In this document: positions 1 to 64,000 of the stretch, piece after piece | How the letters are laid out: every line of letters starts with the position of its first letter | Numbering within the stretch: the stretch's first letter is position 1 | Virus record (IMG/VR): IMGVR_UViG_3300021469_000002 | Span: 1-64,000 of that record | From: a virus | Reading direction: 5' to 3' (one strand) | Length of the DNA: 64,000 nt | Position numbers and translations under genes: made by a program | Notes under the pieces: generated by a model | Database searches by the model: none | What the model was told of the DNA's origin: nothing | What the model saw: the letters and a program-made list of their open reading frames with translations, nothing else

Positions 1-14
1 CGAAAAAAAAAGCT

Positions 15-334
15 ATTTGTATAGGAAAATTAAAAATATATATCAAATGTATTGGATAAACTTGGAACATTATACATTTGTATAAGAAAATTAAAAATAT
101 ATATCAAATTTTTCAAAAATCCTATACAAATGTATTACTTGAAAAAATATTTGGATCTATAAGTATAAAAGTTGATTGATAAAAAAATTCAACAACCTAG
201 TTCCAGACTTACTTTCCAGGTTTTTTTTCGTCTAATACATTTGTATAGGAAAATCGGAAAATTTGTATAGGAAAATTAAAAATATATATCAAATGTATTT
301 TGTGTTACTATTATCCAATACATTTGTATAGGAT
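15..334. repeat. Iterated AT-rich repeats, candidate origin/operator
   Basis: Three long direct copies of about 34-39 bp start with ATTTGTATAGGAAAATTAAA and end in TATATATCAAAT (15-53, 76-109 with one G-to-A change, 261-299). Three shorter copies of the core AATACATTTGTATAGGA lie at 234-254 and 317-334 (direct) and 118-136 (inverted). The region has no supported gene. A T8 run at 221-228 follows a short CCAGG-ended stretch and could end a transcript entering from the left. Iterons of this kind mark replication origins, centromeres or repressor operators. Which applies here is inference; the histone-fold gene just downstream may be controlled from this region. Confidence 0.7.
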
Positions 335-450
335 ATTTCAATATATATACCAAAATAGCAATATTAATATAAATCGCGAGACATAATATATGATATATGA
401 AACATAAAACACGAAACGCGAAATAGAAACAACGAATAGAGGTGAAAAGA

Positions 451-696
451 ATGTTGGTGTATAACATAATTGGGAAGAGAAGATTGAAAAAACTGCTTTT
501 AGACTATTTAAAACAAAATACAGATATAAGGAGATCAGCTATTGATGAATTAAATCTTTTTTTAACTGAAGTAATTTTAGAAATATTAAAAGAAGCAAAC
601 AGAATTAGAAAAGCAAAAAATCCAAAAAAGAGATTAAGTGGTGATGATATTCGTTTTGCAGTAAAAGAAAAAGTAATAATTAAAAAAGAGAGGTGA
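451..696 (+). CDS. Histone-fold protein (archaeal histone-like)
   Basis: The 81-residue protein has a short first helix, a long amphipathic central helix (about residues 28-52) and a third segment with KKRLSGDDIRFAVKE. This matches the histone-fold ending of archaeal histones (gRkT-x-x-x-DI-x-x-A). The ATG at 451 is preferred over the in-frame GTG at 442 because AGGTG sits about 8 nt upstream of the ATG. Length is close to cellular archaeal histones (about 67-70 residues) with a few extra N-terminal residues. It opens the rightward early cluster and is followed 4 nt later by the ssDNA-binding-like gene. Likely role is compaction or architectural binding of viral DNA. The family call is by motif and helix pattern only. 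Confidence 0.6.
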   Translation: MLVYNIIGKRRLKKLLLDYLKQNTDIRRSAIDELNLFLTEVILEILKEANRIRKAKNPKKRLSGDDIRFAVKEKVIIKKER

Positions 697-700
697 TAAA

Positions 701-1315
701 ATGGTAGAAAAGACATTAGAGCCTAGCCCTGAATTCAATCCAGTAGTAATTCCTGATGGAATTTACAACGCTAAAGTAAAAGATTACAGAGAAAACGTGC
801 ACCCAAAATATGGCGAATCTCTTATTATTGACTTCGAAATTACAGATGGACCACATAAAGGTAAAATAGTAGCTGGGTTTGCAAGTTGGCGAAAATTAAC
901 AAAAAAGACAAAATTATATAAATGGGCAACAAATCTTAATGCACCGGTACCAACAGAAATCGGTGAACCATTTAATCCTGATAATCTAATAGGAAAAACG
1001 GGCAGAATTTTAACCATGCAAGTACAAAGAATAGACAGAGAAGGAAAACCATTTTGGCAGAGCATAGTAAAGGATGTTTTGGGTGCTGAAGGGGCGGCAC
1101 CCTCATCCTCAGAAAAACCTATAACTCCAGAAATACAAAAAAAAGTAGAAGAACGACAAAATAAAATGGAATTATTAAAACAATTTGAGGGAAAATCGTT
1201 TACAGAAGAAGATTTAAAAAAACTAGGCTTTTCAGATGCAGAAATTGACTCTTTAAGAACAATGGGATATATTTATGAGCCTAAACCTGGAGAATTGAGG
1301 TTAGTTTCAGGATGA
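701..1315 (+). CDS. OB-type single-stranded DNA-binding-like protein (DUF669-like)
   Basis: The 204-residue protein opens with a beta-rich domain (about residues 15-130) containing IPDGIYNAKVKDYRE, then ESLIIDFEITDGPHKGKIV, then a WATNLN segment. This pattern is typical of the phage DUF669 and related ssDNA-binding proteins with an OB fold. A charged linker (about 130-150) leads to a C-terminal helical tail. It is translated from an ATG just after AGAGGTGATAAA and its stop overlaps the next ATG (ATGA). Expected role is coating ssDNA during replication or recombination. The function is inferred from fold-like motifs and position in an early-type cluster. Confidence 0.5.
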   Translation: MVEKTLEPSPEFNPVVIPDGIYNAKVKDYRENVHPKYGESLIIDFEITDGPHKGKIVAGFASWRKLTKKTKLYKWATNLNAPVPTEIGEPFNPDNLIGKTGRILTMQVQRIDREGKPFWQSIVKDVLGAEGAAPSSSEKPITPEIQKKVEERQNKMELLKQFEGKSFTEEDLKKLGFSDAEIDSLRTMGYIYEPKPGELRLVSG

Positions 1316-1482
1316 AAAAGAAAATACTATGGAACATTACATGCCCCTTTCATAATATTCCTTTATTAGCAGACATAGATAGTGTCTTTGCTTTTTGCCC
1401 AAAATGTAATTGTTCTTACTTTATATATGAAGTAGAAGACCCAATAAAAAGGCAGGCATTAATTAAATCTAAGGAGGAATAG
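1312..1482 (+). CDS. Small zinc-binding protein
   Basis: This 56-residue ORF starts in an ATGA overlap with the preceding gene and ends 1 nt before the next ATG, so it sits tightly in the operon. It has a CPFH pair near residues 10-13 and CPKC-N-C near residues 29-34, a likely zinc ribbon. Function unknown. Confidence 0.55.
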   Translation: MKKKILWNITCPFHNIPLLADIDSVFAFCPKCNCSYFIYEVEDPIKRQALIKSKEE

Positions 1483-1483
1483 T

Positions 1484-1753
1484 ATGCCTTATATCAAAAA
1501 AGAAGATAGAGAAAAATATGAAGCTTGTATTAATTATATTGTTCAGGAGCTGAATAAATTACCAATAGAAAAAGTGGAAGGCGAACTAAACTATATAATT
1601 AGCAGCATATTGAAATGGTTTTATAGAACGAAACCAAAGTATTTTAATTACAATCGCATGATTGGTTTACTTGAGTGTATAAAATTGGAAGTATATAGAA
1701 GGTGGGTTGCTCCATATGAGGATATAAAAATGGAAGAGAATGGAGATATATAG
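1484..1753 (+). CDS. Hypothetical helical protein
   Basis: An 89-residue mostly helical, charged protein with a strong upstream AAGGAGGA site. No family is recognised. It lies in the same close-packed rightward operon (1 nt after the zinc protein, 10 nt before the next gene). Confidence 0.6.
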   Translation: MPYIKKEDREKYEACINYIVQELNKLPIEKVEGELNYIISSILKWFYRTKPKYFNYNRMIGLLECIKLEVYRRWVAPYEDIKMEENGDI

Positions 1754-1763
1754 GAGGTGAATA

Positions 1764-1970
1764 ATGAAATTATATGAAGACAAATTAAAAAAGATCATAG
1801 CATATATTGAACAATTTGGTGCTATCAAAGATGTAAAAATTATAAATAGTTCCATTCTTTTACGAGAACCTATAAAAAGCAAAGTTATTGAATTTGATTT
1901 AAATAAACCAAACGAATATGAAATCAGATTTATATTAGGTAATGAAAAAATAAAAAAAAGTAAGGAATGA
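1764..1970 (+). CDS. Hypothetical small protein
   Basis: A 68-residue ORF with GGAGGTGA upstream. Predicted mixed helix then beta strands (KVIEFDLNKPNEYEIRFILG). No family recognised. Spacing and Shine-Dalgarno support translation within the operon. Confidence 0.55.
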   Translation: MKLYEDKLKKIIAYIEQFGAIKDVKIINSSILLREPIKSKVIEFDLNKPNEYEIRFILGNEKIKKSKE

Positions 1971-1991
1971 TTATTAATAAGGGGGAGGTTA

Positions 1992-2204
1992 ATGGATCTT
2001 GAAGCAATTATTCTTAATTCCAAAAATAAATCATTAAAAGAATATAAAGAAAATCAACTTTTAACTAAAGAAATCTTAGTTTATGTATGGAGCAGCTATA
2101 TTAAAAAATACAAGATAGGTTTTTTTACCGGAAATACAATGATTCTTCAAAGTAAATTCCTCAAAAGAAAAGTAAATTTTAATATCTCGGAATCGGACGA
2201 GTAA
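1992..2204 (+). CDS. Hypothetical small protein
   Basis: A 70-residue ORF preceded by GGGGGAGG. Its 3' end overlaps the convergent minus-strand gene by 26 nt, so it is probably last in its operon. No family recognised. Confidence 0.5.
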   Translation: MDLEAIILNSKNKSLKEYKENQLLTKEILVYVWSSYIKKYKIGFFTGNTMILQSKFLKRKVNFNISESDE

Positions 2205-2424
2205 ATATTGATCTTTTCTTTTTTAGTTTTTCAATACATCTTCCACAAAGCCATATTGTTTTTCCACCAAAATAAACAGGTCTTAAAGTTGCAAATAAAT
2301 GACATTTTAAACTTGCAATTTTTCTTCCATCACAATAACCTATCTTAGATGCCGTAAGAATTCTTTTCCATCTCGGATTAACAAAATATGCAGGAATTTG
2401 ATATCTTTGAATTCTTTTCACCAT
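2179..2424 (-). CDS. Small zinc-binding protein (C-H-CxxC)
   Basis: An 81-residue basic protein with YCDGRK, LKCHLF and WLCGRCIEK, giving four Cys/His ligands for one zinc. A divergent AT-rich promoter lies just upstream (2425-2458) and the ATG is close to the TATA-like box, consistent with leaderless translation. This gene faces the plus-strand operon and overlaps its last gene tail to tail. Function unknown; a small DNA- or protein-binding zinc finger is likely. Confidence 0.5.
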   Translation of the reverse strand: MVKRIQRYQIPAYFVNPRWKRILTASKIGYCDGRKIASLKCHLFATLRPVYFGGKTIWLCGRCIEKLKKKRSIFTRPIPRY

Positions 2425-2458
2425 AATTAATATTAATATATTTGTATATATAAATAAT
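2425..2458. promoter_or_regulatory. Divergent AT-rich promoter region
   Basis: The 34 bp between the minus-strand zinc protein and the plus-strand HTH protein contain GTATATATAAATAAT, a TATA-like run readable on both strands. Both flanking ATGs are so close that their messages would be leaderless or nearly so. Confidence 0.45.
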
Positions 2459-2986
2459 ATGCCAGGAAAAATAGCTAAAAATCCTGAATTGGCGGAATAT
2501 GCTCGTGATTTAAGAGCAAGAGGATTGGGTTTTAGACAAATAGCAAAAAAAATAAATGAAAGATTTAATACACAAGTATCTCATATGGCAGTGAAAACAT
2601 ATTTTGATAATTTTGGGGCACAAGCAATGGGTATGAAAAAAACAACAATAATACAAACAAGAGAAGAATTAAAACAAGAAATCCTTGATACAACAAAACA
2701 GTTAAAAAAAATAAACAAAGAGATGTGGAAACTATACGAAGAAATAAAAAAAACAGGAAAAGATAAAATGGGTTTAGCAAGAATGAATATGTTAGACAAA
2801 ATTCTTAGGCAGTTAGAATTTAATGCCAGACAATTAGGCAGATTAAGTTCTACAGCTGTTAATATTACACAAATAAATTATGTCGATTTTGCAGTTACTA
2901 TAACAAATTATCTAAAAGAATGGGAAAGGCAAGGATACATTAAAATTCTTAAACCATTAACTCCTCCAACAGATGAAGATTATTAA
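2459..2986 (+). CDS. HTH DNA-binding protein, possible small terminase
   Basis: The 175-residue protein has an N-terminal helix-turn-helix (about residues 8-50, with ARGLGFRQIAKKINERF then SHMAVKTYFDN). A long charged coiled-coil-like middle follows (about 65-120), then a C-terminal TITNYLKEWERQ segment. HTH plus helical oligomerisation is the usual make-up of small terminase subunits, which bind packaging sites. The large terminase is far away (31.3 kb), so a transcription regulator is equally possible. The gene appears to start directly at the promoter, so the message may be leaderless. Confidence 0.45.
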   Translation: MPGKIAKNPELAEYARDLRARGLGFRQIAKKINERFNTQVSHMAVKTYFDNFGAQAMGMKKTTIIQTREELKQEILDTTKQLKKINKEMWKLYEEIKKTGKDKMGLARMNMLDKILRQLEFNARQLGRLSSTAVNITQINYVDFAVTITNYLKEWERQGYIKILKPLTPPTDEDY

Positions 2987-3084
2987 GAATATAGAATTAA
3001 CAATATATGTTTTGGACAATATAAATTAACTAATTCTATTACTCCTAAATATAATTAATAAAAAAAACTAAAAGGAGGTTGTAA

Positions 3085-3357
3085 ATGCGGAAATATGATT
3101 ATAAAAAAGCCAAGAAGATAATAGAAGATTATAAAAATAAAGGTTTAAAAGAAGCATTTCTTGGGATGCAAGAGGATTGGTCCTTAACAGCAGAAACAAT
3201 CTGGAAAAATGGAAAATATTATGTAAATCTCGATAAAAAGAACTTAGAAATATGTGGAATTAATGGTTCGTTATGGGCTACTCCTATTTTAGTACTTGAA
3301 TTTAAAGACGGAACCTATAAAAAACTTTTATGTTATAAAGAAGAACAAGAAACTTAA
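3085..3357 (+). CDS. Hypothetical protein
   Basis: A 90-residue ORF behind AAAAGGAGGTTG. Helical N-terminus then beta strands (YYVNLDKKNLEICGINGS, LVLEFKDGTYKKL). No family recognised. A weak TATA-like ACAATATAAATT lies about 70 nt upstream. Confidence 0.55.
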   Translation: MRKYDYKKAKKIIEDYKNKGLKEAFLGMQEDWSLTAETIWKNGKYYVNLDKKNLEICGINGSLWATPILVLEFKDGTYKKLLCYKEEQET

Positions 3358-3407
3358 TTTTTTGGTTATATCGAAAATAGAAAATAAAAAGAAGGAGGAT
3401 TTAAGAC

Positions 3408-3689
3408 ATGTCAAATAAAAACTTGGAAGATAGGATGTTTTCGCCTGTAATAAAAGAAATGTTTGAAGAATTGGGTAAAAATGGTGAAATACCTCAAATG
3501 ATTGATTTTATGCATAAAAGCAAGAGATCTTATTCGCAAATACTTAAAGTGAAAAACTATCTTTCAGAAGCAGGGATTATTAAAATAAATAAAGAAGGCA
3601 AAGAAATCAAAATAATACTTACTCCCAAAGGAAAAGAAATAATTAATGCCTTCATGAATTTTCTTAATGTTTTACGAAAAAATAAATAA
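3408..3689 (+). CDS. Winged-helix transcription regulator
   Basis: A 93-residue protein with a winged-helix pattern: helices around KSKRSYSQILKVKNYL, then EAGIIKINKEG, wing strands (EIKIILTPKGK) and a closing helix. This resembles MarR/PadR-like archaeal regulators in which a 'LTpkGke' turn follows the wing. The start has AAGGAGGA upstream. It sits just before the strong promoter at 3698-3720, so it may control that promoter. Confidence 0.6.
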   Translation: MSNKNLEDRMFSPVIKEMFEELGKNGEIPQMIDFMHKSKRSYSQILKVKNYLSEAGIIKINKEGKEIKIILTPKGKEIINAFMNFLNVLRKNK

Positions 3690-3697
3690 AATTCCAT

Positions 3698-3720
3698 TAA
3701 CCGAAAACTTTATATATAAG
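3698..3720 (+). promoter_or_regulatory. BRE+TATA promoter
   Basis: TAACCGAAAACTTTATATATAAG combines a BRE-like CCGAAA with a strong TATA box. Near-identical elements occur at 29039-29064 (+), 29023-29046 (-), 27541-27560 (-), 27442-27465 (-) and 32745-32766 (+). About 20-25 nt downstream lies ATG 3738 (a six-codon ORF) and the base of a stem-loop at 3741-3790. Confidence 0.75.
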
Positions 3721-3740
3721 TTAATACATAATAATAAATG

Positions 3741-3790
3741 AGTGTTTCGGTAGTTTAATGAGCCAAAAGCTCAAAGCATTCCCGAGCACT
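3741..3790 (+). ncRNA. Candidate structured leader or small RNA
   Basis: AGTGTTTCGG (3741-3750) pairs with CCCGAGCACT (3781-3790), with two G-U pairs and one mismatch. It encloses a second hairpin GAGC-CAAAA-GCTC (3760-3772). The fold begins where transcription from the 3698-3720 promoter should start. A six-codon ORF (ATG 3738 to TAA) overlaps the 5' arm. It may be a 5' leader controlling the 3815 gene or a free small RNA. The fold was drawn by eye. Confidence 0.4.
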
Positions 3791-3814
3791 TTATATTAAA
3801 AAAAAGGAAACAGA

Positions 3815-4228
3815 ATGTTAAAAAAATTAATTAAAAAACTAAAGGGAGTTGATATGCCTAAAGAAAAACAAGTTTCATACAAAATTAAAAAAATAATCAA
3901 ACAATTCAAGATTCCTTTACCACAAAAAGAAATAGAGAAAATCAGCAAAAAGGAAACCATGATATATGCAGAAGATATTCTTGCATATTTGATGAATAGA
4001 AGCAATAAACTAAATATTTTATTTAAACAAGCTGAAGAAAAAAATAAAAAAATTATTACTACTGATTCTGCTCTTTATGAAGCAATTGGCTCTGCAAGAG
4101 GAAACGTTGAAGTACCTCTTGATAGATTAAAAAAAGTTCTCTGGAATATTACTATAATTCCTCAAGAAAAAAAGCAACTTACAAGAGAGCGAATGCATGA
4201 AATTAGAAGAGCTTATGGTGGTATATAA
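3815..4228 (+). CDS. Hypothetical protein, weakly PIN-like
   Basis: A 137-residue basic protein. A second start at 3854 (GGGAG six bases upstream) would remove 13 residues. KKIITTDSALYEAIGSAR resembles the late acidic motif of PIN nucleases, but the early catalytic aspartates are not evident, so this is only a hint. It heads a plus-strand operon of small genes from the promoter at 3.7 kb and overlaps the next gene by 1 nt. Confidence 0.45.
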   Translation: MLKKLIKKLKGVDMPKEKQVSYKIKKIIKQFKIPLPQKEIEKISKKETMIYAEDILAYLMNRSNKLNILFKQAEEKNKKIITTDSALYEAIGSARGNVEVPLDRLKKVLWNITIIPQEKKQLTRERMHEIRRAYGGI

Positions 4229-4440
4229 TGAGCAAGATTTCCGAAAACACAAAAAAAACAATTAAGAATCAAATATTAAATATCGTATCAGATAATTTTC
4301 AATCTACTAATAATATAGCAAAAAAAATAGGAAGAAGCTGGGAATTTACATCAAGTTTATTATCTGAATTAAAAAATGAAAAAAAAATAATAGAATTACA
4401 AATATCGAATTTAAAAGTTTGGAAAAAATATGGAGGTTGA
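4228..4440 (+). CDS. Winged-helix DNA-binding protein
   Basis: A 70-residue protein with helix (TIKNQILNIVSDN), recognition pair (STNNIAKKIGRSWEFTSSLL) and wing (IIELQISNLKVWKKYG), a compact winged helix. Its start overlaps the preceding stop. Probably a regulator of the early region. Confidence 0.55.
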   Translation: MSKISENTKKTIKNQILNIVSDNFQSTNNIAKKIGRSWEFTSSLLSELKNEKKIIELQISNLKVWKKYGG

Positions 4441-4443
4441 ATT

Positions 4444-4638
4444 ATGCGATTAAATGTACATAAATTATCGTTGTGCGTTGCAGAAAAAGAAGGAAAAAAG
4501 AAAGAAATGTCTATTGCACAAATTAAAGAATGCATTAAATATACTTTAAGGATTTTAGGTATGCATTCCAATAAAGATATTATAGATACTATAAATGCAT
4601 ACAGACCAAAAAATAAAAGAAAAAAATATGGTGAATAA
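4444..4638 (+). CDS. Hypothetical small protein
   Basis: A 64-residue lysine-rich ORF preceded by ATGGAGGTTGA and abutting the next ATG exactly (TAA then ATG at 4639). No family recognised. Confidence 0.5.
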   Translation: MRLNVHKLSLCVAEKEGKKKEMSIAQIKECIKYTLRILGMHSNKDIIDTINAYRPKNKRKKYGE

Positions 4639-4827
4639 ATGGGATATTCAGTAGTAAATTCAAAAGGAATTAAATATTGGTTACATAGAGTTTTGGCTAA
4701 AAAAAATAAAAGATATATATATTATTTTTCAAAAAACCCCGAAAATTCAATTGAATTACCAGAAAATTATATAGTGATTGAGTCGCCATATAGTAAAATA
4801 CCTATGCTGAAAAAGAAGAGGTGGTAA
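4639..4827 (+). CDS. Small archaeal-type protein of unknown function
   Basis: A 62-residue protein with NSKGIKYWLHRV, YIYYFSKNP, ELPENYIVIES and PMLKKK. This spacing reminds me of small conserved proteins of unknown function in archaeal genomes, which is a recollection and not a tested match. It lies in the same close-packed operon. Confidence 0.55.
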   Translation: MGYSVVNSKGIKYWLHRVLAKKNKRYIYYFSKNPENSIELPENYIVIESPYSKIPMLKKKRW

Positions 4828-4828
4828 T

Positions 4829-5098
4829 TTGCCTAAAACAACTTCAACAAAAAATATCATTTTCGATGAAAAAACAAAAGGAGTAAAAGTAATTAAAACT
4901 ATTACAGAAGTATTTGACAAACGTGAAATATATAATGTGTATAATAATTTAAAACAACAACTTTCTACATTTGAAAAGCAAATTATTCAAATGCAACAAG
5001 CTATTGAAAACATAAAAAAAGATCTTAGAGAATTGGGTCCAATTTATGACAAAATCAAAGATGAAGTAGAAAAAGAAAAAAGTGAAGAAAATGTTTAG
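4829..5098 (+). CDS. Coiled-coil protein, prefoldin-like shape
   Basis: An 89-residue protein read from a TTG at 4829, with GAGGTGG about 8 nt upstream. After a beta-hairpin-like N-terminus, residues about 30-85 form a long coiled coil (KQQLSTFEKQIIQMQQAIEN). No specific family. The stop overlaps the next ATG. Confidence 0.5.
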   Translation: MPKTTSTKNIIFDEKTKGVKVIKTITEVFDKREIYNVYNNLKQQLSTFEKQIIQMQQAIENIKKDLRELGPIYDKIKDEVEKEKSEENV

Positions 5099-5330
5099 AA
5101 AAAAATTCAGCAAAAAAGATTTTGAAGAATTTATTAAATTTAAAAAGTTTGATGAACATGCTTTCTATATAGTGACAGTTGGTAATGATAAGTATGAACC
5201 TACATTAGAAGTTATTAATCAAATCGGAGATACTTTACAAAAAACATTTCCTGATATGAAATTTATAATTGTTCCTAACTATATCAAAATAGTAGGTTTT
5301 GAACCAATTAAATCAACAAACTCAAAATAG
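5091..5330 (+). CDS. Hypothetical protein
   Basis: A 79-residue protein from ATG 5091 (an in-frame GTG at 5082 is the alternative). ATG 5091 overlaps the previous stop, the usual pattern here. It has a basic helical N-terminus and alternating strands (HAFYIVTVGNDKYEP, MKFIIVPNYIKIVGFEP), suggesting a small alpha/beta fold. No family recognised. Confidence 0.5.
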   Translation: MFRKKFSKKDFEEFIKFKKFDEHAFYIVTVGNDKYEPTLEVINQIGDTLQKTFPDMKFIIVPNYIKIVGFEPIKSTNSK

Positions 5331-5342
5331 GAGGGATGAAAT

Positions 5343-5651
5343 ATGGCAGAAGAATTAAAAAATGTTATATATGTGGGAAATAAACCACCTATAATATATG
5401 CAGCCAGTATTCAAACCCAAGCGGTTTCAGGAGAAACAGAAATACATTTAAAAGCAAGAGGAAAAGCAACAGCAAGAGCTATAGATGTAAGTCAATTAGC
5501 AATTAATAAATTCTTGCCTGATTGGGAAGTAGCTGATGTACAGATTGGCACAGAAGAAATAGAATTTGAAAAGGAAAACAAAGAGACAAAAAAGAAAGAG
5601 ACAATAAAAATAAATGTCTCGACTATAGATATCACATTAAAAAAGAAATAA
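5343..5651 (+). CDS. albA: Alba-family DNA/RNA-binding chromatin protein
   Basis: A 102-residue protein matching Alba along its length: NVIYVGNKPPIIYAASIQTQ, EIHLKARGKATARAIDVSQ, the FLPDWEVADVQIGTEE segment, and a closing strand pair (INVSTIDITL). Alba binds DNA and RNA as a dimer and is a main archaeal chromatin protein. Start supported by GGAGGGATGAA. Together with the histone-fold protein, this element carries two kinds of archaeal chromatin protein. A stem-loop follows the stop. Confidence 0.85.
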   Translation: MAEELKNVIYVGNKPPIIYAASIQTQAVSGETEIHLKARGKATARAIDVSQLAINKFLPDWEVADVQIGTEEIEFEKENKETKKKETIKINVSTIDITLKKK

Positions 5652-5711
5652 TTCTCCAAAGAATATGCGGAATTAGATATACCTTTTAAACCTTTCGTGT
5701 ATTCGGAGAAT
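5651..5711 (+). promoter_or_regulatory. Stem-loop after alba
   Basis: ATTCTCC-aaa-GAATA (5651-5665) pairs with TATTC-GGAGAAT (5700-5711), a 12-bp stem with a 3-nt bulge and a 34-nt loop. It starts at the alba stop and its 3' arm precedes the next Shine-Dalgarno, so it could protect the alba message or gate the downstream gene. Confidence 0.45.
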
Positions 5712-5726
5712 AGAGGTGAATAGAAT

Positions 5727-5858
5727 ATGTGGAATAGAATTTTGATTGTTGGCGGTTCGAGTAAGGAAGATTATACTACTTATGATATTTTAAATATATT
5801 ATTAGCAAATTTAACAAAAAAGGAGTTGGAAGAATTTAAAAAATCCCTAAATCCCTAA
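5727..5858 (+). CDS. Small hypothetical protein
   Basis: A 43-residue ORF with AGAGGTGAATAGA upstream: hydrophobic strand (RILIVGGSS), then two helices with a charged end. No family recognised. Shine-Dalgarno and position support it. Confidence 0.45.
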   Translation: MWNRILIVGGSSKEDYTTYDILNILLANLTKKELEEFKKSLNP

Positions 5859-5884
5859 ACAGCCCGCCACTATACACTTGGAAT

Positions 5885-6025
5885 ATGGTCTCCATGATAG
5901 AAGAAAAAGAAGGAACAATAATTGATGTTAAGAAATATGGGAAGTGGTTAATAGTATCGTATAGAGGCAGATGGGGAATATCATTTCATAAGATTAGAAT
6001 AGATGATGGTAAACTCCATGAGTGA
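5885..6025 (+). CDS. Small beta-rich protein, intact copy of a duplicated gene
   Basis: A 46-residue ORF (alternative start at 5894) with GTIIDVKKYGKWLIVSYRGR then WGISFHKIRIDD. A second copy about 380 bp downstream (6265-6384) is disrupted by a stop. No Shine-Dalgarno is clear at the first ATG. Function unknown. Confidence 0.45.
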   Translation: MVSMIEEKEGTIIDVKKYGKWLIVSYRGRWGISFHKIRIDDGKLHE

Positions 6026-6070
6026 AGACACACCGTAGATTGGCTGGGGGAGAAAAAGTGAGGTGATTAA

Positions 6071-6307
6071 ATGAAAAAAGAAGTAATCGCATATGCTATG
6101 GCTTCAATTATTTTTAATAATGGTATATGCCCGTTTTGTAAAGTCAAAATAGCTGAAAGATACATTAGTTTATCAGATGTAGAGAAGCACATAGAAGAAA
6201 AGAACGAATACTCGCTTTGGGAAAAATCTTATAAAAGAAGAGGTGATTTGAAAAATGAGCAAAAGGAACAACAATTGATGTTAAGAAGTTCGGCAAATAG
6301 CTTATAA
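6071..6307 (+). CDS. Small CxxC protein with run-on C-terminus
   Basis: A 78-residue ORF behind GAGGTGATTAA. The first 60 residues contain NGICPFCKVKIAERY, a zinc-knuckle-like CxxC, and a DVEKHIEEK helix. The last 15-18 residues run over the out-of-frame pseudogene copy at 6265-6384, so the natural C-terminus may have been changed by a frameshift or fusion. Confidence 0.45.
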   Translation: MKKEVIAYAMASIIFNNGICPFCKVKIAERYISLSDVEKHIEEKNEYSLWEKSYKRRGDLKNEQKEQQLMLRSSANSL

Positions 6308-6384
6308 TTTCATACAAAGGCAGGTTTGGAATATCTTTCCATAAGATTAGAATTGATGAGGAGGTTGGAAAAGATGAGGGATGA
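6265..6384 (+). pseudogene. Decayed second copy of the 5885-6025 gene
   Basis: The frame starting GGA at 6265 reads GTTIDVKKFGK-stop-LIISYKGR then FGISFHKIRIDEE. It matches the intact copy nearly residue for residue, except that the Trp codon TGG is TAG (6298-6300). Upstream the frame is closed by TGA, so no start remains. A duplication followed by decay is the simplest reading. Confidence 0.65.
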
Positions 6385-6406
6385 AGAATTAATTTGGTGA
6401 AAGAAA

Positions 6407-6583
6407 ATGTCTGAAAGAACAGATGAAAAGCACAAGCAAGTTTTTCCTTTTGCACCAATATCACTCGATGAACCATATTGTCCGTATTGCGGTGCTCGTG
6501 AGTTCCACACAATACATTTCTGTAGGAAGCATAAGCGGTTCGAGTGTATTGTTCAAAGATATGAAGAAGACAAAGATAAATAA
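6407..6583 (+). CDS. Small zinc-finger protein
   Basis: A 58-residue ORF with PYCPYCGAREF followed by HTIHFCRKHKRFECIV, giving CxxC and C/H/C ligands for one zinc. Upstream GGTGAAAGAAA is a fair Shine-Dalgarno. It ends 18 nt before the DpdA-like gene. Function unknown. Confidence 0.55.
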   Translation: MSERTDEKHKQVFPFAPISLDEPYCPYCGAREFHTIHFCRKHKRFECIVQRYEEDKDK

Positions 6584-6601
6584 CTTACAAGGTGAGAGAA
6601 A

Positions 6602-7387
6602 ATGAATGAATTTTACTTTGGATGTGGGGACGGAAGCACAAAAAAAGCATTAGAATACATAGGTCCTATAAATGTGATGATTAATTATGCAAGTAAAGTT
6701 AATACACCGCCACAAACAACAAGAAAATTATTCATTGATAGTGGTGGTTTCTCGTTTTTCTTTAAGATGAAAGATTATGCAACACCACATAAACACTACT
6801 TAAAATTTGTTGAAAAAAGAAAAGCAGATTTTTTCGCAAATCGGGATTACCCATGCGAACCAGAATTATTAAGAAAAAACAAAACAACAGTTAAAAATAA
6901 TCAAGAACGCACTATCGAGAATCATATCGAGATAATGGATATTATTGATAATGAGTTTTCAAATTTAAAACATAAGTTTGTTGCTGTTATTCAAGGTTGG
7001 AAAGTTGATGAGTATTTATTAATGTTGGATAGAATGAAAGAACAGGGATTATTAACAAAACGGATTGCGATAGGAAGCATTTGTAGAAGAGGACAATCAC
7101 AAGAAATTCGGAAAATAGTTACAGAAATACGAAAAAATTTGACAAAAAAATATGAACTTCATGCTTTTGGTGTAAAATTTAATATGTTATGTTATAAAGA
7201 TGTTTGGGATGCTTTAACAAGTGCAGATAGTATGGCTTTTAGATTTATGATTGTTAGTAATGGTAATCCGATTTGGCTACAAATAAAAGAAAAGATTGAA
7301 TTATGGATTAAAAGGTTAGAACAATTAAAAAGAAAGCATAAGACACAAAAAACAATTACTGATGTGATGAAAGATGACCCAGAATGA
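6602..7387 (+). CDS. dpdA: TGT/DpdA-like transglycosylase (7-deazaguanine base exchange)
   Basis: A 261-residue protein with the hallmark order of the tRNA-guanine transglycosylase superfamily. FIDSGGFSFF (about 44-53) corresponds to the TGT DSGGFQ loop. VIQGWKVDEYL (129-139) corresponds to VQGG. IAIGSICRRG (155-164) corresponds to the IGG motif. FGVK (189-192) and SADSMAF (207-213) form the late acidic region. The SADS end and the lack of the TGT zinc cluster favour DpdA, which exchanges guanine in DNA for a 7-deazaguanine precursor. No preQ0 synthesis genes are visible here, so precursor would come from the host or from genes outside. An overlap of 14 nt links it to the next ORF. Confidence 0.65.
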   Translation: MNEFYFGCGDGSTKKALEYIGPINVMINYASKVNTPPQTTRKLFIDSGGFSFFFKMKDYATPHKHYLKFVEKRKADFFANRDYPCEPELLRKNKTTVKNNQERTIENHIEIMDIIDNEFSNLKHKFVAVIQGWKVDEYLLMLDRMKEQGLLTKRIAIGSICRRGQSQEIRKIVTEIRKNLTKKYELHAFGVKFNMLCYKDVWDALTSADSMAFRFMIVSNGNPIWLQIKEKIELWIKRLEQLKRKHKTQKTITDVMKDDPE

Positions 7388-7706
7388 ACCTTTGGATTTA
7401 GAAGAATTGGCAGATAGCATATTTAACGCTATTTTGAATATTTACGGTCATGCAAGAGGCGAATTTAAAAACAAATTAAAACAAGAACTCAAGCAACGAA
7501 TCAAGTCCGCCTGCGAGTTTTATTTGCGGTATAAGGATAAACCAGAGTTATTAATTAAAGAACATCCTGAATATGAAGAAGAAATTGATGACATTAAAAA
7601 ATATTCTGATAAAGCATTTTTTAGAGAAGAAGATATACAAAAATACAACGAATGGCTCTTCAAACTTGCTTTCAAGGGGGTGTTTGAAAATGTTAGAAAA
7701 GAATAA
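7374..7706 (+). CDS. Hypothetical helical protein
   Basis: A 110-residue charged, mostly helical ORF starting inside the DpdA-like gene and overlapping the next gene by 17 nt. No family recognised; translational coupling is likely. Confidence 0.5.
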   Translation: MTQNEPLDLEELADSIFNAILNIYGHARGEFKNKLKQELKQRIKSACEFYLRYKDKPELLIKEHPEYEEEIDDIKKYSDKAFFREEDIQKYNEWLFKLAFKGVFENVRKE

Positions 7707-8139
7707 GCCGTTGAAATTAATAGAAACAAGAAAAGAATTTCTCGAAGATTTAGCAAAAGAAATCTTACAAGAAATAAAAAAAGAATTAAATAGAAAGCAT
7801 CCACAAAAAGAAATTTTCGCTCATGCAAAGATTTACACATTCGTCAGAGAAACGGTAGATGGGATAGTTGGAGATGTCAAATCCGCAGTTCAGGGATTGC
7901 TGGGAGAGATTAGAAAACAAAAAAAGAATTTATCGGATTTTGGCGAACGACCTCTTACGGAAAAAGAATTAAATGCTTTTATCTCAATTTTGAAGAAGAA
8001 ATTTACAGAAGAAGAAAATAGGATGATGCAATTATTGATATTGACTTATCTTAGTATGGGAGCAAGAAAAATGGCTAAAGTATGTGAACAAGAAATCAAA
8101 AAATGGTTTCCCATTGAGGAGGAAGAAGAATGGAAATAG
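7690..8139 (+). CDS. Hypothetical protein with SAVQGLL/WFP modules
   Basis: A 149-residue protein from ATG 7690 (AAGGGGG upstream); a longer in-frame reading from 7573 lies over the previous gene and is less likely. Residues about 56-73 hold DVKSAVQGLLGEIRKQ and the C-terminus reads EQEIKKWFPIEEE. Both modules recur in the 8526-8870 protein, and the underlying DNA is nearly identical over about 33 bp. Such modules are common in small phage proteins of unknown role. Confidence 0.55.
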   Translation: MLEKNKPLKLIETRKEFLEDLAKEILQEIKKELNRKHPQKEIFAHAKIYTFVRETVDGIVGDVKSAVQGLLGEIRKQKKNLSDFGERPLTEKELNAFISILKKKFTEEENRMMQLLILTYLSMGARKMAKVCEQEIKKWFPIEEEEEWK

Positions 8140-8321
8140 AAATTTTACAAAAAATATTGAATATTATGAAAGATATGTCTTCTGATATTTGTTTCTTGAA
8201 AAGTGGTTTATTGAGTTTATATATCATAGTTTTGTTCTTGTTTATTTATGTGCTTTACCTCAATTCGAGAATAATAAACTTAGAAAAGAGGGTGTTGAAG
8301 GATGAAATTAAGTCAAAATGA
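8130..8321 (+). CDS. Single-span membrane protein
   Basis: A 63-residue protein with an acidic N-terminus, one membrane span (about 24-47, LLSLYIIVLFLFIYVLYLN) and a basic C-terminal helix. GGAGGAAGAAG precedes the ATG. A holin-like or anchor role is possible but unsupported. Confidence 0.5.
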   Translation: MEIEILQKILNIMKDMSSDICFLKSGLLSLYIIVLFLFIYVLYLNSRIINLEKRVLKDEIKSK

Positions 8322-8457
8322 GAAATTTATTGTAGTTAAGTCGCTTGTAGAATATTGGAAAGATTGTGATTCGGAAGATGATGCAGACGATATTATCAAA
8401 CTTATTATAAAAATCTGTGAGGTGTCCGATAATGCAAAAAATATGCAAAAAATGTAA
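8302..8457 (+). CDS. Small hypothetical protein
   Basis: A 51-residue acidic helical ORF starting in the end of the membrane protein gene (20 nt overlap), with GAGGGTG upstream. No family recognised. Confidence 0.4.
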   Translation: MKLSQNEKFIVVKSLVEYWKDCDSEDDADDIIKLIIKICEVSDNAKNMQKM

Positions 8458-8533
8458 TTCAAGAGAAGTATTTGGATGGAAAGGAGGCGAGATGATTTGC
8501 TTAAAATGTGGACACAGGTGGTGGGATGAATGA
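8432..8533 (+). CDS. Mini zinc ribbon
   Basis: A 33-residue ORF with ICKKCNSREVFGWKGGEM and CLKCGHRWWDE, a complete CxxC...CxxC zinc ribbon. GAGGTGTCCG lies upstream and the stop overlaps the next ATG. The full zinc-ribbon pattern argues it is real despite its size. Confidence 0.5.
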   Translation: MQKICKKCNSREVFGWKGGEMICLKCGHRWWDE

Positions 8534-8870
8534 ACCGTTAAAGTTAAACACATTGAAAAACAAAATAAAGGAAATAATGCGATCTATCAGAGAATTAGAA
8601 AGAGAAGGAAAAATAGATGAAAAAGCCTCTAAAGAGTTAAATTGCAGTATGGGTCAGTTAGGATATGAGTTAGATTGGAGTATCAAATCCGCAGTTCAGG
8701 GATTGTTGGAGGAGATTGAAAAAGAAAGACAATATGCAAATATTATGAAAGAAAGAGATGACATTAATGAGTATGGAAAGTATGTATGGATAGGTTATAT
8801 AAATGGATTAGAAGAAGCAGAGTTAAAAGTCAAGAAATGGTTTCCTGTGGTGGAAAATGAAAGAGATTAG
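8526..8870 (+). CDS. Hypothetical protein with SAVQGLL/WFP modules
   Basis: A 114-residue protein. ATG 8526 is preferred over GTG 8508 because it overlaps the previous stop and AGGTGGTG precedes it. IKSAVQGLLEEIEKER and the C-terminal KVKKWFPVVENE repeat the modules of the 7690-8139 protein. Function unknown. Confidence 0.5.
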   Translation: MNEPLKLNTLKNKIKEIMRSIRELEREGKIDEKASKELNCSMGQLGYELDWSIKSAVQGLLEEIEKERQYANIMKERDDINEYGKYVWIGYINGLEEAELKVKKWFPVVENERD

Positions 8871-8985
8871 AGACATCTACATTCGTATCCTTGCGGACTT
8901 GCCACTCACGCCAGAGTTTGTTAGGCGGAATTTCAAACAGGAATGGAAAGAATTGGAAAGGAGATTGGAAAATGAAATGGATTAA
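8857..8985 (+). CDS. Small hypothetical protein
   Basis: A 42-residue ORF beginning in an overlap with the preceding gene and ending inside the next. DIYIRILADLPLTPEF then a Glu/Arg helix. No family recognised; chained overlaps suggest it is translated. Confidence 0.4.
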   Translation: MKEIRDIYIRILADLPLTPEFVRRNFKQEWKELERRLENEMD

Positions 8986-9568
8986 ATGGTTTGATGAGTT
9001 GAGAAAAGATGAAGTAATGGTAATGATAGCGATAGCAAGAAAGAAGTATAACGAAAAACTAAAATCAGAGCAGGTAGTGTTCAGGGAAATAGTCACAAAA
9101 GAGACATGGAAGAGGAAGTTAAACAAACTAAAAACCCTTGTCCATTATTATCCAAGTCAAGCAGAGCCAGAAGATTACACTATTTATATGTCCTATAACC
9201 CCAGAAGTCTGAAAAAGGCATTATTCCTCTTACACGAAAGGTTATTGAAGTGGCAGTTTGAACTCTACAAAGGGAATACAGGAAATTACTTCTTTCATGT
9301 CAGGAAATTACCAAGTGAATTCATATCCTGTCTCCAGAAACCAGAGGCAAGGTCAAGGAGATGGCATTTCCTGATAGATGTTGATGACTTGGACAAGTTA
9401 GATGAGGTCAGGGAGCAGATAAGCACACTAAACATCAAAGTGAAACATGAGGAATCAACCAAGAATGGTCTCCACATCCTTGTTGAACCATTTAATATAA
9501 TAGAATGGAAGCAGATTAAAAATGTGGAGATTAAGAAAGATGGAGTGTTCCACATTTACCATGTCTGA
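8972..9568 (+). CDS. Possible AEP/PrimPol-like protein
   Basis: A 198-residue protein from ATG 8972. After a helical N-terminus and YTIYMSYNPRSLKKAL, it has RWHFLIDVDDLDKL (about 143-156) and STKNGLHILVEPFN (about 177-190), followed by a Trp-Lys pair. This order resembles archaeo-eukaryotic primase motifs I (hhhDxD) and II (sGxH), as in LigD-type polymerases. A clear motif III is missing and the C-terminus is short. GC content and codon use are higher than in neighbours, suggesting recent acquisition. The fold call is tentative. Confidence 0.35.
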   Translation: MKWIKWFDELRKDEVMVMIAIARKKYNEKLKSEQVVFREIVTKETWKRKLNKLKTLVHYYPSQAEPEDYTIYMSYNPRSLKKALFLLHERLLKWQFELYKGNTGNYFFHVRKLPSEFISCLQKPEARSRRWHFLIDVDDLDKLDEVREQISTLNIKVKHEESTKNGLHILVEPFNIIEWKQIKNVEIKKDGVFHIYHV

Positions 9569-9663
9569 CCATAAACTGCACTAATTCGGACAAATTATAT
9601 ATCAAAATAAGGAAGTTGATATTGACAAAGAGATGGATAAATTAAATAAAACAGTTCAGGGTG

Positions 9664-9927
9664 ATGAAGTTGAAAACAGAATTTGAAAAAAAACTTGAAA
9701 AAATGAGTGATAAAGAATTAAGGGTATTTATAGGATTAGATAATGGGAAGCCGGTTTTTATTAAAAAACAATTAAGACGCAAAATTAAAAGATTATTAAA
9801 TGCAATTAAAAAAGAAAAAGAATATATTTATAAAAGTAGTAATGTTTTATATAGAAATGATGTGTTAAAAGGCATGGAAATATGCGAAAATTTAATTAAA
9901 CAGCATTTTAAGAAAATTTTAAATTGA
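9664..9927 (+). CDS. Hypothetical basic helical protein
   Basis: An 87-residue ORF (GTG at 9661 also possible). Helical and Lys-rich, with DKELRVFIGLDNGKPVFI near the N-terminus. No family recognised. A TATA-like AATTATATATC lies about 80 nt upstream, and the ORF may start a new transcript into the glycan island. Confidence 0.45.
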   Translation: MKLKTEFEKKLEKMSDKELRVFIGLDNGKPVFIKKQLRRKIKRLLNAIKKEKEYIYKSSNVLYRNDVLKGMEICENLIKQHFKKILN

Positions 9928-9931
9928 TAAA

Positions 9932-10051
9932 ATGTTATATATAATAATTGAAAGCAAAGATAAATGGTTTATAGGAGGAACTGCTATAGCAAAAGATGTT
10001 GTAGAATTGGGTTTAATTGAGGCTTCAAAAAAGAATAGGCGAATAGAGTGA
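9932..10051 (+). CDS. Small hypothetical protein
   Basis: A 39-residue ORF between the 87-residue protein and the first glycosyltransferase, overlapping the latter by 4 nt (GTGA). YIIIESKDKWFIGGTA suggests a beta hairpin. Weak support. Confidence 0.35.
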   Translation: MLYIIIESKDKWFIGGTAIAKDVVELGLIEASKKNRRIE

Positions 10052-10770
10052 AAAAGAAAAAATTACATTTATTAATTGGCGTTACTTTATATAATGTAAT
10101 GCCTGTAGAAACTTTTATGAGTTTAAATAATTTGTTATTTGAACTTCTTCGGCTTATTGGTCAAGAAATAGGAAATTATAAAAATTTTTCTTTTTCTTTT
10201 TGCAATACTAAAGGAATGGTTACGGATCAAGCAAGAAATAATATAGTCTCTCGTTTATTGCATGATAAAGAAGCTACTCATTTATTTTTTATAGATTCAG
10301 ATATGGTTCTTCCCGCTAATGTATTTCCACGGCTTCTTGCATTAAATGCTGATATTGCTACTGCAATTGCATTTAAAAAATGGTATCCTCATCAACCTAC
10401 TATTTATAAATTCAAAAGAGGCCGGTGGTATTCTTTGATAGATTATCCAGAAAATAAAATAATTAAAATAGATGGTTGTGGTATGGCGTGTTGTTTGATA
10501 AAAAAAGAAGTTTTTAAAAAAATAAAAGAGCCATGGTTTGAATTTAAGCCATATGAAATAAATGGAAAAAAAGTAATTTTAAGTGAAGATTTAGTGTTTT
10601 GCGAAAAAGTAAAAAAAGCAGGATTTACAATTAAATGTGATACAGGATTGGTTTGTGGTCATGTTGGCGGAATAATAGATAATAGAACCTATCAGGGTGT
10701 AAAAAAACTTTCGCCTATTCATAACTTACCTTTTCATATTCCAGGATTATCTAGGAGGAAGAAAAAATGA
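10048..10770 (+). CDS. GT-A glycosyltransferase
   Basis: A 240-residue protein from GTG 10048. It has a nucleotide-sugar fold start (LLIGVTLYN), DQARNNIV, and the metal-binding LFFIDSDMVLP, then FKPYEINGKK and DLVFCEKVKKAGF with HVGGIIDNRTYQ. Closely similar to the 18648-19364 gene at the other end of the glycan island and more distantly to the 55828-56568 gene. Transfers a sugar to an unknown acceptor. The stop overlaps the next ATG. Confidence 0.7.
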   Translation: MKKKKLHLLIGVTLYNVMPVETFMSLNNLLFELLRLIGQEIGNYKNFSFSFCNTKGMVTDQARNNIVSRLLHDKEATHLFFIDSDMVLPANVFPRLLALNADIATAIAFKKWYPHQPTIYKFKRGRWYSLIDYPENKIIKIDGCGMACCLIKKEVFKKIKEPWFEFKPYEINGKKVILSEDLVFCEKVKKAGFTIKCDTGLVCGHVGGIIDNRTYQGVKKLSPIHNLPFHIPGLSRRKKK

Positions 10771-11870
10771 AAATAGCTATGTGTTTAGGAATAAGGCCTG
10801 ATTGGATAATGAATTCAATCTTAATAGAAAAATTAAATAAATGGCTAGGAAAGAATTTCATTCTTATCCATAGCGGGCAACACTATTCTTATAATATGGA
10901 CAAAATTTTTTTTAATGAATTAGGAATACGCGAACCTGATTATCATCTTAATATTCGATCAGGAACACAAAGTTACCAATCAGGCGAAACAATTAAAAGG
11001 GCAGGAGAAATTTTTGAAAAAGAAAAACCTGATTTGGTTTTGGGATTTAGTGATGGAAATCCTGTATTAAGTTGTTTAGCAGCAACAAAATTAGGAATTA
11101 AAGTAGGTCATTTAGAAGCTGGAATGCGTTCTTGGGATTGGAGAATGCCTGAAGAAAAAAATAGAAGAATGATTGATGCAATATCAGATTATTTTTTTGT
11201 TCCAACTGTTATTGCTGAAAATAATTTAATAAACGAAGGAATAGAAAAAACAAAAATATTTGTTGTTAGCAAACAAGTAATTGAGGTTATAGAAAAGTAT
11301 AAAAAACAAATAGACGATTCATCTATTTTAGAGAAGTTAAAATTAAAAGAGCAAGAATATTTTCTTGCCACAGCACATAGACCAGAAAATGTTGAAAACA
11401 AAACCAATTTGCAAAATATATTAATTGCTTTTAAGAGAATTTATAAAAAGTATCAATATCCTATTATATTCCCGGCTCATCCAAGAACGCAAAAAGCAAT
11501 AAAAAGATTTAAATTTAAAATTCCAAAGGGAGTAAAAATGCTGGATTATTTCGGTTTCTTTGATTTTAGCAAACTAGAGAAGAATGCCTTATGTTTATTA
11601 ACCGATTCTGGAACTGTTCAAGAAGATGGTTGTTGGTTTAAAGTTCCTTGTGTCACTTTCAGAATAAGTACTGAAAGACCCGAAACAGAATTGTGTGGAT
11701 CAAATATAGTTTCAGGTTTGGATGCAAATTCTATTGTGGATTGTGTGAAATTAATGGTAGAAAAAGAAAAAAATTGGAAGTGCCCTTATTATTTAGGTGC
11801 TTCAGAAAAAATAATTTCAATATTAAAAATGAAAAAAGAGGAGATAATAAATGAAAAAGTGTGGTGGTAA
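10767..11870 (+). CDS. wecB: UDP-N-acetylglucosamine 2-epimerase
   Basis: A 367-residue protein matching the epimerase-2 family: GQHYSYNM near the N-terminus, GHLEAGMRSWDWRMPEEKNR, TAHRPENVENK, FPAHPRT and TDSGTVQEDG. It converts UDP-GlcNAc to UDP-ManNAc for surface polysaccharides. Length fits the family (about 360-380). GGAGGAAG precedes the ATG. It overlaps the RmlC-like gene by 20 nt. Confidence 0.85.
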   Translation: MKIAMCLGIRPDWIMNSILIEKLNKWLGKNFILIHSGQHYSYNMDKIFFNELGIREPDYHLNIRSGTQSYQSGETIKRAGEIFEKEKPDLVLGFSDGNPVLSCLAATKLGIKVGHLEAGMRSWDWRMPEEKNRRMIDAISDYFFVPTVIAENNLINEGIEKTKIFVVSKQVIEVIEKYKKQIDDSSILEKLKLKEQEYFLATAHRPENVENKTNLQNILIAFKRIYKKYQYPIIFPAHPRTQKAIKRFKFKIPKGVKMLDYFGFFDFSKLEKNALCLLTDSGTVQEDGCWFKVPCVTFRISTERPETELCGSNIVSGLDANSIVDCVKLMVEKEKNWKCPYYLGASEKIISILKMKKEEIINEKVWW

Positions 11871-12273
11871 ACCTTTTATTGAGGATCTTAAATGTTTTGT
11901 TGATGATAGAGGTTTTTTAATTCAGTTATTTGATGAATTAAAAGTTGTTAGGGCATATGCTGTAAGTAATTTTAATAAGAATACAATCAGAGGATATCAT
12001 AAAAATTTTAAGGAATGGAAATATTTTTGTGTTTTAAAGGGTTCTGCAAAATTTATTGTAGCTAAAAATAAGAAAGAAATTTATAGTTTTACTTTATCAG
12101 AAAAAAAGCCACAACTTCTTCATGTTCCTCCGGAATGGTGGAATGGTTGGAAAGCTTTGGAATGTGATACTATTTTACTTGGTTTCTCTGATATAACAAT
12201 GAAGAATCATAAAGATAGAAGGATGTCTCCTTATGCATTTGGAAAAAAAATCTGGGAGGTTGAAAGTAGGTAA
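11851..12273 (+). CDS. RmlC-like cupin sugar epimerase
   Basis: A 140-residue cupin with DDRGFLIQLFDE, IRGYHKNFKEWKYF (the RmlC active-site His motif), CVLKGSAKFIVA, and LLHVPPEWWNGWKAL. It is shorter than full RmlC (about 180) and resembles the dTDP-4-keto-sugar 3,5-epimerase/isomerase group. Part of the glycan operon, overlapping wecB. Confidence 0.7.
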   Translation: MKKCGGKPFIEDLKCFVDDRGFLIQLFDELKVVRAYAVSNFNKNTIRGYHKNFKEWKYFCVLKGSAKFIVAKNKKEIYSFTLSEKKPQLLHVPPEWWNGWKALECDTILLGFSDITMKNHKDRRMSPYAFGKKIWEVESR

Positions 12274-12274
12274 T

Positions 12275-12802
12275 ATGAAAAAATATGAAAAATCTTGGTT
12301 AGCAGGAGTAATAGATGGGGAGGGATCGATAATGATTTATGATTATATAGATAGACGTGGGTGGAGAAATAGACATGCTAGAATAGAAATTGTAAATACT
12401 AATAAAAATTTTATTGAAAGGGCAGGAAAATTGCTTAACTTAGATTCAAAAATTATTAAGCAAGTTAGAGGGAAAAATAGAAAACCACTTTATAGAGCAA
12501 GACAGGCAAACCATAAAAAAGTTCTATCAATTTTAACTCAGATATTACCTTATCTTATCATTAAAAAAAATAAAGCAATAGAAGCGATTGATTTCATTAA
12601 AAGAACTGATTGGGGTAAAAGAAGATTTTCTTCTACTAGATCAGAAAGTTTAAGAAAATCATGGAAATTGAGAAATATAAAATGGGCTATTAATTACGAC
12701 AAATGTCTGAATTGTGGTACTACTAAATTTAAACATTTTGGGCATGGATTATGTTCACGATGTTATATGAGGAGGTGGCATAAATCACACGAGTCCTCGT
12801 AA
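12275..12802 (+). CDS. Free-standing LAGLIDADG homing endonuclease
   Basis: A 175-residue protein from ATG 12275, with the motif WLAGVIDGEGSI at residues about 8-19 and a single LAGLIDADG copy, so it likely acts as a dimer. The C-terminus carries a zinc finger (CLNCGTTKF ... HGLCSRCYMRRW). It lies between the RmlC-like and epimerase genes, 1 nt after one and overlapping the other by 19 nt, so it has slotted into the operon without breaking a reading frame. Mobile by homing. Confidence 0.75.
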   Translation: MKKYEKSWLAGVIDGEGSIMIYDYIDRRGWRNRHARIEIVNTNKNFIERAGKLLNLDSKIIKQVRGKNRKPLYRARQANHKKVLSILTQILPYLIIKKNKAIEAIDFIKRTDWGKRRFSSTRSESLRKSWKLRNIKWAINYDKCLNCGTTKFKHFGHGLCSRCYMRRWHKSHESS

Positions 12803-13767
12803 CCGGCGGAGCAGGATACTTAGGCTCTATGCTCGTTAGAAAGCTTCTTGAAAATAAACATGAAGTCATAGTATTGGATACTGGAATCTACGGCTTCGAT
12901 TCTCTCAAAGAATTGCCAGTTCAAATAATAAGAAAAGATGTAAGAGAAATCAATACCCTCCAAAATATTGATGTAGTAATACATCTGGCTTCAATCGTTG
13001 GAGATTCTGCGTGCGATTTAAATCCAAACGAAACAGTTGAAATAAATGTTGAGGCAACAAATAATTTAGCAAGATTCTGTGCTGAAAATGGAATTAAAAT
13101 GCTTTATGCAAGTACATGTTCTGTTTATGGTAAAAATCCCAAAAAGATTTGCAACGAAGAAGATAAAACAATAGTTCCAATAAGTTTATATGGAAAAACA
13201 AAGCTTATTTCAGAAAAGAGAATCAAAGAATCGGGATGTAAATACACAATTTTAAGATTAGGAACACTGTTTGGATTAAGTTATAGAATGAGATTTGATT
13301 TAGTTGTTAATCTATTTGCTGCCAAAGCTATATGTGGAGAAAGAATTACAGTTTTTGGAGGAACTCAATGGAGACCATTTCTTCATGTTGAAGATGCAGC
13401 AGAAGCTTTTATATGGGCATTAAATAATAATGAAAATTCAGTATTCAATGTTGCTCTTGACAATTATACGATTTTAGGAATAGCTAAATTGGTTTCTAAA
13501 GCTCTTGGCGGAATATCTGTTGAAGTGTCTTCTGATATAGTTGATGAAAGAAATTATAGAGTAGATACAAAAAAAATAATAAATAGAGGATGGCGACCCA
13601 GAAAAACAATTAGGGATGCTGTAATAGAAATTCAAACAGCCTATAGGTTTGGAGTTTGGAAGGATTACAAAAAACCGATTTATAGCAATTATAAATCTTT
13701 ATTCGAAAATTTTAAATTAATGAAAAATATATATACCTATGGTCCAATACCGGAGGTGAAAATATGA
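12784..13767 (+). CDS. NAD-dependent sugar epimerase/dehydratase, ATC start
   Basis: A 327-residue short-chain dehydrogenase-type sugar epimerase: Rossmann motif VTGGAGYLGS, ASTCSVYGKNP, and catalytic YGKTK. The first in-frame ATG (12829) falls after the Rossmann glycines and would destroy NAD binding. The frame upstream is closed by TAA at 12781, immediately followed by ATC at 12784 and the normal N-terminus T-R-V-L-V-T-G-G. GGAGGTGG ends five bases before this ATC, so ATC is the likely start. Overlaps the endonuclease by 19 nt and the next gene by 4 nt. Confidence 0.75.
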   Translation: MTRVLVTGGAGYLGSMLVRKLLENKHEVIVLDTGIYGFDSLKELPVQIIRKDVREINTLQNIDVVIHLASIVGDSACDLNPNETVEINVEATNNLARFCAENGIKMLYASTCSVYGKNPKKICNEEDKTIVPISLYGKTKLISEKRIKESGCKYTILRLGTLFGLSYRMRFDLVVNLFAAKAICGERITVFGGTQWRPFLHVEDAAEAFIWALNNNENSVFNVALDNYTILGIAKLVSKALGGISVEVSSDIVDERNYRVDTKKIINRGWRPRKTIRDAVIEIQTAYRFGVWKDYKKPIYSNYKSLFENFKLMKNIYTYGPIPEVKI

Positions 13768-15806
13768 TTTTTATAACTGGTGCTCATGGAAAATTGGGTT
13801 CTGAATTAAGTAAATTATATCCTAACGCTTTAAAACCTACACATAAAGAATTAGATATTACAAATAGAAAACAAGTTTTTGAATATATTAAAAAACACAT
13901 GCCAAACACTATTATTCATTTAGCAGCATTAACAGGAATAAGACAATGCGAAGAAAATAAAAAATTAGCTTGGGAAACTAATGTTCTGGGAACAAAAAAT
14001 CTTATAGATGCTTGTCTAGAACATAATCCAAGTGTTTATTTCATATATATGTCAACTCCGTGTTTTACAAAAAACACATTAATCTTAACTAATTTCTCAA
14101 TAAAACCGATTTCTTTGATTAGAAAAGGTGAAAAAGTAATTACTCATAAAGGAAATTTGAAAAAAGTTGTAAAAACATTTAAGCGAAAATATAAAGGAAA
14201 GATATTAAAAATCAAACCATTAGGAAATTTAGAGATTGAATGTACTCCTAATCATCCGTTTTTGGCTATTAAAAGAAAATATAAAAAAAATTATAAGGAA
14301 GACAAATTTAAAAATATAATAAAAAGAAAACCAAAATGGATTCTGGCGGGAGATTTAAACATTGGAGATATGTTGGTTGTTCCAAAAATAAAAATAACTG
14401 GATATGCTCCACGTTTTGTAAAAATATCAAATAAAAGACTCGAAAAATATTATGAAATAATGAAGCTTGAAATACCTAGATATGAATCTGGAAAAATTAA
14501 GCGTGGGATTTTATCAGAATTATCCAAAAAATATAAAATCAATAAGTTGGTTTTAAGTGGATGGATAAACAAAAAACATAAACCAAAACATCTTATTAAT
14601 TTAAAAATTAAAATTGATAAAAATTTGTCTTATTTATTTGGAATATTTGTTGCAGAAGGGTGGATACAATACAATAAAAGATTTTATAAAAAAAGAAAAA
14701 AATACTATAGTAGCAAAGAATTAGTTTTCGCTTTTGGTGAAGAACCAAATCTTATTGAAAAAACAAAAAAAATATTAAGGCAAAAATTTAATATTGATGC
14801 CAAAATTGAAAAAATGAAAAATCAAAAAGGCTATAAATTACATATTGTTGATAAAAATATAGCTAATTTATTTGAAAAATTATTTTATAATAAAAATGGT
14901 CATAGAGCATGGAATAAAAAATTACCAAATTGGTTTCTCTTTTTGAATAAAAATCTCATCTCCGCTTTTTTAAAAGGATATTGGGATGGTGATGGCTCAA
15001 TTTGGCAAGGACAGCATCCATTTGCTTCCTGTTCGACGGTTTCTTTTAAGTTGATAAATCAAATTAAACTATTATTGTTAAAACTAGGAATATATCCATG
15101 TTTAATTAAAAGAAAGCCAAGTAGTCAAATTTTAGGAAGAAAAGTAAAAGATAAAGAAAGTTTTCAATTAATTATTTCTGGCAAACAAATCAAAAAATTT
15201 GCTAAATTACTTGGTTTTTCTTTCAAATATGAGCCAAAATATCAAAAATTTATAGAAACTAAAGATTATTTTTTAGTTCCAATAACAAAAATAGAAATTG
15301 AAGATTTCAATGGTGATGTTTTTAATTTAGAAGTTTTAGATGATAATTCCTATTTATCTTCATACATATCTGTACATAATTGTGTTTTTTCAGGAAACCC
15401 AAAAGAAGCCCCATTCACTGAAAATTCTTTTCCCTATCCGAAAAATTTTTATTCTTTAACAAAATTATTGGGTGAAATGGCTGTAAGATTTACTGATTTA
15501 AGATGGCTTGTTATTAGAGGAAATTTTGTTCCTAGAGCGAAATGGCTCTATCCTAAAGCCTTTACTGATAGATGGGGAACATACTTGTTTGCAGATCAAT
15601 TAGCTATGGCAATAAAAGAGGTTGTTGAGAAAGGTTTATGTGGTATAGTTCATTTAGTTGGAGATAAAAAATTAAGTATGTATGAATTAGCCAAAATGAC
15701 AACACCAGATATAGAACCCATGACGCTTAAAGAATATTCTGGTCCACCTTTAACTCAAGATATGAGTTTAGATACTATTATTTGGCATAAATATAAAATT
15801 GATTGA
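13764..15806 (+). CDS. RmlD-like sugar reductase interrupted by an intein
   Basis: A 680-residue precursor. Extein residues 1-99 give ITGAHGKLGSEL, LDITNR and HLAALT. Residues 540-680 give CVFSGNPKEAPFTE and catalytic FYSLTKLLGE. Together they make a 240-residue dTDP-4-dehydrorhamnose reductase-like protein. The intein (100-539) sits in the conserved ST-x-x-VF site just before the active-site Tyr-Lys. Correct splicing would be needed for function. Follows the epimerase with a 4-nt overlap. Confidence 0.8.
   Translation: MIFITGAHGKLGSELSKLYPNALKPTHKELDITNRKQVFEYIKKHMPNTIIHLAALTGIRQCEENKKLAWETNVLGTKNLIDACLEHNPSVYFIYMSTPCFTKNTLILTNFSIKPISLIRKGEKVITHKGNLKKVVKTFKRKYKGKILKIKPLGNLEIECTPNHPFLAIKRKYKKNYKEDKFKNIIKRKPKWILAGDLNIGDMLVVPKIKITGYAPRFVKISNKRLEKYYEIMKLEIPRYESGKIKRGILSELSKKYKINKLVLSGWINKKHKPKHLINLKIKIDKNLSYLFGIFVAEGWIQYNKRFYKKRKKYYSSKELVFAFGEEPNLIEKTKKILRQKFNIDAKIEKMKNQKGYKLHIVDKNIANLFEKLFYNKNGHRAWNKKLPNWFLFLNKNLISAFLKGYWDGDGSIWQGQHPFASCSTVSFKLINQIKLLLLKLGIYPCLIKRKPSSQILGRKVKDKESFQLIISGKQIKKFAKLLGFSFKYEPKYQKFIETKDYFLVPITKIEIEDFNGDVFNLEVLDDNSYLSSYISVHNCVFSGNPKEAPFTENSFPYPKNFYSLTKLLGEMAVRFTDLRWLVIRGNFVPRAKWLYPKAFTDRWGTYLFADQLAMAIKEVVEKGLCGIVHLVGDKKLSMYELAKMTTPDIEPMTLKEYSGPPLTQDMSLDTIIWHKYKID
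14061..15380 (+). mobile_element. Intein with LAGLIDADG endonuclease (RmlD-like host)
   Basis: 440 residues. Starts with Cys (CFTKNTLIL) after extein STP and ends VHN before extein Cys (CVFSG), the canonical splice ends. Block-B-like CTPNHPFL and a closing FNLEVLDDNSYLS are visible. Two LAGLIDADG-type motifs, LFGIFVAEGW and LKGYWDGDGS, indicate an active-type homing endonuclease domain. Confidence 0.9.
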
Positions 15807-15807
15807 T

Positions 15808-16893
15808 ATGTTAAATAAAATTCAAAAAAAAATAAATGCAGACTATCCACCAACACACACTTTTTTAGCCAAAACTTTAGAACCTACAAATATTTTGAAA
15901 CAAAGAATAGAAATAATAAATAAACATTTTCCTGATTTTTTTAAAGGAGAAAGATTACTTGATATAGGTTGTAGTAAAGGTTATTTTTCTTTAAGTTATG
16001 CGAAGAATTTTAAAGAAATTATTGGAATAGATAATAATAAAGAATTTATTAAAATTTGCCAAGAATTAAAACAATATCATAAAATTAATAATGTTGAATT
16101 TATACATGCTTCTTTTAGAAATTTTGCTACTGATAAACAATTTGATAAAATTTTTTTAGGTAATACGCATCATCATTTATTTAAAGAAATAAATGGGCAT
16201 GAATGGATAGATAAATTGGCAGCTATAAGCAATGGTTATGTTTTAATAGAAGGTCCCTATAATACAGCATGCCCAGATACAAGAAATTTTCCAAAAAAAT
16301 TTAATGATTTTATGGGAAAAATGTCGGATCATTTTATACTTTTGGATATGATTCCTACAGTTTCATATACACCTGATAGACATTTCATATTATGGAAAAG
16401 AAGAGAATTAAAAATGGAAGAAGGAAAAAGATATATCAAGAAATATTTTAAATATGATAAATATACGGATAATAATAAAATTGATATATTTATTGCTTCT
16501 ACTTCTCCTATAAGTAATGGTTTAGTTACTTTTACTGAAGATGGTTGGATAGAAGAATTTGTTGATTCTCCAATTTATCATTATTTTGAAAACGAAAAAG
16601 AATTATTTAAATTACATTGCATACATCAAATTTATTTGTCTAAATTGGGTTATTGGGATATGGACTCTGCTACAATAAATTTTTTCAAAATAAACAACAA
16701 ATTATTTGATAAATCTGCTGTAATGCCAATAAGAAAAATTAAAAAAATACACATCGATGGATATTTTAAATTATTAAATCAAAGTTATAAAACTATAAGC
16801 AAAGAAATACAAGAAAAGATAAAAGAAGCAATAAAAACTAAAAATCCAAAAGAATTTGAAAAGGTGTATGAATGGGTGAAATCAAAATTATAA
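15808..16893 (+). CDS. SAM-dependent methyltransferase
   Basis: A 361-residue protein from ATG 15808 (TTG 15799 is an alternative). Motif I LLDIGCSKGYFSL, then IIGIDNNKEF, and DKIFLGNTHHHLF, a Rossmann methyltransferase with a His-rich motif IV. The C-terminal 150 residues form an added domain with no recognised family. In the glycan operon it probably methylates a sugar or lipid-linked precursor. Overlaps the next gene by 22 nt. Confidence 0.7.
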   Translation: MLNKIQKKINADYPPTHTFLAKTLEPTNILKQRIEIINKHFPDFFKGERLLDIGCSKGYFSLSYAKNFKEIIGIDNNKEFIKICQELKQYHKINNVEFIHASFRNFATDKQFDKIFLGNTHHHLFKEINGHEWIDKLAAISNGYVLIEGPYNTACPDTRNFPKKFNDFMGKMSDHFILLDMIPTVSYTPDRHFILWKRRELKMEEGKRYIKKYFKYDKYTDNNKIDIFIASTSPISNGLVTFTEDGWIEEFVDSPIYHYFENEKELFKLHCIHQIYLSKLGYWDMDSATINFFKINNKLFDKSAVMPIRKIKKIHIDGYFKLLNQSYKTISKEIQEKIKEAIKTKNPKEFEKVYEWVKSKL

Positions 16894-17894
16894 AAGATAA
16901 ATGGTCGCCGTGGAATGAAACAGGCGGAGATCCAACACTTATAGATGTGTGGGATAATCCAAACAGACCATGGCCAAGTATAGTATATGTTGAAACCACT
17001 AATTATTGTAATGCAATGTGTGCTCCTTGCTTAAATCACAGATGTAAAAGAATAAGAGGAATAATGAGTTTGGAAACTTTTAAAGAAATAGCTCATAAAA
17101 TAAAGAAGAGAGGAGTAAAAATTGGAGCAATGTTTTGTTTTGGTGAACCTCTTATAGATCCTACTCTTTTTCAAAAATATGCTTATGCAAAAAAATTGGG
17201 CATTTTAACTCCTGGTCATGTTGGTTTAAATACTAATGTTTCTCTTTTAACTCCTGAAAAATATGATGAAATTTTGGAATATACTCCTAATATAATTCTC
17301 TCTTTTTTTAATGTTGGAAAAAAATACGAAGCATTAACCGGAGGATTAAGTTGGGAAAGGAGTTATAAAAGAGCTATAGATTTTATAAAATATAGAGATA
17401 AACATAAACCAGAGTATCCTATATTTATTAGCGTAAATACTGTTAGAGGACATGATTTAGCAGCAGTTAAAAAGGCATTTGAAGGTTATAGAGTACTTTA
17501 TGTCCAAGATGCAGAATTGCGTTGGGCAGGAAGTGTTATGATTATTTCTGATAGATTAAAAATGTATCATCATTGGCGTTGTGATGGTTATAAAGGAGCA
17601 TTACAAATTAAATTTAACGGTAATTGCGAATTTTGTGCATATGATATTGTTGGAACAGATGAGGGAGTCGGAGAAACTTTATTTGGAAATATTTTAGAAG
17701 ATTCTTGGGATGAATTAGATAGAAAATTTAGAGAGCTTTGGCGTAAACCTTGTTCCTTATGTTTAAGATGTGATATGTGGTATCATTGTAAAACTATAAT
17801 GGCTAATGGATTTAAAGATCCTGATCCATTACCTGAAGATTGGTTTGATTGGCAAAAACCATTCTTAAAACCAGGAGAATCGTTTTACAAGTGA
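16872..17894 (+). CDS. Radical SAM/SPASM protein
   Basis: A 340-residue protein with TNYCNAMCAPC (the CxxxCxxC iron-sulfur motif), FCFGEPLIDP, and a Cys-rich C-terminal SPASM-like part (CEFCAYDIVG, CSLCLRCDMWYHC). Radical SAM enzymes of this type modify sugars, peptides or cofactors. The place in the operon suggests a sugar or glycopeptide substrate. It begins inside the methyltransferase gene. Confidence 0.75.
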   Translation: MGEIKIIKDKWSPWNETGGDPTLIDVWDNPNRPWPSIVYVETTNYCNAMCAPCLNHRCKRIRGIMSLETFKEIAHKIKKRGVKIGAMFCFGEPLIDPTLFQKYAYAKKLGILTPGHVGLNTNVSLLTPEKYDEILEYTPNIILSFFNVGKKYEALTGGLSWERSYKRAIDFIKYRDKHKPEYPIFISVNTVRGHDLAAVKKAFEGYRVLYVQDAELRWAGSVMIISDRLKMYHHWRCDGYKGALQIKFNGNCEFCAYDIVGTDEGVGETLFGNILEDSWDELDRKFRELWRKPCSLCLRCDMWYHCKTIMANGFKDPDPLPEDWFDWQKPFLKPGESFYK

Positions 17895-17899
17895 GAAAA

Positions 17900-18655
17900 A
17901 TGAAATATAATATTTCGGTTGTAGTGCCGGTTTATAATACTAAAGCAAAATATTTAGAGCAGTGTCTATTTAGTATTTTCGGTCAAACATATCAACCCTA
18001 TGAAGTAATTATAGTAAATGATGGTTCTACTAGAAAAGAAACATTAAATGTTCTTAAGATGATAGAAGAACAAAATCTTAAGAATGTAAAAATAATTCAT
18101 CAAGAAAATAAAAAAATTAGTGGTGCATTAAATACTGGTATAAGAAATATGAAAGGTAATTGGTGGGCTGGTTGTGCATCTGATGATTTATGGTTTCCTA
18201 ATAAATTAGAAGAGCAAGTAAAATTCGCAAAAAAACATCCTGAGGCAAGAGTAATATATGCTAATTGGGTTATGATCGATGAAAATGGTTTTTTTATAAG
18301 ACAAGTTAATGAAGTTGAATTTTTTAGTCTAAGAGATCAACAACTTTATTTATGCCAAGCTTATTTTGCTACTTGGAGTAATATGCTAGTTCATAAAGAA
18401 GTATTTAAAAAAATTGGTTTATTTAATGAAGCTTTTCCAACATCTGAAGATTATGAAATGAATATTAGAATAGCTCAGTATTACTTATTTTACAAAGTTC
18501 CAAAAAATTTAATGATGTATAGAGTTCATCCTGAGCAATTATCAGAAAGTGAATGGGGATGGAAAGGCGAGAAAGGAAAAGAATATACAATTAGAGCTCA
18601 AAAGCTTGCCAAACAGCTTTTTTGGAAAAGTAAACATGGTGATGGTAATGAATGA
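17900..18655 (+). CDS. Family 2 glycosyltransferase
   Basis: A 251-residue GT2: ISVVVPVYNTKAKYLEQCL, VIIVNDGST, GALNTGIRNMKG, and DDLWFPNKLEEQV, then the acceptor-side SEDYEMNIRIA. Classical GT-A fold with the metal motif as S-D-D. The ATG at 17900 is chosen since the preceding in-frame codons lie in the radical SAM gene. Overlaps the next gene by 8 nt. Confidence 0.8.
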   Translation: MKYNISVVVPVYNTKAKYLEQCLFSIFGQTYQPYEVIIVNDGSTRKETLNVLKMIEEQNLKNVKIIHQENKKISGALNTGIRNMKGNWWAGCASDDLWFPNKLEEQVKFAKKHPEARVIYANWVMIDENGFFIRQVNEVEFFSLRDQQLYLCQAYFATWSNMLVHKEVFKKIGLFNEAFPTSEDYEMNIRIAQYYLFYKVPKNLMMYRVHPEQLSESEWGWKGEKGKEYTIRAQKLAKQLFWKSKHGDGNE

Positions 18656-19364
18656 GTTAACAATTGGATTACCTTTGTATAATAATATGCCTACTCAAAG
18701 TTTTCTTTCTATTTTAAAAATGCTTCATCATTTTGACTTTAAATATAACATAATATACACATCAAATTATCCTATGGGAACTGCAAGGAACACAATAGTA
18801 GAAAGGTTTTTAAAGAGAGATAGTAATTATTTACTTTTTCTGGATTCTGATCAAATATTTAAACCTGAAAATCTTTTTCAAAGATTAAAAAATTTAAATG
18901 CTGATATAGCTGCTGGTATCTCATTTAAAAAAGCCTATCCATATTATCCGACTATTTATAAAGATTATGATGGAGAACGTTTTCAGCCCATAACTAATTA
19001 TCCCAGAAACAAAATTATAGAAGTTGATGCTGTTGGAATGTTCTGCACTTTAATTAAAAGAAAAGTATTTGAAGTTATGAAGTCGCCATGGTTTGAATTT
19101 AAAAGAACTAAAGACAAAGGAGAATTAATAGGAGAAGATTTAGTGTTCTGCAGAAAGGCGAAACAACTTGGATTTGTGATAAAAGTCGATACCAGTTTGA
19201 TAATTCCTCATGTTGGAGGAATTATTGATGATAGAGCTTTTCAACATACTAGATTGACTCTAAATATACTTCATAATAAAAAAAACGAGGTTATAGAAAA
19301 ATTTGTAGCTGAATTAACTAAAAAAGATATAGAAAGGATGGTTGATATAAGTGAAGAATTTTGA
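18648..19364 (+). CDS. GT-A glycosyltransferase, paralogue of the 10048 gene
   Basis: A 238-residue protein from ATG 18648 (18642 possible). TIGLPLYNNMPTQSF, GTARNTIVERFL, LLFLDSDQIFKP, SPWFEFKRTK, and GEDLVFCRKAKQLGF with HVGGIIDDRAFQ match the 10048 gene throughout. The two copies flank the glycan island, so the island may have grown by insertion between duplicates or gained a copy at its far end. Confidence 0.7.
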   Translation: MNELTIGLPLYNNMPTQSFLSILKMLHHFDFKYNIIYTSNYPMGTARNTIVERFLKRDSNYLLFLDSDQIFKPENLFQRLKNLNADIAAGISFKKAYPYYPTIYKDYDGERFQPITNYPRNKIIEVDAVGMFCTLIKRKVFEVMKSPWFEFKRTKDKGELIGEDLVFCRKAKQLGFVIKVDTSLIIPHVGGIIDDRAFQHTRLTLNILHNKKNEVIEKFVAELTKKDIERMVDISEEF

Positions 19365-19373
19365 GGTGGTATT

Positions 19374-19631
19374 ATGGATTTATTAAAAAGAATCATGAAT
19401 GCAACAAATAAAATAAAAGAAGATCCATATGCAAAAATAACAGGAATAGTATTAAACCATAAAGATTTACGAGAAGCAAAAAATATACCACATATAACTA
19501 CAACAATAGGATATCCTATAGCTATATTTGGCATAGATTTATATTTATGTCCTAAAGTTACAAAATCTATTATATTATACAAACTCATAGATCAAAATAA
19601 AGTTTTGGCTTGTGTTTGTAAAGAATTATAA
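19374..19631 (+). CDS. Hypothetical small protein
   Basis: An 85-residue ORF preceded by GAGGTGGTATT. Helix then strands: AKITGIVLNHKDLREAKN, ITTTIGYPIAIFGIDLYL. No family recognised. Placed between two glycosyltransferases in the same transcript direction. Confidence 0.5.
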   Translation: MDLLKRIMNATNKIKEDPYAKITGIVLNHKDLREAKNIPHITTTIGYPIAIFGIDLYLCPKVTKSIILYKLIDQNKVLACVCKEL

Positions 19632-19642
19632 GGAAGGATTTT

Positions 19643-20674
19643 ATGACATTGTTTGTTACTTGGGCAAAACAACCAGAAGTAGTAGGTGGTTGTGAATCAA
19701 TCTTTCAAGATTTAGCTCAAAATTTAAAAGGAAAATTGGTTACTTATCCTTACGGAGATATGTTAATAAGTTTTCCTGATATGCCCACTAATTTAGAATT
19801 TATGGAAGAATATAAATCTTGGGCGTTTGATGAATATATTGAAAGATATCTCATAGACTATCCTAATACAACAATAGTTGCTAATTGCGGTTCAATTAAT
19901 ATATGGAGAAAACATAAAACAAAAATAATCAATATTTTTAACGATCCTTATAAAAAAGCACAAGAAGTAATGTTAAAAGAAGGAAGTATATCTCTTTATG
20001 TTCCCAAACTTGTTAATAAACTAACTGAATTACAAAAGAAAGCAGCAAAAAATGCAATTAATATTGCCGTGAGCAAGATAGCAAAAGAAGGTATGGAGGA
20101 TATAGGAATTAAATGTGATGGCATAATAGAGCATGGTGTTAATAGTAATTTCTTTAAACCTTTAAATAAAGATGATTTAAGAGAAAAATATAATGTCAAT
20201 TCAAAAAAAATTGGAGTATTTGTTGGTTTGGTTCATCCAATTAAAAATTGGCAATGTATGGAATATTTAATGAGTACAAGAAAAGATATTACTTGGATCC
20301 TTGTATTAAAAGAATTATACAGAGGAATAAACATTTATTTTAATAATGCTCATATATTTGTTAGAATACCAAGAGATATGATGATTGAAATATATAATAT
20401 GGCCGATTTTATTTTTGTTCCTTCGTTTTTTGAATCTTTTGGTTTAGTATCAATAGAGGGTGGGTTGTGTAATATTCCTATTGTAACTTCTAAAACAGGG
20501 TGGGTAGATGATGAAGGAATAACCGATTATGGTATTGTTGTAAAAGGATTCAAAGCAAAAGATTTTTCAAGAGCAATTGATGATGTTTTTGAATATGATT
20601 TTTCCCCAAGAAAATATATGAAAAAAAGATTTAATTTTAAAAATTGGATACAAAAATGGAAAAAACTTATTTAA
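19643..20674 (+). CDS. GT4-type glycosyltransferase (GT-B fold)
   Basis: A 343-residue protein with a VVGGCESIFQDLA N-terminal motif (the acceptor-binding GG loop), a middle IGVFVGLVHPIKNWQ, and the donor-site FVPSFFESFGLVSIEGG (E-x7-E) with a following PIVTSKTGW. This is the usual GT4 pattern. It ends the plus-strand glycan island and meets the leftward operon tail to tail with an 8-nt overlap. Confidence 0.8.
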   Translation: MTLFVTWAKQPEVVGGCESIFQDLAQNLKGKLVTYPYGDMLISFPDMPTNLEFMEEYKSWAFDEYIERYLIDYPNTTIVANCGSINIWRKHKTKIINIFNDPYKKAQEVMLKEGSISLYVPKLVNKLTELQKKAAKNAINIAVSKIAKEGMEDIGIKCDGIIEHGVNSNFFKPLNKDDLREKYNVNSKKIGVFVGLVHPIKNWQCMEYLMSTRKDITWILVLKELYRGINIYFNNAHIFVRIPRDMMIEIYNMADFIFVPSFFESFGLVSIEGGLCNIPIVTSKTGWVDDEGITDYGIVVKGFKAKDFSRAIDDVFEYDFSPRKYMKKRFNFKNWIQKWKKLI

Positions 20675-21308
20675 TTAATTTTTTTACTGTGTTCCAATTG
20701 TATCTAATAATTTTGCATTTTCTTTTTTCTTTAAGTTTTGCTTTAATAAATTCAATAGTTTTTTTATCTCCTGGGCTTCCTGATCCAAAATCTCCATACT
20801 GTTTTTTTAATTTTTCATATTCAAGAATTGATAAATGTTTTGCTAATATGCTTGCACAGCCTACAGCTATGTCCCTACTTTCATTATTATGATCAATAAT
20901 CCATTTATTCCAATCAAATTTAAAGCCAAGTTTTTCTGCTCTCCAAATAAATTTTTCTCTATTTCTATCAAAATTGTTTATTTGAATTTCTTGAACATCC
21001 CATTTTTTAATAAAATTCTTTGCAAGAGTACAATAAGCATTGCATTCCATATCGTTTAAATTATATTCGTTTGTTGATTTGCTAATTTCTTCTGCTGTAA
21101 TATATATACTATTCCATTCAACAAATTTTGGAATTAATTTAGCGAGTTCGTGTATCTGTTTATAAGTAAGAAGTTTACTATCCTTAACACCTAATCTTTT
21201 TAAACATTCAAGAAATCTTTTTTCTACTAATACTCCTACACAAACTAAACTTCCGATTACTGGGCAACGTGTAACATCATCTATTCCAACTATTAAATAC
21301 TTCACCAC
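20667..21308 (-). CDS. rnhB: RNase HII-like protein with altered catalytic residues
   Basis: A 213-residue protein (GTG at 21308 or 21305) that aligns with archaeal RNase HII throughout: GIDDVTRCPVIGSLV, GVKDSKLLT, NDMECNAY, AVGCASILAKH, and FGSGSPGDKKT. The usual tetrad D-E-D-D reads D-D-N-E: the second acid is Asp, the third is Asn (in QINNFDRNREKF), the fourth is Glu (HNNESRD). Activity may be weakened or lost. It normally removes ribonucleotides and RNA primers from DNA. Last gene of the leftward replication/repair operon. Confidence 0.75.
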   Translation of the reverse strand: MVKYLIVGIDDVTRCPVIGSLVCVGVLVEKRFLECLKRLGVKDSKLLTYKQIHELAKLIPKFVEWNSIYITAEEISKSTNEYNLNDMECNAYCTLAKNFIKKWDVQEIQINNFDRNREKFIWRAEKLGFKFDWNKWIIDHNNESRDIAVGCASILAKHLSILEYEKLKKQYGDFGSGSPGDKKTIEFIKAKLKEKRKCKIIRYNWNTVKKLIK

Positions 21309-21424
21309 ATACCACCAAATAATTCAATTCCTAAACAATCCCAAAAAAAGCCAATATATGCTTGGCAATTGGGACAATACTCTTCCCCTATTTCAATTTC
21401 TGCACCACATTCTGGACATCTCAT
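21302..21424 (-). CDS. Mini zinc ribbon
   Basis: A 40-residue ORF with MRCPECGAEIEIGEEYCPNC, a complete double-CxxC zinc ribbon, then an aromatic tail. GGAGATG lies upstream and the stop overlaps the RNase HII-like start. Short, but the motif is unmistakable. Confidence 0.6.
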   Translation of the reverse strand: MRCPECGAEIEIGEEYCPNCQAYIGFFWDCLGIELFGGMW

Positions 21425-21427
21425 AAA

Positions 21428-21724
21428 TCATCTCCTATTAAATATTAAAGTTTTTATTAAAAAAATTAACATTAATATAAAATAAATAACTTCAATTAAT
21501 GTTACTATGGTTTCTTCCATAAAATAATTCCATTCTAAAGGTCTATAAGTTAATACCCAACCGAGTTTTTCATTTTTAAAACCAAAAAAACATATATCAT
21601 AAATTGGTACTTTAAGATATAAACTAACCATTATATGCATAAGTTCGTGTAGAATAGAAGTTGATATAAAAAGATAAAAAAATATTAAAAATATTAAAAT
21701 TTTGATATTTTTCTTTTCATTCAT
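21428..21724 (-). CDS. Small membrane protein with HExxH motif
   Basis: A 98-residue protein with two hydrophobic spans (about 8-36 and 70-93). The first carries SILHELMHIMVSLYL, the zinc-metalloprotease HExxH signature inside a membrane helix, as in site-2-type and related intramembrane proteases. It is much shorter than known proteases and no third zinc ligand is obvious, so it could be a minimal protease, a fragment or a chance motif. Confidence 0.45.
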   Translation of the reverse strand: MNEKKNIKILIFLIFFYLFISTSILHELMHIMVSLYLKVPIYDICFFGFKNEKLGWVLTYRPLEWNYFMEETIVTLIEVIYFILMLIFLIKTLIFNRR

Positions 21725-21757
21725 CTAATTACCTCATTATCAATTCTTTTGTTTAAG

Positions 21758-22123
21758 TTATCCTAAGTTCTCCAAATTTAAATCTTTGATAACAGATTTA
21801 ATTAAAAATTCTAGATTTTTACAATTATGATTTTTCAGTGCTTCTTTTAATTGAAGCATCTTCGCATAAACTTCTCTTTTATAATCAAAAAAGGCATCTA
21901 GCATTAAATGGATAATTCTTGCTGTATTATAATTACATTCACCAGCTATATTTAAATTATTGGCTTGTAATTCAATTATCCATTTATCTCTTTTTGTTGG
22001 TTTTTTTTGTCCTATTGTGTATATAGTTCCAAAATCTTTCAAATCAGGATGCCATATAAAAGTGCCTTTTTTGAAGTCTTTTTCCTTTAATCCTATCGTC
22101 AAAGTAAAATCTTTATATTTCAT
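21758..22123 (-). CDS. Hypothetical protein
   Basis: A 121-residue ORF with GGAGGTTAAAAA upstream. N-terminal strands (FTLTIGLKEKDFKKGTFIW), a central DKWIIELQANNLNIAGECN, and a helical C-terminus. No family recognised. Confidence 0.55.
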   Translation of the reverse strand: MKYKDFTLTIGLKEKDFKKGTFIWHPDLKDFGTIYTIGQKKPTKRDKWIIELQANNLNIAGECNYNTARIIHLMLDAFFDYKREVYAKMLQLKEALKNHNCKNLEFLIKSVIKDLNLENLG

Positions 22124-22142
22124 TTTTTAACCTCCTATAAAT

Positions 22143-22520
22143 TTATTTTATTTCCTTATTTTCCTTAAAATATATATCATAACCTTCTGGTTCAAAACAA
22201 GGTGCTAATGCAAAATAAATTTTATCATCATTTCCTTCACATTCTATGATAAGTGGCGCTTCTTTACTTGGTAAATAAATTTTAAAATTTTTATCTAAAA
22301 AATTAGCAACCTTTAATAATTTATTAAATATTTTTAGATCATAACCCCAAGTTTTTGCACATATTATCCTGTTTTTTGTTTTTAATAATTGATATTCTTT
22401 AATTTTAGTATATTCAATATTATTTTTTTTCAGAAGTTTAATATATTTTTTAAATCTTTTTTCCTTTAAAAAAATTCCCAAAATTGCATTTTTATTAGTC
22501 CAAAATTCTAATTTTAACAT
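22143..22520 (-). CDS. Possible PCNA-like single-domain protein
   Basis: A 125-residue protein whose C-terminal half (NFKIYLPSKEAPLIIECE then DKIYFALAPCFE) resembles the last strands of PCNA (aPLkiefe...vtfylAPrie). Full PCNA is about 245 residues, so this would be one half-clamp domain. Neighbours include RNase HII-like and ligase genes, both PCNA clients, which gives the idea some support. The match is weak. Confidence 0.3.
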   Translation of the reverse strand: MLKLEFWTNKNAILGIFLKEKRFKKYIKLLKKNNIEYTKIKEYQLLKTKNRIICAKTWGYDLKIFNKLLKVANFLDKNFKIYLPSKEAPLIIECEGNDDKIYFALAPCFEPEGYDIYFKENKEIK

Positions 22521-22864
22521 TATATCACCTTATTTTTTTCAATTAATATCATTTCCAATTCCCATACTGAACCATCTTTTTTTATTCTATATCCCCAGAC
22601 AATTCCATCGTCTGCATAAAATATTATATCTTGCGGTTCCAAAAATGGTGCTATAAATTTCACAAATTCATCCTCATAATACCACTTTTGATAATAATCG
22701 TCCCATTCAATATAGCCATTGGATATTTTCATATCTTCAAGAAAATACCCTACAAAATCTGGGGCATTTTCTTGTTTTAATAATTTTTTAACTGCTTCTT
22801 TCAATTCTTTTTCTTTTCCTTTTTTAATTTTTCCACTTAATTCCATTAAAGAATACATTCCCAT
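22520..22864 (-). CDS. Hypothetical protein
   Basis: A 114-residue acidic ORF sharing one base with the next gene. KKLLKQENAPDFVGYF, YIEWDDYYQKWYYEDEF and IIFYADDGIVWGYRIKKDG suggest an alpha/beta fold. No family recognised. Confidence 0.55.
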   Translation of the reverse strand: MGMYSLMELSGKIKKGKEKELKEAVKKLLKQENAPDFVGYFLEDMKISNGYIEWDDYYQKWYYEDEFVKFIAPFLEPQDIIFYADDGIVWGYRIKKDGSVWELEMILIEKNKVI

Positions 22865-22877
22865 ATAATCACCTCTA

Positions 22878-23009
22878 TCATTTTAAATATCTTAAAATTA
22901 ATTCACTTACTAATACTGCTATTTCCTCTTGTTTGAAATTTGCTAAATCGATTAATGTTTCTATTATATTAAGCAAATTTTCCACATTAGTATTTTTATC
23001 AATTTCCAT
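22878..23009 (-). CDS. Small helical protein
   Basis: A 43-residue acidic helical ORF between two operon genes (13 nt before the 22864 start, 2 nt after the 23012 stop). No family recognised. Gap-filling position supports it. Confidence 0.4.
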   Translation of the reverse strand: MEIDKNTNVENLLNIIETLIDLANFKQEEIAVLVSELILRYLK

Positions 23010-23011
23010 TG

Positions 23012-23302
23012 TTATACCTTTAATTTTTTTAATATTTTTTCTGCAAAACTTTTTGCTTCTTTTAAATATATAAACTCTTTTGTTTTATAATCCATACCAT
23101 CAATCCATAAAACTCTCCAATAATAATTTTTACCTGCCATTTTGCCTAATTTATATACTCCTCTTATTGAAGTTATTTTTATAATATGAATCCATTTAAT
23201 ATTGTTTTCAATTAATGCATATACTTTTGGTTTTATGAAAGGACTATTTCCAATTGTTGCAACAATTGGTAAATGACTAACATCAGTTTTTATCCACTTC
23301 AT
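23012..23302 (-). CDS. Hypothetical protein
   Basis: A 96-residue ORF overlapping the upstream gene by 20 nt. Beta-rich N-terminus and a C-terminal helix (EAKSFAEKILKKL). No family recognised. Confidence 0.5.
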   Translation of the reverse strand: MKWIKTDVSHLPIVATIGNSPFIKPKVYALIENNIKWIHIIKITSIRGVYKLGKMAGKNYYWRVLWIDGMDYKTKEFIYLKEAKSFAEKILKKLKV

Positions 23303-23555
23303 TATTCACCTCTTCAACTTTAATATTAAAATAACCATCCTCATTTAACATTTTTTTAAACCAATCAATTGCTTTTTCTAATCCATTATAACCAAAGCCA
23401 CTACTACTACTAACAATTATTTGTGCACCTAACATATCGGCATCTGTTGAAATTTGCCAAGTTTTTTGTTTTTTATTTATTTCAACAAACAAATGAACAA
23501 GTTTTTCATTTCTTTTTCTATCAAACCTGATTAAGTTTGTTTGACTCATATTCAA
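23283..23555 (-). CDS. Hypothetical protein
   Basis: A 90-residue ORF that starts within the end of the ATPase gene (35-nt overlap). TWQISTDADMLGAQIIV then a Gly/Ser turn and helix. No family recognised. Confidence 0.5.
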   Translation of the reverse strand: MNMSQTNLIRFDRKRNEKLVHLFVEINKKQKTWQISTDADMLGAQIIVSSSSGFGYNGLEKAIDWFKKMLNEDGYFNIKVEEVNNEVDKN

Positions 23556-24720
23556 TCACCATAGGGTATAATGAAACTAAAAAATTTCTTTCTCTTGTAT
23601 CAACCTTATAAATTTCACCCAAATTTAACCATTCTCTAATTCTTCTTTCTGCTGTTCTTTCTGTTTGAACATAACCTTTTCTAATTAGCCATCTTTTTAG
23701 TTCAACCGTTGTTTTTGCTTTTCTTCCCAAAAATTCATATAACATTGCTTGGATTGGAGATTTCATTTGTTGTAATTCCTCAAGTAATTCCTTTTTCCAA
23801 TTTAAACCCAATTCTTTAGCAAATCTATAAGTTTGAAATGCTTTTTGTTGTGTTCTCAAATTAAAATTATTATATCCACAAAATACATAGTTTTTGATTA
23901 AAAATTCCGTAACTTCTTTTTCTTCTTTTGTTCTGGCTATTTGCCTCATTATGTTTGCTAAATCATCATAATCCAAAGTTAATTCTATAAATTCTCCTCT
24001 ACTTAATAATGCTTCAAAATCGTCTTTAAATGCTACTTCCTGAAGATTATTATAATCAAATATGATTTTACCTGTGAATATAAATTCTCTTGGCAAATCT
24101 TTTTGATATTTGCTATAATTATGTTGTGTTAATAAACGATCTTCTGGATCTGTTTCACACGCATTTTTTAAATTACTTATACTTGTTAAATTTCTTAATA
24201 ATCTCAAAACATCTTTAAACCAAATTGTTTTGCCATTGTTCTCATAAAGTAATCTATAAAAATATGCATCTGAAACCATTCCTGCAACAGAAACATAATC
24301 AACATTAAATTTATTAAGAGCCAATTTGATATGAAAACTTTTTCCTATTCCTGCTTTTCCCTTGATAAAAACTAAATTTGTATACCCCAAAGCTAATTTT
24401 TGAATTGCCCTATAAATTGGTTTATAATAATTTAATATTTCTGTCGTTTGTCGCTTATTTTGTCGCTTAAATTGTTCCTTAATAAATTCTTGTTGTTCTT
24501 TGTGAAATTCTTCAAGATATTTTTTAGACAACTTACCATTATTATCAAAAATTCCTAATTCTTTTAATTTCTCAATAATTATATTTTTGTTTTCTTTGTA
24601 ACTTAAGGATCTATCTATATGTGCCTCTAAATCAAATGTTTGTATATCTTTATTTGCTTCTTTAAATTTTTTCTCTACAAATTTTTTTAACAATTTAATT
24701 TGGAATTTTGTAAGAGTCAT
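23521..24720 (-). CDS. P-loop/AAA+ ATPase with C-terminal winged helix
   Basis: A 399-residue protein with Walker A GKAGIGKS (121-128) and a Walker-B-like TIWFKDVLRLL (165-175), in which the first acid of the usual D-D/E pair is Lys. EFIFTGKIIFDYNN is a sensor-1-like strand. The last 70 residues (TTVELKRWLIRKGYVQ, TAERRIREWLNLGEI) look like a winged helix. This layout fits a viral replication initiator or helicase loader. It lies directly after the ligase gene in the leftward operon. No hexameric helicase signature was found. Confidence 0.6.
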   Translation of the reverse strand: MTLTKFQIKLLKKFVEKKFKEANKDIQTFDLEAHIDRSLSYKENKNIIIEKLKELGIFDNNGKLSKKYLEEFHKEQQEFIKEQFKRQNKRQTTEILNYYKPIYRAIQKLALGYTNLVFIKGKAGIGKSFHIKLALNKFNVDYVSVAGMVSDAYFYRLLYENNGKTIWFKDVLRLLRNLTSISNLKNACETDPEDRLLTQHNYSKYQKDLPREFIFTGKIIFDYNNLQEVAFKDDFEALLSRGEFIELTLDYDDLANIMRQIARTKEEKEVTEFLIKNYVFCGYNNFNLRTQQKAFQTYRFAKELGLNWKKELLEELQQMKSPIQAMLYEFLGRKAKTTVELKRWLIRKGYVQTERTAERRIREWLNLGEIYKVDTRERNFLVSLYPMVIEYESNKLNQV

Positions 24721-24784
24721 TTTTTACACTCCTATATATTTTTTCCTTAATTTAACCTATCCTTTCGTAAACCTTTACGGTTTT

Positions 24785-25636
24785 TTAAATAAATCTTACA
24801 AATTTGGGAAATCTCATTTTGTTATTTTTACTTAACTCTTGAAAAGATACCTCTACATATTGTGGTTTATGTTTATAAAAATAATCTATATCTTTTTGGT
24901 TTGGAACACTTATTCTTCCCAATTTTGTAATAAGATTTAAAACCCTTACATTTACACTTTTATTTTTTTGTGGACGGGATTTAGATTTAGTATCATAACC
25001 AATAATTTCTAATGTTTCAGTAAATTCTTTTTTACATTTTAACCAATAATTACTCCTTTTTTGAATATATGGGCTATCTATTCTTTTTGCTACTATTCCC
25101 TCAAATCCTTTATTAATTAAATCCTCAAAAATCTTAAGAGGATTACCCACAAACACATCAATTATTTTAATTAAATTATTTTTCTTAATTAATTCAGTTT
25201 CTAAAATATGCCTCCTCTCTATATATGGTAAATGAGTTAAATCATTATTATTAAGATATAAAATATCAAACACAATATATTTCACAGGGATTGTTTTACT
25301 TGCTAATTTACATTTTAATGGATTCATTAAATGTGTTCTACTTAATAAAGAAGGAAAATCCTTACTAATCATTTCTCCATCAAGAATAATATTTCTTATT
25401 GCATTATTGAATATTTTTTTTAATTTTTTAATATTAAATTCAGGAAATTGATAATTAGGAACAATTTCAAATAAATTGGTTTGGGAATTTCTTCTTTTAA
25501 TAACTAAAGAATCGTTTAAAAGATCTATAATAAATAAATTTCTTGAGCCATCCTGTTTTGGCTCTATAGCATAACCAACTAATTTATTTAAATCCTCTTT
25601 TTTAATTCTATTAGCCAACATAGGTTTTTCAATCAT
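24785..25636 (-). CDS. lig: ATP-dependent DNA ligase, minimal
   Basis: A 283-residue ligase with all nucleotidyltransferase motifs: I K-Q-D-G-S-R (27-32), III LDGEM (85-89), IIIa IVFDILYL, IV FEGIVAKR (178-185), V WLKCKK (198-203), then an OB-fold part (EIIGYDTK, RPQKNKSVNVRVL). No N-terminal DNA-binding domain, as in LigD-type ligase domains and small NHEJ ligases. It lies next to a 53-residue ORF and Ku in the same operon, which points to end joining. Confidence 0.88.
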   Translation of the reverse strand: MIEKPMLANRIKKEDLNKLVGYAIEPKQDGSRNLFIIDLLNDSLVIKRRNSQTNLFEIVPNYQFPEFNIKKLKKIFNNAIRNIILDGEMISKDFPSLLSRTHLMNPLKCKLASKTIPVKYIVFDILYLNNNDLTHLPYIERRHILETELIKKNNLIKIIDVFVGNPLKIFEDLINKGFEGIVAKRIDSPYIQKRSNYWLKCKKEFTETLEIIGYDTKSKSRPQKNKSVNVRVLNLITKLGRISVPNQKDIDYFYKHKPQYVEVSFQELSKNNKMRFPKFVRFI

Positions 25637-25790
25637 TTATTAACTCCTCTTTGATTTTTTTTGAAATTTCTTTCCCTTTTAAATCTTCAATTATTTCTAT
25701 TACATCCTCTAAAGTTAGGGCTATATGATCCTTTAATTCTTCTGCCGTGAAATCAATAAGTTTATTTTTTCTATCTAATATTATTTTCAT
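25629..25790 (-). CDS. Small protein between Ku and ligase
   Basis: A 53-residue acidic ORF with GGTGAAAT upstream, overlapping the ligase start by 8 nt. Strand then helices (FTAEELKDHIALTLEDVIE). No family recognised. It sits between the Ku stop with its stem-loop and the ligase. Confidence 0.45.
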   Translation of the reverse strand: MKIILDRKNKLIDFTAEELKDHIALTLEDVIEIIEDLKGKEISKKIKEELIND

Positions 25791-25809
25791 ATTTCACCTC
25801 TATTTTTAG

Positions 25810-25865
25810 TTAAGAACGGATGTAGGGCTATGTGAGGGGCTTCTGTAATCCAAATCCGTTCTTAA
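25810..25865 (-). promoter_or_regulatory. Perfect inverted repeat downstream of Ku
   Basis: TTAAGAACGGAT (25810-25821) and ATCCGTTCTTAA (25854-25865) form a perfect 12-bp stem with a 32-nt loop, starting 4 nt after the Ku stop. It may be an attenuator or stability element setting the Ku-to-ligase ratio, or a protein-binding site. Confidence 0.6.
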
Positions 25866-25868
25866 TTT

Positions 25869-26612
25869 CTACTTGAGTTTGGAAACGATTTTTTCCAAAC
25901 CTTTACTAAAATCATCTTCCTTTTTTGAAATGGTAGGTTTCTTTTTCTTTATTATTGCCTCAAACAATTCATTAGTGTATTCATCTTTAATGTCTTGTAA
26001 TTTTATGTTTCTTGTTTCTTTTTCTATGCTTTCCAATAAAAGTAATGCATTATTCACATCTTTTTGTGAAACATCTACAGGTTTTAATGGTGTTGGCGTT
26101 CTAATTTGTTCTACATAAATTAATTGAAGCAAAACAAGAAATTTACCAAAAGGTTCTACTAATCCTATGTGTTTTCTGTTTCTTATAAAGTAATCTATTA
26201 ATAATGTTTTGTTTCCCTTAATCAAAGCATTTAATAATATAAAGTATCCTTTTTCAAACTTGGCTTTTGGTATCAAATAGTATACTTTGTCTATTAAATA
26301 TTTCATTTGGTTTGTGTCTTTATTGTTCAAAACCTTTAAAACCTTACAAGATTTATCCTGTTTCTCTTTGATATAATTTATTAATTCTGAATCAAAGATT
26401 ATTTTGTTGTCTTTGTTTATTTTATATGCTTTTTTTAACTCATTATATTGAATTTCCTTATTACATTTTTCGCACCATCTTTTTATTTTTATGTCGTGTC
26501 CCTTTGAACATACATTACTGAAATTAATTGTTTGATAATCCGCAAATCCCGAAATTGCTAATGGTAAATTTAACATTCCAAACTCAAGATTAATGGTTCC
26601 TAAACTTTTCAT
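25869..26612 (-). CDS. ku: Ku DNA end-binding protein
   Basis: A 247-residue protein matching prokaryotic Ku. N-terminus SLGTINLEFGMLNLPLAI corresponds to iw-k-GsIsFGLVniPV. A zinc-like set (VCSKGHDIKIKRWCEKCNKE) follows. The core has YYLIPKAKFEKGYFILLNAL and FIRNRKHIGLVEPFGKFLVL, then IYVEQIR. These are the ring-forming elements of bacterial and archaeal Ku, which bind DNA ends and recruit ligase. Length fits the family (about 250-280). In the same operon as an ATP-dependent ligase. Confidence 0.82.
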   Translation of the reverse strand: MKSLGTINLEFGMLNLPLAISGFADYQTINFSNVCSKGHDIKIKRWCEKCNKEIQYNELKKAYKINKDNKIIFDSELINYIKEKQDKSCKVLKVLNNKDTNQMKYLIDKVYYLIPKAKFEKGYFILLNALIKGNKTLLIDYFIRNRKHIGLVEPFGKFLVLLQLIYVEQIRTPTPLKPVDVSQKDVNNALLLLESIEKETRNIKLQDIKDEYTNELFEAIIKKKKPTISKKEDDFSKGLEKIVSKLK

Positions 26613-26849
26613 TTATAACTCCTTAAGTTTTTTATTTATCTCCCTTAATTGTTTCAATAATCTTTGCTTTTCGCTAATCAATTTTAACGCCTCTTTTGTC
26701 AATTGTGGATTACATTTTAATTGTTTAATTGATCCATTTAGGTATTTTTTAAAGATTTGGCATTTATGACACTTTTTTAATGCTCTTAAGGGAGATAAAC
26801 ATAAAACAGGTTTCCTAATTCTATTTATGATAATTTCTTTTGTTCTCAT
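26613..26849 (-). CDS. Small Cys-containing helical protein
   Basis: A 78-residue basic ORF with KKCHKCQIF and a C-terminal coiled coil (LISEKQRLLKQLREINKK). Its stop abuts the Ku start. No family recognised. Confidence 0.5.
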   Translation of the reverse strand: MRTKEIIINRIRKPVLCLSPLRALKKCHKCQIFKKYLNGSIKQLKCNPQLTKEALKLISEKQRLLKQLREINKKLKEL

Positions 26850-27016
26850 ATTCTTTTTATTATTCCCATTTTTTCTAATTCCTCAATTTTTGATTTTGGG
26901 ATTTTATTCAAATTCCTTTTTAATCCTAAAATTATTTCCGTAATATCCAAAAATGTATATTTTCTGTTTAAGTTGCTAATTATTAGAAAAGCATTATCAT
27001 TTAATTTATATTTCAT
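26846..27016 (-). CDS. Small hypothetical protein
   Basis: A 56-residue ORF chained by short overlaps to its neighbours (ATG at 27016; stop overlapping the next ATG). FLIISNLNRKYTFLDITEII then KSKIEELEKMGII, a small winged-helix-like outline. No firm family. Confidence 0.45.
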   Translation of the reverse strand: MKYKLNDNAFLIISNLNRKYTFLDITEIILGLKRNLNKIPKSKIEELEKMGIIKRI

Positions 27017-27204
27017 TATATCCCTCCCAAATCCAACTGCTTTTTAATAATCATTCTACATTTAGCAAAACTTTCCTCCACAACAGCATTTAAATTTTCC
27101 TTTTCGTTTAATTCTACTTCCAATTCAATACTCGGCTTAATGTTTTCATACATCCCAATTTTTTTCGTTTGGCTAAAACCCACTTTGATTTTTTTAACTT
27201 TCAT
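27016..27204 (-). CDS. Small hypothetical protein
   Basis: A 62-residue ORF: KIKVGFSQTKKIGMYENIKP, then SIELEVELNEKENL and a helix. This resembles small phage proteins of unknown role that often accompany replication genes. GGAGAAAGAGG precedes the start. Confidence 0.45.
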   Translation of the reverse strand: MKVKKIKVGFSQTKKIGMYENIKPSIELEVELNEKENLNAVVEESFAKCRMIIKKQLDLGGI

Positions 27205-27287
27205 ATTCCTCTTTCTCCTAATATTAAAGAAATCAGAATAAGTAAAAAATTTGCCTTTAATTCAAAACCTTTTGATTTTATTCTCAT
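27201..27287 (-). CDS. Very small hydrophobic protein
   Basis: A 28-residue ORF with a hydrophobic stretch (ANFLLILISLILG), linked by an ATGA overlap to the next gene. Possible membrane peptide; support is positional only. Confidence 0.3.
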   Translation of the reverse strand: MRIKSKGFELKANFLLILISLILGERGI

Positions 27288-27301
27288 AACCAACCAACCA
27301 A

Positions 27302-27424
27302 CTAAACTAAATATTCTAAATATTTGTCTTGAAACTCTATTAAGATTTGTTCAATTTTTTCTTGATTCGTATTTTTATGGATCTCTTTTAATAATTCTTT
27401 AACTCCCTCAACAAACTTTTTCAT
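27302..27424 (-). CDS. Small helical protein, first gene after promoter
   Basis: A 40-residue helical ORF whose ATG lies about 20-25 nt downstream of the 27442-27465 promoter, consistent with a leaderless message. No family recognised. Confidence 0.45.
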   Translation of the reverse strand: MKKFVEGVKELLKEIHKNTNQEKIEQILIEFQDKYLEYLV

Positions 27425-27441
27425 ATTTATTTATTGTTTTT

Positions 27442-27465
27442 CTTATTTATAAATGTTTCGTTTTT
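27442..27465 (-). promoter_or_regulatory. BRE+TATA promoter of the Ku/ligase operon
   Basis: On the minus strand this reads ACGAAACATTTATAAATAAG, the same BRE+TATA pattern as at 29.04 kb. It lies 18 bp ahead of the 27424 start and is likely to feed the operon containing Ku, ligase, ATPase and RNase HII-like genes. Confidence 0.65.
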
Positions 27466-27540
27466 GGAATATATATTTTAGTAAATATACTATAATATCG
27501 CCATTGCTCGGCATCAACAAATATTTTATTAACTTTAATA
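27466..27540 (-). ncRNA. Short transcript candidate between two promoters
   Basis: Transcription from the 27541-27560 promoter would enter a stretch with no supported gene before the next promoter. It contains a GCC-GAGCAAT-GGC hairpin and a possible 24-codon ORF running into the next promoter. A short RNA or leader is possible. Confidence 0.25.
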
Positions 27541-27560
27541 TTTATAAATCTTTCGGTTAA
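27541..27560 (-). promoter_or_regulatory. BRE+TATA promoter
   Basis: On the minus strand: TTAACCGAAAGATTTATAAA. Matches the left half of the bidirectional promoter at 29.03 kb. Its nearest downstream gene is at 27424, beyond a second promoter. Confidence 0.6.
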
Positions 27561-27568
27561 TGAAAAGG

Positions 27569-27694
27569 TTAAGATAAAGAAAAGGGAGGGGGAAAAAGGA
27601 AGGAAAAGGGAAAGGGTTTAAATCTCATTTTCCCAAGTGTAAGGTTATCTATAAATGGTTTGTCTAATGTTCCTAATTCTAATTTTTCCAACAT
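27569..27694 (-). CDS. Doubtful small ORF over a polypurine tract
   Basis: A 41-residue ORF starting next to the end of the previous ORF. The first 25 residues look ordinary, but the C-terminus is a Phe/Pro/Ser run caused by the purine-rich plus strand (27570-27616), so the real end may differ. Low support. Confidence 0.3.
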   Translation of the reverse strand: MLEKLELGTLDKPFIDNLTLGKMRFKPFPFSFLFPPPFSLS

Positions 27695-27695
27695 T

Positions 27696-27860
27696 TTATC
27701 GTTCTTTTATATTGATAATTTTATTTTTAATTCTAATTGCTGTGTCTTTTTTTGCCGAGAATAAAGATTTGTCTAACCAAAAATCTGAATTTTTTTGTTT
27801 ATTATGATAAAAATCTATTAATTCATTTAACCATTCAATTAATTCTTTTAATTTATCCAT
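27696..27860 (-). CDS. Small hypothetical protein
   Basis: A 54-residue helical ORF in the leftward cluster (LKELIEWLNELIDFYHNK ... DFWLDKSLF). No family recognised. Starts 9 nt after the previous stop. Confidence 0.45.
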   Translation of the reverse strand: MDKLKELIEWLNELIDFYHNKQKNSDFWLDKSLFSAKKDTAIRIKNKIINIKER

Positions 27861-27868
27861 TTAAACCA

Positions 27869-28033
27869 CTAATAAGGTTTATAAACCCAAACATTCCCTT
27901 TTTTTTCAACTTCCCTACCGTCCAACAATCGCCCTTTAACATCGTTTTTGCTTTTAACAATTACCGTTTTAGTTTCCCCGCTTAACAACTCATCGCCGAT
28001 TTTCACATAAACCCTTTGTTTCGTCAATTCCAT
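27869..28033 (-). CDS. Small beta-rich protein
   Basis: A 54-residue ORF with GGAGGTGAGGAT upstream. YVKIGDELLSGETKTVIV and GRLLDGREVEKKGNVWVY suggest a small SH3-like barrel. No family recognised. Confidence 0.5.
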   Translation of the reverse strand: MELTKQRVYVKIGDELLSGETKTVIVKSKNDVKGRLLDGREVEKKGNVWVYKPY

Positions 28034-28051
28034 ATCCTCACCTCCACAATT

Positions 28052-28219
28052 TTATTTATCAGCCTCTTGTTTGCAAAATTGTTTAAAACACTTCGGACTG
28101 CAGAAATGTAATTCCTCACTACCCCAATTATCTGGATGCCCTTCGCAAAAATATAATTCAACATAAGCAACTTCAGGATCAATTTCTTTCTCGCAAATAA
28201 TACACTGTACTTTTTCCAT
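28052..28219 (-). CDS. Small zinc-finger protein
   Basis: A 55-residue protein from the ATG at 28219, which has AAAGGAGG 8 nt upstream; a longer reading from 28279 is less likely. VQCIICEKEI, FCEGHP and HFCSPKCFKQFC give a treble-clef/TRASH-like metal site. Function unknown. Confidence 0.6.
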   Translation of the reverse strand: MEKVQCIICEKEIDPEVAYVELYFCEGHPDNWGSEELHFCSPKCFKQFCKQEADK

Positions 28220-28278
28220 TTTAAAAACCTCCTTTATCCTTTTACCCACTCCTTTTTCAAAAACTTTCAAAAACTTCA

Positions 28279-28443
28279 TTACCAGTCAAATTCGAATTCT
28301 TTTCGTTCTCCGTTTTTGAAAAATACTGTTATTTTTTCCCACGCCCCAAAACGAGAATTCCACTTTCCTATTCCATATATCATATCTTCTTCAAACTCCT
28401 CATCTAATATTACTCTTAAATCTTTTTTGTTTATCTTTTCCAT
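28279..28443 (-). CDS. Small hypothetical protein
   Basis: A 54-residue acidic ORF with GGAGGTGAGAGG upstream. IYGIGKWNSRFGAWEKITVF and a final strand EFEFDW. No family recognised. Confidence 0.5.
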   Translation of the reverse strand: MEKINKKDLRVILDEEFEEDMIYGIGKWNSRFGAWEKITVFFKNGERKEFEFDW

Positions 28444-28475
28444 CCTCTCACCTCCTAAAAATTAAACAAAAAAAA

Positions 28476-28970
28476 TTAAATATTTGGAAGTTCCTCCATA
28501 CTTCCAAGTATGTCTTCGAGCACTTTTGCATCTTTCTCTATTTCTGTTTTTTCGTCGGCTACCATCATAACGAAGTAGCCGCACTGTTCCTTCCTGGTTT
28601 TCCCATCCCAGAAATAAGAGTATTCGGGCACTATTGTTCCGAATCCCTGACCCGAATATCGGAAAATTGGAAATGAATCTCCAATTGCCATTTTTGGCTC
28701 TACTGGAATTTTTGGTTTTGTTATTTTAAACACTTTGACTACACACATTGACGGTTTTTTAAATTTATGCTCTGTTACCTCCACCCTGATTCTGTGAAAT
28801 TCGTAAGGTGCGCCCATCTTCCTTCGCGTTACTGTGATTTTTATTTGCATTGTGTCACTGTTATAAATGTACTCCCCTGTTGCGCGTACTCCATCCCATG
28901 CCGAAACGCTCTGCCCAGGTATTATGTCTTTTTGATAACTCCCCTTTGCCATGTCAACCCAGAATCTCAT
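28476..28970 (-). CDS. Hypothetical protein, first of the leftward operon
   Basis: A 164-residue beta-rich protein with GGAGGTGAGA upstream. KGSYQKDIIPGQSVSAWDGV and SFPIFRYSGQGFGTIVPEYS are notable. Codon use is less AT-biased than in neighbours, suggesting a different origin. First gene after the bidirectional promoter, with about a 50-nt leader. Confidence 0.55.
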   Translation of the reverse strand: MRFWVDMAKGSYQKDIIPGQSVSAWDGVRATGEYIYNSDTMQIKITVTRRKMGAPYEFHRIRVEVTEHKFKKPSMCVVKVFKITKPKIPVEPKMAIGDSFPIFRYSGQGFGTIVPEYSYFWDGKTRKEQCGYFVMMVADEKTEIEKDAKVLEDILGSMEELPNI

Positions 28971-29022
28971 CTTCTCACCTCCCTTTTCTAATTCTTTTTC
29001 TTATTTAATTATTTGTTTTTTT

Positions 29023-29046
29023 CATTTATAAATCTTTCGGTTAACC
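29023..29046 (-). promoter_or_regulatory. Leftward half of a bidirectional promoter
   Basis: On the minus strand: GGTTAACCGAAAGATTTATA and on. It shares its BRE with the rightward promoter through a perfect 16-bp palindrome TTTCGGTTAACCGAAA (29035-29050). Confidence 0.7.
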
Positions 29047-29050
29047 GAAA
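29035..29050. promoter_or_regulatory. Perfect 16-bp palindrome between divergent promoters
   Basis: TTTCGGTTAACCGAAA is its own reverse complement and supplies the BRE of both divergent promoters. It may also be a repressor operator, giving joint control of both transcripts. Confidence 0.7.
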
Positions 29051-29064
29051 CATTTATATATAAG
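29039..29064 (+). promoter_or_regulatory. Rightward half of the bidirectional promoter
   Basis: GGTTAACCGAAACATTTATA followed by TATAAG; the ATG at 29083 is about 30 nt after the TATA start, so its message should be nearly leaderless. Strongly similar to the promoter at 3698-3720. Confidence 0.75.
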
Positions 29065-29082
29065 TTATGACAAATAATAAAT

Positions 29083-29331
29083 ATGGTATTATTTCCTAAA
29101 AATTCGTGGGATATTGAAGATTTGGTAAAAATAGCGAAACATTTAGGGATAAATTACGAAATTACACCAAAAGGTAATTTTTGGGTAAACAATAATAAAG
29201 AAGCAAACTTAATAACAAATTATATAGTTTGTCCGCAATGTCACAAAGTAAAAAAGAAATATATGGGTTTTGTCTGTGAGGAATGCCACAAAAAGAATTG
29301 GAAAAAGAAAAAAGGAATTAGATTAATATGA
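29083..29331 (+). CDS. Zinc-ribbon protein
   Basis: An 82-residue protein with a helical N-terminus and a C-terminal double CxxC (YIVCPQCHKVKKKYMGFVC then CEECHKKNWK). First gene of the rightward transcript from the bidirectional promoter; overlaps the next start by 4 nt. Possibly a regulator, but no family recognised. Confidence 0.55.
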   Translation: MVLFPKNSWDIEDLVKIAKHLGINYEITPKGNFWVNNNKEANLITNYIVCPQCHKVKKKYMGFVCEECHKKNWKKKKGIRLI

Positions 29332-29552
29332 AAAAAGAATTAGAAAAATTAGTAGAAAAAATGGAAAACTACTTGAAATGGAAAATAATGCTGGGGGAAA
29401 GTGATGACGGGGAAGAACAGGAAATAAAGACAATTCAGCAAACGATTAAAATAATCCAGCAAGATTTGAATTGGGTCGGAATGCCAGCGGAGCAGAGATT
29501 AAAAGCATTGTTTGGGTTGAGTTCGGCGGGAGAAAGAGGAGTGAAAAAATGA
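29328..29552 (+). CDS. Hypothetical helical protein
   Basis: A 74-residue ORF, acidic coiled-coil-like, starting in an ATGA overlap. GMPAEQRLKALFGLSSAGER near the end. No family recognised. Confidence 0.5.
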   Translation: MKKELEKLVEKMENYLKWKIMLGESDDGEEQEIKTIQQTIKIIQQDLNWVGMPAEQRLKALFGLSSAGERGVKK

Positions 29553-29644
29553 ATATAAGAGAATTGCACGAAAATTATATATTGCAGAAAAAGAAAGTAT
29601 TACTTGATGGGAGCAAATTAAAAGGTTTTGCTCCCGACAAGTAG
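29549..29644 (+). CDS. Very small ORF with internal hairpin
   Basis: A 31-residue ORF starting in an ATGA overlap. The DNA contains an inverted repeat GGGAGCAAA (29608-29616) / TTTGCTCCC (29626-29634), which may serve as a terminator or attenuator. Coding support is weak. Confidence 0.3.
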   Translation: MNIRELHENYILQKKKVLLDGSKLKGFAPDK

Positions 29645-29760
29645 CAAACCCGAGCAATTACCAAAAAGTGAGAAAAAATAATTCGGAAAATTTCCTCACT
29701 AAAAAATGGAAAATGCGGGTTGTCACCTCGCACTCCGCACCGTAAGATTTTGGTGATAAT

Positions 29761-30293
29761 GTGTTTATAATTTATCAAGGCGATGTATTAAAAGCATTAA
29801 AACTCATTCCAGACGAATCTGTAGATTGCATCATTACCAGTCCTCCTTATTATGGTCAGAGATTTTATGGCGAAGAGACTAATGTAATATGGGACGGAAA
29901 ACCCGGTTGTAATCACGAATTTGTCTTAAACAAAATAAAAGACCCTATGGATAGAGGTGGTAGTGGAGATAAAGAAAAAAAAACTGGGAAAGAGAGTTAA
30001 ATGTCCAACTTGGGAGATGAAAAATACAGAGGTGGGTTTCTGTAGGAAGTGTGGTGCTTGGTATGGTGGTCTTGGTTTGGAGCCTCATCCGAAAATGTTT
30101 ATAAAACACATATGCGATATAACGGAGGAGTGTATGCGTGTTCTCAAGAAAGAAGGGAATATGTTTTTAAACATTGGAGATACGTGGGCAACTGCTACAC
30201 ACAAAGGTGGTTACTAAATATGTAGAAATAGCGAAAAAGCGTGTGGGTTGGAATCTGGGATTAGGTGTTGAATTTAAATTTATTAAACTCTAA
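29761..30293 (+). pseudogene. Decayed DNA methyltransferase (frameshift and internal deletion)
   Basis: Frame 1 (from GTG 29761) gives IIYQGDVLKALKLIPDESVD and the catalytic TSPPYYGQR of amino-methyltransferases. At an A9 run near 29978 the frame shifts; frame 2 continues with GKRVKCPTWE, FCRKCGAWYGGLGLEPHP, and NMFLNIGDTWA, and stops at 30215-30217. A third frame then reads KYVEIAKKRVGWN, a typical methyltransferase C-terminus. The DPF-x-GSG SAM-binding segment is absent. This is a family with TSPPY and a Cys-rich insert, now inactive. Confidence 0.75.
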
Positions 30294-30323
30294 ATTATAA
30301 TATATATATCAAATCACCAATAA

Positions 30324-30335
30324 GTTTATATATAC
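30324..30335 (+). promoter_or_regulatory. TATA box before the radical SAM/terminase genes
   Basis: GTTTATATATAC lies 47 bp upstream of the 30382 start, in a region rich in AT repeats (30295-30360). No CCGAAA element, so it is a weaker match to the main promoter type. Confidence 0.45.
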
Positions 30336-30381
30336 ATTAATACAAATATAATATATATATTGTTGGTTTGTTGGTGTTTAG

Positions 30382-30660
30382 ATGGTATATGTAGTTGCTA
30401 CAAAATTTGATGCATTTTATGTAGCTAATACTCTTAAAATTAAATATGATGATTCCTATAAAAAAGGAAAAAGAGTTGCTGCAATGACTGATTGTTGGCG
30501 AATAACTCGTTCTAAAAAATTATTTTATTCTTCTTGTACAGTTAGAATGAGATATATTAGAGTTTACGGAAAAATTAAGGCCAATCCAGAGGATTTGACA
30601 TTTAAAGAATTAGAAAAAGAAATTAATAATCCTAAAAAATTTAAATTATTGGGGTGGTGA
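30382..30660 (+). CDS. Hypothetical protein
   Basis: A 92-residue ORF at the head of the virion module. VVATKFDAFYVANTLKIKYD, AAMTDCWRITRSKKLFYSSC. No family recognised. It ends 1 nt before the DUF5131-like gene, so they are probably co-translated. Confidence 0.5.
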   Translation: MVYVVATKFDAFYVANTLKIKYDDSYKKGKRVAAMTDCWRITRSKKLFYSSCTVRMRYIRVYGKIKANPEDLTFKELEKEINNPKKFKLLGW

Positions 30661-30661
30661 A

Positions 30662-31321
30662 ATGATGAACAAGCAAAAAGGTAATATGTATCCTTGGGTA
30701 ACTCACACATGGAATGCTATTCGTGGAAAATGTCCATATGATTGTAATTATTGTTATATGAAAAATTTAATAAAAAATAAAAAACTAAGATTAGAAGAAA
30801 AAGAACTTGAAACTGATTTAGGGCAAAATAATTTTATTTTTGTTGGTTCTTCTATAGATATGTTTGCTGAAACGATTCCGAGAATATGGATTGAAAAAGT
30901 TTTGGCTCATTGTAGAAAATATCCAAATAACACTTATCTTTTCCAATCCAAAAACCCAAAACGCTTTTATGAATTTATTAAATTAAGAATGTTCCCCAAA
31001 AGAACTATATTAGGAACGACAATAGAAACTAATAGAAACTATGAAACAAAAGCTCCTCAGCCAAAAGAAAGATATATGGCAATGAAAAATATTAAAGAAT
31101 TTGAAAAAATGGTTAGCATAGAACCTATTATGGATTTTGATTTTAATATTATGGTTGGAATGATATATTTTATTAGACCCAAATTCGTTTCAATCGGGGC
31201 TGATAGCAAAGGGCATAATTTACCTGAACCACCAAAAGAAAGACTTATTAAATTAATCGAAGAACTTACCAGATTTACTAAAGTTAAAGTTAAGGACAAT
31301 CTTAAACGATTATTAATATGA
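30662..31321 (+). CDS. DUF5131/Gp37-Gp68-like radical SAM protein
   Basis: A 219-residue protein starting PWVTHTWNAIRGKCPYDCNYC (CxxxCxYC iron-sulfur site in THTWN context), then FVGSSIDMFAE, YLFQSKNPKRF, ILGTTIETNRNY and VSIEPIMDFD. This is the layout of the phage Gp37/Gp68 (DUF5131) family, related to spore photoproduct lyase-like enzymes; substrate unknown. Often found near phage replication or packaging genes. Stop overlaps the terminase ATG. Confidence 0.75.
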   Translation: MMNKQKGNMYPWVTHTWNAIRGKCPYDCNYCYMKNLIKNKKLRLEEKELETDLGQNNFIFVGSSIDMFAETIPRIWIEKVLAHCRKYPNNTYLFQSKNPKRFYEFIKLRMFPKRTILGTTIETNRNYETKAPQPKERYMAMKNIKEFEKMVSIEPIMDFDFNIMVGMIYFIRPKFVSIGADSKGHNLPEPPKERLIKLIEELTRFTKVKVKDNLKRLLI

Positions 31322-32709
31322 GAACATTAGAACAAATTTTTGGAGATGAGAAAGAAGAAAAATTCCTACTAGATTGTAGATTTGATTTTGGTAAATGGGT
31401 TAGAAGAGTACATGGTTATCAATATAAATGGTTTCATAAAGAATGGGTTGATGCTCTTGAATCTAAAAAAAGGATAGCTATCCTAGCTCCTACGGGTTTT
31501 GGTAAAACAACAATACTTGCTGTATGTTATTCGATATGGAAAACTTTTTATAATCCTTATTGGCAGGGTTTAATAGTTTCTAATTCTGTTCCTCAAGCAA
31601 CGAAAATAATAGATCAAATCAAATTTGAATTAACTGAAAATGAACTATTACAGCGTTTAATTCCTAGTTATTCTCAATTAACTTGGAGCAAAACAGAAAT
31701 TTCTACAGCCACTAAAGGAAAAATATTTTGCAAACCTTATGGTGAAAGTGCAAAAGGAGTGCATGTAGACTATGTTTTATGCGATGAGGCTTCATCTTAT
31801 CGTGACCATAATATATTTTTTCGGTATATAGTAACAAGAGCAACAGCAAAAAGAGGTTGTGTTGCTGCAATCTCAACGCCTGTAAATGAAACTGATTTAA
31901 TGATTTCTAAATTAATGAAAAACCCGGAATACTGGCACAAGGCATACCCTGCTATACAAAATGGAAAATCTATATGGCCGGAAAGATTTCCATTAGAATG
32001 GCTAAGAAAAAGAGAAGCGGAGATTGGTAAAACAGCATTTGCTCAACAATATTTATGTAGAATAGTGCCTGAATCAGAAGAAATTCCATTTCCTATGAAT
32101 TTATTAATAAAGGCACATGATTTGAATTTAAGATTTATGGATAAAAGACCAGAAGGAGATACTGATCCTTATTATGTTGGTTGCGACTTTGCTCTTGCTA
32201 TAAAGGGAGATTGGTCTGCATTTGTAGTTGGTAAGAAAAGAAAAGATAATAAAATTCAAGTCGTTAAGATATTTAGATTTAGAGGAATGTTGCCATCAGC
32301 TCAAATGGAAGTTTTAAGAAGTATTAATAATAATTATCAACCCAATAGGATGCTTTTGGATAAATCTAATTTTGGAGAAATGTTTGTTAGAGATTTAATA
32401 GCAGAAAATCTTCCTGTAGTTGGTTTTCCATTTACACAGGAAAATAGAAACTCGGCGTTTGCAAAAGCTATAACATTATTCAATGAAGGTAATATAATAT
32501 TGCCATATAGTAAAGAGGAAACTCCAACATCAAAAATGATTGACAGACTAGAACACGAATTAACTCATTTTGTTGTTGATAAGACACCAAGAGGATACGC
32601 AACATATAAAAGTTTATCTGATTATGATGATGTAGCTATTGCTTTTATATTAATGGTTAAGGCGGCATCGGAAGAAAGAAAGTTTTTATCATACATGAGG
32701 GCTAGGTAA
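31318..32709 (+). CDS. terL: Terminase large subunit
   Basis: A 463-residue packaging motor. Walker A APTGFGKTT (57-65), Walker B VLCDEA (153-158), coupling motif ISTP (185-188), then an RNase-H-fold nuclease with YYVGCDFALAIKGDWSAFVV (D290, D298) and a late acidic YDDVAIAFIL. All expected parts are present. It cuts concatemers and pumps DNA into proheads. The portal gene follows after an intergenic promoter. Confidence 0.92.
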   Translation: MRTLEQIFGDEKEEKFLLDCRFDFGKWVRRVHGYQYKWFHKEWVDALESKKRIAILAPTGFGKTTILAVCYSIWKTFYNPYWQGLIVSNSVPQATKIIDQIKFELTENELLQRLIPSYSQLTWSKTEISTATKGKIFCKPYGESAKGVHVDYVLCDEASSYRDHNIFFRYIVTRATAKRGCVAAISTPVNETDLMISKLMKNPEYWHKAYPAIQNGKSIWPERFPLEWLRKREAEIGKTAFAQQYLCRIVPESEEIPFPMNLLIKAHDLNLRFMDKRPEGDTDPYYVGCDFALAIKGDWSAFVVGKKRKDNKIQVVKIFRFRGMLPSAQMEVLRSINNNYQPNRMLLDKSNFGEMFVRDLIAENLPVVGFPFTQENRNSAFAKAITLFNEGNIILPYSKEETPTSKMIDRLEHELTHFVVDKTPRGYATYKSLSDYDDVAIAFILMVKAASEERKFLSYMRAR

Positions 32710-32744
32710 TCTATATTATAACAAATATAGTGTAAGGAAAATGT

Positions 32745-32766
32745 AAGCGGAAAACTTTATAATTTA
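32745..32766 (+). promoter_or_regulatory. BRE+TATA promoter before portal
   Basis: AGCGGAAAACTTTATAATTTAG resembles the CCGAAA-TTTATA promoters elsewhere. It lies about 50 bp upstream of the portal start, so virion genes may have their own start here. Confidence 0.55.
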
Positions 32767-32813
32767 GTTATGTATAAATTATAATTAGGGATTACTATAC
32801 AAAGGTTAATGGT

Positions 32814-34091
32814 ATGGTTGTACTGGACTTCAATTCTATTAGAGGTATTTTTAAGGGTTCTCAAAGACAAGTAATCCAGACTCTAGCAATAAGAAGCAGT
32901 GCAGGCGAAACGAAGACAATAAAATCAGATGAAGAAGAAATAAAAAGAGTTTCTCCGCTTGATTTAGAAACAATATATATTAGAGAAGGAATGGTTTATA
33001 ATTGGATTAATAAATTTGTTGAATCATTTCTTTCTTCCGATTTCAGAATTAATACATCTAATACAAGAGAACGCAGAATAATGGAAGATTTTTTAAGAGC
33101 TTCAGATTTTAGAAATTTATTAAAAACTACTGTTGCTCATATGTTGATTTACGGGAATGCTTTCTGGGAAAAAATAACTAATGATGGACCTAAAATTCTT
33201 GCTGTTACATGGATTGATCCAAAAAGTATGGATGTTAAAAGAACATCAATGGGTAAAATTATTTATGATATGGATGGTAAACCAACGGCTTATGTGCAAT
33301 ATGTTAAATGGAATGTTGACACTTCCAAAGTTCCAAAAGAAAGATTAATACAACAACAGCCAATGTTTTCTTATCAAAGCGGAAAAGGTATACTTTTAAA
33401 AAGAGAGGAAATTGTTCATTTTACTTTAAATACTGTGGGAGATTCTTGGTGGGGGGTTGGGTTAATTGAACCAATATATAATATAGTTAGGGTAAAACAA
33501 AACGCTGAAGCGGGATATGCAGAAGCTATTCAAAGAGTTGCTTATCCAAGAATATGGGTAAGAATTGGAGATGAACAACATCCGCCAACACAAGAACAAA
33601 TAGATGATGTATGGAATCAATTAAAAGGATTAGAAACAAAACATCAGTTTGTAACGCCATATTATTACAATCCACAAATTCTTGAATCAAAAAGGGTTGA
33701 AAGATTAGCACAAAATTTAAAATATTTTTCTGATCAAATAGTTGCAGGTTTGGGAGGACCAAAACCGTTTATTACTGGACTAGGTACAGATACAAATAAG
33801 GCAACATTAAATGATCAAAAAATATTATTTGAAAGACAGTTAAAAGCATTACAAGAGCAAATTAGTCATACCATAATGAAAAATGTGTTTGCTGATATAG
33901 CAAAACAGTATAGATTTCGTTCTGTTCCTGTATTAGTTTGGGAAGAAATTTCTACAGAAAGTTTAGACAGTAAAGCAGATAGACTGGTTAAATATGTTAA
34001 TTCTGGATTGCTTATTCCAGACAAGGAAATAAGAAATATAGTAAGACGGTCGGAGAGATTACCGGAGGAGCCCAACGATATTCAAAAATAA
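32814..34091 (+). CDS. Portal protein
   Basis: A 425-residue protein with the usual portal features: LLKTTVAHMLIYGNAFWEK, VHFTLNTVGDSWWGVGLIEP, and LAQNLKYFSDQIVAGLGGP. The order (stem, wing, crown helix) fits HK97/SPP1-type portals, which form the dodecameric ring for DNA entry. Right after terL. Confidence 0.88.
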   Translation: MVVLDFNSIRGIFKGSQRQVIQTLAIRSSAGETKTIKSDEEEIKRVSPLDLETIYIREGMVYNWINKFVESFLSSDFRINTSNTRERRIMEDFLRASDFRNLLKTTVAHMLIYGNAFWEKITNDGPKILAVTWIDPKSMDVKRTSMGKIIYDMDGKPTAYVQYVKWNVDTSKVPKERLIQQQPMFSYQSGKGILLKREEIVHFTLNTVGDSWWGVGLIEPIYNIVRVKQNAEAGYAEAIQRVAYPRIWVRIGDEQHPPTQEQIDDVWNQLKGLETKHQFVTPYYYNPQILESKRVERLAQNLKYFSDQIVAGLGGPKPFITGLGTDTNKATLNDQKILFERQLKALQEQISHTIMKNVFADIAKQYRFRSVPVLVWEEISTESLDSKADRLVKYVNSGLLIPDKEIRNIVRRSERLPEEPNDIQK

Positions 34092-34103
34092 TAAGAGATA
34101 AAT

Positions 34104-34244
34104 ATGAAAAAAATATCAGGCGTTTTCATCTCCAGAATGTTAAAAGAGGTTTTGGAAATTAGAAATTCCCTGGATTCACTTGATGCAAAGTTGGAGAACC
34201 ATTTAAATAATTGTTGTGATGAAAATGCCAAGGAAAAAAAGTAA
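34104..34244 (+). CDS. Small hypothetical protein
   Basis: A 46-residue ORF 12 nt after the portal, helical (ISRMLKEVLEIRNSLDSL). Overlaps the next ORF. No family recognised. Confidence 0.4.
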   Translation: MKKISGVFISRMLKEVLEIRNSLDSLDAKLENHLNNCCDENAKEKK

Positions 34245-34533
34245 TTCAGGAGAAGCTTCAATATCTGCCTTATTTACACATATAACTTATATTAGAGAAA
34301 AAATAGATGATTTGGATAAAAAAGTTGATGCTCATATAAATAATTTTGAAAATTGTAGAAGGGAACATAATAAAATAATAAGTAATCATAATGCTCGACT
34401 TCAAAAACTTGAAGATTGGAAATATTTTGAAGAAAATCAATGGCAAAGAAAAGTTCAAAAACACGGTTTATTAGTTGGGATATTGGCTATGATTGTTTCG
34501 GCTATTATAAGTATATGGAGTTTGGTGCATTAA
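34219..34533 (+). CDS. Coiled coil plus C-terminal membrane span
   Basis: A 104-residue protein (starts at 34216, 34219 or 34225 are possible) with a coiled coil (ITYIREKIDDLDKKVDAHI) and one C-terminal span (LLVGILAMIVSAIISIWSLV). The shape is like phage XhlA/holin-accessory proteins, but the location between portal and the giant ligase protein also allows a structural anchor. Confidence 0.5.
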   Translation: MKMPRKKSNSGEASISALFTHITYIREKIDDLDKKVDAHINNFENCRREHNKIISNHNARLQKLEDWKYFEENQWQRKVQKHGLLVGILAMIVSAIISIWSLVH

Positions 34534-34534
34534 A

Positions 34535-37500
34535 ATGAAATTAACGATTTTAGGTTCGGGTCCTACTAAACCCGTTATGGGTAAAGGAAAGAATAGACGT
34601 AGGAATAGTTCTATGCTTTTACAAACAAGAAACGGAATTAATATTCTTTTTGATTGCACTCCTAATTTTTATGAACAAATGCAAACCTTTGCTGATAATA
34701 TTAATAGAATAGATTATATTATTATTAGCCATGGTCATGCAGATGCAATTGGTGGAATACCGCAATTAAAACATTGGCTACAAGAAAAGAAACAAGAAGA
34801 TAAACCAATTGTATACATGGAAAAAGAAACCGAAGCCAGAATAAGAGAAAAGTTTAAAGACATTGAACATATTAATATAAAAAATTTTACCCCGTACAAA
34901 GTTTTAAATTTAGACTATCTAAAAATAGTTCCATTTAGGGTAATACACGCTGAGGCATTTCCAACAGGTCATAAATTTCCATGCGTAGGATTCAGAATTG
35001 ATAATAAAGTTGTATATGCTGAAGATATGGAAAAAGCACCAGAAAAGTCTATACCATATTTTGATAAATCTCATGTAATTATTATCGATGCAGCGATGTG
35101 GTTTGGAAAAAGTATTAGAGGACATATGAATATAGAAGAAGCATTACAATTTGTTAAAAAATTTAAAACTAGGAAAGTTGTTTTCACACAAGCAGGACAC
35201 ACTTATCCTGATTATGTAACAGCTTTAAAAGAAATTAAAAAGCGTTGGAAAGAAATAGGCGGAAGTTCAAAAGTTGATATTGAATTAGCTTATGATGGTA
35301 TGGAAATTAATATACCAGATTATTTCCAAAAAATAAATGATTATCTTATTGAGTTAAGAGAGGGAATATATCTTCCTGCTCCTCATGCAGAATTGCTTTG
35401 GAAAGGAAATAAGAAATATATTGTTAAAGCAAAAAAATATTCAAAAATGTTAGACAGGCTTCTTTATGTTTGTGATCAAAAATACGCTTATGCAATAATT
35501 AAATTAAAAAAGCCATTTATGATTAATCTCGAAGAATTTAATAAGTATAAACCAAAACATCTTGTTAGTAATGAAGAAAGAAAGAAATGGTGGGGTAATA
35601 AAAGGTATTTATTTCTTTATCCATTTGATATAGTTGAAAAATTCAAAAAACCTAAAGAAATTAAAGTTGAACGAGGAGTACAAACTTTCATAAAGAATGT
35701 TAAATTTTTAGCAGAACTCTCTACTATTGAACTTATTGAGGATGTCGCAGAATATGACCCACATACTGTTGGTAATGCACAGTTGGCTGATGATTGGAGA
35801 ATTGTTTGTGCTTGGTATGCAACCAAGAAAAAAGGAGGCAAAATTAAATTTTCATTAGAAACTATAGTAAATTTAGCAAAACTAATTTATGATGAAATAG
35901 TTAAAAGAGTTAAAAGAGGAGATATGAAACATGAGTTTCAGCCAGAAAAAATGACTCCATTTTCAAAACAATTATATGATATAGTTTCTCAAAATAAAAT
36001 TATTAAAACACCAGAAGAAGAATGTAAAGATACAGAATATACTGTAGATGTCGAGGAAGTAAAGCCCTTAATAGACCAATTTAAAGAGTTTAAAATAATT
36101 AAAGATTTTATTTCAATTGTGGGTTCGACAGTCAAAAGAGAACCGGGTCATAAACCAAATGATATAGATTTGCATATTCGTTTAAGAACGCCACCAGATT
36201 ATATTAAACGAGCAATAGAAGTAAGAATACTAAAAATGCTTCCAGCAGAGATTGCAAATAAAATTCATTTTGTATGGGGAGATCCAGAGGGTTCACATGA
36301 TTCTTTTATTCCTCTTTATGATCTTGCATTAGTAAGGACAGAACCAAAAGTTGTTGAAATGAAAGATACAACAACAGCTCAAGTTCCTGAACTTCTTCCA
36401 ACTGTTTGGATTGTTGGAAAAAAAGTTAGGGTTAAAGACAAAATTGGAAAAATAAAAGAAATAAAAAAAGAACCAAAAATATATATAATTGAATTTGAAG
36501 ACGGAACAACCATAGAAGCAAAAGAGGAAGAACTAAAAGCTATAGATTTTATTCCTCTCAAACCTTTTTTACCTCTTAAAAGCACATCTATATATAACAA
36601 AACAAAATTTTATGATCTTAAAAAAATAATAGAAGTACTTAATCCTAGTGAAGAAAATCTTTATATAGTTGAAGAAAAATTTGATGGTTTTAGAGGGGTA
36701 TTACATAAAAAAGGAAATAAAGTAAAAATCTTTTCGGATCAAGGAAAAGATATAACTGATGCTTTTCCTACAATATGTGATCAAGCACTTGATTTAACAG
36801 CAGAAGATATTATACTTGATGGGGAAATTGTTCCTTATGATAAAAAAGGAAGATCTTTGGGAAGAAGAGGATTAATGGAGTTCATTGGAGCAATTAGATC
36901 AGGCAAAAAATTAGATGATTCGAATATTAAATATCATGTCTTTGATATTCTTTATTATAAAAATAAATCTTTACACGATGCCAGACTTTATGAAAGAAAA
37001 AAAGTACTTAACCTATTAAAATTCACAAAAAATATAGTCAAAGTTCCATTTGTTGTTGTTGCTAATAAAGAACAATTGGAAAAAGCAATAAAATTATTCA
37101 GGGCTTTACCAAAAAGCGAAGGTGCGATGATAAAGGCTTATAATTCTACTTATCCAGTTAGTGGAAAAACTCCTTTCTGGATTAAATTTAGAAACGCAAG
37201 AGATATTCATGTCAAAGTTTTAAAAGTTTTGCCTGTTAAAGGAACAGAAAATGCTTGGAGATATATGTGTGGCATTGAAATTCCAGAAAAAAAAATTAAA
37301 GAATTTAATCCTGATAAACTTATGAAATATAATTCAAAAACCTATATGGTTTTTGGCAATACATTTAATACTTCTGTAAAAGCAAAAATTGGAGATATCA
37401 TTGATGTTGATGTTCAAGAAATTTGGAAACATGTTGGTCCTAAAGGAATACATTATAGCTGGCATAAACCCGATGTTCGATTTCTATCTGAAAGAAAGAC

Positions 37501-39355
37501 TACTTCAACAATAGCTGATTTAGATGCAATAGTTGATGCTATAGGAGTTTTGGTTAAAGAATATGGAGAAGAAGCAATTTTAAAAGAATTTGAATTAATG
37601 AAACAAGAATTAAAAAAAATAAAAGATGAAGGAGAAACTAGAGCAGAATATGCAACCAAGTTTTGGGCGTCTCATTGGTGGAAATCATATCCAAAAACAG
37701 GAAAAGGTAAAATGGTCTACCAACATCATTGGAGAGGGTTGACAGAAGAAGAAGCAAAATGGGATGAAGAAAAGTTATTACAAACTGATAGAAGCGTTCA
37801 TGGTGATTTAAGAATGCAGTTTAATCCTAATACTTTATTTGGTTTTACGATATTCTTAGGCGAAGTAGAAGATTTAAGAAAAGGAAGGGATTTATGGAAT
37901 CTTAAAGAGCCAGATAAATTGCAAGGAACATGGAAACTTTGGCAGCCTTGTATCTCGGAAGATTCTTTTGTGATAAAAAATCAAAATATAATTCAGGCTA
38001 AAGAGCTTCATATAGGCGATAAAATTTTGGATGCTAATGGCGTTTTTAGTCCCATAACTTCAATTGATGAAATAGAAGACAACGAACAGTATTTGATTAA
38101 ACCAAGTTATGGCTTACCTATCCAAGTGAGTAAATTGCATCCGTTTTTAGTTAACGGGTTAAGCGAAAGCCATACATTAGCACTGCTTTCACACAAGAAA
38201 AGAAAGATAATCAAACATAATTGTTTGCCCGTTTGGAAAAACGCAAAAGACTTAAAGATTGGCGATATATTACTTTTCCCTAAGTTAAAAATTAAGAAAA
38301 TTAATTATATTGGCACTTATGAAGAGGGAAAAATAATCGGATTCTTTCTTGGAGATGGGCATTTGTTTAGAGCTGGAAAAGATTATAAAACTCTATATTG
38401 TGCTTTAACCTTTAATGCAAAAGAAGATATCAATTCATATAAGAACTTGCTGAGAAAAATGGGTGTCCATAGCTGGATTTCCAGCCCCCCATCTGCAAAA
38501 AATACAAAAAATCTGGTATTTACATGTAAAGGAAGAATCAAAGATCTCATATTTCAGGTTTTTGACAAAGAAAAACAAATACCGCACAAATATTTGTATG
38601 CAAATAAAAAATTTATTAAAGGTTTGATAGACGGGTTAGTGGATTCTGATGGATATGATAAAAACAATCGAAGGTTCATAATTAATACATCAGCTTCAAT
38701 AATAAATGGAGCTGTTTTATTGTTACATCGGTTAGGTCATATTCCAAGTATCCGTTATAGAGAGAACAGTGATGTTGGCTTTAGGCTTCGTAAAAAGAAA
38801 AGCAAATTAAAAAAAGTTTTTGAAATAAGTTGGACTAAAAAACCAAAACATAAAAATTGGTTTGATTATGAAAATTTTTACGGTTTCAGGGTCAGACATA
38901 TAGAAAAAGCAAAACCCAAAAGGTTATTGAATATAATCACGAAAAGCCATACATTATGCTCCCCCTATTTCATTATGCATAATTCCGCGTGGTTAGATGT
39001 CGGCAAGAAAAAACCTTATGTATCAAAACCATCTGAAGTGGGAGCAACTCCAAAAAAATATGCAAAATTTTTTGCTGAAGATTGGGGTACATATGAAATT
39101 GGTGTATGGAGAGAGCACTTTTTTGAGTTTTTCTTCCATGGAAAAAAATTAAAAGGTAGATATTTGATTGTGTATGCTCCTGTGGGAGAAGGAGGAAGAA
39201 AATGGTTAATTGGAAAACCAGCAGATCAAACTCCTTATGCTGATAAACATAATATAGAAGATATAATAAAAGAATTAAAAATGAAAAAACAAGAATGGTT
39301 AATTTGGGCAAAACCTGGTGTCAAACCCAAGCTTATTAATGTGAAAAGGCGTTAA
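34535..39355 (+). CDS. Giant MBL-NTase-DNA ligase-PE fusion with intein
   Basis: A 1606-residue precursor (1261 after splicing). Residues 1-260: metallo-beta-lactamase fold close to PhnP types (SHGHADAIGG at 65-74, GHMNIEEAL); the usual D-H is D-A. About 275-390: ASCH-like (YAIIKLKKPFMINLEEF). About 525-600: nucleotidyltransferase (VGSTVKREP, NDIDLHIRL). About 700-1000: DNA ligase with K-F-D-G-F-R, ILDGEIVPYD, YHVFDILYY, WIKFRNA. About 1060-1606: LigD phosphoesterase-like (VHGDLRMQF, FFFHGKKLKGRY, RKWLIGKP), split by the intein. Placed between portal and prohead protease. With Ku and a second ligase nearby it suggests viral end joining or genome-end processing. Confidence 0.75.
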   Translation: MKLTILGSGPTKPVMGKGKNRRRNSSMLLQTRNGINILFDCTPNFYEQMQTFADNINRIDYIIISHGHADAIGGIPQLKHWLQEKKQEDKPIVYMEKETEARIREKFKDIEHINIKNFTPYKVLNLDYLKIVPFRVIHAEAFPTGHKFPCVGFRIDNKVVYAEDMEKAPEKSIPYFDKSHVIIIDAAMWFGKSIRGHMNIEEALQFVKKFKTRKVVFTQAGHTYPDYVTALKEIKKRWKEIGGSSKVDIELAYDGMEINIPDYFQKINDYLIELREGIYLPAPHAELLWKGNKKYIVKAKKYSKMLDRLLYVCDQKYAYAIIKLKKPFMINLEEFNKYKPKHLVSNEERKKWWGNKRYLFLYPFDIVEKFKKPKEIKVERGVQTFIKNVKFLAELSTIELIEDVAEYDPHTVGNAQLADDWRIVCAWYATKKKGGKIKFSLETIVNLAKLIYDEIVKRVKRGDMKHEFQPEKMTPFSKQLYDIVSQNKIIKTPEEECKDTEYTVDVEEVKPLIDQFKEFKIIKDFISIVGSTVKREPGHKPNDIDLHIRLRTPPDYIKRAIEVRILKMLPAEIANKIHFVWGDPEGSHDSFIPLYDLALVRTEPKVVEMKDTTTAQVPELLPTVWIVGKKVRVKDKIGKIKEIKKEPKIYIIEFEDGTTIEAKEEELKAIDFIPLKPFLPLKSTSIYNKTKFYDLKKIIEVLNPSEENLYIVEEKFDGFRGVLHKKGNKVKIFSDQGKDITDAFPTICDQALDLTAEDIILDGEIVPYDKKGRSLGRRGLMEFIGAIRSGKKLDDSNIKYHVFDILYYKNKSLHDARLYERKKVLNLLKFTKNIVKVPFVVVANKEQLEKAIKLFRALPKSEGAMIKAYNSTYPVSGKTPFWIKFRNARDIHVKVLKVLPVKGTENAWRYMCGIEIPEKKIKEFNPDKLMKYNSKTYMVFGNTFNTSVKAKIGDIIDVDVQEIWKHVGPKGIHYSWHKPDVRFLSERKTTSTIADLDAIVDAIGVLVKEYGEEAILKEFELMKQELKKIKDEGETRAEYATKFWASHWWKSYPKTGKGKMVYQHHWRGLTEEEAKWDEEKLLQTDRSVHGDLRMQFNPNTLFGFTIFLGEVEDLRKGRDLWNLKEPDKLQGTWKLWQPCISEDSFVIKNQNIIQAKELHIGDKILDANGVFSPITSIDEIEDNEQYLIKPSYGLPIQVSKLHPFLVNGLSESHTLALLSHKKRKIIKHNCLPVWKNAKDLKIGDILLFPKLKIKKINYIGTYEEGKIIGFFLGDGHLFRAGKDYKTLYCALTFNAKEDINSYKNLLRKMGVHSWISSPPSAKNTKNLVFTCKGRIKDLIFQVFDKEKQIPHKYLYANKKFIKGLIDGLVDSDGYDKNNRRFIINTSASIINGAVLLLHRLGHIPSIRYRENSDVGFRLRKKKSKLKKVFEISWTKKPKHKNWFDYENFYGFRVRHIEKAKPKRLLNIITKSHTLCSPYFIMHNSAWLDVGKKKPYVSKPSEVGATPKKYAKFFAEDWGTYEIGVWREHFFEFFFHGKKLKGRYLIVYAPVGEGGRKWLIGKPADQTPYADKHNIEDIIKELKMKKQEWLIWAKPGVKPKLINVKRR
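37949..38983 (+). mobile_element. Intein with LAGLIDADG endonuclease (ligase-PE host)
   Basis: 345 residues (1139-1483) from Cys after extein KLWQP to HN before extein Ser. Splicing blocks LHIGDKILDANG, VSKLHPFLVNG and YFIMHN are present. Endonuclease motifs IIGFFLGDGHL and LIDGLVDSDGY. It interrupts the PE-like domain. Its DNA looks somewhat less AT-rich than the flanks at its ends, consistent with separate arrival. Confidence 0.88.
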
Positions 39356-39357
39356 AA

Positions 39358-39504
39358 ATGGCATATCCAAAAATACCGATAGAAAAGATTCAAAAAATAA
39401 TTGAAATGACTAATAACGGAGAAAGTAGAAAAAGAATTGCTAGAGTAGTAGAATGTAGCACATCCACAGTTTATAGATATCAAAAAGAGTTTGACCTTAT
39501 TTAA
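39358..39504 (+). CDS. Small HTH protein
   Basis: A 48-residue ORF starting 2 nt after the giant protein. RKRIARVVECSTSTVYRYQK is a compact helix-turn-helix like the resolvase C-terminal type. It could bind packaging sites or the late promoter just downstream. Confidence 0.5.
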   Translation: MAYPKIPIEKIQKIIEMTNNGESRKRIARVVECSTSTVYRYQKEFDLI

Positions 39505-39532
39505 TATATGCTACAATAGATATTTAAAAAGA

Positions 39533-39560
39533 TTTATAAATTCGACTTAAGTTCTAAATA
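39533..39560 (+). promoter_or_regulatory. Late-type promoter, copy 1
   Basis: A 28-bp element beginning TTTATAAATTCGACTTAAG and ending TTCTAAATA, 27/28 identical to 53249-53276. It contains a TATA box but no CCGAAA, unlike the early type. The protease/scaffold ATG is about 32 nt from the TATA start, so the message is nearly leaderless. Confidence 0.65.
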
Positions 39561-39564
39561 ATTT

Positions 39565-40743
39565 ATGAGTGAAGATTTACAATCGATTTTTGAGCATCCA
39601 ATTGTACAACAATTAGCAGAAAAGGCGTGGAAGGATTTAGAATCAGAAGTAAAATTACCTTATATCTTAAAAGATAAAATTTTGATGTCTCCGGGCGTAT
39701 GGAACAATTTTTATTATAGTCCAGAAGTTATTAGAAAAATTTTTAAAAACACTAATTGGGACGATCCAAAAATTAGGGCTTTATTTTTAGATCACGTTGA
39801 CGATAGAGCAGCGGAATGGATTGGAGAAGTAATTAATCCAAGATTAGTAAATGGTAATGTTATAGGTGACTTGGCTATATTAGACAAGCCGACAGCAATT
39901 AAATTGGCTTATGGAGCTAAGTTTGGTGTTTCACCCAAAGTTATCGGAGAAGCTGATTACAATAAAAAAATGTATGACGGTCATTTTGAAAATTTTTCTG
40001 TTGTAATTAATCCTGCTGTTAAGACTACGTTTCTTAACAGCGAAATAAAAATAAAAAATAAAGGAGGAAAAATAATGCCAAAGACTAAAGAAGAACTTCA
40101 AGAAGAAGAGTCTGAGGCATCCGAAGAAGCAGAAGAACCAGCAGAAGAACAAGAAGAAAAACAAGAAGAAAAACAAGAAGAAAAACAAGAAGAAAAAGCC
40201 GAAGAGCTTGCAGAAAAACTTGCAGAAAAGGTTGCTGAAATTCTCAAGAAAAAGAAATATGCATATCCAGAGGAAATGAAAAAGAAAAAGAAATATGAAT
40301 ATCCAGAAGAAATGAAAGAAGAAATAGCAAAATTAAAAGCAGAGATAGAGGAACTAAAAAAGAAGAAGAAAAAATATCCATATGAACAAAAAGCAGAAGA
40401 AAAAAATGAATTAAAAGAAGCAGTAGAAACTCATCTATCTGCTTATACAGACTTTATCAAAAAATTCTTGAAGAAATATCCTAAAGCAACATTAAAAGAT
40501 GCAGCAAAAGCATGGGCTAAAGAGCATGGAGAATTAGAAGAAAAAACTTCAATAACTGTAGAAGACTTAAAAACAGAAATTGGCGAAATTGTAACGGCTA
40601 AAATGTCCGAGTTTGGTATTAAGCCAATAACAGTTGCAGCTAAATTCATTAATCCTCAGGCAGAAGGTTATGTTGAGGAAGCAGAAGAGCATGAGCTTGA
40701 CCAAGCAATGTTTGATATGATTAAACAGGGGGTGGAAAAATGA
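39565..40743 (+). CDS. Prohead protease fused to scaffold
   Basis: A 392-residue protein. The N-terminal 165 residues look like a phage prohead protease (ALFLDHVDDRAAEWIGEV with His, KFGVSPKVIGE with Ser, FENFSVVINPA). A Glu/Lys-rich coiled coil (about 175-290) and a helical C-terminus (about 330-392) make a scaffold. An internal in-frame ATG at 40075 with a strong ribosome site should also give free scaffold. Protease and scaffold in one ORF upstream of capsid is a common tailed-phage layout. Confidence 0.8.
   Translation: MSEDLQSIFEHPIVQQLAEKAWKDLESEVKLPYILKDKILMSPGVWNNFYYSPEVIRKIFKNTNWDDPKIRALFLDHVDDRAAEWIGEVINPRLVNGNVIGDLAILDKPTAIKLAYGAKFGVSPKVIGEADYNKKMYDGHFENFSVVINPAVKTTFLNSEIKIKNKGGKIMPKTKEELQEEESEASEEAEEPAEEQEEKQEEKQEEKQEEKAEELAEKLAEKVAEILKKKKYAYPEEMKKKKKYEYPEEMKEEIAKLKAEIEELKKKKKKYPYEQKAEEKNELKEAVETHLSAYTDFIKKFLKKYPKATLKDAAKAWAKEHGELEEKTSITVEDLKTEIGEIVTAKMSEFGIKPITVAAKFINPQAEGYVEEAEEHELDQAMFDMIKQGVEK
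40075..40743 (+). CDS. Internal-start scaffold protein (in frame)
   Basis: ATG 40075 (codon 171 of the protease-scaffold) is preceded by AAAGGAGGAAAAATA, one of the best Shine-Dalgarno sites here. It would make a 222-residue scaffold-only product, like Nu3 within lambda gene C. The start lies just at the domain boundary (PKTKEELQEEE). Confidence 0.65.
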   Translation: MPKTKEELQEEESEASEEAEEPAEEQEEKQEEKQEEKQEEKAEELAEKLAEKVAEILKKKKYAYPEEMKKKKKYEYPEEMKEEIAKLKAEIEELKKKKKKYPYEQKAEEKNELKEAVETHLSAYTDFIKKFLKKYPKATLKDAAKAWAKEHGELEEKTSITVEDLKTEIGEIVTAKMSEFGIKPITVAAKFINPQAEGYVEEAEEHELDQAMFDMIKQGVEK

Positions 40744-41753
40744 GAACAATACAAGAATTAGCTGATACCACGACATCCCATAATACAGACCTTTTAGCAA
40801 AAAGATGGTTAGATAAAATAATAGATTCAGCAAGAAAAAAGATGTTCTTTTTGAGTATTGTTAGTCAATATGATGTGCCTCCAGGAACCAAAGACATAGT
40901 AATTCCATATAGAAAAGGTTATTGGAGCACTCTTGGAACTACAGTAACTGATACTACTACAGAAGGGACATCAGTAGTTTTCACAGCAATGAATAATTTG
41001 GAAGGTTTAACATTAACACCGTCGCCACATTCCTATGGTATAGCAATATCCAATCACGCAATTAGAACAACAGCAACCAATTTAATTCAGGCTGCAAGAG
41101 AAGAATTAAGTGATTACTGGGCAGATGTTGTTGATAAAGCCATAGCTGCAGCAATTAATGGAGCCCCCGTAGCAACTTCTTCAGCAAAGGGTGCTTCTGA
41201 ATTATTTGGCGGAGATGCAACCTCGACATCAACATTAGAAGCTGGGGATATTTTAACACCATCTCTTATAGTGAAGGCAAAAGCAAGATTACAAGGAACA
41301 AAAATGTATTACTGGTCCGGGGGATCTGAATCAGTTTCAAATGAATCTAAAACGCCTTGGTTCTCTGAACCTAATTCACCTTTTGTAATTTTCATAGGAC
41401 CAGAACAGGAATACGTTTTACTAACAGATAGTCAGTTTACTAATGCAGCCGAATATGGTGGTAATGAAATAGTTCTTAATGGGGAAATAGGAAAGTATCA
41501 AGGAGTTAAAGTAATAACATCAGTTAATACTACAGCAGCATCGAATTGGGGTTCAGGAGGAAATTTAGCAGGACACAACTGTTATGTGGTTAAAGCAGGA
41601 GTATGTGCAGCATTAGCTTGGGGACAAAGACCAAGACTTAGAGTATTCGAATATCCAAGTGAGTTAGAAACAAGATTAATACTTGAACAAGCATATGCAG
41701 TAGATTCGCTTCATAACGATGCCATTTGTCATATAAAGGTTTTAGATGAGTAG
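40740..41753 (+). CDS. Major capsid protein, HK97 fold (N4 gp56-like)
   Basis: A 337-residue protein with MFFLSIVSQYDVPPGTKDIV, YGIAISNHAIRTTATNLIQA, KYQGVKVITSVNT, and a final AWGQRPRLRVFEYPSE. These resemble N4-gp56-type capsid proteins. Directly follows protease/scaffold with a 4-nt overlap. It assembles the icosahedral shell. A structured RNA-like region follows. Confidence 0.82.
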   Translation: MRTIQELADTTTSHNTDLLAKRWLDKIIDSARKKMFFLSIVSQYDVPPGTKDIVIPYRKGYWSTLGTTVTDTTTEGTSVVFTAMNNLEGLTLTPSPHSYGIAISNHAIRTTATNLIQAAREELSDYWADVVDKAIAAAINGAPVATSSAKGASELFGGDATSTSTLEAGDILTPSLIVKAKARLQGTKMYYWSGGSESVSNESKTPWFSEPNSPFVIFIGPEQEYVLLTDSQFTNAAEYGGNEIVLNGEIGKYQGVKVITSVNTTAASNWGSGGNLAGHNCYVVKAGVCAALAWGQRPRLRVFEYPSELETRLILEQAYAVDSLHNDAICHIKVLDE

Positions 41754-41781
41754 GGATGCCGAAGACAAAAATAGCCGTTAA

Positions 41782-41894
41782 GAGTATCTTTTGATACTCA
41801 TAACCTTCAATACAATGAAGGTTATGGCTTAATTGGGCTGCGTAAAGCGGTCTACTGGCATTCAGTTGATACTGAATGCTGGTATTCAATTAAG
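41782..41894 (+). ncRNA. Multi-hairpin structure after the capsid gene
   Basis: Hairpin 1: GAGTATC-TTTT-GATACTC (41782-41799). Hairpin 2: ATAACCTTCA / TGAAGGTTAT (41800-41825, 6-nt loop). An outer stem CTTAATTG (41828-41835) / CAATTAAG (41887-41894) encloses a 14-bp hairpin TACTGGCATTCAGT-TGAT-ACTGAATGCTGGTA (41853-41884) that uses two G-U pairs. No ORF explains this region. It may be a structured RNA, an attenuator or a processing site between capsid and downstream genes. Confidence 0.6.
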
Positions 41895-41906
41895 TGAGGT
41901 GTATAA

Positions 41907-42308
41907 ATGGGGAATAAATATTGGTATGGAAAACCAAGAACTATAGAAGTAGGAGTATCTGCGGTAAGTGCAGGTAGTACTACCGAAGTTCCGGTATTTG
42001 CTGCACCGTTTAGATGTAAAATAAAAAAAGCATCAATAATACCTAAATCAGCTATTACTGGAGCACAAACAAATAATATGACATTAGGTTTCTATAACAG
42101 GGGAACAGATGGATCATCAACATCAAATATAGCTTATGTAACATTCGATACTGGAGTAAATGCAAGTGCTTATGTAGAAAAAAATCTGGGAGCTATATCA
42201 AATGGAGTATTACCTTTGGCTACAGTAGTTACATTTTACAAAGATGAAAGCGGAAGTGGCATGGATATGCCAGACTTAATAGCAAAGTTGGAAGTGGTAC
42301 GTATTTAA
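41907..42308 (+). CDS. Head decoration-like protein
   Basis: A 133-residue beta-rich protein (GVSAVSAGSTTEVPVFAAPF, AYVTFDTGVNASAYVEKN). The size and place directly after capsid fit a decoration or minor head protein. Shine-Dalgarno GAGGTG upstream. Family not certain. Confidence 0.55.
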   Translation: MGNKYWYGKPRTIEVGVSAVSAGSTTEVPVFAAPFRCKIKKASIIPKSAITGAQTNNMTLGFYNRGTDGSSTSNIAYVTFDTGVNASAYVEKNLGAISNGVLPLATVVTFYKDESGSGMDMPDLIAKLEVVRI

Positions 42309-42318
42309 AGGTGATTAA

Positions 42319-42507
42319 ATGGGGGCTTATGGTTTTAGTAATGCACCTGTTCCTAGACATGCTCCTAAACCAAAGAAATACACTAAAGCAGAATTAAAGG
42401 CGATGAATAAAAGTCAACAAATTAGTTTATTACGAAGTCTAGGATTCAGAGGAAGAATACCAAGATACGAAAAAGATAGAATTGATAAAATACTTGAGTT
42501 GATGTAA
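42319..42507 (+). CDS. Small protein with SAP/HeH-like helix pair
   Basis: A 62-residue protein with a proline-rich N-terminus and TKAELKAMNKSQQISLLRSL then a second helix with YEKDRIDKILEL. This is like the small HeH/SAP or Rho-N modules seen in phage head-completion proteins. Confidence 0.5.
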   Translation: MGAYGFSNAPVPRHAPKPKKYTKAELKAMNKSQQISLLRSLGFRGRIPRYEKDRIDKILELM

Positions 42508-42508
42508 T

Positions 42509-42679
42509 ATGGCTGTAACAAAAACAGAATATGGAAACTGGTATACTTTAGAAGGTACACTAGCTGAAGTAATGGCAGAATTAAAGGGAAAATCTCCAGA
42601 CGAAGTAATTTCAGTTGTTCACGATGGAGCCGATTATACTGTGATATGTGTTCATAGAACTCCGAAATATAAAAGTTAA
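42509..42679 (+). CDS. Small hypothetical protein
   Basis: A 56-residue ORF 1 nt after the previous stop. GNWYTLEGTLAEVMAELKGK then strands (EVISVVHDGADYTVICVH). Compact alpha/beta fold; no family recognised. Confidence 0.5.
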   Translation: MAVTKTEYGNWYTLEGTLAEVMAELKGKSPDEVISVVHDGADYTVICVHRTPKYKS

Positions 42680-42742
42680 TTTAAATGGGAATTGTATTCC
42701 CCAAATTAATAATTTATGGTTATAATTTATGGAGGAGAAAAA

Positions 42743-43270
42743 ATGCAAGAAGATGTAGCAATGAATGACCGAATAATAAAAAAAACGGGTAAAAGTTTAT
42801 CGGGTGAAAGCGTTAAGCTTAAAGGATGGTTTCAGTTAGATCATATAAGAAATGGACAAATTATAGATACAAGAATCGTACCCAATGTGATAACAAATGC
42901 AGGATTAGCAGAAGTGGCTGGCTTATTAGTTGATGATGTTGGTGGAACATCGTTTGATTATATAGCAATAGGTACGGGAACAACTGCTGCAGATTCAACT
43001 GATACTGAATTAGAACATGAGATAACAAGTGGTGGAGGAGAAAGAAGAGGCGGTGCAGATGTAACAGGTTCAAGAGTTACAACAACTGTAACAAACGATA
43101 CTGCACAATGGGTAACAACTTTTACATTCACAGCATCGTTTGCAGTAACAGAAAGTGGGGTATTTAATGCTCCATCTGGTGGAACAATGCTTTGTAGACA
43201 AACATTTTCGGCAATTAATGTTGCATCCGGTGATTCGTTGCAAATTACTTGGAAAGTTCAGGCTAGTTAA
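42743..43270 (+). CDS. Phage tail-fibre-like beta-sandwich protein
   Basis: A 175-residue protein from ATG 42743 (GGAGGAG upstream; 42716 is an alternative). VITNAGLAEVAGLLVDDVGG, FDYIAIGTGTTAADSTDTEL and a final SGDSLQITWKVQA match the common phage tail/decoration module with an 'IaiGtGtt' turn. Function in the virion surface is likely. Confidence 0.6.
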   Translation: MQEDVAMNDRIIKKTGKSLSGESVKLKGWFQLDHIRNGQIIDTRIVPNVITNAGLAEVAGLLVDDVGGTSFDYIAIGTGTTAADSTDTELEHEITSGGGERRGGADVTGSRVTTTVTNDTAQWVTTFTFTASFAVTESGVFNAPSGGTMLCRQTFSAINVASGDSLQITWKVQAS

Positions 43271-43302
43271 ACTAAATTAAGCCAATGCAATGGCGATAAG
43301 CA

Positions 43303-43596
43303 ATGCAATGCGAGGTATATTTTAAAAACGGAATTAGGCTTGTTTCTTCAAACGAGTTAGTTAAATCTGTTTATAATAACCCAGACATAGAAAAAGTTGT
43401 TCTTACTCGTGATGGTCATAAATTTACTGTTAAGTTATCCCCTCCACTTAGATTAATTTTTTGGAGAGATATAAAAGTAAGCTCTCCTAAAGAAGTTATA
43501 TATAATATAGGATTTCAACGAACAGTTAGAGGAAAAAACGTCAAAACAATAATGAAAATTTTGCCAAATAACGAAATTATTTTGGAGGGTAAGTAG
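43303..43596 (+). CDS. Hypothetical protein
   Basis: A 97-residue beta-rich ORF just upstream of the large surface protein. EVYFKNGIRLVSSNELVKSV, LRLIFWRDIKVSSPKEV. No family recognised; stop lies 2 nt before the next ATG. Confidence 0.5.
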   Translation: MQCEVYFKNGIRLVSSNELVKSVYNNPDIEKVVLTRDGHKFTVKLSPPLRLIFWRDIKVSSPKEVIYNIGFQRTVRGKNVKTIMKILPNNEIILEGK

Positions 43597-43598
43597 TC

Positions 43599-46500
43599 AT
43601 GAAAAAGAACAAAAGGATATATTGGGAAAGCGTGAAGAAGTGGGCAATATCAGTAGGACTGGGAAGCGTTCCTCTCGTGATAGTTCTGTTTATCTATTTG
43701 TCTTATGCCAACATCATCACGATTCACGATTACAATTGGAGTAGAGTTTGTGGCGGAACGGTAGACGACCCTTGCTGGGCGACAGTTACCTTTACCGCCA
43801 ATTCGGATTTCTACTTGTATCCGCTTGGTTACGACCCTTACGGTAGAAATACGCCTTTCAACTTTTCCAAGGCGGTTAAGGATTGGAAATTGTATAGGAA
43901 ATGGGGAGACGGTTGGCGAGAAATAGACCTGAATGAAGGTTGCACGGGAAGGTGGTGCGGTTGTTATTGGTGCAAAGGAGGGAAAACGGCTAAATATTCT
44001 TATGCTTTCAGGTCGGGGAAAAATTATACAATCAAGATTGTAGCTTATAAAAAAGATGCTTTCGAAGATGTCAAATGGAGTTTTGGCTTCCCGAAAGATA
44101 ATCGGACATATATAGACCCTGTTTGGCGGAGAGCGGGAGAATACAGGCTAACCGAAATCGCTGGCAGGAAGTATACTCCGCAGTGCTTGTCTGATTGCCA
44201 TTTGCCCATCGAACTTAAATTCTATAAAGATTACAAATTTGACAAACTCGATATGCTGATTAGAAAGGGATCGAGTGAGTTTGCCGACTGGGGAATTGAC
44301 TATTTAGTAATTGAAAACTACACTGTGACGATAAGTAATTGCACATATAAATGTAGAAATATCACATTCGCAAACGGAACGATTGGGCAGGATTGTAAAG
44401 CGATTTGTAACCCTTACAACACTGCTAAACAAAGATACATATGGAAACCACTCAAAACACTTAATGTAAAAGCAAACAAACCTATTATAATAGATTTGTG
44501 GGGAAGAAGAAAGGCAAAATTAGGCAATATTGTGGTAGATGTTGTGCCGAAGTTAGCGGATTTCGAGTTGGCAAAATTGAGTTGGTGGAATTCCTCTTGG
44601 GAACGAAAAAGACCAATAAACCTGTCTGTATCCAGCGGAAGCACACCAAAAGGTTATCAAGTAAAACTAAATATAACCTACGATTCCGATATGCAAACAG
44701 ATTTTGACGATTTGAGATTCGTGAACGGTTCTGAAAACACAGAACTGCCTTACTGGGTTGAAGAAAAATCCAATGGTGAATGGGCTGTAGTATGGGTTAA
44801 AGTAGACCAGAACATAACGACAGACAATTATACAATCTATATGTATTACGGCAATCCTTCGGCAACTTCAGAAAGCAATGGCTCAGCAGTTTTTGAATTT
44901 TTCGATGATTTTAGCGGAGATTTAAGCCAGTGGGAACAAGTAGGTGCTGGCACGGCAAGTATTGTAGAGGATGCAGATGCCTATAATGGTGATGCATGTA
45001 AAATATCACCCGGCACCGGCGAAAGAACTTTGTGGATATCTACGACTTTCGATGGAAACTATGCTGTTGAAACAAGAATGAAAGGCAACAAATACTTCCG
45101 TGTTTTCATGAGGGGACAAGATAAAACTGCCTTGAGAGAGGCTATTGCTGATTTCCACAGCACGAACGATATTACAAATATGATATACGATTATATAGAT
45201 GGTGTGTCTATTGCAATAGGAGGAACCGGTGATAAAGACTGGACAGTATATCATCGTGAATCTATGAGAGCACAGGGATTAAATTATTATTGGTATTTGG
45301 ATGGAGAGCTTTATATTAGCGGGACTGATTCTGGAGCCTCCCAGCCAACTTCAGGTTATATAGGTATAAATTCGCAGCAAAACGATGCTTTTTTTGATTT
45401 TGTTGCTATCCGCAAATACACTTCTCCAGAACCATCATATTCGATAGGCGGGGAAGAATCGATTGCACCAATCATTATTATAAACTCACCACAAAACACC
45501 ACTTACATAGATATAGGCGCTACTATATCTATTCCAATTAACTTCACTGTTTACGGCAATATTTCTACTTACCAAGTTAAAGTATACGCAAACGGGTCAG
45601 AAATTTATTCAAATGATAACTATGCAAATAACACGAACACGCAAATTGAACGCGATTGGTATGAAGGTAACCAGAATGTTACAATATGGGCAAATTCTTC
45701 AGAGGGTGTTGAATCAACGAAAACAGTGCTGTTTACTACAAGATTGTGTTCAGCATCGTCTGATTGGCTTAACAACAGTTTTGCTAAAAGAAAAGGTATT
45801 TGTATTTTAGAACAGTCTAGTAATAACTTAACGAATTACTCAATTGCTATTAATATATCTTACGATTCCGATATGCAAACAGATTTTGATGACTTGAGAT
45901 TTAGTTGGTATAATGAGTCATTTGGAAGCGAAATAGAAACACGTTATTGGGTTGAAGAAAAATCTGATGGTGAATGGGCAGTAGTATGGATTAAAATTCC
46001 TTCTATTCCAGCAGATTCATTACAAACAATTTACATGTATTATGGAAACCCGAATGCAACCTCAGAAAGCAACGGCTCAGCGGTTTTCGATTTCTTCGAT
46101 GACTTCGAAGATGGAGATTATAGTGATAAATGGACTTTAATAACTGGAACAGCATCGGAAACAAATGGATATTTAGAGGTTAGTTCCACCTCTTCAATTG
46201 AGGGTTTAATTGAAGAAAATGTAACGCAGTTTTCAGATACAAACGGCTTTGTTGTTGAAGGCAAAATTATGCAAGTTACCACAAACGATTTAGGCGAGAT
46301 TCTCTTTCACGGCGATTTAACAAAAGACAATTACTATATATTTGTAGTGGGTTATAATGATAAATTAATAATTGATAAACAGGTAGGAGGCTCGGGAACT
46401 AGTTTAGCTCAAGTTTCACAAGTTATTAATGAAAATGTATGGTATGATTTCAGAGTTACAAGAAAACCAGATGGAACTATTATCGGCGAAATTATCGGAG

Positions 46501-49133
46501 TAAATTCTGTGTCTGCTACCGACACAAGTTTGACAAGCGGATATGTGGGAGTTAGGGTAGGCGGAAAGTTTTCAGACACTTGCAGAGTGGATAATTACCG
46601 AGTCCGCAAATACGCAGAACCAGAACCAACATATTCGATAGGAGAGGAAGAAACATCATTATCTACTTGTTCGAATATAACTTCTTCAGGAATATATTAT
46701 TTAACTGTTAATATAATAAATTCATCGACTTCTTATTGTATGAATATTTCTGCTAATGATGTAACTTTAGATTGTCAAGGGAATACAATAGATGGAATAG
46801 ATAATTCTGACACATATGGCGTTTATGCTTCACGCTCAGGTTGGCAAGTAGCAAACATAACAATTAAAAATTGTATTATAACAGATTGGGATGAAGGAAT
46901 ACATCTTGCTTATACAAGCGAAGTTGATATTTTGAATAATACAATTTCATCAACTATAAGTTATGGAATATATTTATATTATACTGGTTATGAGGGCCCA
47001 GGAAATATTAAAATATCAGATAATGTCATATCAGATACAGGAAATGATGGTATGAATCTGTATCCATATTTTACTTATTCGAATATTACAAATAACACTA
47101 TTTTATCTGCGGGACAAGACGGTATAACAATATTTACCGGGGGTGATTATAATATTATAGAAAATAATACAATTGAAAATGCTGTAGCAAATGGGATTTG
47201 CTTCGGCGGTAGTGATAATAATACAGTAAGAAACAACATTATTCGTGGTTGTAATTATTCAATCAGATTAGTAAACAACCCCCAAGATAATTTTATTTAT
47301 AATAATCTATTTAATAACTCTGGAGATATTAGTTATGTTGCGATATATGGAAATAATTGGAATACAACATATCAATCTGGAACAAATATTTGGAATGATA
47401 GTTTAGGTTATATTTGGGGAAATGCTTGGTTCAAACCTGATGGAACTGGATTTAGCGAGGTTGAATGTAATGATATTAATCCGGTAGATGGTTTTTGTGA
47501 TAGTCCTTATGAATTAGCACCAGATAATATAGATTACCACCCAATAGCAAAAGAGTATGGAATGGTAGCAGACATAGATCCACCAACATTCTCAAATTGG
47601 CAACAAGACCCGTTAGACATAAATTCAAGCACTATAGGGAAATTGTATGTAAATGTTACCATAACAGACGAATCTGGTGTTAATGCATCGAGTGTTAGAT
47701 TTTATCATTGGATAAACGATTCGCAATACCCGAACCAACCGTGGAAGTTTATAAATGGAACTGCACAGGAATTTGTTCACGAGCATACTATGACCAACAT
47801 CACGGATGTATTTAACATAACCCTTCATACATACGCATACAATCCATCTGTTTTTAATGTAGACCCAGAAACAATGGCTTCAGCAACAAAATATAACTAT
47901 TCGTTGGACTCAAATAATAAAGCACTAAAGGTTAGATTCTATAACATATCAACACATCCAAATACAACTTATATTTTGAAAGCAAGACTGCATAAAATCA
48001 CAGGAGATTTAATAGTTTATTATTGTAACAGTTCTTACACAAACGGCAAAATATATAACTCTGATTATTGTGTGCCATTAACTACATTAATATCTCAAGA
48101 TGAAACGCATTACTACCAAAATATTTACTTTTACGGAGATGAAAATTCATATTTGGATGCAGTTCAAATATCAGAAACAGGATTCATAGTATTTTATCCT
48201 GTAATTGGTTCGGATTGGGAAGTTGAATATGCAAACATAGATTCAAACTCTGTGGAGACAACAACAAGTGGAGGAACATCATGGACTAATCAAGATTTCA
48301 CTCCAGATGTCTGGCTTATACAAATTAATGGAAATGGATTGACAACATTTAGTTATAAAGTTTATGCCTGTGATATGTTGGAAAACTGTGGCAATTCAAG
48401 TGTTCAAGAAGATTCATATGCAATAGCAAACTTGCCACCATCACCAGCACCAAAAATAATAATACCTGGAAATGACACATACAGCGGAGTGTTTAACATA
48501 ACCTGGGAACCATCCAAAGACCCCAATAGTGACCCGTTCAACTATTCACTTTACCTTTACTACGCAAACGGGACTTTGGCAGATGTTTTAGCAGACAACA
48601 ACATACCTGAAGGAACAGAATATTACACTTTCGATTCGACAAACTATCCGAGTGGTCAATATTATTTAATAGCAAACGCAACTGATGATGCTGGTAATAC
48701 GAATTTTTATATACTGCCGTATTATTTTACAATTGGTGCACCCGATATGAATATAACATTTGGCCCACCCCAAACCTCAATTTTCAGATGGGCAGTTAAT
48801 GATTCTGGATATGGTTGTGGTCCGGACTATACATCTTATTGGGTTGAGCCAAGAAATCAAACTGATGTTTATGGCATATTTTGGATTTGTAATAATGGAA
48901 CAATTTCAGGAGGTGTTCAAGCAAAATTATCTGGAACGCCGAATACTGGTTGGAGTATAATGTTCACTAAAGATAATTCATCTGCTATTGCTGATGCTAT
49001 TGCTATGACTACAAATTATCAAACAATTTATTCAAATTTAGGTGTTAATGAATGTATTTATACATGGGGGTATGCAAATTGTACTCAGGTTTCTGCAAAC
49101 CCAGGAGTAAATATAGAATTTGATATAATTTAG
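43599..49133 (+). CDS. Very large membrane-anchored surface protein (DUF2341, beta helix)
   Basis: 1844 residues. A membrane span (about 12-34, WAISVGLGSVPLVIVLFIYL) and a Cys-rich domain are followed by two DUF2341-type lectin-like modules (about 335-630 and 715-1010; each with YDSDMQTDFDDLRF and YMYYGNP). Next is a NosD-like right-handed beta helix (about 1020-1250) with repeated NNTI-x-x rungs, and Ig-like domains to the end. N-x-S/T sequons are very frequent, so N-glycosylation is likely. DNA of the first 1 kb is less AT-rich than neighbours. Probably a receptor-binding spike. Confidence 0.7.
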   Translation: MKKNKRIYWESVKKWAISVGLGSVPLVIVLFIYLSYANIITIHDYNWSRVCGGTVDDPCWATVTFTANSDFYLYPLGYDPYGRNTPFNFSKAVKDWKLYRKWGDGWREIDLNEGCTGRWCGCYWCKGGKTAKYSYAFRSGKNYTIKIVAYKKDAFEDVKWSFGFPKDNRTYIDPVWRRAGEYRLTEIAGRKYTPQCLSDCHLPIELKFYKDYKFDKLDMLIRKGSSEFADWGIDYLVIENYTVTISNCTYKCRNITFANGTIGQDCKAICNPYNTAKQRYIWKPLKTLNVKANKPIIIDLWGRRKAKLGNIVVDVVPKLADFELAKLSWWNSSWERKRPINLSVSSGSTPKGYQVKLNITYDSDMQTDFDDLRFVNGSENTELPYWVEEKSNGEWAVVWVKVDQNITTDNYTIYMYYGNPSATSESNGSAVFEFFDDFSGDLSQWEQVGAGTASIVEDADAYNGDACKISPGTGERTLWISTTFDGNYAVETRMKGNKYFRVFMRGQDKTALREAIADFHSTNDITNMIYDYIDGVSIAIGGTGDKDWTVYHRESMRAQGLNYYWYLDGELYISGTDSGASQPTSGYIGINSQQNDAFFDFVAIRKYTSPEPSYSIGGEESIAPIIIINSPQNTTYIDIGATISIPINFTVYGNISTYQVKVYANGSEIYSNDNYANNTNTQIERDWYEGNQNVTIWANSSEGVESTKTVLFTTRLCSASSDWLNNSFAKRKGICILEQSSNNLTNYSIAINISYDSDMQTDFDDLRFSWYNESFGSEIETRYWVEEKSDGEWAVVWIKIPSIPADSLQTIYMYYGNPNATSESNGSAVFDFFDDFEDGDYSDKWTLITGTASETNGYLEVSSTSSIEGLIEENVTQFSDTNGFVVEGKIMQVTTNDLGEILFHGDLTKDNYYIFVVGYNDKLIIDKQVGGSGTSLAQVSQVINENVWYDFRVTRKPDGTIIGEIIGVNSVSATDTSLTSGYVGVRVGGKFSDTCRVDNYRVRKYAEPEPTYSIGEEETSLSTCSNITSSGIYYLTVNIINSSTSYCMNISANDVTLDCQGNTIDGIDNSDTYGVYASRSGWQVANITIKNCIITDWDEGIHLAYTSEVDILNNTISSTISYGIYLYYTGYEGPGNIKISDNVISDTGNDGMNLYPYFTYSNITNNTILSAGQDGITIFTGGDYNIIENNTIENAVANGICFGGSDNNTVRNNIIRGCNYSIRLVNNPQDNFIYNNLFNNSGDISYVAIYGNNWNTTYQSGTNIWNDSLGYIWGNAWFKPDGTGFSEVECNDINPVDGFCDSPYELAPDNIDYHPIAKEYGMVADIDPPTFSNWQQDPLDINSSTIGKLYVNVTITDESGVNASSVRFYHWINDSQYPNQPWKFINGTAQEFVHEHTMTNITDVFNITLHTYAYNPSVFNVDPETMASATKYNYSLDSNNKALKVRFYNISTHPNTTYILKARLHKITGDLIVYYCNSSYTNGKIYNSDYCVPLTTLISQDETHYYQNIYFYGDENSYLDAVQISETGFIVFYPVIGSDWEVEYANIDSNSVETTTSGGTSWTNQDFTPDVWLIQINGNGLTTFSYKVYACDMLENCGNSSVQEDSYAIANLPPSPAPKIIIPGNDTYSGVFNITWEPSKDPNSDPFNYSLYLYYANGTLADVLADNNIPEGTEYYTFDSTNYPSGQYYLIANATDDAGNTNFYILPYYFTIGAPDMNITFGPPQTSIFRWAVNDSGYGCGPDYTSYWVEPRNQTDVYGIFWICNNGTISGGVQAKLSGTPNTGWSIMFTKDNSSAIADAIAMTTNYQTIYSNLGVNECIYTWGYANCTQVSANPGVNIEFDII

Positions 49134-49142
49134 GTGAAAAAT

Positions 49143-50531
49143 ATGCCGCCACAAATTCCGATGTATGCAGAATTTTACAAAACCTTAAGTGAAACTTTAA
49201 ATCTCCAAGATTCTAGCTTTAAGCAGACAGCACTTATTAAATCTGAGACTATAAATCTTTCAGATAAGATAGCTAAACAGACTCAAAAAAGCCTTTCTGA
49301 AACAATAAATTTGAATGAATTTATAATTAAACAAATATCAAAATTTTTTTCAGAAGTTATAAATTTAAATGAATCTATAACCAAACAAACATCAAAATCT
49401 TTTTCAGAAGTTATAAATTTAAATGAATTTATAATTAAACAAACACTAAAAAAACTTTCAGAAACTATAAACGTAAATGATTTTATAATTAGACAAGCGT
49501 CAAAATCTTTTTTAGAGACTATAAATTTAAATGAATTTATAGCCAAGCAAACATCAAAATCTTTTTCGGAATTGATTACTTTAACAGATTCAATGAATCG
49601 GTTATTTAATGCAGTTAGATCATTTAGCGAAATATTCAATTTACAAGATGTTTTTGAAAGACAAGCCACTTTACAAAGAATTTATACAGAAATATTAAAT
49701 TTGGAAGATAATATAGCTTTACTTAAAGCATATTTTAAAATATGTACTGAAACATTAAACCTTAATGATATATTCAATAGGACATGGAATGCTTATAGAA
49801 CATATACTGAAACATTAAGTTTAAATGATATTATAATAAAATTTTTATCTAAAATGCAAAATGAAACCATTAATTTAAATGATATTACAATAAAAGTTTT
49901 GTCTAAAACGTGGGATGAAACTATTAATTTAAATGATATATTAGGCAAACAACCACAAAAAAATATTTTTGAAACATTGAATTTTATAGATATTTTGACC
50001 CGAAGCTCATCAAAAACATTTATAGAAACACTTGCTTTTACGGATTCGATTCTTAAAAATGTGTCACTTTTATTAACAGAAACTTTAGATTTAAATGATA
50101 TTATTAAAAAATTATCCTATAAGATTTTAATAGATTCTTTTGTTTTTACAGATACTTTAACAAAAAATTTAATTAAATCGTTTGCTGAAATAATTATATT
50201 AACTGATAGCTCGTTTAAAACCGCTTCTAAAATTTTAATTGAAGTTATTAATTTTTCTGATATATTTACAAGAATTATTAGTGCTTCAAGGGTATTCACT
50301 GAATATATTACTTTGATTGATTCTTTTAATATAATAAAAGTAATTATAAGACAGTTTACCGAAACACTTAATTTAAATGATTATGTTCTTATAACTCCGC
50401 CAATTAAATTAATAATAGAGGCTATACCAATTAAACCTGAATTGGATGTTGTTGGCAAAATTATTGGTAAAATTATAAGCACAAAAAAACAAAAACCCAA
50501 ATTATTGGAGATAGATAGAGAAGGGATATAA
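49143..50531 (+). CDS. Fibre-like protein of about 20 tandem 18/20-residue repeats
   Basis: A 462-residue protein from ATG 49143 (AGGTGAAAA upstream; GTG 49134 possible). Nearly all of it is a repeat with consensus F-S-E-T-I-N-L-N-D-x-I-x-K-x-x-S-K-S. Most units have 18 residues; several from about residue 150 on have 20. The first units (49283-49560) are near-identical in DNA. A single further unit ends the 51485-51925 protein. Likely an elongated amphipathic fibre or tether. No known family. Confidence 0.65.
   Translation: MPPQIPMYAEFYKTLSETLNLQDSSFKQTALIKSETINLSDKIAKQTQKSLSETINLNEFIIKQISKFFSEVINLNESITKQTSKSFSEVINLNEFIIKQTLKKLSETINVNDFIIRQASKSFLETINLNEFIAKQTSKSFSELITLTDSMNRLFNAVRSFSEIFNLQDVFERQATLQRIYTEILNLEDNIALLKAYFKICTETLNLNDIFNRTWNAYRTYTETLSLNDIIIKFLSKMQNETINLNDITIKVLSKTWDETINLNDILGKQPQKNIFETLNFIDILTRSSSKTFIETLAFTDSILKNVSLLLTETLDLNDIIKKLSYKILIDSFVFTDTLTKNLIKSFAEIIILTDSSFKTASKILIEVINFSDIFTRIISASRVFTEYITLIDSFNIIKVIIRQFTETLNLNDYVLITPPIKLIIEAIPIKPELDVVGKIIGKIISTKKQKPKLLEIDREGI
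49283..49560 (+). repeat. Near-identical 54-bp tandem DNA repeats
   Basis: Five to six consecutive 54-bp units, each containing TTATAAATTTAAATGAAT or close variants, encode the most regular part of the fibre-like protein. Recent expansion or recombination between units is likely. Confidence 0.65.
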
Positions 50532-50565
50532 ATTCGAGATAATTAATTAAAAAATAGGTGAAAAA

Positions 50566-51480
50566 ATGGGAGTTTTATTAAGGTGGAGGATACCAGATTT
50601 AACTGAAGTCACATATGATAAAACAGTAATTTATAGAGCAACATCTAAAACAGGAACTTATAATGAAATAGCTATTCAGGATATAACCGATAATACATAT
50701 TTTGATTCCAGCGGAACAACTAATCATTGGTATAAGATAAGATTTAGAGGAGGAACAATAGGTAGTTATTATTATTCCGATTATTCAGACTCGATGCAAG
50801 GCGGGAAATGGAGAGGATATTGTAGTCCAGAAGATGTTAGGACAATAGCCAATTTATCATCAGATGATATAAGTGATTCAAGGCTTTATGACATAATCAC
50901 ATTTGCTATGGCACAAATAAATCACGAAATTAATTCTAAAATAATAGAAGAAAAAGTTGAACAAATCGATTTAACAAGAGAAAACAAAATAGATGGAAGT
51001 AATAAGACGTTTTACGTAAAAAAATCGTTTGAATGGTATATAGGAGATGCAGATGATGATGGAGATGTAGATACAGATGATATAACTGTTTATAAATATG
51101 CAAGTGACGGAACCAAAACTGAAATGACTATATCCGAAATATATCCAAATGAAGGCAAATTTGTTTTAGAAGATGCACCAGAATCGGGGAGTACATTGAC
51201 AGTAACCTATGTTTATGCACCAGTATCGGAAAGCGATCCACATCCAATGTTAAAACAGGCATGTGCTTATTTAACTGCTGCTTTAGCATTTACAAGAATT
51301 GAAACAGGATACTATGAAAAATTACAATTAGGCAAATTAACTTTACAGAATATGACAAGTGGTTTTACTCAATTTTATAGATTATACGAAAGAATTTTAC
51401 ATATGTTAAAAAGTAGGATGACAAGAAGAACAGATGACCCAGACTTTTGGAAACATCAATTAAATAATATAAACAGGTGA
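50566..51480 (+). CDS. FN3-like plus connector-like protein with calcium-type loop
   Basis: A 304-residue protein. Residues about 1-85 look like a fibronectin-III-type domain (LLRWRIPDLTEVTYDKTVIY). A middle helical part follows (DDISDSRLYDIITFAMAQ). A loop DADDDGDVDTDD (about 165-176) matches EF-hand/dockerin calcium sites. The C-terminal helix region resembles head-tail connectors. A neck protein with a decorated domain is plausible. Confidence 0.5.
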   Translation: MGVLLRWRIPDLTEVTYDKTVIYRATSKTGTYNEIAIQDITDNTYFDSSGTTNHWYKIRFRGGTIGSYYYSDYSDSMQGGKWRGYCSPEDVRTIANLSSDDISDSRLYDIITFAMAQINHEINSKIIEEKVEQIDLTRENKIDGSNKTFYVKKSFEWYIGDADDDGDVDTDDITVYKYASDGTKTEMTISEIYPNEGKFVLEDAPESGSTLTVTYVYAPVSESDPHPMLKQACAYLTAALAFTRIETGYYEKLQLGKLTLQNMTSGFTQFYRLYERILHMLKSRMTRRTDDPDFWKHQLNNINR

Positions 51481-51484
51481 TTTA

Positions 51485-51925
51485 ATGGTAGTCGGTGTAG
51501 TTAATCAATTCAGAAAAGGAGTGAAAAATATTTTTGATAAAGCAAAAGAAACAATAATTTATCAATCCATAACTAGAGATAAAGATGCTGATGACAACCC
51601 AGTAGAATATATAAATCAAACAGAAATTGATGCAGTAGTACAAATAATGAGATTAGAAGATATACAAGAAATGGGCGGACTACTACAAGTAGGTGATGCC
51701 ATAGCATTTTTTGATCATAATGCAAATATAGTTAAAGAAGACAGAATTATTCATCGAGGCATATATTATAGAATAACAGAAGCTTTTCCAGAAACTGTAG
51801 CAGGAAATGTTATTTTTATTCAAGCATTTTGTAAAAGGGAAGATTATAGACCAACAGGACACACAAATTATATTAAAACACTAACAGAGACTTTTTCATT
51901 ATCTGATGTAATTACAAAAACTTAA
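51485..51925 (+). CDS. Head-tail joining-like protein with one fibre repeat
   Basis: A 146-residue protein. Residues 20-120 (TIIYQSITRDKDADDNPVEY, MGGLLQVGDAIAFFDHNA, EDRIIHRGIYYRITEA) fit head-tail joining or stopper proteins. The last residues TLTETFSLSDVITKT are one unit of the fibre repeat. Directly upstream of the TnpB element. Confidence 0.55.
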   Translation: MVVGVVNQFRKGVKNIFDKAKETIIYQSITRDKDADDNPVEYINQTEIDAVVQIMRLEDIQEMGGLLQVGDAIAFFDHNANIVKEDRIIHRGIYYRITEAFPETVAGNVIFIQAFCKREDYRPTGHTNYIKTLTETFSLSDVITKT

Positions 51926-52020
51926 CGAAAGAAAACTTGGTATTTTAATGCTGGGATGAATTTCATTCACATAATATTATATTGTCGATAATATTTAAAT
52001 CTTTAATATTAATTAATATT

Positions 52021-52139
52021 ATGATAATCAGAAAAGTTTGGAAAAACAAAGCAACAAACCAATTGTTGGTGTCAATCCCGAAAAATGAAGGAATAAAAGA
52101 AGAGATTATGTTAAAATAGTCAAGGTGGAGGAAGAATGA
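52021..52139 (+). pseudogene. Frameshifted AbrB/SpoVT-like ORF upstream of tnpB
   Basis: The current frame gives 32 residues (IRKVWKNKATNQLLVSIPKN...) and stops at 52117-52119. Restoring one G near 52101 continues as G-I-K-E-G-D-Y-V-K-I-V-K-V-E-E-E and ends at TGA 52137-52139, overlapping the tnpB ATG (ATGA). This is the usual AbrB-like small protein shape (swapped-hairpin DNA-binding fold). A one-base deletion therefore appears to have broken it. Confidence 0.65.
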
Positions 52140-53215
52140 TAATCTGTAAAACTATAAAGGCAAAAATAATAGGATTGACAAAAACCAAAGCCAAACTCAT
52201 TAGTCAAGAATATCAAAATTTTCAATTGGTTTTGAAAGGAAAAAATGCTCCTCTATACTCAGCCATTAAGCAACAAGCTTTAAAACTGAAAAAACAAATT
52301 AATGGAAATAAGAGAGAATATCCTTTGATAATAAGAAGGGATGTTCTAAAAATAGAAAAACAAAATACTAAGCTTAGCAAATATTGGTTTAAAATTCCCT
52401 GTTATTATAGAAGAGGTGGAGTATGGGTTGCCATTAAATTCTCTCCTACTCAAGAAGAATTATTAAATCATTCTATTAGAGAAACAAAGCTTGTTAAGAA
52501 AAATAACAAATGGTTTTTATTGATAACTGTTCAAAAGGAAGTTGAAATTAAAAAATCATATTCCTCAATTTTAGCCATAGACTTTGGGCTGAAATGGATT
52601 GCTACGGTCTGTGACCTAAGTAATCTTAGACCAAAGTTTTATGGTAATGAATTGAGGAAAATAAGAGGGCACTATTTCTATCTGCGAAGGAAATTAGCGA
52701 AGAAAGAAATTAGAGGATATTATAAATGGATAAAAAGAAGTAAAGAAGCGAGAATTGTAAATAACTTTCTCCATAAAATTTCTAGAGAAATAGTTAATTG
52801 GGCAAAGGAAACCAACAGCTTGATAGTTTTTGGAAAACTAAAAGGAATAAGGAAGCAAAATAAGGGAAGGAAATTCAATAGAAAATTGAACTCATTTCCA
52901 TATTACAAATTGGCTCAATACATCAAGTATAAAGCAATTGAGGAAGAAATTTTTGTTTTAGAAGCTCCAGAGGCATATACTTCCCAGATATGTCATAAAT
53001 GCGGAAAGAAAGGGATAAGAAAAAACGGATTGTTCAAATGTGAGTGTGGGTTAGAAGATAACGCAGATAGGAATGGTGCTATAAACATTGGAAAACGAGC
53101 TTTGGGGTATATCTCCAAAGTAGGGGTAGTTGTGACACTACCCAGAACTGAGGCTTTAGACATAAAGATTCCGATTAACAATCCAGTGAGCGACCTCAGA
53201 AGCTCAGGTTTTTAA
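52136..53215 (+). CDS. tnpB: TnpB RNA-guided nuclease, RuvC-rearranged type
   Basis: A 359-residue TnpB: SILAIDFGLKWIATV (RuvC I, Asp), IVFGKLKGIRKQNKGR (RuvC II region), zinc finger SQICHKCGKK and KCECGLEDN, and NADRNGAINIGKRAL (RuvC III, Asp). The usual catalytic Glu in IVxEDLKGI is Gly here. A Glu in LEAPEAYTSQIC may take over, as described for rearranged TnpB groups. TnpB cuts target DNA using a guide from the element's right end. Confidence 0.85.
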   Translation: MIICKTIKAKIIGLTKTKAKLISQEYQNFQLVLKGKNAPLYSAIKQQALKLKKQINGNKREYPLIIRRDVLKIEKQNTKLSKYWFKIPCYYRRGGVWVAIKFSPTQEELLNHSIRETKLVKKNNKWFLLITVQKEVEIKKSYSSILAIDFGLKWIATVCDLSNLRPKFYGNELRKIRGHYFYLRRKLAKKEIRGYYKWIKRSKEARIVNNFLHKISREIVNWAKETNSLIVFGKLKGIRKQNKGRKFNRKLNSFPYYKLAQYIKYKAIEEEIFVLEAPEAYTSQICHKCGKKGIRKNGLFKCECGLEDNADRNGAINIGKRALGYISKVGVVVTLPRTEALDIKIPINNPVSDLRSSGF

Positions 53216-53222
53216 ACCTGAG
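53203..53222 (+). promoter_or_regulatory. Right-end hairpin of the TnpB element
   Basis: CTCAGGTTT-TT-AAACCTGAG is a perfect 9-bp stem spanning the tnpB stop. In IS200/IS605 elements this end hairpin marks the transposon end and is part of the guide (omega) RNA scaffold; guide bases would follow 53231. Confidence 0.65.
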
Positions 53223-53248
53223 TGTGTCACAAGCTCAAAAACTTAAAG

Positions 53249-53276
53249 TTTATAAATTCGACTTCAGTTCTAAATA
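53249..53276 (+). promoter_or_regulatory. Late-type promoter, copy 2
   Basis: A 28-bp element 27/28 identical to 39533-39560. It lies just after the TnpB element and upstream of the neck/tail genes, so it restarts late transcription past the insertion. Downstream is a 6-codon ORF (ATG 53284) and a GCCTT-GTTG-AAGGC hairpin (53294-53307) before the 53348 start. Confidence 0.65.
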
Positions 53277-53347
53277 AAATATAATGATAACTATGCCTTG
53301 TTGAAGGCTTCTTTAGTACCATTGGGTATAATCTCGTTGGAGATGTG

Positions 53348-53821
53348 ATGAATTTGGTTAGCTTAGATACTCTTGGAGATGATGCAATTACTTTCTTTAG
53401 AGATGTTCTTAGGCAAAATCTCACTGATAAACAAACGCCGCCTCGTCCTGGATCTGAATGGATTTATAAATCAAGACCAGCAACTACTGAAATTAATCTT
53501 CCTTTTGTTATAGTTACTGAAGATAGAGAGAATGCTAATAGATTAACTATTCATCCTACTAAAGGGAAAATCGGAATTCCAACAATACGTTTGGATATTC
53601 GAGTTTGGGCACATAAAATAAATCATAGAGATGAAATTGCTGATGAAATAATTAAAATTTTAAAAAATCCAACATCTAGCGATGGTTCGACAACCATACT
53701 TCAAAATCGTTTTGTTTTTAAAAGTTATGAAAAATATGAAGAAGATGCAAAACTTGCTGAATTCCCTGAAGTTATAAGAATGAAAAGAATAATGGTAAAT
53801 TTTAATTATATTGGTGGATAA
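53348..53821 (+). CDS. Tail completion/neck-like protein
   Basis: A 157-residue protein (ATG 53348; GTG 53345 possible). ITFFRDVLRQNLTD then INLPFVIVTEDRENANRLTI, GIPTIRLDIRVWAHKINHRD, and a C-terminal strand. The pattern fits phage tail terminator/completion proteins acting at the head-tail joint. Two nt before the next ATG. Confidence 0.6.
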   Translation: MNLVSLDTLGDDAITFFRDVLRQNLTDKQTPPRPGSEWIYKSRPATTEINLPFVIVTEDRENANRLTIHPTKGKIGIPTIRLDIRVWAHKINHRDEIADEIIKILKNPTSSDGSTTILQNRFVFKSYEKYEEDAKLAEFPEVIRMKRIMVNFNYIGG

Positions 53822-53823
53822 TA

Positions 53824-54312
53824 ATGGTAACATTTACTGTTAGAGTTCAAATGAAAGGAGCTGAAAAAATTAATAAAAGATGGAGATTATTAAGAAACCT
53901 ACCTAAAATATTAGATCCTTATATTGAAACTATTGGAAATACTATAATAAAATTAGCAAAACAATATGCTCCAAGATTTGAAGAACATTTAGTTAAGGGT
54001 CTTAATTATAGAATAGACGAAGAAAAAAACGGACGTAAATTGATTGTATATAATGAAGTTTGGTGGTCACATTTTCAAGAATATGGTTTTGAGCCTCATT
54101 TTGCTCCAATCACACCTTATGCAAAAAGATGGTTAGAAGCACATATGACCGGTGCAGAAGGAGTTAAACCGGGTAAAAAAGGATATTTTTATGTTAAAAA
54201 ATATACTCCTCATGTAAGCAAGGCGGTTGAGGATATTAGACCAAATATCCCAACACTCCTAAAAAAAGGAGTGGATGCCTTTTTAGAAAAAACGTTTGGA
54301 GGAATTGAATGA
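53824..54312 (+). CDS. HK97 gp10-like neck protein
   Basis: A 162-residue protein: VRVQMKGAEKINKRWRLLRN, LAKQYAPRFEEHLVKGL and VWWSHFQEYGFEPHFAP match the HK97 gp10 family (aP-x-x-tG-L-x-x-s, then a-x-x-vEyGt). These connect head and tail. Overlaps the next gene by 4 nt. Confidence 0.75.
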   Translation: MVTFTVRVQMKGAEKINKRWRLLRNLPKILDPYIETIGNTIIKLAKQYAPRFEEHLVKGLNYRIDEEKNGRKLIVYNEVWWSHFQEYGFEPHFAPITPYAKRWLEAHMTGAEGVKPGKKGYFYVKKYTPHVSKAVEDIRPNIPTLLKKGVDAFLEKTFGGIE

Positions 54313-54545
54313 AATACAAAGTAAAAGTATCGGAGTGGTACCTAAAAAATAGACCTTCGCCAAATGCAAAATTGCCAGTAAAATTAGATTCATCAGGAAA
54401 AAAAATCAAACTTATAGGAGAAGGAGATGAAGTAATAACAGGGAATATTCAGGGTATAGAAAATGATCCAAGATTTGTTATTGAAAAAGTAAAGTCGGTA
54501 AAGATTCCTAAAATAAACGAAAATATTAAAAATAAGGAGGATTAA
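54309..54545 (+). CDS. Small hypothetical tail-region protein
   Basis: A 78-residue Lys-rich beta protein (KVKVSEWYLKNRPSPNAKLP, DEVITGNIQGIENDPRF). Lies between the gp10-like gene and the tail tubes; no family recognised. Confidence 0.5.
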   Translation: MKYKVKVSEWYLKNRPSPNAKLPVKLDSSGKKIKLIGEGDEVITGNIQGIENDPRFVIEKVKSVKIPKINENIKNKED

Positions 54546-54551
54546 TGAAAT

Positions 54552-55163
54552 ATGGCTTTAAAAGCTGGAGCATGGAGTGAAACTGCGTTGGTGACAATTA
54601 CCAAGCACAATGGTTCAAATGTTGAGTTTGCAGCTTTAACAGAAACTATAGATATCGATATGGGCGACAAAGATATAGACCAAATACCCAGTGTAGCGGG
54701 GGGAAGATTAGTAAAAAAAGTAGCTCAAGATATTACAACAATTACTTTTGAAGGCTATCCAATAGATATAGATTCTGCTGATGGAACAGGCGTTTCCCAG
54801 ATGTTTGAAGGTGGAACATGGGATACTATTGAACCATTAGAAACCTATTCTAGTTTAGGCAGAGATTTATTTAGAGTAGCAATACTCTGGACTGATGACA
54901 CATCAGCAACTTCTGCTGCTGGATCAACAGCTGCAGGAACTAATTCATATAGAATAGTATTTGCACATTGTTATATGACAAGCATGAAACCAAGTTTCAC
55001 AGACGGTATATTAAAGTTTACATTCAGTTTTAAATGTCCAGCATTTAATCCTGAAAAAACAGCTAATATAAGAGAAGAATCAGGAGATAATACAGCACTT
55101 TCTGCTTTAAGTGCATATGATTCTACAAACTATCCTCCAAGAGGAACAAGTTATACGTGGTGA
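54552..55163 (+). CDS. Major tail protein (tail tube), copy 1
   Basis: A 203-residue beta-rich protein starting with AGAWSETALVTITKHNGS, then DIDMGDKDIDQIPSVAGGRL, VAQDITTITFEGYP, and HCYMTSMKPSFTDGILKFTF. This resembles tailed-virus tube proteins. The next gene is a paralogue with about half the residues identical. The two may form alternate tube rings or tube plus cap. Confidence 0.65.
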   Translation: MALKAGAWSETALVTITKHNGSNVEFAALTETIDIDMGDKDIDQIPSVAGGRLVKKVAQDITTITFEGYPIDIDSADGTGVSQMFEGGTWDTIEPLETYSSLGRDLFRVAILWTDDTSATSAAGSTAAGTNSYRIVFAHCYMTSMKPSFTDGILKFTFSFKCPAFNPEKTANIREESGDNTALSALSAYDSTNYPPRGTSYTW

Positions 55164-55169
55164 TAAAAT

Positions 55170-55808
55170 ATGACATTACCTGCTGGTGCATGGTCAGAAA
55201 CTGCGTTGGTAGCGGTTGCCTATTATGGTAATGGTTCAGAAACTAATAACGATATACAATTTGCAACTTTAACAGAAACTATTGACATAGATATGGGAGA
55301 TAAAGATATAGACCAAGTCCCAAGTATAGCAGGAGGAAGACTTGTAAAGAAAGTTCCACAGGATATAACTACAATAACATTTGAAGCATATCCAACCGAT
55401 ATAGATGTAAAAGGAGGAACAGGATTATCGCAATTATTCCATACCACAGAAGCTAATTGGGATGCTTCTGAACCTTTGCAAGTAACGGCTTCAAGAAATA
55501 GGGAGCTTTATAGAATTGCAATACTTTGGACTGATGATACTAGCGTTACTACAGCAAATGGTGCGGTATCTTCGGGATCTAATGCTTATAGAATAGTATT
55601 TGCACATTGTTATTGTACTAGTATGAAACCAAGTTTCACTGATGGCGTCTTGAAATTTACATTATCATTCAAAGTACCGGCATTTAATCCCAATGGTGTT
55701 GCTAATATTATGGAACAATCTACAGATGGATCAGCATCTTTAAATGCATTAAATACTTATAATTCAACGAATTACAATCCTAACTCTTCATCAGCATATA
55801 CTTGGTAA
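55170..55808 (+). CDS. Major tail protein (tail tube), copy 2
   Basis: A 212-residue paralogue of the previous gene: DIDMGDKDIDQVPSIAGGRL, VPQDITTITFEAYPTDID, HCYCTSMKPSFTDGVLKF. Both have a start in the same AGAWSETALV motif. A tandem duplication 6 nt apart, with clear divergence in loops. Confidence 0.65.
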   Translation: MTLPAGAWSETALVAVAYYGNGSETNNDIQFATLTETIDIDMGDKDIDQVPSIAGGRLVKKVPQDITTITFEAYPTDIDVKGGTGLSQLFHTTEANWDASEPLQVTASRNRELYRIAILWTDDTSVTTANGAVSSGSNAYRIVFAHCYCTSMKPSFTDGVLKFTLSFKVPAFNPNGVANIMEQSTDGSASLNALNTYNSTNYNPNSSSAYTW

Positions 55809-55827
55809 TCAATTCAGTAAGGAAAAG

Positions 55828-56568
55828 GTGAATAGATTGAGAAAACCGAAGGTCTTGGTAGCTGCTCCAACGTGGGAAGGGCATAAGTATATATTGGTTA
55901 AATATTTGCTTAGGGTTAAGAATCTTTCATATCCCAATTATTCCGTTTTATTAGTAGACAATGGAAAAAGTAAGTCTTTTAGTAAATGGTTAATTAGAAA
56001 GGGTATCAAAGTAATTAAAATTCCATACAGGGAAAATGTATTTGAAAGAATTGCCAATGCCAGAAACGCCATAATCAACTATGTTCTTCAACATCCAGAT
56101 ATCAAGTATTTATTAAGTTTAGATACTGATGTAATTCCTCCTAGAAATATAATTGAAAGACTCTTAAAACATAAAAAAGATTTAGTGGGGGCTTTGATTC
56201 ATATGGGATTTGAAAAAAAAGTGCCGTGTGTTTTAAAAGATGGATATTTAATGAAAAATGGTATAAGAGGATTATCTTATTACTCATGGAAAGAAATCAG
56301 AGAAATGAAAAAGAAAAAAGACTTGCATAAGGTATGGGGTACATCAGTTGCATGCTTATTAATTCATAGAAAAATATTTGAAGCAGGAGTAAGATTCCGT
56401 TATACTCCTTATTTTCATGTTGGCGAAGATATTTGGTTTTTTACAGAATGTAATGAAAAAGGTTTTAAATTTTATGTTGATTTAAGTAAACGCATTCCTC
56501 ATTTTAATAAATCAAAAAAGAGGTGGTATAAATCGTTAATGAAACTCAAAACCAAGTTGAAAAAGTAA
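55828..56568 (+). CDS. GT-A glycosyltransferase inside the tail module
   Basis: A 246-residue protein from GTG 55828 (TTG 55837 possible). PKVLVAAPTWEGHKYILVKY, ARNAIINYVLQHPD, LLSLDTDVIPPRN (DxD), WGTSVACLLIHRK and HVGEDIWFFTECNEKGF. Related to the island's GT-A genes. Position between tail tube and tape measure suggests it glycosylates virion tail proteins. Confidence 0.7.
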   Translation: MNRLRKPKVLVAAPTWEGHKYILVKYLLRVKNLSYPNYSVLLVDNGKSKSFSKWLIRKGIKVIKIPYRENVFERIANARNAIINYVLQHPDIKYLLSLDTDVIPPRNIIERLLKHKKDLVGALIHMGFEKKVPCVLKDGYLMKNGIRGLSYYSWKEIREMKKKKDLHKVWGTSVACLLIHRKIFEAGVRFRYTPYFHVGEDIWFFTECNEKGFKFYVDLSKRIPHFNKSKKRWYKSLMKLKTKLKK

Positions 56569-56834
56569 AACAATTTATAAAAGAACACAAACCAGATTTA
56601 AGTATATCAAGAGTTCCTGAAAAGACTCTTGAAATATTTAAAAAACTAGCTAAAGAAGAATTTTGTAATGATTATGGCATGACTCTAAAATATTTAGTTG
56701 ATTATGCTGTCCGAGATATAAAATTTCAAGAACTCTCCCAAAGAATAACAATACTCGAAAGAAAATTTTTAGAACAGGAAGAAAGAGAAATAAAAACATT
56801 AAGCGGGAGAGTTATACAAATTAAAAAAAAGTGA
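56532..56834 (+). CDS. Ribbon-helix-helix-like or coiled protein with ATC start
   Basis: A 100-residue frame with no ATG, GTG or TTG in its first 49 codons. It begins ATC-GTT right after in-frame TAA (56529-56531). AGGTGG ends five bases before the ATC, the same context as at 12784. SRVPEKTLEIFKKLAKEEFC then NDYGMTLKYLVDYAVRD and a C-terminal coiled coil look like a small archaeal DNA-binding or assembly protein. Overlaps the glycosyltransferase by 37 nt in another frame. Confidence 0.55.
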   Translation: MVNETQNQVEKVKQFIKEHKPDLSISRVPEKTLEIFKKLAKEEFCNDYGMTLKYLVDYAVRDIKFQELSQRITILERKFLEQEEREIKTLSGRVIQIKKK

Positions 56835-56843
56835 GGTGAATAG

Positions 56844-57257
56844 ATGGTAGAAATAGAAGAGAACGAAATTAAAAAATTTGAAAAACATATGGGATTAGCA
56901 CAAGAATTTAAAATAGGCGAAGATACTTTTAAGTTCTTGCCATTAAGAGCAGAAGACATTCCAGAACTATTAAAAGTAATAAGAGTTTTTACAACAAAAG
57001 TAAAGCCAGGAGAAGAAGAAAAATGGCTTGAAGCAATGGATAAAGAAACAATAGAGATTTTAGTTAAATTAATCAAAAAAATGGTTAAAATATCTTATCC
57101 AAAATTAAGCGAAGAACAAATTGATAATTTTGTATCTGCCAACTTCATAGCATTATCAGTAGCGTTATTTCAGATAAATGATTTAGGAGCTAAAAAAGTA
57201 GGAGCAATAAAAGAAAGGCTAGAAAAATTAAGAGCAGCAAGAAGATCTAAAAAATAG
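56844..57257 (+). CDS. Tail assembly chaperone-like protein 1
   Basis: A 137-residue protein with FKFLPLRAEDIPELLKVIRV, and helices to EEQIDNFVSANFIALSVALF. The fold and place before a second small protein and the tape measure fit tail assembly chaperones. The next gene is in the same frame after a TAG and its own ribosome site, so a -1 shift is not evident. Confidence 0.55.
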   Translation: MVEIEENEIKKFEKHMGLAQEFKIGEDTFKFLPLRAEDIPELLKVIRVFTTKVKPGEEEKWLEAMDKETIEILVKLIKKMVKISYPKLSEEQIDNFVSANFIALSVALFQINDLGAKKVGAIKERLEKLRAARRSKK

Positions 57258-57266
57258 AGGAGGAGA

Positions 57267-57476
57267 ATGCTAAAGATACAAGAGATAATAGAAAAACATA
57301 AAAAAACCGATTTAGCAGTAATACATCATAACTTAATGAAATTTTATGGTTGCTGGATACCAATAGAAGAATTCAGAAAAATACCTATTCCAACATTAGT
57401 AAATTTGATATCATATATAAATGAGGATTTAAAAAAACAATTAAAAACACCAAAAGTCCCGAAAATAAGAAGATGA
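57267..57476 (+). CDS. Tail assembly chaperone-like protein 2
   Basis: A 69-residue protein (KTDLAVIHHNLMKFYGCWIP, IPTLVNLISYINEDLKK). Strong AGGAGGAG upstream. As in many phages, a small second chaperone lies just before the tape measure. In frame with the previous gene past TAG. Confidence 0.5.
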   Translation: MLKIQEIIEKHKKTDLAVIHHNLMKFYGCWIPIEEFRKIPIPTLVNLISYINEDLKKQLKTPKVPKIRR

Positions 57477-57480
57477 AAAT

Positions 57481-64000: not shown

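What the first reader, a model, noticed from the sequence alone, without database searches (positions are those of the whole stretch)
34535..39355. Giant MBL-ASCH-NTase-ligase-PE fusion in the packaging module
One polypeptide carries an MBL-type fold, a nucleotidyltransferase, a second DNA ligase and a LigD phosphoesterase-like domain, encoded between portal and prohead protease. LigD normally links ligase, PE and a polymerase, so this looks like a new LigD-like architecture made by a virus. Its genomic place suggests it acts on packaged DNA ends, possibly carried in the virion. With Ku and the small ligase it may define an undescribed viral end-processing system.
Basis: partly seen in the sequence, partly recalled or inferred. 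Interest (0 to 1): 0.9.

Follow-up and report, generated by a model that had tools for sequence, protein, structure and literature searches.

The report
Virus head-linked DNA-end repair fusion protein
A tailed virus, probably of archaea, makes one giant protein carrying a set of DNA-end trimming, healing and joining enzymes, and dozens of relatives carry the same set in shuffled order next to, or fused to, virus-head proteins, which suggests that these viruses load a DNA-repair kit into their particles.

Summary
Relatives lack it, so the mature protein should be 1261 aa. PE and ASCH identity hold by profile and structure search. The fusion is not unique: the same parts, usually in other orders and splits and often with a DNA methyltransferase added, sit beside the portal in dozens of metagenomic virus contigs and in the ANME virus ANMV-1. 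An ASCH-only query found 36 loci, 32 of which carry the ligase. Parts are fused in one ORF to the portal (2 contigs) or prohead protease (more than 15), which strongly suggests a capsid-internal location. Best reading: a head-packaged DNA-end processing 'polyvalent' protein that heals and joins viral genome ends at packaging or after ejection. Location is well supported; reaction and timing are inferred. Ku is present here but in only 2 of 40 records, so it is not part of the conserved system. No description was found in the papers searched.

The parts
31318..32709 (+). large terminase subunit
   Evidence: Terminase_6C 4e-8
32814..34091 (+). portal protein (Mu type)
   Evidence: Portal_Mu 5e-17; homologues next to the same module in relatives
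34535..39355 (+). giant fusion ORF, 1606 aa (1261 aa after predicted intein splicing)
34535..35308 (+). MBL-fold phosphodiesterase/nuclease-like domain (aa 1-258), metal motif HxHxDA instead of HxHxDH
   Evidence: Lactamase_B_2 4.5e-24; 3PY5 3.8e-15; motif
35348..35713 (+). ASCH domain (aa 272-393)
   Evidence: fold search: nine ASCH structures first; Pfam ASCH over cut-off in relative L013
36056..36376 (+). minimal Pol-beta-type nucleotidyltransferase (aa 508-614)
   Evidence: G-S, DxD, third Asp conserved; NTP_transf_2 in 6/17 relatives
36605..37534 (+). ATP-dependent DNA ligase, NTase + OB folds (aa 691-1000), motif I KFDG
   Evidence: DNA_ligase_A_M 3.2e-28; motifs I-V
37688..37948 (+). 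LigD-type PE domain, N-terminal part (equivalents of His42, His48, Asp50, Arg52)
37949..38983 (+). intein with LAGLIDADG endonuclease (345 aa; Cys1 ... His-Asn|Ser)
   Evidence: LAGLIDADG_3 5.5e-7; absent from relatives at the same place
38984..39304 (+). LigD-type PE domain, C-terminal part
39565..40743 (+). prohead protease with scaffold-like tail
   Evidence: hhalign 96.6%, 6e-10 to L011 protease domain, which matches proheadase models
40740..41753 (+). major capsid protein
   Evidence: Phage_capsid_4 4e-5, below its cut-off; conserved next to protease
25869..26612 (-). Ku (accessory; not conserved with the module)
   Evidence: Pfam Ku 1e-22; only 2 of 40 records
24785..25636 (-). small NHEJ-type ATP-dependent ligase just downstream of Ku on the same strand
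   Evidence: DNA_ligase_A_M 1.3e-30; NHEJ_ligase_lig 1e-31, below that model's cut-off

Best explanation
The protein is a head-associated, multi-enzyme DNA-end processing protein of a tailed virus, probably archaeal: a 'polyvalent' protein built around a LigD-like ligase + PE core. Shown by sequence and structure comparison: the domains, the intein, the place between portal and prohead protease, and in relatives one-polypeptide fusions to portal or prohead protease. Inferred from that: it is brought into the prohead with the portal/protease complex. Inferred: once the genome is packaged, or once it has been ejected with the genome, the MBL domain trims or hydrolyses damaged ends, the PE domain converts 3'-phosphate or 3'-ribonucleotide ends to 3'-OH, the NTase adds nucleotides or groups, and the ligase seals nicks and joins or circularises the genome ends. 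The DNA methyltransferase present in many relatives would mark the same DNA against host restriction. Of the two timings, action on ejected DNA in the new host is preferred over action during packaging. The intein must splice out to restore the PE.
For: (1) PE and ASCH identities by structure and profile. (2) Conserved catalytic residues: ligase Lys in the motif I strings of the 73 aligned ligase domains, NTase G/DxD/D, PE metal ligands His-His-Asp plus Arg. (3) Synteny: of 46 contigs outside the marine group, 31 have a portal found upstream; in 21 the module ORF overlaps the portal end or starts within 110 bp, in several by the 4-base overlap typical of coupled genes; a protease follows in 17. 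(4) The module goes with several portal families: Mu-type, Phage_portal_3 in ANMV-1, phrog_12, phrog_3753. (5) An ASCH-only query of 121 aa returned 36 loci; 32 also carry LIG, 33 NTase, 25 PE, 20 MBL. Domain order is permuted while the parts list persists. (6) One-ORF fusions: portal-ASCH in L054 and L179; Peptidase_S78_2 at the C-terminus of NTase-MTase-LIG-PE and similar chains (L141 3.9e-32, L150 1.7e-29, L145 2e-29, L147 3.6e-28, L181 3e-25, L149 2.6e-22, L151 3e-12; full list); MBL-PE-PE-protease in L011. (7) Capsid-packaged, ejected multidomain proteins are known (DarB of P1, MuF fusions; PMC5512222), and Ku+LigD is rare in archaea (10 of 243 genomes, PMC7719229), so a virus may have to bring its own end joining.
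Against: No virion proteomics or biochemistry. In the PE, equivalents of His84 and Tyr88, whose mutants are dead in P. aeruginosa LigD (PMC8656161), are Gln and Trp in the window, so activity may be altered or lost. The MBL lacks the last His of HxHxDH. A 1261-aa enzyme next to the portal could also act only in the infected cell. Several contigs lack one part: no NTase call in L148, no MBL in the ANMV group, no PE found in L146 or L155. Host assignment rests on relatives and halovirus-like portals, not on this contig.
Confidence: 0.5

Rival explanations
1. Packaging-stage repair: the protein sits at the portal/terminase motor during head filling and heals nicks, gaps and branched or modified ends in the concatemer so that the motor does not stall. 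It stays in or near the prohead and is not needed after ejection.
For: Same location evidence: directly after portal, portal-ASCH fusions (L054, L179), protease fusions. Ligase, PE and nuclease suit clearing of nicked DNA.
Against: Does not explain why a DNA methyltransferase keeps joining the set, nor why enzymes would need to be inside the prohead (protease fusion) rather than on the terminase side.
Confidence: 0.25
2. Virion-borne counter-defence: the enzymes act on host defence products or on host-inflicted damage to incoming DNA (MBL/NTase on nucleotide signals or nucleic-acid modification, methyltransferase against restriction, ligase/PE repairing restriction or nuclease cuts), so genome-end joining is not the main task.
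For: MBL is weakly similar to Apyc1; Pol-beta NTases, DNA methylases and 2H phosphoesterases are listed as conflict domains in polyvalent proteins (PMC5512222); methyltransferase insertions in many relatives.
Against: The most constant core is ligase with NTase, PE and ASCH, all plausible DNA/RNA-end enzymes; no PADLOC model hits the window protein.
Confidence: 0.15
3. Ordinary replication/repair enzymes that happen to lie in the late operon, with fusions reflecting only read-through of neighbouring genes.
For: Domains are split and fused freely; in L004 two ORFs overlap by four bases.
Against: The same parts recur next to portal/protease in dozens of divergent contigs with different portal families, and are in frame with portal or protease in many.
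Confidence: 0.1

Closest known systems
LigD (bacterial/archaeal NHEJ ligase; PE superfamily PF13298)
   Same: ATP-dependent ligase and PE domain in one chain; PE metal-binding residues kept; homology by profile and fold
   Different: No AEP polymerase domain; extra MBL, ASCH, Pol-beta NTase, often methyltransferase; PE lacks His84/Tyr88 equivalents; viral ligases form a clade apart from the LigD ligases sampled; Ku usually absent
Phage polyvalent proteins and MuF/portal fusions (Iyer et al. 2017, PMC5512222)
   Same: Giant multidomain proteins encoded in the packaging region, fused to virion proteins in relatives, shuffled domain orders, methylase and Pol-beta NTase among the parts
   Different: That paper's text does not mention DNA ligase or ASCH, and it reports few such proteins in archaea; no zincin peptidase was found in the chains scanned here
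ANMV-1 virus 'ATP-dependent DNA ligase' AJP62006 (KP703175)
   Same: NTase-ligase-PE-PE chain 7 bp after a portal gene (annotated MutT-like hydrolase, in fact Phage_portal_3 3e-22)
   Different: No MBL or ASCH; second PE copy instead; no intein; annotated only as a ligase
Ku-encoding mycobacteriophages (Omega, Corndog) that use host LigD to circularise (own knowledge)
   Same: Virus-encoded end joining for genome circularisation is the proposed task
   Different: There the virus brings Ku and borrows LigD; here the virus brings a LigD-like head-linked enzyme and usually no Ku

Membership tests
LigD | ATP-dependent ligase domain with catalytic Lys (KxDG) | tested here: met
   DNA_ligase_A_M 3.2e-28; KFDG
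LigD | PE domain, sequence and fold | tested here: met
   3P43 2e-9; seven LigD PE structures first in Foldseek; LigD_N over cut-off in relative L011. The window's own PE alone does not reach the Pfam cut-off
LigD | PE catalytic residues His42, His48, Asp50, Arg52 | tested here: met
   alignment
LigD | PE residues His84 and Tyr88 | tested here: not met
   Gln and Trp in the window; variable and Trp in most viral relatives
LigD | AEP polymerase domain (present in full LigD, absent in some) | tested here: not met
   no such Pfam or NCBIfam domain in the protein
LigD | works with Ku | tested here: inconclusive
   Ku present in this virus but in only 2 of 40 records, many of them fragments
Phage polyvalent protein | two or more effector/enzyme domains in one chain encoded with packaging/head genes | tested here: met
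Phage polyvalent protein | fusion to a virion protein in relatives | tested here: met
   portal-ASCH L054, L179; S78_2 protease fusions
Phage polyvalent protein | hallmark zincin peptidase or LPD domains | tested here: not met
   none in Pfam scans of the window protein and relatives
Phage polyvalent protein | present in virion and injected | not testable with these tools
   needs proteomics
MBL nuclease/phosphodiesterase (PhnP/RNase Z type) | HxHxDH metal motif | tested here: not met
   HGHADA in window; HxHxD[A/C] in most of the family, HxHxDH only in L017 and L115
Intein | Cys1, C-terminal His-Asn, following Ser/Cys/Thr, endonuclease, absence in homologues | tested here: met

The most novel reading that the evidence does not exclude
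A previously undescribed class of virion-borne DNA end-joining kit: tailed viruses, mostly of archaea, load a LigD-like multi-enzyme (nuclease, nucleotidyltransferase, 3'-healing esterase, ligase, methylase) into the head through fusion or coupling to portal and prohead protease, and use it to finish, join and mark their own genome ends without Ku.
Probability: 0.4. Interest if true: 0.9.

Novelty: new variant of a known kind. Interest (0 to 1): 0.8.

Why it matters
If true, viruses carry an end-joining machine in the particle itself, independent of Ku, in hosts that rarely have NHEJ. It would explain how some archaeal tailed viruses make their linear genomes usable on entry, extend polyvalent proteins to DNA repair and to archaea, and reveal an MBL/ASCH/NTase/ligase/PE/methylase parts list that stays together although its order is reshuffled. 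It gives a direct test (virion proteomics) and a source of new ligase-PE enzymes.

Tried and rejected
Pfam on the window protein alone does not see the PE, because the intein splits it and the family is divergent. An N-terminal prohead protease in the Zixiibacteriota protein L048, suggested by eye, was not supported by hhalign, so I do not count it. A conserved Ku partnership was tested and rejected. The NTase half of the window model was poor (pLDDT mostly below 60), so its identity rests on motifs and relatives' Pfam hits. Profile search of the NTase against the PDB gave only a marginal MNT-antitoxin hit (0.094). PE-only alignment was too diverse for a collection scan. Literature searches found no description. 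The BFVD fold search for the PE gave one significant hit without a name. The ligase tree needs 8 changes for protease fusion (7 forced by well-supported branches), but some 'unfused' rows are ORFs cut by contig ends, so I claim several gains or losses, not a number.

Full report
What is there. The ORF 34535-39355 (+) is 1606 codons without interruption in a 79,771-bp virus record. The order around it is large terminase 31318-32709, portal 32814-34091, a 105-aa ORF, the giant ORF, prohead protease 39565-40743, capsid 40740-41753. Pfam sees an MBL domain, a DNA ligase and, unexpectedly, a LAGLIDADG endonuclease at residues 1361-1419. That endonuclease belongs to an intein of 345 residues (37949-38983): it begins with Cys, ends with His-Asn before Ser, and relatives without it align straight across the junction (WKLWQP|SAWLDV against FKLLEP|LAWAKV). 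It sits beside the position equivalent to His84 of the PE active site, a place typical for inteins.

Domain identity. MBL: PhnP/RNase Z type (3PY5 3.8e-15; NCBIfam RNase_Z 3.3e-17 and PhnP 1.6e-6, both below the equivalog cut-offs), with the metal motif HxHxDA; most of the family has Ala or Cys where HxHxDH has its last His. ASCH: the model of the window's own sequence finds nine ASCH-type structures first, and relative L013 passes the Pfam ASCH cut-off. NTase: G-[SG], DxD and a third Asp are conserved; 6 of 17 relatives match NTP_transf_2 and 3 match Pol beta palm, but the window's own copy matches nothing on its own and its model is poor. Ligase: all motifs, KFDG. PE: the profile of 14 family members hits the archaeal LigD PE structures 3P43 and 3P4H. 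The AlphaFold2 model of the close relative L004 (pLDDT 95.1) matches 3P43, 3N9B, 5DMP, 3N9D, 3P4H and 2LJ6 before anything else. LigD_N passes its cut-off in L011 (2.3e-15). Metal ligands His42, His48, Asp50 and Arg52 are conserved; His84 and Tyr88 are not. Because those two are essential in P. aeruginosa LigD (PMC8656161), PE activity is likely but not certain.

Relatives. The first scan gave L003 and L004. L004 has the same gene order, but MBL-ASCH-NTase (628 aa) and ligase-PE (916 aa) are two ORFs overlapping by four bases, and a degenerate extra ligase copy precedes the active one. The best phage record is ANMV-1 of ANME-1 archaea: its 'ATP-dependent DNA ligase' is NTase-ligase-PE-PE, 7 bp after a gene that Pfam calls Phage_portal_3. 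Wider scans and domain profiles show MBL-ASCH-NTase-ligase-PE in one ORF also in L008, L010, L132 and L133, and with a D12 methyltransferase inserted in L013, L128 and L135. In 46 contigs outside the marine group, a portal is found upstream in 31; in 21 of these the module overlaps the portal end or starts within 110 bp; a protease follows in 17. Twenty-one near-identical marine contigs carry a ligase with a degenerate PE in front of a prohead protease.

A parts list, not a fixed fusion. To test this without the ligase, I scanned with the ASCH domain alone (121 aa). Of 36 loci, 32 carry the ligase, 33 the NTase, 25 the PE and 20 the MBL in their flanks, although the order differs: NTase-ligase-MBL-ASCH-methyltransferase-PE (L187-L189), ASCH-MBL-ligase-PE (L194-L198), methyltransferase-ASCH-NTase-ligase-MBL-PE (L176). 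Seven of the 36 are contigs already found before.

Link to the head. In L054 (a Methanosarcinales MAG) and, independently, L179, portal and ASCH are one ORF. In L141, L145, L147, L149, L150, L151 and L181 the chain ends in Peptidase_S78_2/XkdF, the prohead serine protease, far over its cut-off. A profile made from these finds the same in L014, L018, L038, L041, L143, L153, L166 and L174, and NTase-protease in L194-L200. L011 joins MBL-PE-PE to a protease. Prohead proteases work inside the prohead, so enzymes in one chain with them are expected to be inside it as well. This is the strongest argument that the window's protein, coupled between portal and protease genes, is a head-associated protein. 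It is not proof of presence in the mature particle.

Mechanism. Shown: parts, order, conserved catalytic residues, fusions. Inferred: assembly into the prohead, action on viral DNA ends, and timing. I prefer action on ejected DNA (trim, heal, add, seal, methylate) because protease fusion brings the enzymes into the lumen, methyltransferases repeatedly join the set as in the virion-borne DarB of P1 (PMC5512222), and archaea rarely have Ku-LigD NHEJ (PMC7719229). Packaging-stage repair is the main rival. In the window it lies upstream of a small NHEJ-type ligase on the same strand and looks like a separate minimal NHEJ pair.

Known or new. The nearest families are LigD (function) and phage polyvalent proteins (context). 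The protein fails LigD's polymerase domain and two PE residues, so it is LigD-like, not a LigD. Among 50,697 phage records only ANMV-1 carries the multi-domain chain, and the ASCH domain had no match at all. No paper in the searched library describes the system; papers outside that library were not searched. I rate it a new variant of a known kind, with a 0.4 chance that it deserves to be called a new class.

Noticed in passing
window 13764-15806 (+): A second intein, in a dTDP-4-dehydrorhamnose reductase-like (RmlD) gene; intein_Nterm passes its NCBIfam cut-off.
   Followed up: partly
window 12233-12802 (+): Sequence resembles a free-standing LAGLIDADG homing endonuclease between sugar-nucleotide genes (by eye).
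   Followed up: no
window 442-696 (+): Short ORF that looks like an archaeal histone fold protein (by eye only).
   Followed up: no
window 29761-30217 (+): Two overlapping ORFs read like a DNA methyltransferase broken by a frameshift, just before the terminase; many relatives have a methyltransferase inside the fusion.
   Followed up: no
window 52136-53215 (+): ORF resembling IS605-type TnpB (zinc-finger CHKCG ... ADRNGAINI) inside the tail region.
   Followed up: no
L004:7872-10622: Tandem ligase domains, the first without the catalytic Lys motif (EERPKG), the second with KYNG: a pseudo-ligase next to an active-looking one.
   Followed up: partly
L048:6110-8362 (Zixiibacteriota MAG): Bacterial contig with a ligase-PE chain and an upstream portal (phrog_3753): the kit may extend to bacterial phages.
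   Followed up: partly
L020-L037, L039, L040, L042: Marine contigs with 849-861-aa ligase plus degenerate PE directly before a prohead protease; possibly magroviruses, whose 'DNA ligase' is reported in PMC10160649.
   Followed up: partly
L005:1913-3193 (ANMV-1): Gene annotated 'MutT-like phage hydrolase' is a portal protein (Phage_portal_3 3e-22): misannotation in GenBank.
   Followed up: yes
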